Positions 1 to 64,000 of a DNA stretch of 64,000 nt are shown here, piece by piece (the stretch's first letter is position 1; each line of letters begins with the position of its first letter). Source of the DNA: Porphyra umbilicalis (Eukaryota > Rhodophyta > Bangiophyceae > Bangiales > Bangiaceae); assembly GCA_002049455.2 (NCBI GenBank), contig KV918813.1:124001-188000 (forward strand), read 5' to 3'. A program made the position numbers and the translations under genes. The notes under the pieces were generated by a model. The model saw only the letters and a program-made list of their open reading frames with translations. It ran no database searches and was not told the origin of the DNA.

Positions 1-474
1 TCCGGGAAATTGCAAACGATCCGCTCCGATCGGTCCGGTCGACGAGTGATCTCAATTTGACCGGCGGCACCCTCCACCGTGGATCTGCCGCCACACAAAC
101 GCGCGTGGCGCCCGCAGATCCAACGGCCACGAAGGCCACGAGGGGACACCTCGATCGGGCACCGCAAGTGTCCGTCAGACCGTCATATCCCCGCGAACCG
201 TCGAGGCAGCGCCCCCTCCTCCCACCCGAGCACATGCCACTGTTTGCTGACGCCAGCCGCACCGTCGTCCTACCGCGCACTGCCCAGCATCTCTTTGCCA
301 CCCGATCGTCTGTGGCAACGGCGTGCTCCCCCCCAACCCCCCGCGCTGCGCGCTGTGGGCGTTCTCTTTTTTATCATCGTAAGTGTAACCCGCTTGTTCC
401 CCCCCCCCCCCCCCCCCCGCCTTCTTGTCCCCCCCCCCCCTCCCCCGCCGCACGCTGTGTCTGGCACCATCGAT
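1..474. other. Low-complexity left edge with poly-C tracts
   Basis: No supported gene. An uninterrupted run of about 20 C lies at 399-418 and shorter C runs follow to about 450. Several frames are open only because the sequence is C-rich and poor in stops. If the transposon proposed for 0.5-11 kb is real, its left terminus lies here or before base 1. Confidence 0.6.
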
Positions 475-1370
475 CACCCCCGAAAGGGTCGACATCGCAA
501 GGCATCTGGAAAGGCACGCCCCCCTTCCACGGCTCCCCTCAAAAGGTTCGACGCTGCAGGGCTCCCCGAAAGGGTCGAGACCGCACGGCACCTGGAAAGG
601 CACGCCCCCCTTCCACGGCTCCCCTGAAACGGGTCGACGCTGCACGGCTCCCCGAAAGGGTCGAGACCGCACGGCACCTGGAAAGGCACGCCCCCCTTCC
701 ACGGCTCCCCTGAAACGGGTCGACGCTGCACGGCTCCCCGAAAGGGTTGAGACCGCACGGCACCTGGAAAGGGACGCCCCCCTTCCACGGCTCCCCTGGA
801 AAGGGTCGACGCTGCACGGCTCCCCGAAAGGGTCGACACCGCACGGCACCTGGAAAGGCACGCCCCCCTTCCACGAGCTCCCCTGAAAAGGGTCGACGCT
901 GCACGGCTCCCCGGAAGGGTCGACGAACTGTGCATGCCTTCGCGCTGTACAACCGACCGTCGTTGTGATCCCCCGAAATGGCGGACCGTACACTGCACCC
1001 CGAAAGGGACGGCCAGCTGTGTCATCGGCGTTGTTTGGTCTTCGTGCACGTCTATCTATCGGCTTTGCGGTCCCCTGAAAAGGCGTACCACACACGGTAT
1101 CCTGAAAGGGAAGACCTGTAGTCGTCATCGGTGTTTGACAGCTGCTGGCCCGGATCACCATCGTTGAGTCGGTCCCCCGTGAGGGCGGACTGCGCACAGC
1201 ACCCCGAAAGGGACGGCCAACTAACCCGATAGGGACGGCCAACTGTGTGATCTATGGTGCTCGGGGCTCGCCACACCGCTACCTGCGTGCTCTGTGGCCT
1301 CCCGAAAGGGTTGGTTGTGATTCGCGTCCCGAAAGGGACCACGCACTCCCGAAAGGGATTGACGAATCGC
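475..1370. repeat. Array of CCCGAAAGGG motifs with 86-bp tandem core
   Basis: From about 475 to 925 an 86-87-bp unit is tandemly repeated about five times; equivalent positions fall at 561, 647, 733, 819 and 906. Each unit holds several versions of CCCGAAAGGG or CCCTGAAAAGGG, a near-palindrome usually followed by TCGAC or ACGG. The motif continues without strict tandem order to about 1360 (e.g. 1001, 1202, 1303, 1330, 1348). EnSpm/CACTA elements are known to carry dense subterminal arrays of short transposase-binding motifs. By inference this array, next to an EnSpm-like element, could play that role. Confidence 0.75.
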
Positions 1371-1425
1371 GGAGCTACCCGCTGGTACGGGCAAGAATCT
1401 ATCGCTGGCAAGCCACACGCCGGAT

Positions 1426-4400
1426 ATGGATGGGGATCGGGACACGAGCTGGTGCCGTGGCAGCGGTGGCGACCGGAGCGCGTCTGAAGACGCTCCGACT
1501 GAGAACGGGCCCAACAAGCGGCAGCGCAACGAGTCCCGGGGCGCGCAGCCTGCGATGTCGCAGGCGCAGGTGCTCCAAGCCGAAGCTGCGCGGGCGCAGC
1601 GTGTCGCTGCCCAGATGCGTGTGGCGGCCCGTGCCGCCCAGCGCGCCGAGGACCTCGCGCGGCCGTCTGCTGTGGGCCCCTCGCAATGTGATGCGGGCCA
1701 ATCGAGCGGCGACGGTGGTGACGTCGGCCGCGGCCGTGCTCGCGGCCGCGGAAGATCCAAGAGGCGAAGTCGCGGGGCCGGCTCTCACATGGGCGGCGAC
1801 GGAACCTCAGAAACTGTGGCACGCCAAGGTCGCGGCAGACCAGCACCTGACCGTGATCTGGGAGCGTCGTCACGGACCGGATCGGCGCCGGAGCACGGGG
1901 CGGCGATATCTGCGACCGCCCCGAACCGCGCGATGCGGCCCCTGCATCTGCAGGGAGGTGTGGCCCCAGATGCTCCTGGCAACGCGGGCGCCAATCGCTG
2001 GCGTAACCGGCCTGCAGCAGTGTCGGATCGCGCCTCGGTGCACGCCGCCAACGCATCTGGCGACGGCGAGCCACGGCCGTCAGCTGCCGCACTAGTGGGA
2101 GTGCTGCATGACGCGCGGCGGCCGCTGATTGGGCAATCCACAGGGGGACTGTCAATGGCCCAGTTGCCGATGGTTCTGAGCGCACTTGAGATTGCCGGTC
2201 GACAATTTGTTCCCAGCGCAGATCAATTGCGGACCATGCGCAACTGCTCCGGTGGTTGCGGCGACGCCGCCGCCCTGGATTCGCTACTGGCGGCGGCTGT
2301 CAGGGGCTTGGAAGATGACGTCAGCCGCTCCGCACCCAATGCGGCCGACACTGCCTCTGTATTTGTGCAGCGTGCCTTGCAGTGGCACGCGTGCAGCGGC
2401 GGCTGTTCCAGTGGGCTGCGAGAGACAACGATGCACGAGCCACGGCCGCGCCCGCTCGAAGCGACTGCCGAGACCCCAGCCGCACGGGGCGAGCTGCTGC
2501 ATGCCGTCAGTCCACTGCCGAACCGCGCCGTTGCTGTGCCAGCCGCCCACGACGCTCCACCGCAATCCAATGTACGCCGGGCTCCCTTGCGAGGCTCCCT
2601 GGGACTCACCGCGGGCCTCTCCGCGCCTAGTCCTCGGCCGCACGATGTGCCACGACATGCTCACTCGATTGCCCGAGGGAATGCTCGGCCTTTAGCTGCT
2701 GGGGAGGCCGTCAGAGGGGATCGCTCACGCCTTTCAACGCAGCAGCGCTGTAGCGAAGACCTCGTTTACGACGATGACATGACCATTGCCACGGCGAGCC
2801 CGGCGCGACAGCGAGGTCGACGTCCCTGGCATGCTACCGCCGCCGAGGTGGGCGCATGTCTGCAGCGCCCCCCCCCGCCACGGTTTCCCCGTGAGCCACC
2901 TTTTTTGTTTCCTTCCAACGCCTCTCGGAGTGTGGAGCTCTTCCCAGTTGATCGGATCTCTCTGGCGGAGGTCAATGCGCTCTCGCGGCGCGTGGTGGAT
3001 GGGCTATTCCTCTGGTTCCTGATGAAGTTTGGCCGCGACGGGGGCTATGGCGGTCTCCGAGTGTTGACCTCCTTGGACGCTGATGACATGGCAGCCTCCG
3101 TGTGCCGAGATGATCGCCTGGTTGGGCGGGTTCGTGACGCAATCGTGGACCGGCTGGTGTTCAGCGCAGGCACGACGGTAGTTCCCGTGTGCACGGCTGG
3201 TACCTGGTGGGCAATCGTTGTGACGGGTCTGCGGGAGACCGTCGTACGAGTGGTCGCCTCTGTGCGCTCAGGCGCGGCGCTCTCGGATGAGGCCGTGCCA
3301 GGGGCGGCGATGGCTGTGATTGACACCTCGTCGGTCGGGAAGGGTGAGGGGGGGTGGGACGAGCATGTGGTGACAGGCCTCTTCCGTGCGTCAACGGTGG
3401 CCATCTGCACTACCTACCTGCGCACTTGCGACGATTCGCGGAAAACTAGGCTCGTCGAGGATGGCCTGCGCGACCTTCTTCCCATCAAGGTGCTCAAGAC
3501 TCGGGCAGGGGGGCGAGACACGACGGCGGACAACCTGATTGCGTTCATGGCGATACTTCTGTCGGCTGAGCCGGGACAAGCAACCCGCCTTCTTCGCGGT
3601 CACGACTCGAGCCAATGGCAGAAGGCCCACGCCCCTCGGCGCTTTCGTAGCCTTGTCCGCCGCATTATCGACGCCCATCGACCAGGTGGTCTTAGGGACG
3701 ATGAGGAGGAGCCAGCAGAGGAGCTGCTTAATGGTCGTGATCTGTCTGACGAAGAGGAGACGGACGCTGATGACGCAATGCGAGACGTGGACGATGACTA
3801 CGATGACGGGGGGTCGGGTGACCGGGCAGGCTACATGAACGACTACCGTGACGGCGGCCGAGATGGCGGCCTTGATGCGAATCCCGGCAGTCGGGTCGAG
3901 TCGATGAGTCGACGTGGATCGCATGGGGCCCTCGATGGTGCTCATGGTGGTGATGTACGGCGGCGTCGCGTTTCCCTTGGGCGCGTCGTCGGCGACACAG
4001 TCGTCGGCCTCGGTGCCACCCATGATAGGCTCAGCGGCGGCGGACAAGGTTCCCACCGCCAATCTGTCGGACATGCGCAAGGTGATCCTGACACCCGAGG
4101 TGCTGATGGCATGCGTGTGGGTGGTGCTGGCCGTCACTCTGACGCAGATGCTGCCCGCGCCCAACCCATTGCATGTGCGAAAGAGGCACACGGTCGTCGA
4201 TATCCCGATGCTGCCCGACAAGATGCTGGTGACTGTTACTCTGGCAGAGGTGGCCGACGACGGGGACTCGTGCATGGACAAGGTGCAGACGACGACGGCT
4301 CTCAACGAGCAGATGCATTGGATGTTCGACAAGCACGCCGTCCGTCTCCTGAACGTGCGCATGCTCGCGACGATGCTGTTCGTGCGGGTGCTATCGGAAG

Positions 4401-6186
4401 ACATTATGGCAACAGAGGTGGTGACGGCCGCGAAGGAGGTGAAAGTGCAGGTTGCGACGGCTGGCGTGGTGGTGACCAAGAAGATGGACACGGGGTTGGC
4501 GGTTGCGACGATGAGCTTGATCAAAGTGGAGGAGATGAAGGCACCCATCATGGCAATGGCGCTGACGACCGGCGCCACCAAGCTCCCTGTGCCGTCGCAA
4601 GCGCGGGGGGCGGACGCATGGCGCATGTCCAACCAGTCGCATGTGTGGCGCGAGAGCGTGAAGCCCGAGCTGTACATGGCAACACTGGGGGCGGCGATGT
4701 CGGAGGTGCTGTTGACGCCCATCGTCCCAATCGCGCTGATCACGGGCGAGCGCGTGGTGCTCGTGATGACCCACGACCCGGTTCTGATCAAGGTCATCTT
4801 GCTGCAGGCGTGCACGATGCCGGCAGCCGAAGCGTTGGACGTGCGCAATGAGCGCCTGACGCCCGAGTTCTTAGTGCTGTTCGAGGGGGTGGTGAAGGCC
4901 AAGGAGGTGGTGACCAACAACATGTCGACGGCGGTACAATTGGCAACAATGGAGGTGGCGACGGCGGAGGAGCGGTGGACGCCCATCGTCTCGATGGCGA
5001 TGAGGACCGGCGAGCCCGTAATGCTCGTGCTGACCCAGGAGCCGGTGTCGATCACGGTCATGTGGATGGTGGAGGACATGGTGCCCGCCACCGAAGTGTG
5101 GGACGTGCGCAACAAGCGCCTGACGCCCGAGATGCTCATGATGCTCGACGAGGTGATGATCAGCGACGTGACGACGGCGTCGCTGGTGGCGACACTGGCG
5201 GCGGCGACGGCGGGGGTGCTGTTGACGCCCATCGTCCCAATCGCGCTGATCACGGGCGAGCGCGTGGTGCTCGTGATGACCCAAGACCCGGTTCCGATCA
5301 AGGTCATCTCGCTGCAGGCGTGCACGATGCCGGCAGCCGAAGCGTTGGACGTGCGCCAAGAGTGCCTGACGCCCGAGGTGCTGATGCTGCGCGAGGAGGT
5401 GGTGCTGGTCGTCGTGCCGACGCCGATGGGGGACGCGCTGAGGGCGTTTCCGACTCGCGACGGGGTGTAAATGGAGGCGTGCACGGCCAGGGAGGTGGGG
5501 AGAACCAGGTCGTCGACGGCCAGAGTGGTCGTGTGGCAGGAGGCGGTGGCGTTCGTGGAGACGGCGGCCAACTAGGTGACAATGGCGAACGTGATGATGA
5601 CCATCGACGTGGCGACGGCTCGGGGCCTGTGCGTGCCACCACGGCTGCGGTGGAGCCATATGCTGCCAGCTCCTCAACGGAGGGCGCCGGTTCCGTTGCC
5701 CAGACGGAAGAGCGGTTGGATGTCGCTGGCCTAGTGTTTGAACTCCTCGGTTTGGGTCACGCTTCGCGTCTTGGTGATGCGTTGAATAGCTTGGACTCTG
5801 CAGACCTCAACATCCTCGCCAGTTTTGCTCCTGTGACACCATGTCCTCGACACAAAGCTGCAGAAGCTGACGGTGGTGGCTCAGCGGAGGCGCGCACGAA
5901 CGGTCCTAGCCCTGGAACTGTGGTTGATGGCGACGCAGAACCGGGCGCCGCTGGCGTCGCAGCCATTCGTGCAGTGCCACGCCCGGGGGCCACTGCAGGC
6001 CACCCTGCTGGCGACGTTAGCGCTGAGAGGAGGGAAGCAACGCTACGTAGAGCACCTGCCCGTACCGACAGAGATGCCTGTGGCTCACTTGAGGCATCGC
6101 GTCTACGCGAAGTACGGCCAAATGTCGAGACGGGCAATTTACAGCGGCGTCCGATGGACTTTCACATAATTCCAATTACTTTTTAA
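1426..6186 (+). CDS. Long repeat-containing ORF, possible degenerate Ulp1/C48-like domain, one internal stop
   Basis: The ATG at 1426 opens a frame that runs to a TAA at 6184-6186 with a single in-frame TGA at 4849-4851, so the product is truncated near residue 1141 unless that stop is spliced out or read through. The first ~490 residues look disordered. Residues about 515-760 are compact and hydrophobic with the outline of an Ulp1/C48 cysteine protease: a VVDGLFLWFL-like start, a VPVCTAGTWWAIVV strand, VIDTS, and a late RDTTADNLIAF segment. At the positions where C48 enzymes have HW and DCG this protein has WW and DNL, so if related it is probably inactive. An acidic stretch and degenerate Gly/Asp/Arg-rich repeats follow (3.9-5.4 kb). 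Ulp-like genes are known passengers of plant CACTA and Mutator elements. The family call is tentative; reality of the ORF is better supported than function. Confidence 0.45.
3910..5420 (+). repeat. Degenerate in-frame tandem repeat inside the first ORF
   Basis: A block beginning ACGCCCATCGTC recurs at 4715, 4979 and 5225, and diverged copies extend upstream. The two spacings are 264 and 246 bp, both multiples of three, which fits selection for an open reading frame. The internal TGA at 4849 lies in one copy at a place where other copies have sense codons. Confidence 0.65.
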
Positions 6187-6240
6187 AGTACCTTTCCGGA
6201 GCTTGGACTGCATGGTCTGATTCGATCCAAGTTGGCATCG

Positions 6241-7917
6241 ATGCGGACTTCCAGTGCGCACGTGTTCCGAGTGGTTGCACGCGCGGTGCGCCCGGTTCCT
6301 AGCAGGGCTCCAAAGCGACTTGTCGGGGACAACGTCAGGGTTCGCATTCAAAGCTTCCCACAGTTCCCGACAATTGTCAGCGACACGTTCCGTGGTCGCC
6401 GTGCTATGGACCGCAACGTGAAAGGCAGAGAGCTACAGAACCAGCTGCCAGCTGAAGGCCAGAAGTGGATGTCACCAAGCCGGCTGAGTGCCAGGATCGA
6501 GGAGAGTTCCAACGCCATGATATCCCGGTACAAGGACCTCACTGTTTCTAGCTTCCTCAGGAACGTGAACGATGCCAATGTGACCTGGGTCCGAGAGGTG
6601 ACCGCTGCTGGCCACGAGAAAGCGGTGTTGGGTCCTGGGAAGCCTCACCCAATTGATGTGTACTATGTGTCGGACTTTTCGCCTGACAATGAGGACGGGT
6701 GCAGCAGGAGTCTGGGAGATCCCGCGTGCAAGACCGCAGTGGACCAGTCCTTCCCCACCGACCGACTGCAGAACCCACGTACCCTGAACCATCACAGTAT
6801 GCTCGGAGCGGGGTCAACATGTGAAGGTGTCAATACCAACTTGCTCTACATGGGAACCATGGGATCTTTCTTCAGCTGGCACGTGGAGGACAGCCTGCTC
6901 CTGTCCGTCTCGTACTTGCAGACCGGGGCGAGTAAATACTGGTTCTTTGTGCCCAGATCCGAGCTCCCCCTGATGGTGCGCGTCCTGGAAGAACACATGG
7001 ACCCAGACGTACTACAAGCTGCTGGGGGTGATGTGTGGACGGTTCTAGCGAAGAAGGCCGTTTTGTGGCCAGCTACGTTCTTCCTTGCTCACGGAATCAG
7101 AGTTGGTTTCCACGCGATGGAGGTCGGGGACTATGTCGTGACTGGGTACGGGGTTCCCCACAGTGGCTTTAACGGAGGTAAGAACGTGGCGTCGGCCGTG
7201 AACCTTGCATGCACCGGCTGGCTTTCATATGCAATGGAGCACGCGGCGCAGTGGCACGGAAAGCTCGCAATCCTGATCCCATTTGAGAAGCTGTTGATGC
7301 TGGCCGCTATGAAGCTTGTTGATGGAGAATGGTGGGTCGGCAATGCAAAAACATATGAAGCTTGCGACCCAGCCGAGTTCCGACGGGACCTCCTCGTGAT
7401 GGTGGCCTATCTCGACAAGTATCTCGACCGCGTCCTGGCTTACATGAAAATGGATGCGCACCGTACTTGCGTCGGCAAGACGCCGACAGTCGTGGGACTC
7501 GACCGCGCCCCTCAGCTTGTGCAGCAATTCATTGCTGACAATGCTGTCGACACGAAAGGGGACCCCCTCGTGATTCCACATGAGGATGCTGCAAAGGTGA
7601 CGGACTACTCGGTGGACGGCGCGTCATGTCCCCACTGCGGAAAAGTGGCTTGGCTCTCCGTTGTTGTCTGCCAGACGTGCATTGAGGAGCTCGGAGACGA
7701 AGCGGCTAAGTTTGCGCCTTTTTGCTGCTTGGAGTGCGCGCCAGATGTATACGATGGCGAGCACGATCGACTCCGCAAGACTCCTCTACCAGGGACCCAA
7801 CCCGTGGATGCTCATGTCCCTCTTGTGGTACAGCGACTGGCCAATGGCCGCGTGTCCTTGATGGTGGAGCACCTGAAGAACATGGTAGCGGTTGATGGGG
7901 AAGAAGGGAGGTCGTGA
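6241..7917 (+). CDS. JmjC-domain protein, KDM4/KDM5-like, with C5HC2-type zinc finger
   Basis: A 558-residue protein from the ATG at 6241. The JmjC core is complete: WHVED supplies the iron ligands His214 and Glu216, the 2-oxoglutarate-binding lysine is Lys232 in KYWFFVP, and the distal ligand is His307 in VPHSGFNGG. The context around them matches the JARID/KDM4-KDM5 pattern. From residue ~463 a CPHC...CQTC...CCLEC cluster resembles the C5HC2 finger that follows JmjC in these enzymes. Family members demethylate histone lysines in the nucleus using Fe(II) and 2-oxoglutarate. No JmjN, PHD or Tudor domain is seen, and the protein is short for KDM4/5. It lies in the same frame as the preceding ORF, only 54 bp after its stop, and faces a transposase gene. 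By inference it is an element-borne chromatin modifier; a captured or isolated host gene is the alternative. Confidence 0.85.
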   Translation: MRTSSAHVFRVVARAVRPVPSRAPKRLVGDNVRVRIQSFPQFPTIVSDTFRGRRAMDRNVKGRELQNQLPAEGQKWMSPSRLSARIEESSNAMISRYKDLTVSSFLRNVNDANVTWVREVTAAGHEKAVLGPGKPHPIDVYYVSDFSPDNEDGCSRSLGDPACKTAVDQSFPTDRLQNPRTLNHHSMLGAGSTCEGVNTNLLYMGTMGSFFSWHVEDSLLLSVSYLQTGASKYWFFVPRSELPLMVRVLEEHMDPDVLQAAGGDVWTVLAKKAVLWPATFFLAHGIRVGFHAMEVGDYVVTGYGVPHSGFNGGKNVASAVNLACTGWLSYAMEHAAQWHGKLAILIPFEKLLMLAAMKLVDGEWWVGNAKTYEACDPAEFRRDLLVMVAYLDKYLDRVLAYMKMDAHRTCVGKTPTVVGLDRAPQLVQQFIADNAVDTKGDPLVIPHEDAAKVTDYSVDGASCPHCGKVAWLSVVVCQTCIEELGDEAAKFAPFCCLECAPDVYDGEHDRLRKTPLPGTQPVDAHVPLVVQRLANGRVSLMVEHLKNMVAVDGEEGRS

Positions 7918-8135
7918 TGTGGCCGAAGTGTTTTTTTCTGCTGTTGTTTATTGTCATTTTTTGGGACCTTGAATCTTCTTTGCAGTGGGCGGAGGGCCAT
8001 TCATATGCCCTCTAGAGCGCAACATGTTGTCTGCGTTCCTTTCTCATGGCAATTTAAGACACTTTCTTCGTTTCCGACAGATCGCACAAGCGACGAACGG
8101 AACAGAAACAAAGCAGTGGAAGGCTATGCCACTGA
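7918..8135. other. Short spacer between convergent genes
   Basis: This 218-bp stretch separates the stop codons of the JmjC gene (plus) and the transposase gene (minus). It is less GC-rich than its surroundings and has T-rich runs near 7930. It should hold both 3' ends; no clear polyadenylation signal was identified. Confidence 0.5.
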
Positions 8136-11123
8136 CTAGCCACTCTTGAAATGAAATCCCGACCTCTTGGAGAACAGGACGTCGTGCTGACCACGAGGCA
8201 GCACGAAGGCTATCTGCCGCACATGGTGAGCTCGGGTAATCGTGACGCCAGCTGCTACGTCGATTGCTACCAGCACGGGCTGTCCAAGGATAGAGAGCGC
8301 CATCGGTGGTAATTTCCACTTCTCCACGGCGACGTGTAGCTCTCCGTCAATCGTTCCAATGGAACGCACACGAACGAAGAGCTGCGCATCAGAATCCGTC
8401 GCTTCGGAGCTTGGTTCTTCTGAGGAGCCCTCCCTCTCCTCAGAAACAGAGAGTGTCGACCCTTCTCGGATCACGAATGATCTGTGTGGGTGCGTTGCCT
8501 TCCCGTAGAACGCGAGGACAGCATTAGGGGCCTGGCGTCTCCACAACTCCTCGGTAGAAGATCGGACAGTGTGCAGGGCTTTCTTCGGGCGCCAGTTCAC
8601 GTCGACGGCAGACGAGGGTCGCCCGTGCGGAGCTAGTCTGTGGAACTGGACCGCCTTCAGGGGCTGGCCACTCCTCCCAAGCAGCCACGACGCAGGAATT
8701 CCATACTCGTCTGGCATTGACAGCAGTCTCGAGAAGTGCTCGGTGTCCCTCCATCTCTGCATGGAGTACTCAGCGGGGTTCCGGCTGTTGCTCTTGCTTA
8801 CCTCTTGCTTTGCCAGTTGATGAAACTTTTCGAAGATCAGCTCGCACACTGCTGGTCCGAGCTGCACAAGGGGGAGCGTGCGGTACAGAAGCTCCAGTAA
8901 TCTGTGAACTGCCGGGCGCTCCCAACTTCCTTCAAAAGGTACCAGTCGACGTAGCTCCATCATCAACTGCTCACCCAGAACCTGGAGCGCGGCTACAGTC
9001 GGGCGTCCTCTCATTGCTTGTTCTCCATCAGAGGCAAGGGTTGGTAGATATAAAAAAGATATGGAAAACATGCGCAGAGCCTTGAGAGCACTAAGCGCCG
9101 CAAGGGCGTGTGGTGTCGTGGCATCGGTGTGTACAAGGTACTGTAGCACCGTGGGGCCCACCGTCAGCAGGACTGCATAGTCAGACATTGACAGAGTTGT
9201 GCCACCCATCTTCTCTGGCTCAAGAGACGACAGGACGGTGTGAGTTGGGATATGCTTAGCGCTGCGACGCATTTCCCGCATGAACCTGTCACGCTGTTCA
9301 ACGGACAATGCCTCATACGCTTCCATCAAGAGATTAGCGCCGATGTTATAGTACAGCAGGTGCGAGGGAGCGACAATAACATGGGAATGTATATCAAAGC
9401 TCCCTTCACCACGGGCCTGCTCCAGGCGCATCAGCAACGTACCACTCTTGTCTGTGATGCCGTTCAGCAATAGAGCTTCCTTCAAAGCATCGGCCGAGAG
9501 GTCGGGCGAGCCTTTCACAGTGGACATGATGACAGCCGTGCGTTCCTGCACTCGACAGTAACGAGCGTCCTGGACGTCGACAGACACTGTGCTGCTCATC
9601 GCGCGCTCCCTCCTCTCTGATGTCGTCTTTGGATGCACAATGTCGCAGCTTGTGCAGTGCTCAGTACCTCTAGGGCCAACGGAGTTTGAGAACGTGGCAG
9701 CCATAGGGAAGTCGAACACACCGAGGCACAAGTACACCCTTACAACAGCATTCTTGCGCTTGAACGCGTCATAAACGGCGACACCCTCGCTGCTCATTTG
9801 CAGAGCATCATCCACGACACGCCTGATCAGAGCATCGGAGTTTTCCCCTGGTGGCAGGTAGAAGAGTGGTCGAACGGAGAATGCACGATCTTCCAATGAT
9901 AAAGATGTATAGCCCCCATAGTACCCCTCCAAGCTCCCTCGACGCCTCTTGTACACGTTGAATTCATCCCCGTACAGAGATACATATAGAGTGTATGGAT
10001 CCTTCTCTGGGAGCGCATCGTTCGTTTGTTCAGCCACCTGGGACAGCTCTAGAGGCTGCGGCGCTGTCAAAGCCAACCAGGAGTCCTTCTCACGCTCGTC
10101 TGAGCCCCACACATTAATGACGAACACTCCTCCGGACCGGTTGAACCTCAGCGTTAGCCTGCGATCGGTTGTGAAGCACGAAGCCCAGCGCTCAGGGGGC
10201 GCGACGCCTGGAAGAACTTCAAATAGCGCTATCATGTCTCCAACTCTTAGCGTACTCTGACGAGCGTACGTTGATGCTGAGATTGTAACATCTCCATCGG
10301 GGGCAACGGCGGTGCTCTCCAAGCGGGCCTGAAGCGACGTAGTGCTGTCAAAGGAGATTTGGACAACACAGCCGATGTCATACCTGTACTTAGCACGGAA
10401 GAAGGCATTCTTGAAGCTAAACCGAGCAGGATCTCTGGCGGCTACGGTTTGAAAGAACTCTGCGGGCCGCTCAACGGTCCCTGCCCCGGAGCCCCCTTTG
10501 TTGTGGAACAGCGCTGCCGTGACAGGATCTCCAAAGTCACGCTTGATGTGTTCAGAGAACGGAATATAAGAAACCGTCACATCGGGGAGTTTGCGCAATG
10601 TTTTCCCTTTGCCAACGGGTAGCTGTCTGGTCGTCACCTCCCGTAGAAGAGGCACAGCTAGCTTCAGCAGCAGCTTGCGCAGCCTTTGCAGGCGCCACCT
10701 CGATGGCCACTTCTCCTTCGGGTTAAAAGAGTTCTCGGCCTCCCGCATGACTTCGTACTGCCTGAAGGTGACACGAGCTCGGCCAAAGAGGTATTCGAAG
10801 TATAGGAACTCTCTGCGAGAAGTGAACTCGCCAGCAGAACTGTCCTCGTCACTTGAAAACTCTGTGTCTTCCGAGGGGCATCCTTGCCGCTCAGAGTCCG
10901 TCGACAATGCAACCTCTGCATAGCCATCCGTTGAAGCCGCGGAGGGCATGTTTGTTTCGCCAAGAGTCTCAACACGCCCCGTGACGTTGCTTCTGGGTTC
11001 CTCGACGCCGGTCGTGTTCACGTCAACATGGGCGGTAGCACTCTGGGCTTCCATATGCATCAAGTTACTATCGAAAAAATTGAAGAAGGCCGCCCCTCGC
11101 GGGCCGCGCCTGCGACGCTTCAT
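8136..11123 (-). CDS. EnSpm/CACTA-like (TNP2/Plavaka/KDZ-type) DDD transposase
   Basis: An intact 995-residue ORF with ATG at 11121-11123. Three conserved blocks of TNP2-type transposases occur in order. LYGDEFNVYKRR carries the first Asp (386). GVFDFPMAATFSN followed by EHCTSC carries the second (Asp471), matching the D-x-P...C-x-x-C signature. FDIHSHV plus PSHLLYYNIGANLL carries Asp577 and His579, matching the D-x-x-H block. The C-terminal segment around HRLLELLYRTLP and EKFHQLAKQEVSKSN fits the helical tail of the family. Such enzymes cut and paste DNA transposons. The N-terminus is acidic and Ser-rich. It is convergent with the JmjC gene. EnSpm/CACTA and KDZ-type families could not be told apart by eye. 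No frameshift or stop interrupts it, so the copy may be recently active. Confidence 0.8.
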   Translation of the reverse strand: MKRRRRGPRGAAFFNFFDSNLMHMEAQSATAHVDVNTTGVEEPRSNVTGRVETLGETNMPSAASTDGYAEVALSTDSERQGCPSEDTEFSSDEDSSAGEFTSRREFLYFEYLFGRARVTFRQYEVMREAENSFNPKEKWPSRWRLQRLRKLLLKLAVPLLREVTTRQLPVGKGKTLRKLPDVTVSYIPFSEHIKRDFGDPVTAALFHNKGGSGAGTVERPAEFFQTVAARDPARFSFKNAFFRAKYRYDIGCVVQISFDSTTSLQARLESTAVAPDGDVTISASTYARQSTLRVGDMIALFEVLPGVAPPERWASCFTTDRRLTLRFNRSGGVFVINVWGSDEREKDSWLALTAPQPLELSQVAEQTNDALPEKDPYTLYVSLYGDEFNVYKRRRGSLEGYYGGYTSLSLEDRAFSVRPLFYLPPGENSDALIRRVVDDALQMSSEGVAVYDAFKRKNAVVRVYLCLGVFDFPMAATFSNSVGPRGTEHCTSCDIVHPKTTSERRERAMSSTVSVDVQDARYCRVQERTAVIMSTVKGSPDLSADALKEALLLNGITDKSGTLLMRLEQARGEGSFDIHSHVIVAPSHLLYYNIGANLLMEAYEALSVEQRDRFMREMRRSAKHIPTHTVLSSLEPEKMGGTTLSMSDYAVLLTVGPTVLQYLVHTDATTPHALAALSALKALRMFSISFLYLPTLASDGEQAMRGRPTVAALQVLGEQLMMELRRLVPFEGSWERPAVHRLLELLYRTLPLVQLGPAVCELIFEKFHQLAKQEVSKSNSRNPAEYSMQRWRDTEHFSRLLSMPDEYGIPASWLLGRSGQPLKAVQFHRLAPHGRPSSAVDVNWRPKKALHTVRSSTEELWRRQAPNAVLAFYGKATHPHRSFVIREGSTLSVSEEREGSSEEPSSEATDSDAQLFVRVRSIGTIDGELHVAVEKWKLPPMALSILGQPVLVAIDVAAGVTITRAHHVRQIAFVLPRGQHDVLFSKRSGFHFKSG

Positions 11124-12060
11124 TTATTCGAGCCCCCAGCGAGAGCCGGCTGCGAGGCGATAGTAAGTGATAGAAGAGTGTCGACGAAAGCAGGTATCGT
11201 GGGCAAGGACGGTACGAGGGGCCGCAAAAGGGCATAAGTGGAATCGAATCGAGCTCTTGCGGTACGAGTGACACAGCTCGGCGGTAACAAGAAGTGGGCA
11301 GCCGGGCGACGAGGCCGTCAGGATTGCAACAGGACAGGACGAGTCAAGGGGACCACGCACGACGAAGCCAAGTCTATCGGTCGAAGGGTAGTAAGAGAGC
11401 AACATGCGCGCTTGACAAAATGCAGGACGTCGATGCACGCAAGATCAGTTTCGCTCGTGCCGGCAGTCCAGGTCCGGATACGGGCCGCTGCACTGGCCTC
11501 ATCGGAGATCTCCCTTAGTCTCGTGACTATCGTCATGTCTATCCATGCGACAGGTTCAGAGCATTTGTCAAAGAACATCTTGCTTCCGCGAGGCTGATCG
11601 GATGGCAAAAAAGAAGTCAGATCATCCGCGAGATGATCCGACGGTCAGTTCGGTGCTCGGTCTTTCGTTTGTTCTCGCGAACTATCCACCGAGCGGTCCA
11701 GGTCCGATCCTGATATGATCCGCGGAACAGTTCTGAAGAACACGGGTACTGAAGCGCAAAAATAGTTCCCAGGTCGTTCTGACTGAAAGGTTCTTTGTCT
11801 CATCCCATTCTAGTTAAAGGACCATATCAAGATAGATCCACGAAAGAACCGGAGGACTATTCTGCTTCGGTCCTGAGATCGTTACCGGATGATCTCAGAA
11901 ATCGGTTATCGCGACCACTAGGATCGATGTGGCTGCAGTCGAAAAACGATCCCCAGAATTTTCCTCAGGAAACTTCGCGTTTGACACGAGGATTAAAAAA
12001 GGAAGAGCGAGCAACGCGCTGTGATGTCCCTCCAACCACTCGATGGGCCCACAGCGGTAC
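11124..12060. other. Non-coding stretch upstream of the transposase gene
   Basis: No supported gene. GATC-containing words are common between 11.6 and 12.0 kb, including a GATCATC/GATGATC inverted pair near 11617-11635. GGTTCTTT at about 11790 is matched in inverse by AAAGAACC near 11846. This would be the promoter and right subterminal part of the proposed transposon, but no array like the left one is seen. Confidence 0.4.
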
Positions 12061-12090
12061 ACTCGCTAGTGTCTATTCTACCGCGAAATG

Positions 12091-12349
12091 GCATCAAATG
12101 ATGCCCGGTGGTGCATCAAATGATGCACCCTCGCACAGGGCCAGACAACGACGGTTCGACCCCCCTTTTTCTGGCGTCTGGAGCACCTCCCGTTTGTATC
12201 CGCAGCACAATGGCTCCGAGTTCCCCCAAGAGAAACAAAGCATCTGTGAGTCCGTTTCTGTTGTCAAAAGGAGCGTCCGAGGCCGAGAAGCACGAAAAAA
12301 ATGGTGCCAAAAAAGTGCATCAAATGATGCCCAGGGCATCAAATGATGC
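12091..12349. repeat. Two pairs of GCATCAAATGATGC palindromes
   Basis: The 14-bp near-palindrome GCATCAAATGATGC (6-bp arms around AA) occurs four times: 12091-12104, 12113-12126, 12317-12330 and 12336-12349. They form two close pairs about 190 bp apart. In the second copy the arms extend to nine bases (GGTGCATCA/TGATGCACC). The paired layout suggests either dimer-binding sites or terminal repeats of a ~260-bp element. Confidence 0.8.
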
Positions 12350-12388
12350 ACTCGTATAATATATAATAATAGAATAGACACTACAATA

Positions 12389-13057
12389 GAGAGCGTCGGC
12401 AAGTCAAATGTGGGTTGGCGGCGTGGATCGAGGACACGTTTCGTGCCACGTAGCAGCCGTTACCCACATTTGGAACCCATTTGTGGCTATCTGGGTCATC
12501 CGACCCACGCCAAATACCGGTCGGTGAGGACCACGTGGCCACACACGTGGCGCTGGTTGCGCCACCACCGCTCGTCTCAGCCCGGGCTTGGCGCCCACTA
12601 CGGGCGCTTGCGTCTCCATTTTCGGGTGTATCGAGAAGACGCATCATCTTGCACCGTACAAGCTGCCTTTGTCAACCGGCACCATACCCCCCCCGATGCC
12701 GTCACCCCCCCCCCCCCCAACGCCCTTAACTGCCGGCGCCCCTCCATCCAAAACTCGCACTATGCCTACTACATCCCCCATCTCCATCGACCGCCGCCCT
12801 GTCATATGGTCGGCCGGGGCGTCTCTCCAAGGGGGAAGGGGTGATGGTGCTGGGGGTGGAGGTCAATTGGAAGGTGTTGCTCGCACAGAGGTCGCTGCAG
12901 TGCCGTTGCGGTAGATGTGGAGAGCTCAAATCGTGTCAACCGTTATTTGGACACTTGCCGACGCTAAATATGGGGAAGATGTGGGTACATCCGACGTGGG
13001 TCGGCGACCCACATTGTACCCACATTTGATACCCACGCCCGACTTGCCGACGCTCTC
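12389..13057. mobile_element. TA-flanked MITE with 17-bp terminal inverted repeats
   Basis: GAGAGCGTCGGCAAGTC at 12389-12405 is repeated exactly in inverse at 13041-13057, and each end is flanked by TA (12387-12388 and 13058-13059). Subterminal AAATGTGGGT/ACCCACATTT words extend the symmetry. At 669 bp with no supported ORF it is a non-autonomous element. The TA duplication points to Tc1/mariner-superfamily mobilisation. Confidence 0.8.
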
Positions 13058-13059
13058 TA

Positions 13060-13961
13060 ATAGTCACTGTCCGAGGCTTGTCCTTGCTCGTCCAATCGCC
13101 AAACAGGCTGTCAACAAGGCTGATACAAATGTCTTTGGTGAAGTGGGTCAGTGGCGTGGAGGATCAGCGATAGAGGCGGAAGCAAAGAAAATGCAACGAC
13201 AGGAGTGGCCACAGTCGATAGGCTGGCAGCAGGGAAGCACGGTGAACTTCTATCTGCCGTGGCTCGTGACCAAGTCATTCGGATATCAATCGCACGTGAA
13301 AGACAGGAAATGACGAAAATAGTGACAGTTTACACTTTTGTGAAGATCACTCCGGACTGTGATTTTGAATTTTTGTCCTGGGGGGGCTATCGTTGGGATG
13401 AGCAGAGGTTCTCCAGCGCGATCAAGTCCCAGTTACTTTCCAGATCGATCTTCAATTGTTTCGAAGAAACGTGTCTTCCCACGAAAGAATAGCACCGTCC
13501 AATCCGACCCACCAGCGCAGAGCCAGGACACCCCCCCCCCTTGCCTCGTCACGCGCAGGACGGGTTGCCCTGGACGCCAGCTGCTCACCACATCCGCCTT
13601 CGCGCTTGCCGCGCTGGTGCGACGCTGCCAGTCGCCGGTGCACCGCTGGGGTGCTCTGTCCTCCGCGTCTCCGGTCCGGCTCTAACGGCATTTGGCTGCT
13701 GCTCCTGCCGCTTCTGTGGCGGCCTCGTGGCTGTTCTTGTATATCTCGTCTTCTTTTTTGCGTGCTCGGCCGCTCGGGGGACACCCCGTCTAGGTGTTTC
13801 GTGCGACCTTTTTTGGATTGTTTCTCGGTTGCGGCCCCTCTCGGCCTGTCCCCGCCGGCCGATTTCTTTCTGCTCGGCGCTGAGGCACTGGCTGCCCTGG
13901 TCGACGGCGTGGCTGCTGTCGTCTTTCTCTTCGCTTTCCGGTCGTTCCACCTCCGGTGTTG
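13060..13961 (+). promoter_or_regulatory. Upstream region and probable 5' UTR of the deubiquitinase gene
   Basis: No separate gene is supported. The last ~400 bp become rich in C and T and lead to the ATG at 13962. Several frames are open but none has recognisable content. No TATA box was identified with confidence. Confidence 0.35.
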
Positions 13962-16900
13962 ATGCCGGGGCGAGAGCCTAGAGTGCCATTCGATCCGCTC
14001 CTGTCGTCTACGCGAACGCCCGCGGTGGCGGTGCTCCCTGTGGAGCGGTCCGCTGTGCCTGCCATCACGCAGGGTTTCGGTGCGGAGTAAGTTGTGCGCC
14101 TGCTTGCCGACGTGGGGGGGGTATACTCTGAATTCTGTCGGATGCTGGCCCGTTCAGCTGTGCTTGCATATCTACATCAATGCGCTTGCTCGCTCGCCCT
14201 AGCGGCACCTATATGTCTTCTTTTGCTTGTATCCGGACGCAGCGGGCGCTGTGCGTGTGTGCGTTGCATCGGTTGGGGGGCGCTTTGCCGCGCGTCCTTG
14301 GGGCACCGGTAGGCCTAACGGCTCTGCGTCACAGCGGTCGCGGTACAGCTGGTGCTGGGCCCAAGGGCTCTTCAACTGGTATCTAGCTGGCCAACCAACT
14401 CTACCACACCTAGAGGTGGCTGCGTCTGCTGCGACATGTCCCGCAATCCGAGGCCTTGGCCCAACACGGCTGGGTACTGACCATCGACGCATTGTGTGCT
14501 TTGCTCCTTGATTTTTGGTGTCGGTGGCTCTCGATTTTCTCTTCAGGCGTCTTGATGCCCCCGACGGTGAGCTGCGAGAGCAGCCCTGTGGCACGACGGT
14601 CGCGCGGGAGCAGGCGGCTGCGCCTGGTGCGGTGATCACGCCGCGTGGGACCAAGCGGTCGAGGCCGGCGTCGTCTGTCGAGGAGTTGGTACCACCCCTC
14701 GTGCTGGCCACGTCCTCTCGTCGTTCCTTGATGGACGGCGCTGCCGCGGACGTGTCCAGTGGGGATGGGCACGAGCGGACTGCCACCGACGCGGGCGGCG
14801 TCGCGGAGGCTGGTCAACCGAATGAGCCCGCCACCGCTCCTGCTGTTGTGCCCGACGCTTCGCAGTTGCAGTCGACGCCCGCGCCCACGCCCCCTTTAGC
14901 CGGCGCTGCCAATGCTGAAACGCAAGCCATGGACACGGGACCAGCCATTGGCAGTGACCAACACCAGCAGCAGCTAGAGCAGCAGCATGATGGCATGCCG
15001 TCGCCGACGCCGGTGGCCAGCAGCCCGCGTCTCGGCGGTGATGGAGCTGCTGGCGGGCGTTCTGATGCAGCTGATGTACAAGAGGTGTCGGCAAACGCGG
15101 CCACTGAGGCGGAGCTCGTGGCAGGTTCCTCCCTAGCTGTATCGGGAACACCGGCGTTGCTAGAACAGCTGGGCAAGTTAGAGGTCTTCCAAGCAACGTC
15201 CGGGCGCGTCGAGCAGCAGCTGCGGACGGCCGACGAGCCGCTGTCGGCGATTCGGCGGCTGATGAACTGCATGCTGTGCCTGATCAGCGTCTCCCGCGAG
15301 CTCCCCCTGCTTGGCGGCCCCACCGGCTTCCGACGGGCGGTGCTGGCTCAGGGCATTCCGCGCTCGTTGGTGTTGCTGCTCAAGCGGTTCATTGGCTTTC
15401 GGCGGGGCCCTCTGCGCGATGCGGCCTTAAGCACCCTCCGGGTCTCTGCCCGCCTGGTCGTGTGTGCCCTGCCCCTGGACGTGCCTGAGGCGCTGGACAT
15501 CCTGGCGCGCCTCTTCACGCTCGAAAATTACGGCACGGCGGTGTTGATCGTGTCGCAGTTTGGTCGCCGCGGCGGGGTGTACCGTAGCCAACCGATGGGG
15601 ACGTCGTTGGACACGTCCCCCCTGCACGGGGACGACGATGCGGACATTGGGGACCTGGACGACGACGATGATGATGACGTGGATGACAAGGCCACGGCGT
15701 TGGCCCTGGCGCTTTCCCGCCGGGAGCTCTCCTCGTTTGATCTGGACCCCGCCGTTTTGGAGGCCATCTCGGGAGTGGTGGGGGACAAGGACTTTGTGGG
15801 GCCGCTGGTGCAACCGCCTTCCTCTATGGCGTCGTATTCCAGCTCGGGCTCGGAGGAGTCCATTGGCGTGCCGCCGATTCGCGATCGCTCTCGCGACTTG
15901 GATGATCCAGTCGACATCACTACCGCGCTTGGCGATGATGGCGGCGACTTCGACTCGACTGTGGCCGCGCTGGCTCGTGCCGAAGCCGACAGTAAGTCCC
16001 GGGCTGAGGGCGCGGAGTCGTGGCGCGCTGGCGGCCTGGCTGTGGGGGCTGGTGCGCCGTCCGGTGGCGGGGCACTGGCGGACAGGCCGACGTCAGTTCC
16101 TGCACGGAGCATAGACGATTCGTGCGCTGCCGATCAAGCCGCTGGTGGCCAAGCACCGCCCTCTGGCGATATCCCCGCTGACGACACGGGTCGGGGTCCG
16201 TCTGTTGAGCGGCCAAGCCGTATGGACTTGCAGCAGCCCGCAGAGGGGAGCCCTGACACGGACGTGGACGGTGCGGAGCCCGTGGACGTTGCTTGGAACG
16301 ACCAATACGTGACCTCGACGCTCTACTCGACGATCAGCGAGGCGCAGGCAGGTGCCACTCCCGACGCTAATGATGCGGTGCTCGGGTTGGCGTCGGTTGT
16401 CAACGTTTTTGGTGGGCACGGCGGTTTTGACTACTTGCTGGCGCGCCTGCAGCGGGGCGTACCTCATCTCTTGCGCGCGGCTTCCGATGAGGCGCCGGTC
16501 GGCGGCGGCAACGCGAACCAGTCGGGACTGTGCCCACCGACATCAGCCAATGCTGAGCGATCGGCCGCTGCGGACGCAGCGGACAGCTTTCTGACGATGT
16601 ACCAGGTCAAGGCCTTGCTCTTTGCACCGTACAAGGTGCGCTTTTTGTTTGCGCCTCCACGAGTTGACGCCCGCGGCGTGGTGTCCAAGGGCAAGCTGTC
16701 CACATTTGCCAGTTCAGCACTCGAGGCGGTGTTCATGCGCGTCCTGTCACTGTCGGACGAGGAGCTGAAGAACGAGGACCGGCAGGCCATTGACGCCGCC
16801 CTGCACATGGCCATTGATTTTGTGCGCGCTACTCGGGTGGCCACCGCGGTGCGCCGCAACGACATTGTGTTGACAGATGGGGCCGAGTTGAGCCCTGCGG

Positions 16901-19900
16901 TGCGGCGCGGCCTCATGGTCGCTGCCCAGCAGTCCGAGTTGCAAGCCGAGCAGGAGGTGGAGCATCTCTATCTCAAACTCATCGTCAAGCGGCTGAGGTC
17001 GCGTTTCCTCGAGCAGCGGCTGATCGGCATGGCCGACCTCAAGGCAAAGGTTGCCAGTGCAGCGCAAGAGGGCGTCGGGGCGGCCGGCGAACCCAAGGTG
17101 TCGGGGCAGGGCGGCGCTCACGTGCAGGTCTCGTGTGCTACAGCAGCTGGGAGTGGGCGTAGCGCTGTTAACGTGGAGGGAGGCGTCACGGCCGCCACGG
17201 TTGGGGCGTCTACGACGGGCACTGCGGGTGCGCTCCAGCCTGTTGGTGCCGGCGATGAGAATGCGCCACCAGCAGGTCAACCACCGACGGCGGCTGAGCC
17301 CCCAGCTCTAGAACGACCAGGCCCGAGCCCCCTAATTGGGACGGTGGATGCGGGTTTGGTTTCGGATGCGAGCGGGAATGTGCAGACGGCGGCGGGCGAA
17401 GCCAAGTCGCCTGACGTCTCCCCAGCGCACGACGCGACGAGCTTGGTCATGCCAACCAAGCCAGTGGTGTCGGCCGCGACCCTGTGTTTGTGGCTGAACG
17501 ACGCGGGCATCGTCGAGCTGATTTTCGATCGCGGGCGCCTGCACGCAGAGGTCATCAAGCGGTCGAGCGAGGTGCTGCAGTTTCTGGCGGCTCGCAACGC
17601 CTTGTCGACAGCACACATTGACACATTGTGGGCGGCTACGCGGGGCACGCACGAGAGCGTCGCCCACACGGTCTACTTGGTGTTGGCGGAGCTGCCCCAG
17701 TCGCTGCGACCAGGCCTCACGGACCAGCTCTGGTGCCGCATCCGCTCCGTCCCTGCTGCTGAGTACGACACGCAGCTCGTGCAGCTGGTCAGCTCGTTTA
17801 CGTACGGGACGTTGATGAGCCCGATGATCACGTTTGTGCGTAACGCGTCGCTGCACTCGCAGCAGAGGGTTCCCCCGCCACAAGGACCCGCGGCCGGCGT
17901 TCAGGGCATGGACTGCGGTCCTGTTATGGGCAAGCAGGCGGCTGGTGCAGGCGCTGGCGCAACGCCCCTTGTCGGACCACCCGAGTGGTTTGGCATCACG
18001 CGCCTGTGGGAGCTCATCCAAGATGGTCAAGCGGTAGCGGACGCGGTTTTTGACTCGGCCTGGTCTTCTCTTCACGACTTTTTGGTTTGGGACGTTTGCG
18101 AGTCGCGGCGGAAGCCGATGATCCTCGCGTGCATCCGCAACCTCAAGCGCCACCAGTCGCAGCCGCAGAGCATCCAGCTTTTGTGCGCCCTCATCAGCAG
18201 CAAGCCATCGGGCATGTCGGCGGGTTCGGCCGCCGGGGGCGTTGCTGACACCTTCGCTTCCTTTCTGCGAGCCTTGGACCGAGAGGTCAACCTCGTCCAG
18301 GTTGTCGTCGACGACTATCAAGTCTACTCTTCGCAGGCGGTGCGCGCTGCGGCCCCCGGCGGCGCGTTTGGGCCAGGGATGGACCTCAACTACGCACGGT
18401 TGGTGCCGACGTCGCGGCCTGGCCACCTGCGGCAGGTGCATTTGCGGCTGCAGCTGCTGGCTCTTTGCATCACCAACCCCGCTGGGATTTTTGCGCTCAG
18501 CCGCGCGCAGGTGGATGTCTTGTGGGCGTCCTCGGTGGACCGGGCAGTCACACGTGCAGAGCGGGACTCGTTCTTCTCGTGGCTGTGCTATTGCTGTACC
18601 GACTTAGTCGGTAGGCGCGGCGTGCAACCCGACGCGGCGGCTCCCACCGGCGGGACGCTGCCGGCCCCGCCCGCTTCCATGATGACGGGCGTGACGGCCG
18701 CCGTGGATGCGCAGGCGGACGTGGCGCCCGCTGCCGACGCGGCCGGAGCGGACGGGTCGTCGACGCAGTCTCCAACAGACGCCAATGTACATATCACCAC
18801 GGCGTCTGTTGGGTTGAGCGTCGTCGAGTATATATTTTTTGAGAAGCTGCGCCGGATGAGCGCAGAGGTGCTGTCGGAGCGGGCGGCGCTGTGTGCGGAG
18901 GTGTATTTTCGGCTCGTCAACTGGAGCGCTGGCCGCCTCCTCGTTATCGATGCAGACGGCACACCAGCGGGTGACGGTCATGTTCGGGGCCAAATCCCCT
19001 TCACGACTAAGCTCAACAACCGGCTGTTTCCGTTTGATTGCGTGGTGGGCACGCCCGTCAGCAGCAACTTCGTGGTGCTTGCGCCGCAACTCCTTGGCGT
19101 GGACGTGATTTGGATGCTGGCGCTCGATGCGGAGGACGCGGCGGACGGAGCGCGCGCTAGTGCTCTTCTCCTTCGCTTGTATCTGCGGCACGAACGGCAG
19201 TTTTCGACGAGTACCGGGGCCCGTCTCTCTGAATTTGTGTCGCTGTGCATGCAGCATCTGTCGACGGCGGCCACTGGGTCGTCGGCGTCGAAGCTGGCGC
19301 GGCAGCGAGCGGGTCGCTGCATCCTGTTGCTGCGTGCCTTCCTCGATGAGTTCGATGCGGTCATCTCGCGTGCAGGGCTGGCCGTAACGGACCGGCGGCA
19401 CAGCGCTCGAACGCTCGGCAAGCCGCTCGTCCTCGGCGTCATTGTCATTTCGGGTGGGCGGCTCGAGTTGGAATGCCACTCTAATGATGCTCTTGGTGCG
19501 CTTCGGGCGCGCATTGCCAGCGGCCTCAACGCCCTGGGTGGATCGGCGGCGGTGCCGCCTGCTGGCGTCCGCATCATCACGGCGGGGAAAGAGCTGCGGG
19601 ACGACGCGCGGACGCTTGGTGAGCTCCGCATCATTGACCGCCAGCAGCTGCATGTGGCGCGCCGCGTGCAGCCAGCGTCAAGCGGGAGTGCCCCCGCTAG
19701 TGGGGGTGGTCGCTCCAGCCATTCGGCCGTCGGCGATGGGGATGGCGGTGCGGCCCCGAGTGGCGACGGTGCCATGGATTCCGGCATTCCCACCACTGTC
19801 GCGGCTCCGCGGTACGCCACCGTGAGCGCGTTGGACCTCGTGGAGCTGGGCTCCGACGTGGTACCCCGACGTGTGTTATCTCGCTCGCCTTACTTTGATC

Positions 19901-22900
19901 ACCTGTTCCAGTTGATGGAGGGAAGCGATGAGGGCCTTAGCTCCCAGCTGTGGGAGCTCCTCATGCGGCTGCCGACTAACGAGGCGACGCTGGAGGCGCT
20001 GCAAAACCCCGACTCGGTCGCCGAGTGGCGGTCGCTTCTGGACGCGGCTTCCCCTTTTCGGGTGCACTATGCGCTGCAGATTATCGACTCGCTATGTCAG
20101 AGCCACGCGGCGGACGATGTGGAGATGGACAATGTCGGGGCCGATGCTAGAGTCTCGTCTGCTGCGGGTGCCGCAGGTGCGGAGGAAGCTGCTGTCGACG
20201 CGGCACCGGCTGACGGGCAAGTCGACCAGCAGCCGTCCGCACGGCGGAGCTGGCGGACCCGCTTTGTATCAGGCGGCGGCTTGACATATCTGCTCGAAGT
20301 GTTGCAAACGTTCGACTTCCAGGCGGTGCCATGGCGCAGTCGTCGCCGCAGCTGCCTGACGCTGCTACTGAAGGTCGTCAACACCTTCCTGGTGTCGGGC
20401 GACTTGTCCTCGGATACTGCCGAGCCCCCGAAGCTGGTGCTGACCCCTGGTTTGACGCTCGAGGGCCCGGCGCTGCAGGCCCTGATGAAGAAGCTGCTGC
20501 AGATGTCCAAAAACTTAAGTCCCTGCACTCCTACGTCGGGCGGCTCGGCCGTAGTCGAGCACGGGGAGGATTTGATTGTCAAGCCCGTCGTGTCGCTTGT
20601 CGTGGCCGCCGCTCGGTCGTCGCCGGCGCTGCTTGATTGGTTTTGTGGCAGTGACGACTTCAGTTCCTGGCTCTACTCCATCTTGTTGCGATGCACCGAC
20701 GAGCAGCGGCGGGAGGCGGCGGCGCTCTCCGTGCGGCTGCTGGCAACACTGTCGAGCGCTGCCCGCGCGGCTTTGTTTGTGCTGCTGTTCAACCTACTCG
20801 ACTCAGTCGTTGTGGTCGACTCAAACAACTCGTACCTGACGACCGAGTACTTCGCACTGCTGACCGAGCTGGTTGAGCAGTGCTTTCGGGATTCAGTCGC
20901 GGCCGCTGGGAGCGACGGCGAGTCGGTCGTGCCGGTAGACACAGCCGCTATCCCTGTGGCGGTGGTCGAGATGCAAATGAAGCGCCTGGTGGACAGAGTT
21001 GTGGCACTGCCCGTGCGCGAGCGGCGCCCCAACGACGGGGTGGTGGACCAGGTATTGGTCGGGCTCCTGGAGGTCCTCCGCGTCTTCTTGCCTTGTTGCC
21101 AGGCCTGGGGCTTGCCTCACTCGGTGTCGGAGCTGCCCGCAACTGCGACGCCTGCATGGAGTCCACGAAGTGCACTGTCGGCCGAAGCAGCTGCTCCTGC
21201 ATCTGCCGTGAGTGCAGAGCAAGTCGCCCCGTCTCGAGGTCGGCTTCTGGAGAGCCTGTGCCGCGTGTTGACGGAGCACCTGCATGCCTGCCTCTTTGGC
21301 AAGCCGACCTCAACGGACCATGGCCCGCTGGCGCCGCCCAAGTGCAAAACGCGGGCGACGAGGGCTGCGGCGTTTCGCCTCCTGCTCGGCCTGACCGCTT
21401 TTTCGCCGGCCGTGCACGCCCAAGTGGTTGGCTGCCTACTCGAGACTCACCGGTCGATGCTGGAGGCACGGCGGTCGGCCCTGCGCTTCCGTTCCGCGTG
21501 GCCGGGCTTGCCGCCCACGGGCGGCTCTGCGGACAGCACCCATGTGGTGACGGCTGGCCAACTGGTCGTCGGAGCGCAGCACTATCCCTGGGTGCCGCTC
21601 GTCTCGTCGTCGGACAAGGCGGCGTGCGGCTTTGTCGGGCTCAAGAACTGTGGGACGACGTGCTATATGAACTCCCTGCTGCAGCAGCTGTTCATGATCC
21701 CCCAGTTTCGGACATCCGTGCTGCGGGCGCCCATTGACGGCTCTGTGGACGACTCGCATACGCTTGCGGTCCACCTGCAGCTGCTATTCAGCAACTTGCT
21801 GCTGTCGGAGAAGCGGGCCTTTGACACCCGCGGGTTTTGCCTTGCGTACAAGGACTCGGACGGCCGGCCGGTCAACACGGCGGTGCAGATGGATGTGGAC
21901 GAGTTCCTGAACGTGCTGTTTGACAAGCTCGAGAAGGCCGTGCGCGGCGGTCCCTATGAGAAGCTGCTGGAGGAGACCTTTTGCGGCAAGCTCGTCAACC
22001 AGGTCATTTGTCGTGACCTGCCGTTCGTGTCGGAGAGGGAGGAGTCGTTTTACGTCCTCAGCTTGGACGTCAAGGACAAGCGGTCGGTGCTTGACAGCCT
22101 GGACTTTTACGTACAAGGCGACGTGCTCGACGGAGACAACAAGTACTTTTGCTCGCAATATGACCAGCACGTGGTGGCACTCAAGCGCACGTGCTTAGGC
22201 GCACTCCCACACACGCTCATCCTTCATCTCAAGCGGTTTGAGTTCGACTTCGACACGATGCGCAAGGTCAAGGTGAACGACTATTGCGAGTTCCCAGCGG
22301 TGCTCGACATGGGGCCGTACACCAAGCGCTCTCTCGCCCGTCGCGACGCGTCGTCCCATGCAGGTTTTGGTGCGGCACAGCGCAACGGTGGTGGTCTGGC
22401 CGGCGATGGCGCCGGGGCGGCGCACGTGGCTGGCGCTGCTTCTGGTGACGCTACTGCAGAGGGGGACGCGACGTCAGGCGCAGCGGATGCCGCAGACGAC
22501 ACGCAGGGTCTCCAGTACCGCCTCGTTGGCATGCTCGTTCACGCGGGTACGGCGGACTCGGGCCATTACTACTCGTTCGTGCAAGAGCGCGGGACGGACC
22601 GCTGGATCCACTTCAACGACACAATCACGGAGCCGTTCGATCCGGCCGACATCCCGCGCACCTGCTACGGTGGCGTCGAGTCTGTGTCGCAGTGGGACCC
22701 GCAAGCCCAAAAGACTGTGCAGTGGCTGCAGAGCAAGCAGCACTCTGCCTACATGCTGTTTTACGAGCGGATTGAGGAGGTGCCTGCGTCATCGGGCGGC
22801 GGCGTCGGTGCGGCGGTCCAGGTGTCTGCGACTGACCCCGGCATTCATCTCGCTTGTGTCGGGACCGATGGAGCCGCCGCAGACGGCGAGCAGCCTGGTG

Positions 22901-25900
22901 TCGGTGGGATGGACACACAGGTAGCCTCGGACGCGGGCCAAGTGGGGCCCTGCGTCGAGCTGGTCGCCCCGGCTTTGGCTGGCTCCGCGGGCAGCATCCC
23001 TCGCAGCACGGCGGAGGGCACCTTGGCAGCTGCAGGCATAGTGCCTGGGTCAAGCGACGCATCCGTGGGAGCGTCCATCCAAGCGATCCCCGCCGAGGTG
23101 TTCCGTCGCGTGTGGAACGAGAATGCGCTGCACTTCTTTGACAAGCACCGGCTGGACCCGGACTATGACGACTTCCTCATTGAGCTGATCTCCCGCAGCT
23201 GCCAGACCATCTCGGCCTCTCCGGTCGGGGACCGTCCGACGCCCGACCCGGAGCTGGTCCTGCGATACGCGCAGGTCGGGCTGCACTTTTTGCTTGACGG
23301 TATGGCGCGGACGAAGGACAAGCTCAAAATTGCGTCGTGGTCGGTGCTGCTCGATCCGCTTCTCGCGCACGTGCAGGCGTCGAGGTGGTTTTTGGATGTT
23401 TGTTGCGCAGAACCGTTTGAGTGGCCGCTGCAGCTGCTCGTCCGGTGCCCCCACGCCGAGACGCGCAAAAATGTGGCGTGCCTCCTGCGCTCGGCCATTG
23501 TGCGGTTGCGCACCGAGGAAGTGGAGAACAACCTGTATCTACGGTTCGCGCCGGTCGTGCCCAAGGCGTCCTCGGACGGGTCGGTCATGCAAGACTCGGC
23601 CGCTGACGACTACCCGATGCCCGCCATGCTGCGGCACGATCCAACTAAGCTCCGCACCACCCCCGTCGCGGCTCTCGGCGGAGCTCTGGCGCCTGGCAGC
23701 TTGGTGGCATCCTTCATCGACTCTCTACTGTCGCTGCTGCCCGTGGCACACGCCACTGGCGATTGGAAGCACCTGACGCAGCTTTTTTGGCTGCTGACGT
23801 GGTTTGCCTCGGAGACCGCTGCGGAGCGTACTTTCCTGTTGCGGCGCCAAGTGTTGGCGCGGGTGCTGGACCTGTACCTTGGCGACGACTCCCCATGTGC
23901 GCCGTCCCGTGGAGATACTCCGCGGACCAAGCGGCCCAAGACGGAGGAGACCATGACGCGGGACGTGGTGCGTGCGGTCCTCCCACTGGTGGGCCTGCTG
24001 GCCCGGTCGATGAGCTTCGGCGATTCTCACATGTCGCCGATGGCACTGCCAACGGTGCCTCAATGGGGCGGGCGCGACGACTCCCCAGGAGCTGGTGGGA
24101 ACGGGATGGTGGTCGCTGGGAACGGCGCGGAAGCGCCGACCATTGCCGCGGCCCCCACGGCAAGCGCTGAGCCGTCGTCCGCCTCGCCTCCTTCAACCAA
24201 GTCCGGGGAGGAAGGGATGGTCACGGGTGCGGCGCCGGGTTCGGTCGACGCTCCGAACTGCTCCTTGCCCGTTGCCGACGCAGCATCGGCCGAGGTCCAC
24301 CCGCACGTCTCTCCGGCACGTCCGAGTGTGGCACCTGGGCAAGCATCATCCGATGCTGCCACAGTCCGTGAGTTGACGCTGCTCCCTGCTAGCCCGATGG
24401 ATTTTGAGCTGCTCACCACTCCGCTCTTTTGGTCCAACGCGCTGCGCGATGACCAGAACGGCGTGGCTCTATCGGAGGTGGCCGTGCATGTCTGCATCAA
24501 CGGCGCGCCCGCTTCGCGGGTAATCATCGACACGGCCATTCGCGGCCTCAACGACGCGAACTACCCGTCGTTCGTCGCCTACTTCGCGGTGCTGCGACGG
24601 CTGTTAACCGATTGCGACGACCCGTTGCGGAACGCCCGAGTGGTGTACATGATGCGATCGTTTGTCATTATGGTCCAGGACAACCAGGCGTACCAGCAGG
24701 CGACTCTGCACGCGGTGCGGTTTGTGCTCTCCCTCGTCAACTCGACGTATCCCGTTACGTCTTTGGTCGCCGACTGGCTGGTGACCAACACGGAGCAGTG
24801 GCTGGCGGCGTGGCTGCTTTGGTCTGAGCACGCGCTGGTGCGGCTGGAGGCTCTGCAACTGGTGCGTCGCCTGGCGTCCTTGAGCACTGAATTCCACGGC
24901 CGGTTGTGCACGGACCTGATTACACTGCTACCGGTCGCATTGACCATTGCGCGCGAAGCGCACGCTGCGCAGCAACAAGCATCGGATCAGTCTGCGGGGC
25001 CGCAGCTGAACTTGCTGGCTGCGTATGTGCACGGCCTCCATGTGCTCCTGATGGAGGAGGGCTCTTACGCCGTCGCGGCCGGCGCAGCTGGGGTTTCGCA
25101 GGTCGGTGACGCCTCGGGACAAGGGTCATCGCCCACGTCGACTGTCGGGCTTTCGCGGCTGCTACCGCATTTGGGCATGATCGGGGAGATTCTGCGGGTG
25201 GTGGACCTGCGTCGCCTGCCGTGCGATGAGTCGCAGGTTGAGTTGATGAGCTTGCTGCGCGGGCTTTCCGGCATAGACGGCGTGCCACTGTTGATGGCTC
25301 GCCAAGGACCAGTTGCGACGGCGCTGCGCAACTTCTTCATTTATGTGCATCAAGGCGACGAGGCGCTGATTGCCTACAACCTTCGCGTTTTGCCGCTGCT
25401 TTATGAGGTGTTGGAGCGGTGCTGCCGGGCGGATTCGACGTTTGTCACCCAGCTGGTTGAGCAGGGGGACATGACATTTGCACTCCTGTACATCTACTTG
25501 GCGATGGACTATGTGCAGCTGGTTCTGAGTCACATGCCCTCTCTCCATACGGTGTTGAGTTACTGTGCGATGAGCAGCCCGCAGTTTCGGTCGAAGCAGC
25601 GCTCGGCGGTCATTGAGCTGCTGTTCAAGATCCTGCCCTCCTCGGCGCTGGTGGCTAACGCCAACTTGTCGGTCCTTGCTGCCGCCGACGCCTCCCTCCG
25701 CTTTTTGCACCTTGTCACCCGGACGCGGGAGGACGCGGCAGAACTACGGGTCAACGAGGCGGACTCTAAGAACCTGGTGGCGGTGCTCACCGTTCTCGCA
25801 GACGCTTCGGGCGCGTCAGCCGAGACGCACCACGTTGCTTTCCGTGCCGTCGACCTCTACCACCACATCGCGCTGCTGCAAGCGTCGGACACGGTCGGCA

Positions 25901-28173
25901 CTCTCACGTCGCTTGTGCCTCTCTTTGCGCCTTCGCTGCTCAAGTTGCTGCAAGTGCGGACGTCCGCGTCCCGCCAAGCGGCCGTGTCGAGCCAGCGGGT
26001 GAGCGCGTACAACCTTATTTTGGCGTCTATGTCGTACCGGCCCGAGACGTCTGCGCAGTGGATCGATGTTCTTCAAGAGGACTCGGAGAGCCACGCACGA
26101 CTGTTGTCGCGGAGCTCGGCCGGTGCGGAGCAACCACAGCAGCTGTCGACTGCTACAGCTGCTGTTGCTGGTGACACGGATGATGTACAGTCGATGGCGG
26201 CTGTAGCAGAGCAGGTACCACCAACGGTCGAGCCTCCCATGCAAATGGCCGAGCCTCCTGTGCAGGCAGTTGATCCGCCGATACAAGGCGTACCCGCTGA
26301 GGAGATGGCTGCTCGAGAGCCGAGTCGCTCGCCTGACCGCAAGTCGCCATCGTCAGAGTCGTGCCAGCAGCTCAAGCAACTGTCTGTCTCGGGGACGACC
26401 GACGCTGGTGCTGCATCGGTCTCCGATGGTGGCGTAGCAGGGACTTCGCACCGCCTAGACGATCAAGCGGCGTCCGCTCCCGGACAACAGAGCACTGGAG
26501 CTGGTACGCGCGGCGCGGCAAACGGCGGGGGTGCTCCCGCCCGTGTCACTGTCGCGAGCCTTCCGCCGACGTCGGCCGTGCGGGAAGCCCCTGAGGACGA
26601 GATACGGCAGTCGGCAGAGTGGAAGAACATCCAACACCGTCTGCCGCTGCCCATCTACTCGACCCAGTCGGGCTACGATCTGCTGTTCATTGCGAGCATG
26701 GTCGCCCGCTTTGCTGCCTACTGCACCCAGCCCCACGGATCGGTCGCAGACGGTTCTCCGACGCGACTGCGGCCGGACACCCCGCGGCGATTGGACGCGG
26801 CGAGCCGGCTTGTGTCGGCAGCGCTCCTTGTCAGTATTGAGAAGGACACGGTGCACCCGGCGGTGGCAGACATTGTCAGCAACCTCTTAACCGAAGCAGA
26901 GCGTGGCCGCCGCGCGGCGGTCGCGCGGGGTGCGACCGGCGGCGACGGCACAACCGCCGACGGCTGTGAACAGGGCGCGGCCGACGGCGGTGCATCACCA
27001 CCGGCTGCGCTGGCGGGCATCGCTGCCAACGTACGGCCACCGTCGCCGGTGCTGTTTTTGTCGCCTGCAGCACCTGTGGAGCCGATTTTGCTGTTCTATC
27101 CGCGCCTCGCGTTGCGCTCCCGCTTCCTCTCCTTTGCCACCCTCTCCTCCGAGTCAGCGTTGGCGCTCGTCGAGCGCCTTCTCCGCTGTGCCACGTCCCC
27201 ATCCGCGGTGGTCGATAGCGCGCTCTCGCTGGCCGACTTAACTGCCGTTCGCCAGATGTTGGTCGAGAACGTGGACGCTCTCGTGTCGTTTGCTTCGCCG
27301 GAGGCACCACGTGGCTCGGAGGAGGTTCAGGAGGATGCCGCCAGCAGCCAAGGTGGTGGGAGAGATGGCGACGGTCGTGTGCCACCTCGTGGTGTCGCCA
27401 ACGGGGGGGAGGACGGCACCGCCGGCGCTCCGGGGCACCCTGTACCCTCTGCGGTTGACGCACCACCACCTTCTCTTGCGGATGGTCCTGCCGATGGCAA
27501 GGGGGAGTCGACAACGTCGGCAACACCCGGCGCTGGAGGAGCGGGCGATGGTGTCGCAGGCAATGTGCTGCCTGGCGTTGAGCCGCTCGTCCTCAAGCGG
27601 CTTTTGACTCGTACGTCGGCCGTCTTGGGCACATTGGCGGTGGTCGTATCGACGGGGAGCGCCCGTCAGCGGGCGTTTGTGCGGGCGATGGCGCTTGACT
27701 CCCCCACGTCGCCAGTCCGCCGCGTGCTGCCGCTGTCGCTTGGTGCGGTGTGGCACGAGTCCCCGCCGCTGGAAGTGGTCTTGCGGGCGCGCGCGACGCG
27801 GCTCCTCTTGCTGGTGGCTGATGGCGGGGATGGTGGTGGAAGGGGCAGTGCGTGGTCGGATGGGGGTTACCCCGTCGGTGGCTCTTCTGGTACTAGCGGC
27901 GCTGCTGGGGCGCCAGTCGTAGCGATGGAAGTGGCGGCCGTGGACGCGCCGCCACCGGCACCACCGGTGGCCTCAACTGGCCCCACCGATACTCCGTCTG
28001 CGGCTGTTGACGCGGTGATGGCGGCGGCTGCGCCGGCAGGCGCTGGTCCAGACGGTGCGGCCACCACGACGGCGCCCGCGGCGGCGGGCGCGGCGGGGGC
28101 TTCTCCGACCAGCGGGGAACCTCAGCGGCCGGCCACACCTGTCGACACCAGCTTTGTCACGCCACCACCATGA
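13962..28173 (+). CDS. Giant USP9X/fat-facets-like ubiquitin carboxyl-terminal hydrolase, two exons
   Basis: The model is exon 1 at 13962-14086 (125 bp) joined to exon 2 at 14547-28173, giving about 4583 residues. The large exon has no ATG before 14731, whereas the exon-1 ATG, the GTAAGT donor and the TTCTCTTCAG acceptor give a phase-2 to phase-2 junction, which favours the spliced start. An acidic run sits near residues 404-424. A ubiquitin-like fold (VIVISGGRLELE to LGELRIIDRQQL) is at ~1671-1749. The USP catalytic domain is ~2403-2790: Cys box VGLKNCGTTCYMNSLLQQL with Cys2414, and His box HAGTADSGHYYSF with His2715, followed by IHFNDTITEPF. The Cys box with FMIPQFR closely matches USP9X/FAF. 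The remainder is helical and armadillo-like with disordered Ala/Gly linkers. It should remove ubiquitin from protein substrates. It is much longer than animal USP9X (~2550 residues), mainly in linkers and flanks. All catalytic landmarks are present. Confidence 0.9.
14087..14546 (+). other. Intron of the deubiquitinase gene
   Basis: This 460-bp intron begins GTAAGT and ends with a pyrimidine-rich TTTTCTCTTCAG. Splicing converts a TAA that would follow exon 1 into an open junction: exon 1 leaves two bases (GA) and exon 2 supplies G. The exact phase match is the main evidence. Confidence 0.75.
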
Positions 28174-29085
28174 AGATGTTGCCTTTCTTTGCTTGGCTTT
28201 CTGCTTTTTTCTTCGTGGGGCTTGTTTGCACTCTGTTTGCTATTTCTCCGTGTGTTCACTTGTTCTGCGCTTGTCTTTCTTTTTCCGTTCTTCCCACTGT
28301 TGTGGCGGGTACGTGCCTGCACATGACGCATTTGGGGTTGTCGCACAATGCCGTGTCAATTGGATTTTTCTTGTCATCGACGCGCCTGTCGCCGACGCGC
28401 CGCCGGGGGGGCGGCTGCCGTGGACCTCGTCGATGCTGTCGCCCGCGGGGCGTGGTGCACCGCCAGCCGGGACGGCCTGCACCGACGCCCCAACGGCGAG
28501 ACGGGGCTGCGGGCACGGCGGCGCAGCAGCCGCCGCCAGTCCCCCACACGGCGGCGGCCGCCGCTGTGGCGGGCGGCGCGGCTGGTCGTTTGGGCACCAC
28601 GCGCTGGCTTGTGGTGGCTGCTGACGCTGGCCGGGGGGGGGGGGGGGGGGCGCGCGTCGATTGGGGGGTGGCTGACTGTACGCCAGCATCGTGCCGCACC
28701 CCGTGCGCGCGCCATGCCATGGCCATGATGGCGGCTCCCCACGCGACGGCGGCATCATGCCAGCCGACATGTCTCTCCATCATGAAGCCACGCCACCCAT
28801 GAGGGAGAGACGCCACGGGCGTCTCTCCGTGATGAAACGACGCCACGGGCGTCTCTCTGGAGCGACGTCACCCCCGATGGAAAGACGCCAACGGGGGCAT
28901 CTCTCCGTCGTGGAGCAGTGCCACTCTGGAGGGAGCGCCGCCACGTTCGCGCGGCGCGGGACGCGGCGAGTAGATCCCGTCGGCTGGCCGGCACGCTTTT
29001 TCGGATTGGTCGCTATTCCGGTTTCGCCTCCCTGTCCGGGGTGGCACCCCCAACCATGGGCCCTGCCAACCCAGAAGATTCCCTT
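28174..29085. other. Region downstream of the deubiquitinase gene, poly-G run and small hairpin repeats
   Basis: No gene is supported. The first ~180 bp are T-rich and probably 3' UTR. A poly-G run of about 19 lies near 28632-28650. From about 28770 to 28910 a degenerate repeat centred on GACGCCACGGGCGTCTCTC recurs. One copy at 28807-28825 is a hairpin (GAGACGCC, ACG, GGCGTCTC). Confidence 0.6.
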
Positions 29086-29117
29086 ATACCTCGCCGGTCG
29101 GCCCACTTGTAGCCAAA
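29086..29117 (-). repeat. Split direct repeat B2 (3' end of DIRS element)
   Basis: Identical 32-bp copy of B1, taken as the 3' terminus of the element. It is separated from A2 by about 256 bp of unique sequence. Confidence 0.85.
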
Positions 29118-29373
29118 GAACAGTCAGAATTTAATTGGAAAATAACTAAGTCACAATTCAAGGACAGGCTGATCGCCTGGCCACCTTGGCGTGTGGTCGT
29201 GGAGAAGGTCTGCCGGCGGGGAGCCGCCCGCGACCTGCGTCAAGACCGCGCGCCCCACTTGTCAACAAAACAAAGGGAACAGGTTGGAAAGAGGGCAGGC
29301 CAAAGGCCGACCGGCGACACGGCCAGAGCCACGCAGGAGCAAGGGGGGGAGTGTGGTCGGGGTGGATGGTTGG

Positions 29374-29614
29374 GTGAGGCTGGAAAGTGCTTACCGGCCG
29401 GCACCTCGCTCCCCCCGGCCGCCGCCGTGGGCTGATAAAGACCCGTTGCGGCGCCGGCGGCGGGCTGGTGGACAGCTGTCGGCGCACCGGGTGCGCGCCA
29501 GCGACGGGGGGGGGGAGTAGCCCCCCCCCGTGTGGATGCCCGCCCGCCCGCGCTCGTATTTGGCGGGCGCCCCTTGCGAGGTACCCCATGGCTCCGCAGG
29601 CTGCAACTTGGCCA
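29374..29614 (-). repeat. Split direct repeat A2 of DIRS element
   Basis: The second copy of the 241-bp A repeat, directly following B1 in element orientation. The B1-A2 junction would template the circle junction expected for this class. Confidence 0.9.
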
Positions 29615-29645
29615 TACCTCGCCGGTCGGCCCACTTGTAGCCAAA
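29614..29645 (-). repeat. Split direct repeat B1
   Basis: A 32-bp sequence (plus strand ATACCTCGCCGGTCGGCCCA and on) identical to 29086-29117. It lies between the recombinase stop codon and A2. Confidence 0.85.
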
Positions 29646-29663
29646 CGACGGAGAAGACGCCGG

Positions 29664-31145
29664 TCAGCGGCGGTCGACGCGGTACCGGTCGTACAGTTCC
29701 CGGGCGTGCACGTCCGGCTGTACCAGGGCGTCCACGTAGTTGGCTGATACCGTAGTTGTATCCTTGTCCTTCATCCCCATCAGCGTCGCGATCAGGTCCA
29801 GCTCGCAACCGATGCTGCGGGCGCTCGTGGCGGCGCAGCCGCGCAAGGAGTGGCCGGAGTAGACGCAGCCGTCGGGGGGGTTGATGTTGAGCAGGTAGAG
29901 GCATTCGCGCATCCACACGGTGGCGACCTCGGTCGGCAACGGGGTGACGTCGCCCACCGTGGTGAACAGCGGCTGGTCTGGATCGGCCGTGGCCAGGCGC
30001 ATGGCGGTGATATGCTGGTGCACCAGGTCCCAGGCCCCGTCTTCCAGGCCGGCGGCGCGCCGCGGGATGCGGATGTTGAGCCGCTCCCGGTTGTGGCGCG
30101 CGCCGTGCTTGTAGTCCGGGATCTGGATCCGCATTAGGGTGGGCGTCAGCGTGACGTCCTTGCGGCGGAGGTTGGCCCCTCCGCCCGGGCGGGAAAAGGT
30201 GAGCGCCGTCAAGGTGAGGCCGGCCACGCGGCGACGCAAGCCGGGGTCGGTCGTCGTCAGGGCGAGGGCCACCATTTGGGTCAGGGCGGCGGCCGGCAGC
30301 GGCACCCGCTTGTTCCTCAAACCGCCTTGGTGGTTGGCGTAGAGGCGGGCAAATCCGTGCCGCACCGCCATCAGCATCAGGCCGACGGCGGGCTTGTCCC
30401 ATCTGGAAGATGGAGTGCACGGCGTTGATCGGCGTGAGGTAGGACTGGAGGGTCCCCGGTGCGATTGTGCCGCGCTCGTACAGGTCGCCAATGTAGCAGG
30501 CGACCACCTCTGGCGTCGTCGGCAGGTGGGAGTACCCGCTGACTTGGCAGAAGGACATAAACGCCGTCCATTTGGTCGCGTAGGAGGGCTTAGTCGAGTC
30601 GGCGTGTTGGTGGGCAAGCATAGCGGCGGCGGCCGTGCTCCCCGGGCCGGCGCCAAATGTACTGGCACCGACCGCCTCCGCTGCTCGTGTCTACGCCACG
30701 GCGGCGGCGCCCGACCGCCGCGTATGAAGCGGAGGGCACACACTCGCCAGTGGGGGCGGTGCCCCGGCGCTCCTCCCGCGCCGCGGGGGGAAACGCCCGC
30801 CGACCGGGGGAGATAGAAAACGTCGGACGCCATCCGCAGCGCCGGAAGCCACCACGTCTGCTCCGTCCACGTCGGCACGATGACCGTCGCCGTCGCCCTG
30901 TCCTGATAGATCTTGTCGAGCACACGCGGAATGCCGGTGAACGGGGGGTTGACCCAGTTGTTGTCGGCCCCCCAGTACTGCTGGAAGGCGTCCACTGGCG
31001 CCCGGCCTTGGTCGAGCACGGCCGAGTTGTACCGGTCCAGCTGCTTGTTCCCCCACGACGCGAAGCGGTCGACCGTGTGTGGCCCGTACGCGGAATCCAG
31101 CGAGTCGAAGTAGGTTGGCCCAATGTCCAGTCCGTCGAGTCGCGG
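29664..31145 (-). pseudogene. Post-RNase H domain and tyrosine recombinase of DIRS element, frameshifted
   Basis: From 31145 to about 30760 is the DRFAS...NNWVNPPF region, whose NPPF resembles motif IV of adenine methylases and is usual after RNase H in DIRS elements. A separate recombinase ORF starts at ATG 30619-30621 with a SAM-like N-domain (STKPSYATKWTAFMSFC). Near 30395 the homology changes frame and continues with LTLTALTFSRPGG, the HSLRG box at about 29841-29858, and SANYVDAL with the nucleophile Tyr at 29736-29738. It stops at 29664-29666. All catalytic boxes are visible, so the single shift near 30395 is the main lesion, or an assembly error. Confidence 0.8.
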
Positions 31146-32740
31146 GCGCGGCTCAACTTGTCCGCCCACACGTTCTGCGCCGTCGGGATCCATTCCACCT
31201 CGAGCGTGACGCCGAGTTGTTGGGCGACGGCGTGGAGGCGCCGCAGCTCTGCGCACAGCGCCGGGGAGCGCCACGAGAGCGCGTTGACCACGTTCAACGC
31301 CACCTGGGAGTCGGTGACGATGCGGAGCACGTCGCCCGACGAAACGGCGGCGGCCAAGGAGAGGAGCGAGTAGCGGATGGCCGCCACCTCCTTCACGTTG
31401 ATGTGCCAAGCGACAGCCTCCCCCGTGAAGAATCCCCGCGCCGGCGTGGTGCCGTCGGCGACGCCGCCCCACCCGTATCCCGACGCGTCGGTGTGCATTG
31501 TGTGGGCCGGCGGGCTTGGCCACATCGGTCGGCCGTGGCCGTCGAGGCCAAAGGACGCCCAGAATCGGAGATCCCGGATCGATTGGTGCGACAACTTACA
31601 GTCGGCGTTCAAGTCCCCGCCCGATAAGTCGTCGTAAATCGACCTGGCAAACAGACGCGCCTCGGGGATGGCCAGCGAACCGGAGACGATGATGCCCGCC
31701 GCGCTCTGCAGGAGCTTGCGGCGGACCCACCGCCGATTCTTGCGCGCCGACGACAGCAGCGCAGCCGCGGTGCCCCGCAGCTTGGCCAGCCGCGACTCCG
31801 GGAGCCGCACCTGGTTGTTGGCCGTGTCGAGCGTGTATCCCAGCAACGTGAGCTGCTGCGTCCCGTCGCGGTTGCCCTTGTCTGGGTGCAGCGAGAGTCC
31901 CAGCCGGTCGTACAGCTTTGTTACAAAACCAAAGCCCTTGGCCGCGTCCGCTTTTGACACTGGTCGGCGCCCCGGGGCCGCCGCCCCGTGGTCGTCGACA
32001 TAGCCTATCAGGTGGAAGCCAGACTTGCGCAAGTAGGCGAGCACTGGCCTCATCACCTTCGTCCACGCCCAAGGGGCGAGGGACAGACCGAAAGGCATGG
32101 TGATGGGCTCGTAGGTGCCGCCGTCGATGGCAAAGGTCAGGTAGGGGCGGTCCGAGGGATGTATAAACACGTGATGGTACGTGTCTTTAATGTCCCACGA
32201 GATGAGATGATCAAGCGGCTGGACGGCCGACATGAACTCGACCAACGCCTCATACTTGAACTGGATCGCCTGCAGCTGCTCGTTGACCTGCCGCAAGTCT
32301 ATGACCAGCCGTGGCTTGGGCCTCACCCAGCTGACAAATGCCGGCGAGATGCACGGCGCCGCCTCCGCCTCCTTGGTGGACAGCGGGCGGATGAAGCCCG
32401 CTAGCACCCAGCGCTCCAGCTCCGCGGCCACGAAGGAGCGGTCCGCATTGGCCACCGGGTACGGCTTGGCCCGTCGACGTGGTCGTCCACGTGGCGTTAG
32501 CCACGGGAGGCGGAAGCCGAACTCAAGGGCGCGCCGCACCCAGCGGGACGCGCCGATGGCCCGCCAGGCGTCGTCGGCAGCTCTCACTCGCGCCGCCCGT
32601 GGCAAGCCGGCGGGCGCGTTACCCCTTACAGCAACTCCCGGCGCGCCTGTCGTGAGCGCAAATGGGGCGGGTGAGACCCCCCGGGTCCCCGCCGGCTTAC
32701 ACCGACGGGCTTGCACCCCCGCCGCGCTTGTTGCCGCCCC
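31130..32740 (-). CDS. Reverse transcriptase-RNase H of DIRS element
   Basis: The frame is open from 33484 to 30590, but only about 32740-31130 has recognisable content. The RT shows LVIDLRQVN, ISWDIKDTYHHVFIH, TMPFGLSLAPWAWTK and the catalytic GYVDDHG (YVDD at 31991-32002). RNase H follows with HTDASGYGWGG, an EVAAIRYS block, TDSQVALNVVNA and a late NVWADKLSRA. At about 31120-31145 the homology moves to another frame, where DRFASWGNKQLDRYN and NWVNPPF continue the conserved post-RNase H region of DIRS polyproteins. One frameshift therefore breaks ORF2 unless it is programmed. The protein copies element RNA into DNA. Confidence 0.85.
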
Positions 32741-33728
32741 CGCCGCGGGTGCCGCGTCGACGCGCCGTCTTGACCTCGTTCGCTGCGATGACCTTGTTGA
32801 GGGCCCGGTCGCGCATGTTGACCGTCTCGACTTGGAGGCCGCGGCGGGCGCGAGAGGCGTGGACGTCGGGGGGGGAGAGGAGGCGCTCTTGCAGCTGGGC
32901 TGCGACGGCGTCGTCGTCCTCACGGAGGACGTCGTAGCGCGCGGCGCACAGCTCTGCAAGCTGGTGGTGGTAGACGCGACTGCGGATGAGCATCGCCTGC
33001 AGCCGTTGCACGTCTCCATGCTCGGGCCCATCAATAAAAGACAGCAGCTCGTTGTGGATGAGCGTCGACCAGGCGCCGACGATGAAGAGGTGCTTGGCTT
33101 CGTCCGCGCCCTGAGCCCCGTCGGCAAAGTCCGAATGGTACTGTAAGGTCTCCATGCGGAAGGGGGCGGGGTACGACGTCCGCGCCGACGGGGGCAGCTG
33201 GAAGAAAGTGAGCTCGTCGAGCCCCTTGGCGACACGCTTGGCCTGCCCGTCGGTGAAGGCGCGGGCGGGGACGACCGCGTCGTCGTCATCGTCGTCGCTG
33301 GAGCCGTTGCCCCGGCCGCTCCGCGAGACGCGCAGGGCTTGCGCCAGGCCTTGGGCAATGGCGGCGGCGATATCAGCGGCCGGCCCGCCGGGAGGAGGAA
33401 GGCCAGTACCGGCGCCGACTCCACCGGCGTGGGCCCCGGCGGCCGCGCCTGCGGCGGCGGCGCCATGGGGGGGTCCGGCGGCATAACTCGCCTCGGAGCG
33501 TAGCTTTACGGCGGCGAGTCGGGCGCCGAGGCCGTCGATACCCGCGCGCACTTGGCCCAGGGTCGCGAGCTGCCCCAAAATCACGGGCAGCGCGGCGTTG
33601 ATGTCCACCGCCTCGGCGTCTTCCTCCAGCAGGTCGAGCAGGTCGCCAAGGTTAGCGTTGGCGGCGGCAGCAGCGGCGGCGGCAGCGCCCTCAGCGGCCA
33701 CAGCAGCGACAGCGGCAGCCGCATCCAT
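32697..33728 (-). CDS. Gag-like protein of DIRS element
   Basis: A 343-residue ORF beginning 58 bp inside A1. It has an Ala-rich helical N-terminus, a Pro/Gly linker, a DDDDDD acidic run, a compact middle (KGLDELTFFQLPPSARTSYP to RVYHHQLAELCA) and a basic Gly/Arg tail. No zinc knuckle is seen. Its position as first ORF before RT identifies it as the nucleocapsid-type protein by context; sequence alone would not. Its end adjoins the RT region in another frame, so the polymerase is probably made by frameshift or from its own start. Confidence 0.7.
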   Translation of the reverse strand: MDAAAAVAAVAAEGAAAAAAAAANANLGDLLDLLEEDAEAVDINAALPVILGQLATLGQVRAGIDGLGARLAAVKLRSEASYAAGPPHGAAAAGAAAGAHAGGVGAGTGLPPPGGPAADIAAAIAQGLAQALRVSRSGRGNGSSDDDDDDAVVPARAFTDGQAKRVAKGLDELTFFQLPPSARTSYPAPFRMETLQYHSDFADGAQGADEAKHLFIVGAWSTLIHNELLSFIDGPEHGDVQRLQAMLIRSRVYHHQLAELCAARYDVLREDDDAVAAQLQERLLSPPDVHASRARRGLQVETVNMRDRALNKVIAANEVKTARRRGTRGGGGNKRGGGASPSV

Positions 33729-33785
33729 TCTGACGGTTCAGCGAAACCACGGGCAAGCCCGGGAACCAATTCCAGACTCACGCAA

Positions 33786-34026
33786 GTGAGGCTGGGAAGT
33801 GCTTACCGGCCGGCACCTCGCTCCCCCCGGCCACCGCCGCGGGCTGATAAAGACCCGTAGCGGCGCCGGCGGCGGGCTGGTGGACAGCTGTCGGCGCACC
33901 GGGTGCGCGCCAGCGACGGGGGGGGGGAGTAGCCCCCCCCCGTGTGGATGCCCGCCCGCCCGCGCTCGTATTTGGCGGGCGCCCCTTGCGAGGTACCCCA
34001 TGGCTCCGCAGGCTGCAACTTGGCCA
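33786..34026 (-). repeat. Split direct repeat A1 (5' end of DIRS element)
   Basis: A 241-bp copy matching 29374-29614 apart from about four substitutions (for example GGGAAG against GGAAAG near its low-coordinate end). It forms the 5' terminus of the minus-strand element and probably holds its promoter. Confidence 0.9.
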
Positions 34027-35862
34027 AATCCCCTCGCCTTTAGGACAGGGTACTACAGCGCGGCCCCGCAGAACGCCTGGGGTAAGCCACAAAGGTGGCA
34101 CCCTACCCAGACCATCATGTCTAACAGCTGCGAAGTAGTTTTTCACATATTCGGACGACATCCTGTTTCCGAGCAAGAAGAAACCCCACAACAAATATGA
34201 GCTAAATACCATGATGCCGACAGAAGCTCGCACCCAAACCGTTCGGGGCAGACTGTCGGATCCGCCCTCCCCCCCCCCCCCCACGAGCTGCGTCCTCCGC
34301 CATCCCCCACACCTCCCCGATCGCGCGTCGTCCTCGTCCCGTCCGGCCGGATCCGACCAAGTGCACCGCGAAACCTCATCCGACTGTTTGCCCGACGGTT
34401 TGCAGCAGTGAGTTTTCCGCCGCCAGACAACGCACGCAACATTGTGTGCACGACTCCCCACCGGCCCTGGGTGTCGGCCCGTTCCCTTTTCTTTCCATCT
34501 TTTCTTTTTTCTGTGCCTGCGTCGAACACCACCTGATGCAAACATCTCTCGTGGCTGCATCGTCGCCAGCGCCATGCGCTTATGTCTGTCACCGGCGCCC
34601 TTTCCACCATTTTGTTTCCACTCTCGTTCCTGCCTGTCTACATCCAACGTTGTTGATTGTCCCAACACAACAGGTTCAGCCTTCCAGCATTCATGCATTG
34701 CTTGTACGTTGCAGTCGGGTCTGCGTTGTTCGTCGATGGGCGGGAAGTAGAGCGTCGTGGGTATGCCTTTTTGGGGTGGCACCGGCACGGGGCGCGGTGC
34801 TGTGCGGCGCCACCGTTGACGAAACAGCATCTACTTCTCAGCTGTGCAGCACCACTGAACCAACCCTGTCTGTTTTTTTGCCATCGTCAGTGGCATGCAG
34901 TTTTCGACGGCATCCTGTCGGCACACCACCTTCCTTCTGTTTCTCCTCTCTGCATGTCTCTGTCCAATGCTTCTCTCCCATCGTCACAGGTTCTCTCCCA
35001 GCGTCCATCCACAGTTCCTGTACGTCTCGTCTCGGCTGCTCTGCTGGTCGGTGGGTGGCCAGTCGAGGCTTGTGGGTGCGCCTGTTTGGGTTTGCGGCAG
35101 AGTGTGGCGCATTGCTTCATATGCGTTGCTTTGCCCTTTGCGACGACTTTACTGCCAGAGAGCATCAGTCGTGAGCCAGCATGTGACAGCTGTCATCAAC
35201 AGGTCCGACGCGGTTTGAATCCTCGGTCCGCAGCGACTGACCAGCACGTACGTTTCTTTGCACACTTTTCTTGTCAGGTGCTTCTGGCCGTCCGTGACGC
35301 ACTCATGTGCATGTGCTGCGATTGGTTTTCACTTGTGTCTGTGTTTGTGCAATGGTAGGTGCAAACAACTCAGGGTCCAACCTGTTGGCAGGCAAAGGAT
35401 GAGTTCGATGAACAGCGACTTTTGCGGCGGTGGCTGGACGATGGAGAAAGGTTTGTGTGCACTTCTCAAGTCACGGTTGTTGAGATGTGCAGTCGACAGT
35501 GCCAAGCATGGGTCCAGCCAGTATGGCGTGCATATTGCGGTCGTGTGCGGCGTGTATTCTGCTTGCGTGTGTCGTGTGTCGTTTGCACTCGCGTGTTTGG
35601 GGCTCGTTCTCGAGACTGCTTTGTACGCTCACCCATGTCACCTTGTTCTGTCGAGTAAACCGAGTATCTCTGTGACAATTTCTGCATTGCTCTGGTAGAC
35701 CGTTCTGCGGGATTGGCAGTTCTGACCAAGAGAAAGCACTTTTTTGGACACTGGTGTGAAAGAGCTGCCAAGTGGTGCAGTGTACATGGAAGTGTACATG
35801 GCTTGGCTGCAAGACAGTCAAAGATTTATTGCACCACCAGATGACCTGCGCTCCACTCAACG
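34027..35862. other. Unassigned region between DIRS and pogo-like elements
   Basis: No recognisable protein. A poly-C run lies near 34270. Two diverged blocks around 34640-34830 and 34960-35150 resemble each other at ~315-bp spacing (each has a CACAG-GTT word followed by a similar ~150-bp stretch), so part of it is a degenerate duplication. Open frames of 230-240 codons here lack family features and are not called as genes. Confidence 0.4.
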
Positions 35863-37480
35863 TTAGTCCAGAAGCTGCATCAGGTTGGGAATACGGTCCT
35901 CCTCTGCCAGCCAGTCCCGGACGACCGCCAACGCGTCGGGGCTGTCACCATCAATCAGCAAATCGTCGCCCGTCGTTGCGTCCAACTCGTTACTCGTACT
36001 GCCGTTGCCGTGTCCGACGCCCAGGCTGGGTGCATCCCGCAGCATCTAAACAATGCTCTCGGCGGCGCTCTCGGCCGGGGGGTCGTCGGCGACGGGCGAG
36101 TCGCGCAGGAGTCCTTCCAGCACCTCTGTGGCGTCCGCCAGCAAACACTTCGCACGGAGCCAGCACTTGACGATGCTCGAGGCCGGAATCTCGTCGAACG
36201 CCTCCTTAATGATGTGCATGGCATCCAGCACATGCGGGGAGCGCCCTGCCGCCAGCCCTAGGGAACCAGGGCGCGCCAGCGTCTCCACCGCAAGTCTTCG
36301 CGCCTTCTCCTCTGAGAGCTCGTCCATCTGCGCGGGAAAAACGGCCAACTGTCGTGTTGATGAGCCCTTGGTCGCAGGGTTGGTGCTTGGCCGTCGTGTT
36401 GGCCGGGAGCTTCTCCTCACGCAAACCGGTAATTTGGTCCGGCAAGTTGTGGCCGCTCGCGTTGTCCATGATCAGAACTACCGGGCTTGGAGAGAAATCC
36501 CGCAGAGCCGCCATCAAGTCCTCACGCCACTTGCGGAAAACGACCTTGTCCATCCACCCACTGCGCTGGTTGTAGTACTTGATAGGGAGCTCGCCCAGGT
36601 GGCCACGGAAGCATACGGGTGTGGCTGCCGAGCCAATTACAGAGAGGAACTTGAACGTTCCTGTCGCGTTGACACAGAAGATGACCGTGATGCGCGCCTT
36701 GGCGCGTTGCAGGGCGGTGCCGCGAACAGTCCGCGCGTCCCGTGACAGCACATACGACTTGGTGGGGGCCACCTCGTAGAACAGGGCGGCCTCGTCCATG
36801 TTGATGATCAGGGACGGGTGCACTCCCGTCAGCTTCTCGCGTAGCTGTGCCATCTCAATCTCCACGGACGCGGCATCTGCAGTGCCCCCCGCGCCGTGCA
36901 GCCGGACGCTGCGGATGGCATTGCGCTTGCGCCAGCGCTCCACGTAGCCGTTGGAGGCTTGGAAAGAGACGCCCGGGTAGAGGGTGCCAGAGAGCTCGCC
37001 CGCACGTACCTGCAGCGCCAAGCGGGACACCGGCAGGCCTGATCCACGCACGCGGATGAACCAATCAAACAGCGCCCGGTCCACAAGAGGGAACTTGCCA
37101 TCGTGTGCGCACGTGCTCCAATGGGGCACTCCACGCGATGCCGCCGCCCACGTGGACTCCCTGTGCTCGTAGTGACGCGTGACCGTGCGCTTGCTGACGC
37201 CGTACCTGTCAGCCAGGACTGCCGTCGGCACCTTGTCTGCCACTTGCGTGATCAAGAGTAGTCGCTGCTGGATGGAGGTTTTCCCGCGGCGCGCGATGAC
37301 ACGCGCCGCGCCCGGGATGACCGCGCAGGGCCCATAGGCCTGGAGAGCTGCAACAGAAGGCGTGCCAGGCATGCCTGCCGCGGCCGCGCCCGCACGGATA
37401 GAAGAGCCCTCCGTGGCGGGCACAAGAGCCCCACGGAGAGAGGGGCTCACCACACCGCCGTTGGTGGGGTCGGCCTCCAT
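35863..37480 (-). pseudogene. Pogo/Tigger-like (CENP-B type) transposase, frameshifted
   Basis: The chosen ATG is 37478-37480, giving a protein starting MEADPTNGG; an upstream in-frame extension to 37720 has no family content. A helix-turn-helix is seen (SIQQRLLLITQVADKVPTAV, then DRYGVSKRTVTRHY), then a second DNA-binding block. The DDE-fold core has Asp229 in INMDEAALFY, Asp339 in LIMDNASGHNLP and Asp370 in HQPCDQG, a D..D(30)D layout typical of pogo elements. Just after CDQGLINT, near 36350, homology moves to another frame; that frame meets a TAG at 36046-36048 and stays open afterwards to 35863. At least one frameshift and one stop therefore break the gene. No TIR pair enclosing it was found, though TIR elements of pogo type lie next to it. 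Confidence 0.85.
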
Positions 37481-37902
37481 TGTCGTGGTAGGAAGAGATG
37501 CACCAGGGGTATTGAGGTGTCGGGGGCGCGTAGGGGGGGTTGCGGTGTGGAGAATAGCGGGGTGGAACAAGATCGGGTCAGCGCGGTACGGACGGTCAGC
37601 TGTCGAGAGCGTGCGCAGTGACGTCGCTGGTTCGTGGGCGTGCTCCCTGCGTTTGACAGAAGCGGGGTGGCTGCTGGGGGCCGCCTGTCGGCCACACAGC
37701 GGCCGTCGCTCGCCGTCCACAGGTCTCTGGCGGCCGCTTGCCGGCAGCAGAAATCTCCGAATAAGCTCCCATGACGACTAAAGTATATTAAAATCCTTAA
37801 ACTATGTACCAACGTCCTAAATATTCGAGCAACAAGACACATGACATCAAGGAACGGAGGCCGTTTGCGGAGTCATTTGTAGGGGCTACTTGCTCTGGAC
37901 CC

Positions 37903-37936
37903 ACTCGAAGATTGTCCTTCGGGACAATCTTCGAGT
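37903..37936. repeat. Perfect 15-bp hairpin with TTCG loop
   Basis: ACTCGAAGATTGTCC, loop TTCG, then the exact reverse complement. UUCG is an exceptionally stable RNA tetraloop. It sits 25 bp outside the MITE starting at 37961. Confidence 0.9.
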
Positions 37937-37960
37937 GCGACGAACTGCGGGGCGGCCCTG

Positions 37961-38457
37961 TACAGTGCATTCTCGTTATAACGTCCACGGATACAAGAGA
38001 CTTATGCGAAACAAAACCGAAGTTGGCGTAGATCATATGCGCGCTGGGTAACAAATTGAGGCGCCAGATGCCGTTCAAAAGCCATGGCTTCTGGAGCGGA
38101 CCGCCTCTGGCAGTTCCAAATTTGGTGGTGCGGGGCCTGGTGGTGTGGGACAGTTCGGCTCCATATCAGACAATGTGAGGACGGAGTGAGCCGACAGGTA
38201 ACGGTCTCAGGATTCTGACCGAGAAAAGGCGCTGGGGCAGTGGGGGACGATGCCAGATAATTAATTATCATCGTGACAACGCCCTTCACGGTCCAATCGC
38301 ACGCGACAACACTGAAAGGAAGCCTCGAAAGCCGAGCCGCCGCAGCATAGTTCGAAGGCTTCAAATCTCTTCAGCGAATCGGATACAAGCGACTTTAAAC
38401 TTCAATCTGGCAGATTTATGTGAATCAGGGTGGACGTTATAACGAGAATGCACTGTA
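37961..38457. mobile_element. Pogo/Tigger-type MITE, TA-flanked, TIR starting CAGTGCATTCTCG
   Basis: TACAGTGCATTCTCGTTATA and the next eight bases (37961-37988) recur exactly in inverse at 38430-38457. Reading TA as the target duplication leaves 26-bp TIRs beginning CAGT, with a CTCGTTATAACG core like known Tigger termini. The ~0.5-kb interior has no supported ORF. The pogo-like transposase at 35.9-37.5 kb is a plausible relative of its mobiliser. Confidence 0.85.
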
Positions 38458-39260
38458 ACCAGGGGTCTTCAAGCGTACCCATTTCAGGGTAGCGATGCGT
38501 ATTCGGTATGATCCATGGCTAGCGTCCGCGTAGGTCGAGCGCGAGAGGCCAGGTTCAAGCGTACTTTCTGGTTGGGGGGGGCGGGGGGGGGGGGGAGCTG
38601 CCCCATGTGCCGCCAACCGTGGGTGGTGGGTGGGGGGGTGGGGGGGAGGAGGGGGGGGGGGGGAGCGCCAATGGGGACGACAGGCGACGGCGGTGGCGGC
38701 GGCGCGTGCGCGTCGGACGCGCGTCGGGTCGGCGCCTGTCGCCGTGGTGCCGGCCGGGCGGCGGTCGCGGCGGCGGCGGCGGCGGGCCCGACCGGCCCGC
38801 CCGCCCGCCGCGGGCGCTCGGGGGGTGGCGCCGTCGTCCGCCGCTCGGGTGGGGGGTGGGTGGCGCCGCCGCGCCGACGCGGCGCGCCGGCAGCGGGCGG
38901 GCGGCGGCGGCCGCGGCGGCGGCGACGTCGCCCGCGGGGGACCCCGCGGGCGCGCGGCGGGCGACGCGGTGCGGACGCCGCCGCCGCCGCCGCCGCCGCC
39001 GACGCCGACGCTGCCGGCGGCCCGTCGCCGTGGCGGTCGGGCGGCGGTCGACGGCGCGGCGGCTGGGGGTGGGTGGCGCGGCCGCGGGGGTGGGGGGGGG
39101 GGGGGGGGGGGCGAGCGGCGCTCGTGGGGTCGCGGCCGTGGCCGACGCGCGGGCTGGGGGGGGAGAGCGAGGGGGACCCCCGTGGGGGGGCGGGCGGAGA
39201 GGGGAACCCCGGCCGGTGGCGGCCGCCGCACGGCCGCCGCGGCCGCGCAGTGGTGCGTAT
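38458..39260. repeat. GC-rich low-complexity block with poly-G and CCG microsatellite
   Basis: Mostly G and C, with a G run near 39089-39112 and a (CCG)n stretch near 38968-39005. Long frames are open on both strands at once with Pro/Arg/Gly/Ala content only, so none is called as a gene. Confidence 0.75.
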
Positions 39261-39960
39261 CGTGTGTTCACGCGCAAACGCGTTTTTCTTGTAAAAAGCT
39301 CCGAAACCCCCTCCGCAAGGCCCTCCGCAAGGATGTCGATTTGTGGAAGAACTGTAGAGGAACTGCGGGAGAGGCCGCAAGAGTTGGTGGTTTACATTTC
39401 ACGGGGTGACCCACAGGTTGGTGCAGATAAAATCTCTAGCTGTCAACAGCGACACGGAGCCAATCGCCATGACGGCTAAGGGTCTCCATGATCCAATCGT
39501 CAATCAAAATCGACCGCGTCACCGCATGTGTGGCTGTTGTTGGCCAGCTGCGCAGGCTGTTGACTGCTGGGAGATTGTCAATGCCTATGGCGTAAGCGAC
39601 ATGGTCCTTCTACAGCTAGGCCTCCTCCGTAAGATGCTGACGTCGCACCTATTTGCGACGTGCAGGGACGCGGCGACCGGGCTGAGGGATGGCTATGGCC
39701 GTGCTCAGCGCCTCGAGACGGTTCGAATGGTATAAAGTTGACAAACCGGACAACGCGCTCTTCCGCTGCGCAAATTGTTGTGGGCGAAATCGCCGTTTAT
39801 GGCTACATGCAGGCCGGTCCGCAAGATTGTTACGGAGCTTTTTACAAGAATTGCGCGTTTGCGCGTCAACACAGGATAAGCACCACTGCGCCGGCCGGGA
39901 GACACGCGCAGGAGTTGCGGTGCAGACAAGAACTGCAGTCGGGCCCGCCGCGGAGCAGCG
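39261..39960. other. Moderate-GC segment without a recognised gene
   Basis: Base composition returns to normal between two GC-rich blocks. A frame of about 110 codons near 39406-39735 has no family features. Nothing further can be supported. Confidence 0.4.
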
Positions 39961-41040
39961 CCGAGCCCCTTCTTTTCATCGTGCACGCGGCGGCGGCGCG
40001 CCGCCGCGCCGCCCGCCGCCCGCCCGCCCGACGGCGGCTGCGTCAGCCGTCGCACCCCCCCCCCCCCCCGTCGCCGCCGCACCCCCCCCCCCCCCCCCCC
40101 CCCTCCCCCCCCCCGTCCCCCCCCCACACCCGCCGCCGTCCCCCCCACCCCCATGGCCACCGCTGTAGCCGCCGCTGTAGCCGCCGCTGTAACCGCCGCT
40201 GTAGCCGCCGCTGTAGCCGCCGCCCGTGGCCCAGCGGGAGGCCTTTTTGGTCGTCGCCCCATCGCCGCCGCTGCCGCCGCCGCCTGCCGCGGCGCGGCGG
40301 CGGGCGGCGGCGGCGCGCACGCGGGCAATCAGCTTCATGGTCGGTCGGGCGGGGGGGGGCGTCACGGCGCGCTGCGGGGGGGGTGAGGGGGGTGGCCGCC
40401 GCCGGCGGTGGCGGTGGGATGTGTCGGGGGCGTCACAAGCACGTTGCCACGTCGGGGGTGGCGGGCGGGGTCGGCGGTCGGGAGATTGCCGCGCGGGGTG
40501 GGTGGTCGGGAGGTGGCCGGGCGGGGCCGGCGATCGGGGGGGCGCCAAGCGGTTGACACTCCCCGAGCGAGGGTCTACCAGCGGCCGCGCGGGGTCGGTA
40601 GACGTTGTCGAGGTTGGCGACAGGAGGCACGCTGCTTGTGTCTGGCCCTTTTGCTCAACACACCGCCGCGGGGGTGCCGCTCTTATGCACGCGGCCGCCG
40701 CCGCTCGTCGGCCGCGGCGGCGCGGGCGCGCGGGGCACCACGGGGTTCGCCGCAGCCCGCCGCGGGCGCCCCGTCCGCCGCGGCCTCGCTGCGCGCGCCG
40801 GCCCCCCCCACCCGTCCCGCAGGGGGGTGGTCGACCGCACGAGGACCGCACCGGCGCGCCGCGGCGGCCGCCCACGAGGACTGGGGTGGGCGGTCGGGGG
40901 GTTGGCACAGTGCCACCCGACGAGGGTCGGTGGGTTGGTACAATGCCACCCGACGAGGGTCGGTGGGGGCTGTTTTGGGGGCGCGAGGGCGGCGTCGGGC
41001 AGGCAACGGGCAGCGTTGTGCTGTACTGAGGCAGTATTTC
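39961..41040. repeat. GC-rich low-complexity block with 12-bp GCTGTAGCCGCC microsatellite
   Basis: C runs at 40056-40120 lead into five to six copies of a 12-bp unit at about 40156-40224. On the minus strand this reads GGYS tetrapeptides within an open Gly-rich frame, but adjacent frames are equally open. Short duplicated words such as CCACCCGACGAGGGTCGG recur near 40912 and 40948. Confidence 0.65.
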
Positions 41041-41048
41041 AGATCTAT

Positions 41049-41079
41049 CCCCACCCAACCGAAAATCGGTTGGGTGGGG
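41049..41079. repeat. Perfect 14-bp hairpin with AAA loop
   Basis: CCCCACCCAACCGA at 41049-41062, AAA, and the exact reverse complement at 41066-41079. Confidence 0.9.
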
Positions 41080-42698
41080 GGGCTAGGAGGGAAGGATGGC
41101 ACCTGGTGCACCCACGTGGCACCCCGGGCCCGGACGATCGGGACAGCGCCCAGCCGCGCCCGGCTCAGGGACGTACTTGAGCGTGGATGTGGCCAGTCCA
41201 CCCTGGTATACTTACCGCGTCTGGCATCATTTGGTCCTTGACAATGTAGTATCTCATCCAGAAGGGCACCCCGTCGATTGTGTAAGGAAAAATCGTCGTG
41301 TGGGCCGTTTGCAACGCCTCAGAGCACTGTAGTTCAAACCAAATCACAATCAAGTCGCCTCAGTACAGTCATTATTCGGTTATATCCATCGCCATTTGTT
41401 TACAGTTGCGGATAGTACTTAGGTTCCTCTGGCTCGACTTGCGATCGGCTGCCATGAGGTCATTTCAATACTACTGGGAAGAAAGAGAAGTACGAAAGAG
41501 AGCATTTACGGTGAACTCGGACGAGATAAAATCCAATTTTACTTGCCTTCGCAGAACCTGATCACGCAAGAGTGTGCCTCGTACCAACCCACCATGCCCC
41601 ATCACTCTTCATCGTCCGCACCAGCCAAAACCACGTCAACCTTCACATCGATGGCCTCAACATTGGTCTCAGCCACCACCCAGCGACGCATCACCTGCGC
41701 ATGGTCTTCACCGCTTACACTCTCGCCCTACGGGAAAAACCGGGCGGAAAGCCGGCATCTCCTAACAGAAACCGGCATACTCGACTCACTATTCCGGTTT
41801 TGTGGCACCCGCTGGGGATCGACTGTCGGCCACCGCGCACCGCCGCTCACCGTCGCCTGCTGCTCCCCACCTCCCATTTCATTGGACAAGGAGAGGGGCT
41901 CAACAAGGGCCGTCAAGTGGGGGTGGCCCCGAGGACATGAGGGTGACCCCGAGGCCAGCCCCTGCGACGGTCGCTCAGCCTGAACTTGAGAACCACGACG
42001 CCCCATCGAGACACACCATCCGTCCATCACGCCCCCCCCACAACCCCCCCCTCCCCTCCTGAGCTCATTCTTCCACCGCTCGCCTCCCCACTGCTGTAGC
42101 CGCGCGCACGCGGCCAAGCGCGCGGACGGCGCACCGCGCCAACGGCGCGGGACGGGACGGCGGGCTGACGGGCGTGGCGGCGCGGACGGCGGGCGACGGC
42201 GGGTGGAGGGTTGAGTAACTGAAGGGCGCGCTCTCTCTCTCCTTTCTTGCTTCCCCCCTGTCCCCCAACGTCCTTGCTTCTCGCTGCCCCTCTGCTCCCC
42301 TCGGTGTTTTTCTCCCCCGCTTCCATGTTGGACCAGGACCATCGGCACGTGTCTCTGCTTCTTATCTGCTTTGCATCTTTACCCTCTCTTTGGTCGGCAC
42401 GTTGCCGACCCGGGATCCGCGTATGGACCCAATTGCTCATGCTCAAGGTAAACGTTACGTTGTTGGCCGTATTTGGGGAATGAAAATTTGGAATATTCAC
42501 GGATCGGTACAATTTGAGATCCTGTCCAGGGCCGTGCACCAGCCTGTGGTTTGGATGCAACGACGCTCTCCATCCCTATTGGTCGATAATGAAATGAACG
42601 GATAAGAGTGACAGAGCTCTGCCGCAGTCCCTCGTTTCTGCGGTCCTCATGAGCCCAGGTATGCCGCTTTTTTGCCGTGAGGAGGTCTCAGACACCGG

Positions 42699-43025
42699 TC
42701 ATTGTCTCACTGATGCCGTTTTTTTCCGGAATACTTGGGTCCCCTGAAGGGCCCTGTGGTGCGTCCCAAACTTGATGAAACCGGCATAGTTCTCGATAGG
42801 AGTATGCCTGTTTTTGACTCCGGCTTTTCCCGTAGGGTCGAACTCGCACTGCAGCGTCGTGTTGGCCATCATGGCTACTAGAGAAGACACGTCCAAGTTT
42901 TTGTTGTCAGCAACAGGCTGAACGTCATCAGGCTGGCGTCTGAGCTCAGTGTTGGCCCTGTTGGGCAGGCAGTCCGCCTTCAGGCAGACCGGCGGGCAAT
43001 CTGCGCGGGCAACATTGCGTTCCAT
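42699..43025 (-). CDS. Hypothetical small ORF inside TIR element
   Basis: A 108-codon frame of balanced composition, including SLVAMMANTTLQCEFDPTG, lies in the AT-richer part of the 41.36-43.34 kb element. No family is recognised. It is listed because its composition is ordinary, unlike the GC-driven open frames nearby; it may be a remnant or chance. Confidence 0.2.
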   Translation of the reverse strand: MERNVARADCPPVCLKADCLPNRANTELRRQPDDVQPVADNKNLDVSSLVAMMANTTLQCEFDPTGKAGVKNRHTPIENYAGFIKFGTHHRALQGTQVFRKKTASVRQ

Positions 43026-43156
43026 TCCTGCAGGATGAGCTAGGATTTGTGTAAGTTGATCCTACCTGAGAATAAGTTCGAAAGGTCGACCATAAATGTG
43101 ATTGCAGTCCACATTCCCCGTTTTCTCGGCGCCTGTGGTGCGTTCTTCGGCCCGGT

Positions 43157-43292
43157 TACAGCCGTTCTCTCAAAAACCTCGCACGCCAACTGTTGCACCA
43201 CTCTGACAAATCGGCCTCTGCGACCCCGTGAAGGCCGATTTGTCAGAGTGGTGCAACAGTTGGCGTGCGAGGTTTTTGAGAGAACGGCTGTA
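43157..43292. repeat. Perfect 61-bp inverted repeat with 14-base loop
   Basis: Bases 43157-43217 are exactly complementary to 43232-43292, with a loop at 43218-43231. Next to it TATATCCAC-T-GTGGATATA (43291-43309) forms a second hairpin. Transcription would give a long perfect stem-loop. Perfect arms imply recent origin or a sequencing fold-back. Confidence 0.95.
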
Positions 43293-43559
43293 TATCCACT
43301 GTGGATATAACCGGGACGGATTTAACCGAATAATGACTGTACGCTCGACTGAAGGGGGTCCCTTACAGCAGCGGTCGGCCCGCCCCGGGTGGAATGTGGT
43401 CGGGATTCAAATGCAAGGTCGGATGGAAAGTGCAACAATGGGGAATGACGACCAGAGGCTGGAGAATAGATCGTTACAACGTTCCTGCGAGCTGGGCATC
43501 ATCACATCATTCACAGTGCTGGAACCACATTTCCATGTCACATGTCCCACCAGCTGGGC

Positions 43560-45740
43560 ATGATGCCGGCCGCCCCCGCTGTACGGGAGCTACCCGCGGC
43601 GCGTGCATGCCTACCGCCACCCCCGCAGCGGCTGCCGCTGCACCTCGCTGCCCCCCTCGCAGCGGTTGTCGCTGTCCCCAGCTGCCTTCGTCCCCCGCTT
43701 CCAGTTTCTCTGGCTGCCGCCGCCTCCGCGGCGCGGCCGCTCCAGGCTGCCGCCGCCGCCGCCCCCGGCTGCCACCGCCGCCCCCCCACAGCCACCGCCG
43801 CCCCCCCCAGCTACCCTTGCCCCCGGCTCTCGGCAACGCCGGGTGCCGCCGCCGTCCCCTCTGGCTGGCCTCGTCACCGCCCCTGGCCGCCACCGCCCCC
43901 AGCTGCTGCCGCCGCGGGCTGCCGCCCCCGGCCGACGCGGTGCCTGGCGGCCGCCGCCGCCGCCCCTGTCTGCCACCGCCGCCCCTTTCTGCCGCCGCCG
44001 CCCTCCCCGGCTATCACCGCCGCCACCACCGCCCCCGGCCACCGCCGCCGCCGCCCCGGGCTACCACCGCTGCCCCGGATGCCTCCAGCCGCCGCCGCCC
44101 CTGTCTGGCGTCGCCGCCGCCCTGGGCTGCCGCCGCCGCCGCCCCCGGCCGCCGCCGCCGCCACCCCTAGTCGCCGCCGCCGTCACCCCGGGCTGCCACC
44201 GCCGCCGCCGCTGCCCCTGGCCGCCGCCGCCCCTGCCTGGTGCCGCCGCCGCCCCCGGCCGCCGCCGCCGCCACCCCGAGTCACCGCCGCCGTCGGCACC
44301 GCCCGCTGCCGCTGCCGCCCCTGCCTACCGCCGCCCCCGCCCCTGGTCGCCGCCGCCGCCGCTCCCAGCTGTCTCCGCCGCCGCCCCCGGCCGCAGCCGC
44401 CGCTGCCCCCGGCCGCCACCGACGCCGTCCGCGGCTGCCGCCACCGCCGGCCGCTGTGGGCGCCACCGCCGCCCCCTGCCGCCGTCGTCCCTGCATGCCG
44501 CCGCTGCCGCTACCTCTTGCTGCCGCCGTTCCTGCCCGCCGCTGCCGCCCCCAGCCGCCACCGCCGCCCCCGGCCGGTACGGCTGCTGCCCACGACCACC
44601 GTCGCCCCCTCCCCCGGCGGCTTCTGCCGCCGCCCCCGGCGGCTGCAAACGCATCCCCCGGCCGCTGCTACCGCCCCGGCCGCTGCCTCCACCGCGGCTA
44701 CCCCCTGCCGTCGCCGCCACCGGCCGCCGCCGCCGCCGCCTCCGGCCGCCGCCGCTATCGTTGCCGGCCGCTCCCTTAGCTGCCCCGGGCTGTCGCCACC
44801 GCCGTCCTCGGGGGCGGCCGACGCCGCCCTCTGCAGCCGCCGCCCTAGAATGCCGCCGCCGCTGCCCCCATCCTCCACCGCCGCTGCCCCAGGCCGCCGC
44901 CGCCCCTGCATGCCGCCGCCGTCTCTCCCGGCCGCCGCCGCCCCCAGCCGCTGCCGCCAATGCCGCCTCCCCCTGCCTTCACCGCCACCAGCCGCCGCCG
45001 CGTCCGCCCCCAGCCGCTGCCGCCGCCGCCCCCAGCCGCTGCTACCGCCGCCCCCAGCCGCTGCCGCCGACGCTCCATGCGGCTGCCGCCACAGCCCCCG
45101 GCAGCTGCCGCCGCCACCCCCGGCCGCTGCCCCCGCTCCCGGCGGCTACTGCCGCCCCCGGCCGCTGCCGCCGCCGCCCTCGGCTGCTGCCGCCGCCCAC
45201 CCCGGCCGCCGCCGCCGCAACCCCCGGCCGCTGGCGCAGCCGCCCCCGGCTTCTGCCGCGACAGCCGCCGCCTCCTGCCGTCGCCGCCATCACCCGACGC
45301 CGCCGCCGCCCCCGGCGAATGCCGCAGCCACCCCCAGCGGCCGCTGCCGCCGCCAGTGGCGGCTGCTGCACCGCCCCCAGCATCCGGCCGCAGCGGCGAC
45401 CGCCGCCGCCCCCTGTCGCCACCGCCCTTGCATGCCGCCGCTGGCGCTCGCTGCCGCCGGTCTCCCCAGACGCTGCCGCCACTACCACCGCGCGCTGCCG
45501 TCGCTGGTACAGGCCGCCACCGCCGGCACCCCCGGCCGCCGTTGCCGCCGCCCCCGGCGGCCGCCGCCGCCGCCCCCTACCACGGCCGCCCTTGGATGCC
45601 GCCGCCGCCGCTCGCCGCGGCCGCCGTCGCCGCCTGCTGCCACCGCCGCCCTTTTCTGCCACCGCAGCCACCCCCAACCGCCATCGCCGCCGCCCCCTGC
45701 CGCCTCCGTGCCTGCATGCCGCCGCCACCGCCTGGTGACT
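43560..45740. repeat. GCC/CCG-rich minisatellite, about 2.2 kb
   Basis: Dense CCGCCGCCCCCGGC-type sequence. Translated in the frame opening at 43542, a loose unit of about 20-22 codons recurs (a run of Ala, a basic HRRRRP-like block, then a Pro run), some 35 times. All three forward frames are open or nearly so, with Pro/Arg/Ala only, and the minus strand is also open. A repeat is supported; a protein is not. Confidence 0.75.
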
Positions 45741-46099
45741 GTTTTTTCTTCAGAGGGCAGAAACGGTATGAAAGAAGCAACTTTGAAGAAAAGGACCGAC
45801 ATGGCCGTGATCAGCGCCCTTCAGAGACCCTAAAGTCATCCTCTCCAAGAAAGTTGTGTTTTACTCAAGATTGGCCCAGAAGTGCTTGTGGGCGAGACTG
45901 CACGAATGAGGGAACGCGTGAAGCAAATGTACCCGGTAGCACCTTTTCTTTTCGCAGCTAATCAGGAAGCACGCAAAACATCGTGAGTGATGTGCAATGG
46001 TGTTTTTTCTTTGAAAAAATACAATGAGAGCGGCTGTAGGCAGGTAGGGAAGCGCAATCGACGATTCCAATGGATTGTGCAGTGTCATCGCACAGACGT
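45741..46099. other. Unassigned segment after minisatellite
   Basis: Moderate-GC sequence with T-rich runs; no gene or repeat is recognised. Confidence 0.4.
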
Positions 46100-46222
46100 G
46101 TGATCCACTGGACTAAGCAGTGTCAGCGATCTACCGAATACAGTGGTCAGGATGCGGCATGTGATCCACTGGATGAAGCACTGTCAGCGATCCTACTGAA
46201 TACAGTGGTCAAGATGTGGCGA
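46100..46222 (+). repeat. Two-copy 61-bp tandem repeat
   Basis: GTGATCCACTGGA starts at 46100 and again at 46161, each followed by AAGCA(G/C)TGTCAGCGATC and GAATACAGTGGTCA. GATCCACTG and CAGTGG within each unit are partly inverse to each other. Confidence 0.75.
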
Positions 46223-47449
46223 CAGAGAGGGTCTGTCGCCAGATGCTATTCTTGAGCACATGCCATCTTCACCCCCCGCGCCCGCTCAGCTACCACGCCC
46301 CGGTCGCCAGTAACACGCCCAGTCAGTACCCAGACTCCACCCCCGCCCAGTTTTTCATCTCGCCCCCTTCCCACACCGCACTGCCCCCCACTCAGTACCA
46401 TGCTCCACCTGCACCTCAGTATAAATCCTCCCAACTCACCTCGTAACCCACCACCATCACCACCCACGGCGACACCTCTTTCACCGGCCCAATCCCCATG
46501 CCACTTCTATTAAGCCTCCGCAATCATTGTCACGTACTTTTGGACAGTGGTCGCCGTTCTCTTCCCCACTCAGCACTGACCGCCACATGGCATGTACGCC
46601 TTCGCAACACCCACGACCCAACGCTGAGAATCACCCCCCCCAAGACACCTACCAGCCTGCAGCGCCACTCCCCACGCTGCGCCCAGCACCTTGCCACTAC
46701 CTCTGTGACGTCTGGATGCGTCTGGCCCCAGTGCCCTGGATACATTATGGGTCGACGGCCTCGGTCCTACCCGATCCTACCCAGAACATGCTCTCTTGCG
46801 GCGCCTGCAGGCAGCAGCCTGCCTCGCCGCCGCCCCGCGCCGTGTTTGTGACGCGTCAGAAAATGCTTCGTGTGGTATTAAAAACGTTAGTTCAATTACC
46901 AGTGTACTGAGACCGACCGTAGCCAAGCAATAAAGCGAGTTCTATCGCCGTCGCGGCGAGGAAGAAAGACCTTTTGTTGAAGGGCATCCGATGGGGAGCC
47001 GGGTGGCGCCCACGACGGCGACCCCGGACCCACGGTGGTTTAATACAAACAACGGCACTGGTCGATCGACCATCCGATCAATCGATCGTAATGAGTGCCG
47101 GCAAGCAGATAGACAGGCAAGCAAACAAACAATAAAAAATGAACAATGCGGAAGTAACCCCCCAAAGGGCTTGCCACAAGCCGAGTCACACAAATCCGTG
47201 GATTCAGCCAATCAAGGGGGCTACTCGTGGCTAATTGCCAATTGGGAGCAGAGATATGCTACACTACGGCCCGCTGTCTCGCTCAGTCTTGTGACGCTCA
47301 CATCTGTCAAACAGCTACCGTTACGTCACGTCAAGCGATGTTCAGAAATATTACCAGGGCACGCGTCATTGTAGTAAATTCAACCATGTCCGATTCCACA
47401 ATCGATATCATTTTTGTCGCTGCAACGTGCCGCGCCGGCACTCCCCGCC
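46223..47449. other. C-rich and mixed region, no gene recognised
   Basis: 46.26-46.85 kb is C-rich with small Pro-rich open frames in two registers; 46.9-47.4 kb has normal composition. Neither holds a recognisable domain. Confidence 0.4.
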
Positions 47450-48060
47450 AGGGCCCCCCCCAGAGCCCCCCCCCCAGAGCCCCCTTCCCAGCCCCCCCCC
47501 CCCCCAGCCCCCCCGAGGCCCCCCCAGCAGCACCCTCCCCCCTCCCCCCCCCCCAAGCCCCCCGCACGCCTCCCCCCCCCCCCCCCACACCCCCCATGAG
47601 AGCCCCCCCCGTCAATTGTAGCCCACCTGCACGTCGAATCGACGGGGTGCGTTTTTTGAAATACAACCTCTCTTTGACCCAAACGCTCCTATTCCTCACC
47701 TCCTGGGAGACCTCTCCTTCCCCCTACCTGCTGGTGCGTACCGATTCGAGGCAGACTCGGCCGTCTGCCGCCCCGTGGCCAGTCGCCACCCCCGCTCTCC
47801 GCTGCCCCCCCGTCGCCCCTCTCTGGCGTCTATCTCCCCGTCGCCCCGCCCGCCAATCCTGACGCCGCCCGCCACCCCTGCCGCCGCCCACCGCCCCATT
47901 CTCGCCCGCCGCCCCCGCCTCCGGCCACCCACGCCGCCGGCCGCCGTCGCCGGCCGTCGCCGTCACCTCCTCCCGCTGCCTTCTCCGCTGTCCGCTGCCC
48001 CAGTCACCAGCCGCCACTCTCGCCCCGTCGAGCGCCGCCGCTGCGCATACCCGCGCGGAG
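47450..48060. repeat. C-rich low-complexity tract
   Basis: Repeated CCCCCCAGAGCC-like words and C runs to about 47600, followed by CCGCC-rich sequence to 48060. Open Pro-rich frames on the plus strand and Gly-rich frames on the minus strand are compositional. Confidence 0.7.
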
Positions 48061-48090
48061 AAGAAACATAGAAACCGACAACCCAGAAAT

Positions 48091-48110
48091 TCCAGGGTAT
48101 ATACCCTGGA
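48091..48110. repeat. 20-bp perfect palindrome TCCAGGGTATATACCCTGGA
   Basis: Perfectly self-complementary with no loop. GGTATATACCC-like words recur near 48249 and 48418, so it belongs to the small inverted-repeat family around it. Confidence 0.9.
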
Positions 48111-48245
48111 TGCTTACTCCGGCAGGTTTGGGAGATAGTCATATCGGACGACCGACAGTCTGTCGCACTGTCAGCTAGTACTTAGTGTCCAGATCAAAGC
48201 CGAATACCGTACTCGCGGTCAAAAACTGATACCCTCGGTGAGGCC

Positions 48246-48428
48246 TGGTATATACCCGAAAACAGTACGCGCGAATACGCTGGAGGAAAAGTACGCTTGA
48301 AGACCAACAGGGGGGTAGTACCGGTTAGTACCAGGGATCTTCAAGCGTTAGTACCGGTTAGTACCAGGGGTCTTCAAGCGTACTCTTCCTCAAGCGTATT
48401 CGCGTGTACATTTTTCGGTTATATACCC
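48246..48428. mobile_element. Short fold-back (MITE-like) element with ~58-bp imperfect arms
   Basis: The left arm (about 48246-48305) and right arm (48370-48428) are inverse copies with roughly eight mismatches, sharing the CGCGAATACGC and GTACGCTTGAAGA cores. Between them are two direct copies of GTTAGTACCAGGG(A/G)TCTTCAAGCG. One of these words also occurs at 38459-38478. Confidence 0.65.
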
Positions 48429-49960
48429 GAACGCTCGAATTTCGCAGCACACAAGGAAATACGCTATGGTGCTTTGCTGAGAAATAGAGCGTGTATGTTC
48501 GCGAGTGCGAACGTTTGCTAAGGTGAACGGATGTCAGGATGTCCATCAGATCGTCTCTCACCTGGCTTCAGAGAACCGATAGCGACCCAAGTGCAATTGC
48601 ACCTGGCATCACCTGCGAAAGCCACAGCAACATACGGGCACATGGTAGTACGTGAGACTGAGGACTCATCACGCAGCCAATGACTTCTCATGATTCAATG
48701 TCAAGAACACTGCCCAAACCCTGTCAGAATGCCGGTTTAATGAATGTGACCACGAGCCCATTGGCTGCGTCAGGAGGCCTAGTTTCACAGTAGGCCGCTT
48801 CAATAGGCCTGACGTGGGGTCGAAATGGTGGCTGCTATGGGGTCATAAAGGAGACCTGAGGTAATGGTTCCTAAATGCAGCGTCAAATATATTATGGTTG
48901 ATCTAATCCCAATCAAACCATTCAATTTTGTCAGTCAGTCCGTCCAATGCTCTTGGCTTGGGTCTTCTTCCAACCTCGGGGTCGTTGCGTCAGGGGGAGG
49001 TCGTTCAAATACAAAGAACGAAGGGTCGTCGAAGCGGCGAGCACGCGCCTGCTCGTGCTTCTCGCGCGCGCGTTTCCTTCAACAAAAACAGCTCAGAGAC
49101 TGCGGAGTGTTGGTCACGTGATGATATTGCTCGTGGTCTCGCTGCGACCCGCGTCTGCCCTGGATACGACCCGTTAGCGCCATCACCACGACCCGGGTGA
49201 CAGTGGCGTTCCGGCGCGCCGAAGGAGGTGCCCGTAAGCAGTACCCACTCGGCCTGAGGGGATCGACAGGTGCCTCAGATGGCCCGAAATCGCACCCCCC
49301 TCGGTCCCCTCGATCTGATTAGCTAAGCGTGAGGGGACCGGCTAATATATGCTGATTGGATTGGCTAGTTCATCGTACATCGGTACAAAGCCCGCCCACC
49401 CCAATTGCTTGGGATCAAGTCGGCACCAGAGTGACGATAGAAATCGCAGCGTTGAGGTGACACGTAACTGCCACCTCCTGCAACAACACAATCGCGTTGG
49501 AGCACTGGGCACCTTGCCCACTGCGGCAGCCAGCCCTGTGCTCATGACGCCGCCTGGCGTGGCGCCCTTCTCTGACAGTCTGGACGAGGCGCTGACGACC
49601 ATGTCTGCCCCGGCAGGCCCATGCACCAATCGATGTCTTTTTGTCTCTGGCGACGTCTCCGCCGCCCGGCTGCCCGCTAGATTCCTTGCTGGCCCCCTCG
49701 ACGCGCCTGTGCGTCCAACTTCTAGTGTTCTCCTCCAGGCTGCATCATGCAGCCTTGGCTGGCGGCTCCCTTTTCGGCCGACTTTTTCACCGTCCTCACC
49801 CTCTGCGTCGCCTTTCGCTGTGGGCCCATGCTCGCGGATCGCCTCGTGACCCCCACCCCTACACCACGACGGTCTCCCCCGGCAGCCCTGACCACCGCGG
49901 GCGTGAACACCTCTCGCGGTGATGCGGCTGGAGCACCGTGAATCTCACCCGGGCGACCCG
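48429..49960. other. Intergenic region, nothing recognised
   Basis: Mixed composition with short open frames only. No domain, TIR pair or RNA gene was identified by eye. Confidence 0.4.
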
Positions 49961-50450
49961 CTGTGGCCGCGCGGGGACGCCTGGCGGGGCCGCGGCGTAG
50001 GGCGTCCTCGGGCGGCTGCTCGTTTTCCCCTCCACCTGGGGCACGGGCGCGGCGTGGAGTTGCTAAGGTCGGCGACGCGTCAGTGACGCCGCCCTCGCCC
50101 CCGCCATTCCGGCTGTTCGACGGTGCGTCGGCGACAGCCCTATCGCGGCTGCGCGTTTGCCCATTCACCGGGGGCGGGGGCGCCGCGTGGAGCTGCCAAG
50201 GTCGGCGGCGCGTCTGCGACGCCGCCTTCGCCCCCGCCGTTCCTGCTGCTCGGCGCGATGGCGGCGCCAGCCCTGCCGCGCGTGCTGTCGCGGCTGTCGA
50301 TATTGCAACTGGCGGCGCACACGCAGGCGCCGTCGCCATGCCCCAACGGGGGTGCGGGTGATAGCGGCGGCGGCGACGTTGGCGGCGGTGGACCCTCGTA
50401 TGTCGTCCTAGTGGACATGCCGGCGTGCAGCCACCGACACGAACTCTTTT
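49961..50450. repeat. GC-rich segment with a 133-bp tandem duplication
   Basis: AAGGTCGGCG starts at 50065 and 50198, each copy preceded by a GGGCG(C)GGCGTGGAG(T/C)TGC word and followed by GACGCCGCC(C/T)TCGCCCCCGCC. Frames open on both strands are compositional; 133 is not a multiple of three. Confidence 0.6.
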
Positions 50451-51022
50451 AGGCGCCGCGACAGGTGCCTCACTTTCATGCAACTGCAAGGTCTCATCGA
50501 AGACGAAGAGAGGGTTGGACCGGGTGTGACGTGGGATGTGGGGAGCTTGTCGCCGTGGGGTGGAGTGTCACAGTCGCCGCGCCGCACACGTTGAGGGCAG
50601 CAATCGGCTTGTGACGCACCTCGCACGTCAAGGTCGGCAAGCTGTCATTGTTTTCCACTGCCGCTTCACCGGCTGCCTCCAGCAGTATGATTCCTCCGGC
50701 GGGGTACGTAGCAGCCCAGCGTACGCAGTGCACATCACCACAGGGCCGTTTCGAACTCGGCATTGTGTCCACGGATGCGCTCATAGAAATAAAATAAATG
50801 CACTACCACCAGAAAAGTACGCTCCGTTCGTTTTCTCAAGCCGTTTTTTGCATGCCGCACCACAGCAGCACCTGCTCTCGTTTGTCTCTCCTTTGAGTTG
50901 AGGACACAATATTCCCTTTCTCCGTCCCTGCGTGGCCCAATCAAATTACAGAGCGTGCGATCGCCAGTCAGGTTTACAGTGACAGGGCGCTGTGTGCACT
51001 GGCCCATCTGCCACGCCCCGAT
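50451..51022. other. Unassigned mixed-composition region
   Basis: No gene, repeat or TIR is recognised between the duplication and the palindrome at 51023. Confidence 0.4.
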
Positions 51023-51052
51023 CGTCGGGACACCCTGCAGGGTGTCCCGACG
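51023..51052. repeat. 30-bp perfect palindrome
   Basis: CGTCGGGACACCCTG is followed immediately by its exact reverse complement, with no loop. Confidence 0.95.
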
Positions 51053-51059
51053 CAGCTGC

Positions 51060-51690
51060 CAGCCCCGGGCGTCCCTGAACCCGACCCGCCCCCGCCGCTC
51101 ACCCACCCAGGCCGCCTACCCGCCCCGGCGGCCTACCCACTCCGGCCGCTCTCCCTCCCCGGCGGCCCCCCCGCCCCAGCCGCCACCCTCCTGGCCCTGG
51201 CCGCCCGCCTCGCCCCGCCGCCCGCCTGCCCCCGCCGCCTGCTTGCCCCCGCCGCCCGCCTGCCCCCGCTGCCCGTCTGCCCCTGCCTCCGTCGTCCACC
51301 TTGCCTCGCTGCCCACCTGCCGCCGTCGTCCACCTTCCGCCGCTGCCCACCTGCCCCTGCCGTCCACACCCCCCCGCCGTTCACCCGCCCCCGCCTCCCA
51401 CTTGCAATTTCTGCCCACCACCCGTCCCCACCCGCCTAGAGCCACAACGTGCCTGCCCCCTGCCCCCATCTGGCGCCGCCGCTCGGGAATCGTCGCCTCC
51501 CGCCAACCGCTACCGGTCGACTGCCGCCACCGCGCGCCTGCGGCGGCTGGTCGCCACCGGCCACCGCCCGCCTGCCGCCACCCACCTCCTGCCGCCACCG
51601 CCCGCCTGTCCCCACAACTTTTCACAGGCCTTGATGCCCGCCTGCCCCTGCCGCGGGCCTGCCTCCGGGGGCGCGTGCGGGGTGCATGGC
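51060..51690. repeat. CCG/CCTG-rich low-complexity tract
   Basis: Loose repeats of CTGCCCCCGCCGCCCGC type over about 600 bp. All three plus frames and the minus strand are open with Pro/Ala/Arg content, so no protein is called. Confidence 0.7.
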
Positions 51691-51699
51691 TAGGTACGG

Positions 51700-53950
51700 C
51701 GGGGTGCATTTGGGTATCGGCGGGGGCTCTGCGCGGGCAGCGGCGCCCAGTTCGCCGCGGCCGCCGCCAGCACTGGCCCCCAACCCGTGGCGCCCCCCAC
51801 CACCAACGTGTTTCTTTTGGCGGTCGGTTGGCGGTGGTGCGCCTGCTGCCGCCGCCGTCGTCGGCGTGGCACCGTCGTGTGGCTGGTGCTGGGTGGGCTG
51901 CTGGGCGCGGGGGGGGGGTTTCGGCTGTTGGGGGGTGGTCTTTTGGGGGGGCGGCGCCGAGTTCGCCACGGCCGCCGCCGGCACTGGCCCCTTACTCGCG
52001 GCGACCCCCACCACGAACGTGTTCCTTTTCGCGGTGGGTTGGAGCGGAAGCGCCTCGCGCTTCCTCCGTTTTCGGCGTTGCCCCGTCGTTGGGTGCTTTC
52101 GGAGTGGGCGGCTGGGTACGGCGAGGGGCCTCTGGGCGTCGGCGCCGAGTTGGCCGCGGCAGCCACCACCGCCGACGTCGGGCCCGCGGCGGCCGCCACC
52201 GCCAACATGTTTTCTGTTCGTGGGTGTGTGCGGGGCCCCTGCTGCCACCGCCATCGTCGGCGTGGCCCCGTCACTTGGGCCGTGCTGGGTGGGCGTTTCG
52301 GTGCGGCGGGGAGGATTCGGGTGTCGCCGGGGGCGACACGGTCGCGGGGGGATCTGGGCGGGCGGCAGCGCACAGGTTGCCGCGGCCGCCGCCGCCACTG
52401 GACTCGTACCCGCGGCGCCCCCCACCGCGAACGTGTTTCTTTTCGCGGTGTGTTTGGGGGGGAGCGCGTGTTGCGGCCACCATCTTCGACGTGACCCCGT
52501 CGTTTGGACGGTGCTGGGTGGGCGGCTGGGCTGGGGGGGGGGGTGTTTCGGCTGTCGGGGGCTGGTCTGGGCGTGCAGCGGCGCCAACTTCGCTGGGGCC
52601 GCCGCCGCCACTGGCCGCATACCTGTGGCGCCCCCCACCACCAACGTGTTTCATTTCGCGGTGTGTTTGGGGGGGAGCGCGTGTTGCGGCCGCCGTCGTC
52701 GGCGTGGCCCCGTCCTCTGGGCCGAGCTGGGTGGGCGACTTGGCCCGGGGGGGGGTTTCGGCTGCTGGGGGTCGGTCGTGGTGGTCTGGTCGGGCGCCGG
52801 CGCCGAGGTCGCCGCAGCCGCCGCAGCCATTGGCTCCGTACCAGCGGCTCACCCCCCTACCAACGTGTTCCTTTTGGCTCTGCATTCGAGGGGGAGCACC
52901 TGCTGCCGCCGTGGTCGTCGGCCTGGCCCCGTCGTGTCACCTGTGCTGGATGGGCAGCTGGGCTCGGGGGGGGATTTCCGGCTGTTGGGCGGCGGTCTGG
53001 GCGCTCTGGGCGGGCGGCGGTGCCGAGTTCGCCACAGCCGCCGCGGCCACTGGCTACCGTACCAGCGGCGACCCCCACCACCAACGTGTTCTTTTGGTCA
53101 GTCGGTTGGCGGGGGAGCGCCTGTTACCGCCGCCGTCGTCGGCGTGGCCCCGTCGTGTGGCTGGTGCTGGGTGGGTTGCTGGGCGCGGGGCGGGAGTTTC
53201 TGCTCTTGGGGGGCGGTGTGGGCGGGCGGCGGCTCCGAGTTCGCCGAGCCCGTCGCCACCACTGGCCCGTTACTCGTGGCGCCCACCACAACCGACATGT
53301 GTCTGTTGGTTGTCCGGTGGGGGGGAAGCGCCCGCTGCCGCCACCGTTGTCGGCGTGGCCCGGTCGTGTTCCCGGTGCTCGTTCGGCGGCTGGGTTCGGG
53401 GGGGAGTTTCGGCTGTTGGGGGGGGTTCGCGGCGGACTGGGTGGGCGCCGGCGCCGAGTTCGCCGCAGCCGCCGCGGCCACTGGCCCCGTACCAGCGGCG
53501 CACCACACCACGGACGTGGTCTTTTTAGCCGCGGGTTGGAGGGGAAGCGCCTGGCTTCTCCTCCGTTTTCGGCGTTGCCCCGTCGTTGGCTGCTTGCGGA
53601 GTGGGCGGCTGGGTTTGCGGGGGGGCTTTCGGGCGTCGGCGCCGAGTTGGCCGCGGCGGCCACCACCGCCGATCTCATGCCCGCGGCGCCCGCCACCGCC
53701 AAAATATTTTTTGTTCGTGCGTGTGTGTGGGGCGCCTGCTGCCGCCGCCGTCGCCGGCGTGGCCCCGCTGTCGGGTGTCTGCGGGGAGCGTCGTTGGGTG
53801 CGGTGGGGAAGATGCGGGTCTCGGCTGTGCGCCTGGGCGGGCGGCGGAGCCCCGTTCCCTGCGGCTGCCGCCCGCACTTGCGCCGCACCCGCGGCGCCCC
53901 CACCCCCAATGTTCGTCTTTTAGTGGTGAGTTGGGGGGACATCGTAGGCT
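51700..53950 (+). repeat. Macrosatellite of ~190-225-bp units, about 11 copies
   Basis: A block containing CCACCAACGTGTT and then TTTTGG/CGGT recurs near 51799, 52008, 52197, 52421, 52632, 52855, 53078, 53285, 53503, 53698 and 53897. Spacings vary from about 190 to 225 bp. Each unit also has GTCGTCGGCGTGGCCCCGTC and GCTGGGTGGGC words. The 876-codon frame across it changes character from unit to unit and other frames are also open. It is treated as non-coding. Confidence 0.8.
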
Positions 53951-54833
53951 GCCGCCACTGGTTTTTGCGTGGCCTCGTGCTGGGTCATAAGCGGGGTGCG
54001 TGGTGCGATTCTCGGGCGGGGTTTCCTGTGTGGGTGTGCGTGCTGACTATCCTCCTCCGCTGTGGCGTTGTCAGTGTGGTCTTTGTGCTCTTTTATCGTC
54101 GCCCCGCCCTTTTTGAGCCCTTCGACAGACGCCAGCCCTCCGGGACGCGCTGTAGAGGGCTGTGCGCCGACCCCTCGCCACCCACTGTGCACATCCCTCC
54201 CCCTCCGGCACCGCACCACACCTAACCTCTGGCGCAGGCAGTAGCGCCTCGTCACCAGCCCCCCTGCCTCAAACGACGCCGGCGTCACCCGCTCCCCCCC
54301 GCCAATGACCGGCGCCCGCGACGCGCCACCCCCCACCCCCACCCCGGCGGCTCCACCGCCGCGGCGGTCACCGCCGTCTATACCGTTTTGCGACCGATTA
54401 GTGTGTATCGCCGCTGCCGTGCCGGCGGTCATGGCGGTGCGGGGGATCCCTGTGGAGACTCACCGGTATACAAGTAATCTGTCGACGGTCGGTGGGCGAC
54501 CGACGACGACGCGGGGGGGAGGCGGTGCGGTGGTCGTCAAACCTGCGCACTTGAGCGCGCACTCGCATAGAGTCGCCTCTGGCAACGGCCGCAGCAGCGG
54601 CGGCCGGGCCGTGGCTGCGGGGCCGGCAACGGCGGCAGCGGCGGAGGCGGCAGCGGCGGGTACGGGCCACGGGCGGGGGGGATGGGCGGCCGGTGGGCTC
54701 GGCGGAGCGTGCAGTTCGTGGGCGGCTACGGGTACGGCGGTGGGACAGGGATGAGGTGATAATGGAAGAAAAGAGAGGGGAACCACGTGAGCGGGTAAGA
54801 CATAGACAACAAAGGACAAGCATGCATACTGCA
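53951..54833. other. Spacer between satellite and recombinase gene
   Basis: GC-rich to mixed sequence with no recognised gene. It includes the region just downstream of the recombinase stop at 54834. Confidence 0.4.
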
Positions 54834-55881
54834 TCACACATTCGACCATGCCTGCGGCTTGCAAAAAGGATGACGCATCTCCAACCGGTTGCACAATGCC
54901 TTGTAGTTGACAAATGCGGACGCGCTGTCCCAGCCGCCCTTGTCCATCACCCACGCGTCCGTCATCCCAAGGGCGTCGTACAGCTGCACGCCTGTCCGCT
55001 TGCCTGAGTGAGTGGCCACCTTGTTCACGTCCAGCATGCCGCAGTCGGCCAGCGCCTCGCGTGCGAGGGCCGTGAGTGCCTCGCATCCAATCTTCTGGTT
55101 GGTATCCCACACAGTTGTGGCCTTGCCCTTTGTCTTTCGTAGCAGCGGTCGGCAGAAGATGGGCCCTGGCCTGCCCCCTCGAATCTTCAACCACAGTAGG
55201 AGCATCCGGCCAGTATCCAGCCTGCGCAGATGAGGACACATCGCAAAAGAAGAAGTGAGTATTCATTCCCGTCTCGGCACGCTCCCTCCACGCCCCTCTG
55301 CCGCGGTTCCCTCCACGAGGCCTGATTGGCGCACGCAGTGCGAGATGCTAGGTATGCCACCGCAGATCTGTCGTTCACTGTCACATGTCGCAAAGCCAAC
55401 GGCAATGGCCAAAGTGTCCGGGGATGACCAGCCCACCAATAAAAAGCCCAAAGCCAAGCAACAAAAAAAGAAAGCGAAACAGGAACAATTCCAGCGTACC
55501 TCGGGTCGGCACCAAGGGGGCCTGGCCACGGTTGGCAGACGTACACACGGCGCTTGAGTGAGTTTTTTGTAGCGTTGTTGATGCTCAGCTTGATGCCGTT
55601 CGTGCTCATACCCATGTGCTCCATGCTGTAAACGAGGGGAGTCAAACGTACAATGCCGCACTACTAAAAAAAAACGCAGACAATCGATTTAGTGCGGCTG
55701 CTCACCGAGACCGTGGCGTCCCGTCAGTCGGCCCCACCCCCGAGACCTGTTCCAGATGCGATTGCGCAACAGCAGTAGACAACAGGCAACACTCAAACAT
55801 ACCGTAGCATCACCAGCTCATCGTAACGGAGCAGAAGGTTGGCGCACAACAAAGTTGAGGCGTACGCCATCAGCAGCCGAG

Positions 55882-56371
55882 TGTAGTACAATGAATCGCG
55901 ATCACCTCGGAATCGCGATCACCTCGGAGAGGAGGGAAGTACCGGCCGTCCTAGCCGCTCGTGCGTCACCCGCTATGGGACTCGAGGTCCAGGAAGTCAG
56001 GCCGACCGAAACGCCAAGACAAACAGGCACGGTTTACTTGCCGGCGACGACGGTGCCTCCCACCGTCGTCGCCCTTCGTCCTTAAAGGGCGGAAACCGCT
56101 GCGCGGGGACCGGGGCCACTAGTTGGCCCGGTCCCGCGCTGCCAAATACCTACGATGCAGATAATTCCCTCCAATGCATAACACTACCCAATCTGGATTG
56201 ACACGCCCCGCTGTCAGCACCGGACAATCGGACGAGCTCACCCAGACACGTGCGCCGCAGGCGCTCACACGCCGCAGTGGCACGCCACAAAGGCGACACA
56301 CCACCGACCACCCGGCTTCCGAGCACCAGCGCCCACAGCCACGAGTACAACGCCTCTGACGTAGTACTACA
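55882..56371 (-). repeat. LTR (3' copy in element orientation)
   Basis: 490 bp, identical to the other LTR apart from a 17-bp tandem duplication (AATCGCGATCACCTCGG) near its low end and one G/T difference beside it. It holds a 13-bp hairpin (GGCGACGACGGTG, CCTCC, inverse; 56043-56073) and a second hairpin near 56108-56137 (GGGACCGGGGCC with GGCCCGGTCCC). Confidence 0.9.
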
Positions 56372-56380
56372 TCTCCCCCA
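56372..56380 (-). promoter_or_regulatory. Polypurine tract
   Basis: On the minus strand TGGGGGAGA directly precedes the TGTAGTA of the downstream LTR, the expected place for the plus-strand primer in reverse transcription. Confidence 0.7.
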
Positions 56381-56604
56381 TCTGAGACTGCGGCGTCCTC
56401 GCCGCACGACGGAGACCGTCGACAGCGCATCGACGCGCAAGACAGGGGAACAGGAGAACCGCCGAAGTTGGAGTGGCCTTCAAGATCCCCCTAGCCCAGA
56501 AGGGAAGGCCATGCCGTCACGCACCCGACCCGGCCAACGGCATCCGAAACCGACAACAGGAAGGCCCCCGGCGAGATAGGTGAACATCGCCCACCCACGG
56601 CGAG

Positions 56605-58115
56605 GGGGGCAGACAAAGACGCGCGTCGCGCGCCGTCGGCAAGACGGCCGCTGATTGGGCCGCGCTTGATCCGGCGGCGCCGCCGCAGAGGACCGAAAAT
56701 CTTGCAACGGCGCCGCCGCGCCCCAGCGCCGCGCCGGCGGAAGCACCCCGTCGTTGCCGCCGCCGCCGCCGCCCGCCAGGGGCGGCGCGCCCCCACGCCG
56801 AGGACGTTGCTGCCCCCGACTTCCCCCCACGCCAGGCGGGAAGCGTGCCTCGCGGAGCCCGCGCCGCCGTCGTCGCACCGCGAATCGGACGACGGGAAGA
56901 CCTCCCCCCGTCGGCGTCACCGCGCCCGCCGACGACGACGGGGGCAGACGAAGACGCGCGTCGCGCGCCGTCGGCAAGACGGCCGCTGATTGGGCCGAGC
57001 TTGATCCGGCGGCGCCGCCGCAGAGGACCGAAAATCTTGCAACGGTGCCGCCGCGCCCCAGCGCCGCGCCGGCGGAAGCACCCCGTCGTTGCCGCCGCCG
57101 CCGCCGCCCGCCAGGGGCGGCGCGCCCCCACGCCGAGGGCGTTGCTGCCCCCGACTTCCCCCTACGCCAGGCGGGAAGCGTGCCTCGCGGAGCCCGCGCC
57201 GCCGTCGTCGCACCGCGAATCGGACGACGGGAAGACCTCCCCCCGTCGGCGTCACCGCGCCCGCCGACGACGACTGGGGCAGACGAAGACGCGCGTTGCG
57301 CGCCGTCGGCAAGACGGCCGCTGATTGGGCCGCGCTTGATCTGGCGGCGCCGCCGCAGAGGACCGAAAATCTTGCAACGGCGCCGTCGTGCCCCAGCGCC
57401 GCGCCGGCGGATTCACCCCGTCGTTGCCGCCGCCGGCGCCGCCCGCCAGGGGCGGCGCGCCCCCACGCCGAGGACGTTGCTGCCCCCGACTTCCCCCTAC
57501 GCCAGGGGGAAGCGTGCCTCGCGGAGCCCGCGCCGCCGTCGTCGCACCGCGAATCGGACGACGGGAAGACCTCCCCCCGTCGGCGTCACCGCGCCCGCCG
57601 ACGACGACGGGGGCAGACGAAGACGCGCGTCGCGCGCCGTCGGCAAGACGGCCGCTGATTGGGCCGCGCTTGATCCGGCGGCGCCGCCGCAGAGGACCGA
57701 AAATCTTGCGAGAAGACCTCCCCCCGTCGGCGTCACCGCGCCCGCCGACGACGACGGGGGCAGACGAAGACGCGCGTCGCGCGCCGTCGGCAAGACGGCC
57801 GCTGATTGGGCCGAGCTTGATCCGGCGGCGCCGCCGCAGAGGACCGAAAATCTTGCAGCGGCGCCGTCGTGCCCCAGCGCCGCGCCGGCGGATTCACCCC
57901 GTCGTTGCCGCCGCCGCCGCCGCCCGCCAGGGGCGGCGCGCCCCCACGCCGAGGGCGTTGCTGCCCCCGACTTCCCCCTACGCCAGGCGGGAAGCGTGCC
58001 TCGCGGAGCCCGCGCCGCCGTCGTCGCACCGCGAATCGGACGACGGGAAGACCTCCCCCCGTCCGCGTCACCGCGCCCGCCGACGACGACGACGGGGGCA
58101 GACGAAGACGCGCTG
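56605..58115. repeat. Satellite A, 335-bp unit, about 4.5 copies, inside the LTR element
   Basis: AAGACGGCCGCTGATTGGGC recurs at 56641, 56976, 57311, 57645 and 57792. Full spacings are 335, 335 and 334 bp; the fourth unit is cut to 147 bp by an internal deletion. Because 335 is not a multiple of three, any frame changes register each unit, so the long open frames across it are not genes. Confidence 0.9.
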
Positions 58116-58275
58116 CGCGCACCCGCCGCGAGGGTGTCGCTTCTTTCTCGAGGGCGCGGTCCTGCGCCGCTGGGTCGACCGTGGTTTCACCACATCTGGC
58201 CGCGTCGACGCGGCCCCGACTCAGTCTTCGTCCCACGGCGCAGGGCGGACCAATCGAGTTTGTCGACGACCGTCA

Positions 58276-60440
58276 TGGGCGTCGCCCCCCGTCCCCTTCG
58301 CATTGTAGCCGACCGTCGTGGCATTGCCGCCGCGAGCATGCATCGCTCCGAGCCGGCCCTCCCCCTCCGGGGCGGGGCGCTGGTCACCCATCAGCGCCCG
58401 CCCCAGAGGGACGGCTCGTTGCTACGCGTGCCGGCGGTGCCGGATCCATCGGCTCGATCTCGGGTTGGGGGAAGAGGACGGCGACGCCGATGTCCGCCCG
58501 CCGCGCCGCCGAATGTGATCGCGTCGACGACGCCCTGGATCGGTCGCCGTCAGCGACTCAGTCGTCGACGCCGCAACCGCAACGCCGCCGTCGTCGAGGA
58601 CCGTCCGACGCCAGGGATGCCCCGCGCTGCCGACGCGCGTCCATCCCTTTCAGGGGCGTCACCCGTCGCCGTGCCCGTGCCCGCGCCGTCGTCCCCACGA
58701 CCAGGGGACGAACGAGCCGCGTGCGCCGACGCCCGGCACGGGCGTCGCCCCTCCCCCTCCTCAACGGAGCCGACCGTGGCGGCTTTGCCACCGCGAGCAT
58801 GCATCGCTCCGAGCTGGTCCTTCCCCTCCGGGGCGGGGCGCTTGTCACGAATCAGCGCCCGCCCCAGAGGGACGGCTCGTTGCCACGCGTGCCGGCGGTG
58901 CCGGATCCGTCGGCTCGATGTCGGGTCGGGGGAAGAGGACGGCGACGCCGACGTGCGCCCGTCGCGCCGCCGAACGCGATCGCGTCGACGACGCCAGTGA
59001 TCGGTCGCCGCCAGCGACTCCGGCGTCCACGCCGCCGACGCACCGCCGCCGTCGTAGACAACCATGCGTCCCCGGGGATGGCCAGCGTTGCTAACAAGCG
59101 GCAATCCCGCTCAGGGCCGTCACCCGCCGCTCTGCCATCGCTGTCGCCTTTACGACACGGTGACGGACAGGCCGCGTGCGCCGACGCCCGGCATGGGCGT
59201 CGCCCCTCCCCCTCCTCAACGGAGCCGACCGTGGCGGCTTTGCCGCCGCGAGCATGCATCGCTCCGAGCCGGCCCTCCCCCTCCGGGGCGGGGCGCTGGT
59301 CACCCATCAGCGCCCGCCCCAGAGGGACGGCTCGTTGCTACGCGTGCCGGCGGTGCCGGATCCGTCGGCTCGATCTCGGGTTGGGGGAAGAGGACGGCGA
59401 CGCCGATGTCCGCCCGCCGCGCCGCCGAATGCGATCGCGTCGACGACGCCCTGGATCGGTCGCCGTCAGCGACTCAGTCGTCGACGCCGCAACCGCAACG
59501 CCGCCGTCGTCGAGGACCGTCCGACGCCAGGGATGCCCCGCGCTGCCGACGCGCGTCCATCCCTTTCAGGGGCGTCACCCGTCGCCGTGCCCGTGCCCGC
59601 GCCGTCGTCCCCACGACCAGGGGACGAACGAGCCGCGTGCGCCGACGCCCGGCACGGGCGTCGCCCCTCCCCCTCCTCAACGGGGCCGACCGCGGTGGCT
59701 CCGCCGCCCCAAGCACGCATCGGTGCGAGCCGTATCGCGCCCTTCGGGGCGGGGCGCTGGTCAGCAATCAGCGCCCGCCCCAGAGGGACGGCTCGTTGCT
59801 ACGCGTGCCGGCGGTGCCGGATCCGTCGGCTCGATGTCGGGTCGGGGGAAGAGGACGGCGACGCCGATGTCCGCCCGTCGTGCCGCCAAATCCGCTCGCG
59901 TCGACGATGCCCTGGATCGGTCGTCGTCACCGACTCAGTCGTCGACGCCGCAACCGCAACGCCGCCGTCGTCGAGGACCGTCCGTCCCCGGGGATGCCCC
60001 GCGCTGCCAACGCGCGTCCATCCCTTTCAGGGGCGTCACCCGTCGCCGTGCCCGTGCCCGCGCCGTCGTCCCCACGACCAGGGGACGAACGGGCCGCGTG
60101 CGCCGACGCCCGGCACGGGCGTCGCCCCTCCCCCTCCTCAACGGAGCCGACCGTGGCGGCTTTGCCGCCGCGAGCATGCATTGCTCCGAGCCGGCCCTCC
60201 CCCTCCGGGGCGGGGCGCTGGTCACGAATCAGCGCCCGCCCCAGAGGGACGGCTCGTTGCTACGTGTGCCGGCGGTGCCGGATGCGTCGGCTCGATCTTG
60301 GGTCGGGGCAAGAGGACAGCGACGCAGATGTCCGCCCGTCGCGCCGCCGAATGCGATCGCGTCGATGACGCCCTTGATCGGTCGCTGTCAACGACTCAGT
60401 CGTCGATGCCGCCGACGCGCCGTCATCGCCGTCGGTTTTG
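58276..60440. repeat. Satellite B, 461-bp unit, about 5 copies, inside the LTR element
   Basis: The GAGCATGCATCGCTCCGAGC region occurs at 58334, 58795, 59250, about 59711 (diverged) and about 60172, with spacings of 455-461 bp. A unit of 461 bp shifts frame by two each time, which argues against coding despite very long open frames on both strands. Confidence 0.9.
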
Positions 60441-61469
60441 AGGTTCCCGACGGCTCGTCGTCGTTATCGCAGCGGCCACTCTTGTGTCTTGCGCTCGCCC
60501 CATTATCTGCTTCCTCTCTATCTCGCGTTGCGCGATACTAGTCGCGTCTTATCTTGCCCGGTACTTGTCGCAACTTAGTAGCGCTGTCTGCCGAAGTACC
60601 CCGCGTGGGGCCGGATGTTCTCCGAGATGCTCGACAGGGCGTCATCACCGGGGTGGGCTGCCACGAGCAAAGCCCCACCCACAGTTCCGGCGACGCCGGG
60701 GGAAGACACCAATGGTGACGACCCCGCCAATAATCTTGGTCTTCATCCGCCTCACGCTCCTCCGTCGATTACCCCGCCGGGAATTCCCGGGAGAGCGCTC
60801 CAACGCTGAGCACCGCCGCCGTCCGGGTCGCCAATCCGGCACAGTATCGTAGCCCAGCGCCGAGGACGTCATCTCAATACTACCGCAGCGCGGTCGGGAT
60901 GAACATGTCAGATCCATCGCCACAACCGACACAGCTCATCGGCCAAGCACCCCTTGACGTCACCCGGATCCCAATGGGAAGTGGCCAACGTCCCATAGCC
61001 CGGCGAGCCTTGATTCCAGGGGTTGGTTGGAGGCCCCCTGTCGGCCATCGCGGCACACCGTGCCCGCAGCCACCCGTTCTGGATGATGGGGGGACGAGTC
61101 CCGTTGGTCGGCGTGTGGCCGGGGTCCTCGGGTAGGGAGTCCAACTCACCTACCACCGTACCACCGCCGCCAGGCCGGGGCCGACCCTCTGCCGAAGACC
61201 CGGGTCCCGGGTTGGCCGCGCCAGCGTGCCGTCGTCTCCCGCCGGTGGCGTGGTTGCTCTTGATGCTTGCCAGGCATGTCGATCTACCACGCGACATCGT
61301 TGAGCGGGGAAGGAGAGGAAGATCCGCAATCCAAAAAGACAACAGAAAGCACGGTCCCTCGGGACGTCCTCGCGCGATCGTCAAATCCGCACCCAAGACA
61401 ACCCCTCTAGGGTCACGCGATCGATGCACCAACATGGTTCGTCCCCGGCACCGCGCTAGCAATGCCAGA
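60441..61469 (-). other. Unique leader region of the LTR element
   Basis: The part of the element between PBS and satellite B. It has ordinary composition and a minus-strand frame of over 200 codons (about 60908-61621) that runs into the LTR. No Gag zinc knuckle, protease, RT or integrase motif is seen. It could hold packaging signals or a degenerate gag. Confidence 0.4.
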
Positions 61470-61487
61470 GTCTCACCCGGAGCGCCA
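61470..61487 (-). promoter_or_regulatory. Primer binding site
   Basis: On the minus strand TGGCGCTCCGGGTGAGAC begins two bases after the LTR end. A PBS is expected to start TGG and pair with a tRNA 3' end (...GGAGCGCCA). The tRNA was not identified. Confidence 0.65.
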
Positions 61488-61489
61488 AA

Positions 61490-61962
61490 TGTAGTACAAT
61501 GAATCGCGATCACCTCGGAGAGGAGGTAAGTACCGGCCGTCCTAGCCGCTCGTGCGTCACCCGCTATGGGACTCGAGGTCCAGGAAGTCAGGCCGACCGA
61601 AACGCCAAGACAAACAGGCACGGTTTACTTGCCGGCGACGACGGTGCCTCCCACCGTCGTCGCCCTTCGTCCTTAAAGGGCGGAAACCGCTGCGCGGGGA
61701 CCGGGGCCACTAGTTGGCCCGGTCCCGCGCTGCCAAATACCTACGATGCAGATAATTCCCTCCAATGCATAACACTACCCAATCTGGATTGACACGCCCC
61801 GCTGTCAGCACCGGACAATCGGACGAGCTCACCCAGACACGTGCGCCGCAGGCGCTCACACGCCGCAGTGGCACGCCACAAAGGCGACACACCACCGACC
61901 ACCCGGCTTCCGAGCACCAGCGCCCACAGCCACGAGTACAACGCCTCTGACGTAGTACTACA
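61490..61962 (-). repeat. LTR (5' copy in element orientation)
   Basis: 473 bp, TGTAGTA...TACTACA. Its exon-facing edge abuts CCGAG and the interrupted exon of the recombinase gene. It would drive transcription toward lower coordinates. Confidence 0.9.
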
Positions 61963-62493
61963 CCGAGCGTCAATGCCCTCCACCGTGCGCCCGGAAAAGT
62001 GTTTAGACCAGCAGCGCAGGAGATGGCACGGTTCAATGGGATCCACGCGACGCACCTCCAGCTCTCCTCGCCTCGCCCTGGTAATGGCATGCCCTTTGTA
62101 CATGGCGGCCACGTCATCGGAGAGGGCAGGGTTGCCCGAAAAGGTTGGGGGAACCGTCTCGTCGTTTGAAGTGATCACAGCCCAATTGGCAAGGCCGCGC
62201 GTCGGTGCAAAGTGAGCCCGCATCGCCGCACGGAGCTGCTCTCCCATCGACTTCCCCTTCAAAAGGGAGTCGGTTCTCCAGTAGAAGAATCGGGCCACGT
62301 CCTTGCCCGTCTCCGCGCTCACGGCAAGCGGGTCCAAGTCCCTCGCCTCGCAAAACTCCACCCACCCCCTCTTCCCAGTGATGTAGGAATCATACTTGGT
62401 GTTGGTGGCGATGGAAAGGAGCCCACGAGAGATCGCGCTGAGGTCAATCTCAGCGTCGGCGGGCAAGCGGCCCTCGGGTAGCGGCGGTACCAT

Positions 62494-62995
62494 GATGAGA
62501 AGGGGCGAGGGGGCAGCTCAATGGTTCACACGAAAGTGGTACGGAGAGAGGTGGGGCGTGTGTGACCTGATCTTGTCCTAGGAGGCTGCGACAGCCGCGC
62601 AGTGGCAGCCCCTGTGCACTTCGCATGCAGGCGGCACACTGGCTGGACTGGGGAACAGGGGCACAGGCGTTGGTCAGTCAGGGCCGTTGCGTGTGCCCTC
62701 GTGAGGGCCTGTGGCCCGTCCTCACATTCATGTGCCGTTGAGCAGCTACTGGGGGTGACCACAACTGCCGAAGGGCCGCGGCGCGCGGATGACCTGCTAT
62801 TTCTGATCTCTTGACGAAAGGAAGGGGGGCTACGCGCGAAAAAAATTAACGTGACATCTCTGAAATGGCTTGCACGCCTCTGTCGTCGGCCTGCCGGTTC
62901 ATCTGCATACGTCTGGCAGCCGCCAGCTGCTCCCGCCACAGCAGCGGTACTCTCCATCCACGCCGTTCTCTTTCTTTCTAAGCACCTTCCCCATC
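62494..62995. promoter_or_regulatory. Divergent intergenic region between recombinase and GCR1_C-like ORF
   Basis: 502 bp separate two head-to-head ATGs (62493 minus, 62996 plus). It should contain both promoters. A T/C-rich stretch (TTCTCTTTCTTTC) lies 25-40 bp before the plus-strand ATG. Confidence 0.45.
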
Positions 62996-63778
62996 ATGTC
63001 GCTGTTTGATGAATGTGTCGACCAGAACCTCGGCATTCACCCTGCCACGCAACTGCAAGCGGCCTTCTTTGTGCCCACCCCACCCACCGACAACGACCTA
63101 CTTCTTTTTTCATCTGCATCCAGCTTCTCCCCTCCAGATGGGGTGCCGCTCTCGCCGTGGCTTAGCGACCTGGCGGCGCTATCGCTTGGCAGCGCCGTCG
63201 CGGCGGGGGAGAAGCTACGACGCGCGGTTTCGCTTTCCGCCCGGGCTTGCGACCCATATCCCCCTCTCTCCTCCCCCCCCCCCCCCTCCAGTGACCACTC
63301 CGACGGCCAGGCACTGGTGACGCCGGTTGTAGCGGAAGACCAGGCTGCTACCAGCCGCAGCGGAGACGCGCAGGCCCCGGCGACGGGCAGGGCATCTGAC
63401 AAGGTCGCCGACCTTGGCGAGGTGTTGCGCCGTGCTCCTTTGCAGCGGAACCAAGTCGTTGCGCGCGGGCTCAAGTCGGTTGACGACCTGATTGTGGCAT
63501 GGGAGGATGGTTGGAAGGGGTACGCCCCGATGAAGGGCTTCCTGAGAGGGGCGGGCGGCAAGCTCGACAAGGCGCAGGTGAACTTACTCTCCAATGGTAA
63601 CACGGTGATGAAGAAGATCCAGGAGATGGGGCGGGAGGAGTTCCGGAGTACGTATGAGGTCAGCATTGGTGGGAAGGTTCCTACCCTGTTTAGCATCAGA
63701 ACGAGAAACGAGCGGGAGAACGGGCGGGGGAGCGTGCGGGGTACGAAAAGAGGGCATAGAGAAATGACGACGACGTAG
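62996..63778 (+). CDS. Hypothetical protein with possible GCR1_C-like DNA-binding domain
   Basis: 260 residues from the ATG at 62996 (MSLFDECVDQ). The first ~150 residues are Pro/Ser-rich and low complexity. The compact C-terminal part (KSVDDLIVAWEDGWKGYAPM, then LLSNGNTVMKKIQEMG) has the spaced Trp pattern and helix order of the GCR1_C domain, which is fused to or found beside Crypton recombinases in other eukaryotes. It is divergent from the Crypton-like gene, so by inference it is the element's DNA-binding partner. The domain call rests on pattern only. Confidence 0.55.
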   Translation: MSLFDECVDQNLGIHPATQLQAAFFVPTPPTDNDLLLFSSASSFSPPDGVPLSPWLSDLAALSLGSAVAAGEKLRRAVSLSARACDPYPPLSSPPPPSSDHSDGQALVTPVVAEDQAATSRSGDAQAPATGRASDKVADLGEVLRRAPLQRNQVVARGLKSVDDLIVAWEDGWKGYAPMKGFLRGAGGKLDKAQVNLLSNGNTVMKKIQEMGREEFRSTYEVSIGGKVPTLFSIRTRNERENGRGSVRGTKRGHREMTTT

Positions 63779-64000
63779 TGTTTGCTCGGCTTTTCGTGCG
63801 TCAGCAATACAACAGTCCCTTGCCCACACCCCCTTCTTTAAAATGTCCCGGCCCGGGTGGTCACCCTCTTGCCGGCCTGCAGCCAGAATGCGCCGCCGCC
63901 GCCGACGTTGCTTTTTGCCGCCCCCCCTTCCTCTGAAACTTGGAACGCGGGGTGGCAGCGTGACGATGACGGAGCGAGGGACTTTCTTTGTAGGCTGCGC
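63779..64000. other. Right edge, nothing recognised
   Basis: No gene or repeat is seen in the last 222 bp. Confidence 0.4.

Follow-up and report, generated by a model that had tools for sequence, protein, structure and literature searches.

The first 12 kb of the stretch analysed here (the window, 64,000 nucleotides of DNA from the red alga Porphyra umbilicalis) belong to a CACTA-like DNA transposon whose mobile unit almost certainly includes a gene for a JmjC protein. The window corresponds to bases 124001-188000 of contig C53 in an 83.8-Mb assembly of 665 contigs, which was the genome searched. In keeping with a red algal host, a search for phycobilisome families gave 11 rows, 10 of them on contig C665 (8 scoring over 160 bits), and the allophycocyanin alpha of this contig matched four phycobilisome PDB sequences with E below 1e-90. 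The proposal of the first-pass annotation that a CACTA-like transposon carries its own JmjC gene was supported by genome-wide linkage of the JmjC gene with the transposase, by common element ends and by target duplications. Taken as a whole, the reading that we consider probable, with some reserve, is that of an autonomous-type CACTA-like (CMCT) cut-and-paste lineage having a KDM4/KDM5/JMJ13-like JmjC protein as a regular component, used against silencing.

The limits initially assigned to the element (475-11800) proved too short. The element spans C53:121038-136023 (14,986 bp), reaching 2,963 bp beyond the left edge of the window and ending at window position 12023, and its borders are defined by the following features.

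1-12023, no strand assigned: part of the CACTA-like (CMCT) DNA transposon lying within the window, delimited by the stop of the copies' homology at 12023 and by the common left terminus.
C53:121038-124000 (L039:2038-5000): part of the element outside the window, 2,963 bp.
12011-12023, no strand assigned: right terminus GCAACGCGCTGTG (reverse complement CACAGCGCGTTGC), from the copy alignment.
12024-12025, no strand assigned: right-hand AT of the 2-bp target duplication, the left-hand one being at L039:2036-2037.

In the copy alignment, position 12023 is the end of homology for the copies on C4, C15, C31, C64 and C415, and the homology with C142 and C42, found in pieces, likewise ends there. 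One C70 copy matches 3 bp further and a second C70 copy (92% identical) ends at 12023. Leftward, the close copies stay homologous through window base 1, and the left terminus, CACTGCGTGCAGG at L039:2038, was also recognized in five of six other left flanks read by eye. The left end of the element begins with CACTGCGTG and the right end closes with CGCTGTG. Two near-identical copies from another clade, on C16 and C391, begin matching at CACTGCGTG within different flanks, as seen at their left ends. An element end between 7.9 and 8.2 kb, envisaged by the first-pass annotation as evidence against a JmjC-bearing element, did not occur in the copies compared, whose homology crosses this interval and stops at 12023.

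Aligning the copies, as had been suggested, thus returned both the ends and the target duplications. The latter are 2 bp long and agree in five of the six copies read at both ends (left/right: AT/AT for the window, TA/TA for C4, CG/CG for C64, TA/TA for C15 and GA/GA for C142), each agreement having a chance of about 1 in 16, while the C31 flanks (CT/CA) show no matching duplication. The count omits C415, in which other sequence disrupts the left end, and the left end of C70. The inverted ends are short and imperfect, with seven of the first nine bases agreeing. Long perfect terminal repeats are absent, an inverted-repeat search of 11124-12040 gave no inverted pair at all, and a search for subterminal repeats across the left 700 and right 900 bases detected no 9- or 10-mer present at least three times with at least one copy on each side.

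The element encodes the Transposase_21 (tnp2) type of DDE/D transposase expected of strict CACTA/EnSpm elements. Its ends read 5'-CACTG...CTGTG-3' and not 5'-CACTA...TAGTG-3' as the strict rule has it, and its target duplications measure 2 bp and not 3 bp. The ends do fit the looser 5'-CAC..GTG-3' definition used in the excerpted text of PMC12730594, where the CMCT clade (CACTA/EnSpm-Mirage-Chapaev-Transib and kin) is described by 5'-CA..TG-3' termini and 2-5-bp target duplications. The CA...TG termini and 2-bp duplications found here agree with that description.

Other repeats were observed in the surroundings. A PIF/Harbinger-like element (L039:1-2034, C53:119001-121034; Plant_tran PF04827, 137 bits) adjoins the left end and has 29 near-full-length and 4 partial other matches in the genome. 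At L045 (C415:50950-51750), close to the left end of the C415 copy, element sequence is flanked by a segment bounded by CACTGCGGG and CGCTGTG, which may be a small non-autonomous relative that inserted at TA. Window positions 12384-13061 are occupied by a MITE-like repeat, about 678 bp long and carrying AGAGAGCGTCGGCAAGTC near both ends, for which the best 40 of 385 candidates scored included at least 31 further matches spanning no less than 600 bp with 93-98% identity.

The intact EnSpm/CACTA-like transposase recognized at first inspection was confirmed as an open frame of 995 aa, which scored 34.3 bits against Transposase_21 (PF02992) with respect to a cut-off of 28.6.

8136-11123, minus strand: DDE/D-type CACTA-like transposase, 995 aa, open (PF02992).
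9516-9851, minus strand: Transposase_21 domain match (Pfam).

The motifs YGDEF, VYDAF, FDFPM and CTSC are located at aa 384-493. A C-x2-C follows FDFPM at aa 490-493, and the histidines at aa 579, 581 and 588 give no clear H(3-4)H.

The part of the element to the left of the window contains, on the minus strand, an open frame of 282 aa (C53:122562-123410), which returned 141 rows genome-wide, its own included. As the distant matches mostly start near aa 26-28, this gene may have an upstream intron. It is followed by a repeat array and by a large plus-strand gene.

478-924, plus strand: array of 5.2 repeats of 86 bp with the CCCGAAAGGG motif, between the left-hand minus-strand gene and the big plus-strand gene.
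1363-7917, plus strand: fusion-protein frame (N-terminal region, repeats, JmjC, cysteine cluster), with stops ending at 4851 and 6186.
2779-3789, plus strand: conserved N-terminal domain with coding constraint, 33 invariant columns in 11 copies, without a family match.
6187-7917, plus strand: JmjC portion (576 aa) of the fusion frame, in which the first ATG is at 6241 (Pfam PF02373).

The array had been likened to those at CACTA ends. The array itself is real, but its position is internal, as all 10 CCCGAAAGGG motifs of the element fall at 479-1348, some 3.4-4.3 kb in from the left end; it may perhaps be a shared control region.

The plus-strand open reading frames 1363-4851, 4852-6186 and 6187-7917 share one frame and are parted by two single stops. 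In the C64 copy (98% identical) the frame is open across 2181 aa, in the C16 and C391 copies across 2570 aa, and the longest copies have open frames of 2,000-2,570 aa with JmjC at their end. The C64 and C16 frames were read directly. Since near-identical and other copies carry the frame open, the first ORF and the JmjC ORF most likely constitute one gene, made of N-terminal region, repeats and JmjC, which two stops interrupt in the window copy. The JmjC protein initially described as intact with all its iron ligands retains the ligands (H232, E234 and H325) but is the end of a frame cut by two stops. Of the gaps reported between the genes, the 218 bp between two stops is right; in our reading the 54 bp separates the first ATG, at 6241, from the preceding stop at 6186, inside one frame.

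Among the 78 JmjC rows listed, the open frame reaches at least 1200 aa in 24 and at least 1900 aa in 12, and internal stops occur within the match in 30. Frame length alone is weak evidence, because GC-rich DNA yields long ORFs in several frames here; the codon-level constraint estimated for the N-terminal domain and the JmjC part is stronger evidence for a gene. For the N-terminal domain, dN/dS ranged from 0.14 to 0.46 in the pairs listed with dS 1-2. A same-strand JmjC was found within 12 kb downstream of this domain at 56 of 72 places and was missing at 16, in a count that used 72 of 128 rows, the 56 omitted being mostly second blocks of the same copies.

The Ulp1/C48-like domain suspected in the first ORF found no support, as Pfam, PDB profile and hhalign searches were all without a C48 match, and on these profile searches we rejected a peptidase C48/Ulp1 identity as unsupported. 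The N-terminal domain from 11 copies had no match in Pfam at E up to 5; its profile retrieved no C48 entry from the PDB, the sole match being the unrelated BACH1 (E 0.71); and hhalign against a two-sequence SENP1/SENP2 profile returned a probability of 0.8% and an E of 0.075. In this weak alignment, the register of which is plausible, Trp-containing stretches face the His site and, by eye, TADN/TADH the Cys site, and the two catalytic sites appear to be replaced. The domain is possibly a degenerate, protease-dead C48 relative. A single-sequence structure model of it was poor (mean pLDDT 37.8).

The JmjC part matched PF02373 with 58.8 bits (cut-off 24), and two features were mapped within it.

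6808-7236, plus strand: JmjC catalytic core, aa 208-350, with Fe ligands H232, E234 and H325 and 2OG lysine K250; median dN/dS 0.066.
7627-7737, plus strand: cysteine-rich (zinc-type) cluster C481..C517, C-terminal to JmjC.

The domain match, the HxE...H iron ligands and the 2OG lysine assign the protein, by sequence, to the JmjC demethylase family. H232 and E234 are conserved in 30 of 30 copies, H325 in 28 and K250 in 29. The dN/dS of the core is the lowest of six regions (168 of 301 pairs usable), the highest being that of the C-terminal tail (0.52). Position 242 is Ser in 29 of the 30 copies and also in the host-like JmjC gene L003. It aligns with KDM4A N198, so that with Ser at this position 2OG binding is not canonical.

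The closest PDB relative is Arabidopsis JMJ13 (7.9e-22 by sequence, 8.5e-24 by profile), followed by JMJ14, KDM4D (3-7e-18 with the profile), KDM5A/C and RPH1. A tree built from 17 sequences unites the 11 element JmjCs in a single clade (100/99), which groups with the host-like C344 gene L003 (93/95); the tree is midpoint-rooted and long branches meet in it, so that false joins are possible, as the tool itself warned. From these sequences we infer a single capture from a host KDM-like gene. L003 (C344:4811-5173) shares the HxED motif of the element and has a similar cysteine cluster, and is perhaps the nearest kin of the captured gene. The single-sequence structure model of the JmjC region was poor (mean pLDDT 44.4).

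Judged from these relatives and residues, the JmjC protein is likely a KDM4/5/JMJ13-like histone demethylase countering the silencing of the element, and we put the case for its acting as a histone demethylase against silencing a little above even. The element would have captured a host KDM-like gene once, and the captured gene would have been fused to an element-specific N-terminal region. The fusion protein would be made early in the element's activity and may be recruited to element DNA or chromatin through its N-terminal region or by the 282-aa partner. The enzyme would then strip a repressive histone methyl mark from the chromatin of the element, or at donor or target sites, and removal of the mark would allow the element genes to be expressed and the element to move.

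With KDM4 as well as KDM5/JMJ14 types among the best relatives, the sequence does not single out a substrate, and an active dioxygenase with another job is a less probable explanation that still deserves weight. The enzyme might act on a non-histone substrate, such as the transposase, a partner protein or a host silencing factor, or might carry out a repressive, KDM5-like H3K4 demethylation limiting copy number; KDM5-type activity on H3K4 would silence, not lift silencing. The strong constraint on the core, the most constrained of the six regions, suits such an enzyme as well, yet the closest structural relatives are named histone demethylases or jumonji factors, and in the excerpted texts of PMC12730594 and PMC11244446 the authors read analogues in other mobile DNA as anti-silencing.

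It is rather improbable that the JmjC is a non-catalytic chromatin tether, guiding insertion or holding the transposition complex on chromatin. The large low-complexity region and the zinc-type cluster to which it is fused, as well as the Ser in the 2OG pocket where KDM4A has Asn, would fit this role, but a pure tether would not need iron ligands and a 2OG lysine, which are conserved in 28-30 of 30 copies, nor a core dN/dS of 0.066.

The history of the JmjC was compared with that of the transposase. The pairwise distances of the two genes correlated with a Mantel r of 0.901 over 31 loci, a value reached in none of 2000 permutations, and both split into identical five groups at distance 0.25. 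Median dN/dS values for JmjC/transposase, calculated by the Nei-Gojobori method and rough at dS above 1, were 0.56/0.48 at dS below 0.05, 0.35/0.27 at 0.05-0.15, 0.20/0.16 at 0.15-0.4, 0.17/0.20 at 0.4-1 and 0.15/0.15 at 1-2. The raised values in young pairs are as would be expected if dead insertions decay neutrally. In old pairs the values estimated from codon substitutions are low, which shows that the lineage that keeps moving keeps its JmjC working. We give about an even chance to the broader claim that the lineage has encoded a histone lysine demethylase as a core gene since before the five sampled clades split, fused to an element-specific targeting region, and that this anti-silencing eraser, once acquired from the host KDM repertoire, outnumbers the host JmjC genes.

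Linkage was assessed throughout the genome. The JmjC-protein search returned at least 78 rows, 77 besides that of the window (76 of 159 candidates scored), and the transposase search at least 47 rows, 46 besides that of the window, at 46 places (46 of 299 candidates scored). Other copies of the transposase do carry the JmjC gene, which was among the first questions raised about this region: a convergent JmjC lies within 1.6 kb at 45 of the 47 transposase rows among the matches listed, the exceptions being on C503 and C95. With the Transposase_21 Pfam profile, for which 150 of 176 candidates were scored, at least 149 matches had an E of 0.01 or lower, and 100 of these exceeded the curated cut-off. 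Two classes of Transposase_21 were told apart by the position of the match on the profile, the second class having a profile start below 60. Among the matches listed, a JmjC was present within 6 kb at 67 of 79 members of the window's class, all 67 convergent, versus none of 70 in the other class; with the curated cut-off only, the figures among the matches listed were 43 of 46 versus 0 of 54. The second class is an internal control, confirming that CACTA-like elements here do not sit near JmjC by chance; chance adjacency was rejected on the comparison of the two classes among the matches listed. Twelve of the 79 window-class matches had no JmjC match within 6 kb. One of these, on C582, was read and by eye contains a JmjC C-terminal remnant; its transposase scored 23.2 bits, under the cut-off, and its kinship was likewise judged by eye. 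The second Transposase_21 lineage, with its 70 matches, comprises many copies with open frames near 929-1046 aa.

Starting from the JmjC side, the transposase C-terminus was detected in the downstream flank of all 30 loci L009-L038. At the C212 locus, where the JmjC is merely 35% identical, tblastn placed a transposase C-terminus downstream too, a fragment that had no match in Pfam and whose kinship rests on tblastn. Of the 79 window-class transposase matches, 56 have the 282-aa gene within 30 kb and 23 are without it, versus 3 of 70 having it in the other class; this gene stands divergently upstream, within 25 kb, at 71 of 105 JmjC places. The usual order is the 282-aa gene on the minus strand, the N-terminal domain, repeats and JmjC on the plus strand, and the transposase on the minus strand. 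An element gene (the transposase within 6 kb, the 282-aa gene within 25 kb, or both) is near 88 of the 105 JmjC places, and 17 have neither. In viral and prokaryote collections, where a negative result says little, neither the 69 candidate stretches from viral_contigs nor the 28 from genome_contigs yielded a confirmed relative.

These data make it very improbable that the JmjC is a host gene hitch-hiking as a passenger, like the fragments carried by plant CACTA or Pack-MULE elements. Gene capture by transposons is common and the related C344 gene looks host-like. Transduplicated passenger genes are, however, expected without purifying selection and in few copies, and we rejected a captured passenger on a purifying selection like that of the transposase across dS 0.15-2 (dN/dS 0.15-0.20), on identical clades at 31 loci and on a JmjC at 67 of 79 versus 0 of 70 second-class matches among those listed. 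Two unrelated neighbours, a transposon beside a host JmjC gene, are scarcely credible: adjacency in one window is all that speaks for them, and they were rejected by common ends lying outside both genes and by the same arrangement at dozens of loci.

Returning to the element with its own JmjC, the nearest analogue is provided by the EnSpm elements carrying TET/JBP. According to the excerpted text of Kojima 2025 (PMC12730594), TET/JBP dioxygenases occur in fungal EnSpm, ESTA, Plavaka and other transposons, with reading frames said to be mostly intact. As in the present case, these are CMCT-type transposons encoding a 2OG/Fe(II) dioxygenase suited to altering a silencing mark. The TET/JBP enzyme, however, oxidises methylcytosine in DNA, whereas here the JmjC is of the histone-demethylase class and is fused to a large element protein, and the EnSpm elements described there have 3-bp target duplications and fungal hosts in contrast to the 2 bp and the red alga found here. 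Oomycete HarbingerS and MuDR elements with SET histone methyltransferases, as cited in the same excerpts, resemble the present element in being DNA transposons with a histone-methylation enzyme, but they carry a writer in other superfamilies, whereas the enzyme here would be an eraser.

In the excerpted part of PMC11244446, endogenised giant viruses of Amoebidium are a further case in which foreign DNA has multiplied a KDM4-type JmjC that is proposed to help it escape silencing; there, the carriers are viral insertions with JmjC-only multi-exon genes (39% of insertions), whereas here a transposase, short inverted ends and target duplications are present. Arabidopsis VANDAL elements encode an anti-silencing function, VANC, which is the likeness to the proposed role of the JmjC, but in the excerpts of PMC10398659 and PMC5735166 VANC is described as sequence-specific and not as a JmjC enzyme. 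Plant CACTA/EnSpm elements share with ours a DDE transposase, CAC...GTG ends and a second element gene, and differ by canonical CACTA/TAGTG ends and 3-bp target duplications in the excerpted text of PMC4158355, compared with CACTG/CTGTG, 2 bp and a JmjC fusion gene here. No report of a JmjC-bearing CACTA element was found in the literature searched, the coverage of which was incomplete, making this weak evidence of novelty.

Transposons with DNA-demethylating TET/JBP dioxygenases and with the sequence-specific anti-silencing VANC have been described before; if a histone demethylase is indeed conserved in a transposon family, the arms race would extend to histone marks. Such a family would also make possible a direct test of whether an element-borne eraser changes the chromatin at its own copies. 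Moreover, 88 of 105 JmjC places adjoin mobile-element genes, so that "histone demethylase genes" could be overcounted in such algae.

Finally, two features were observed in the remainder of the window. An uninterrupted ORF of 4553 aa (14512-28173) with UBP24/USP9X ARM repeats and a UCH domain is probably a giant intronless host deubiquitinase gene, and long tandem arrays with periods of 335 bp and 461 bp occupy positions 56588-60412.
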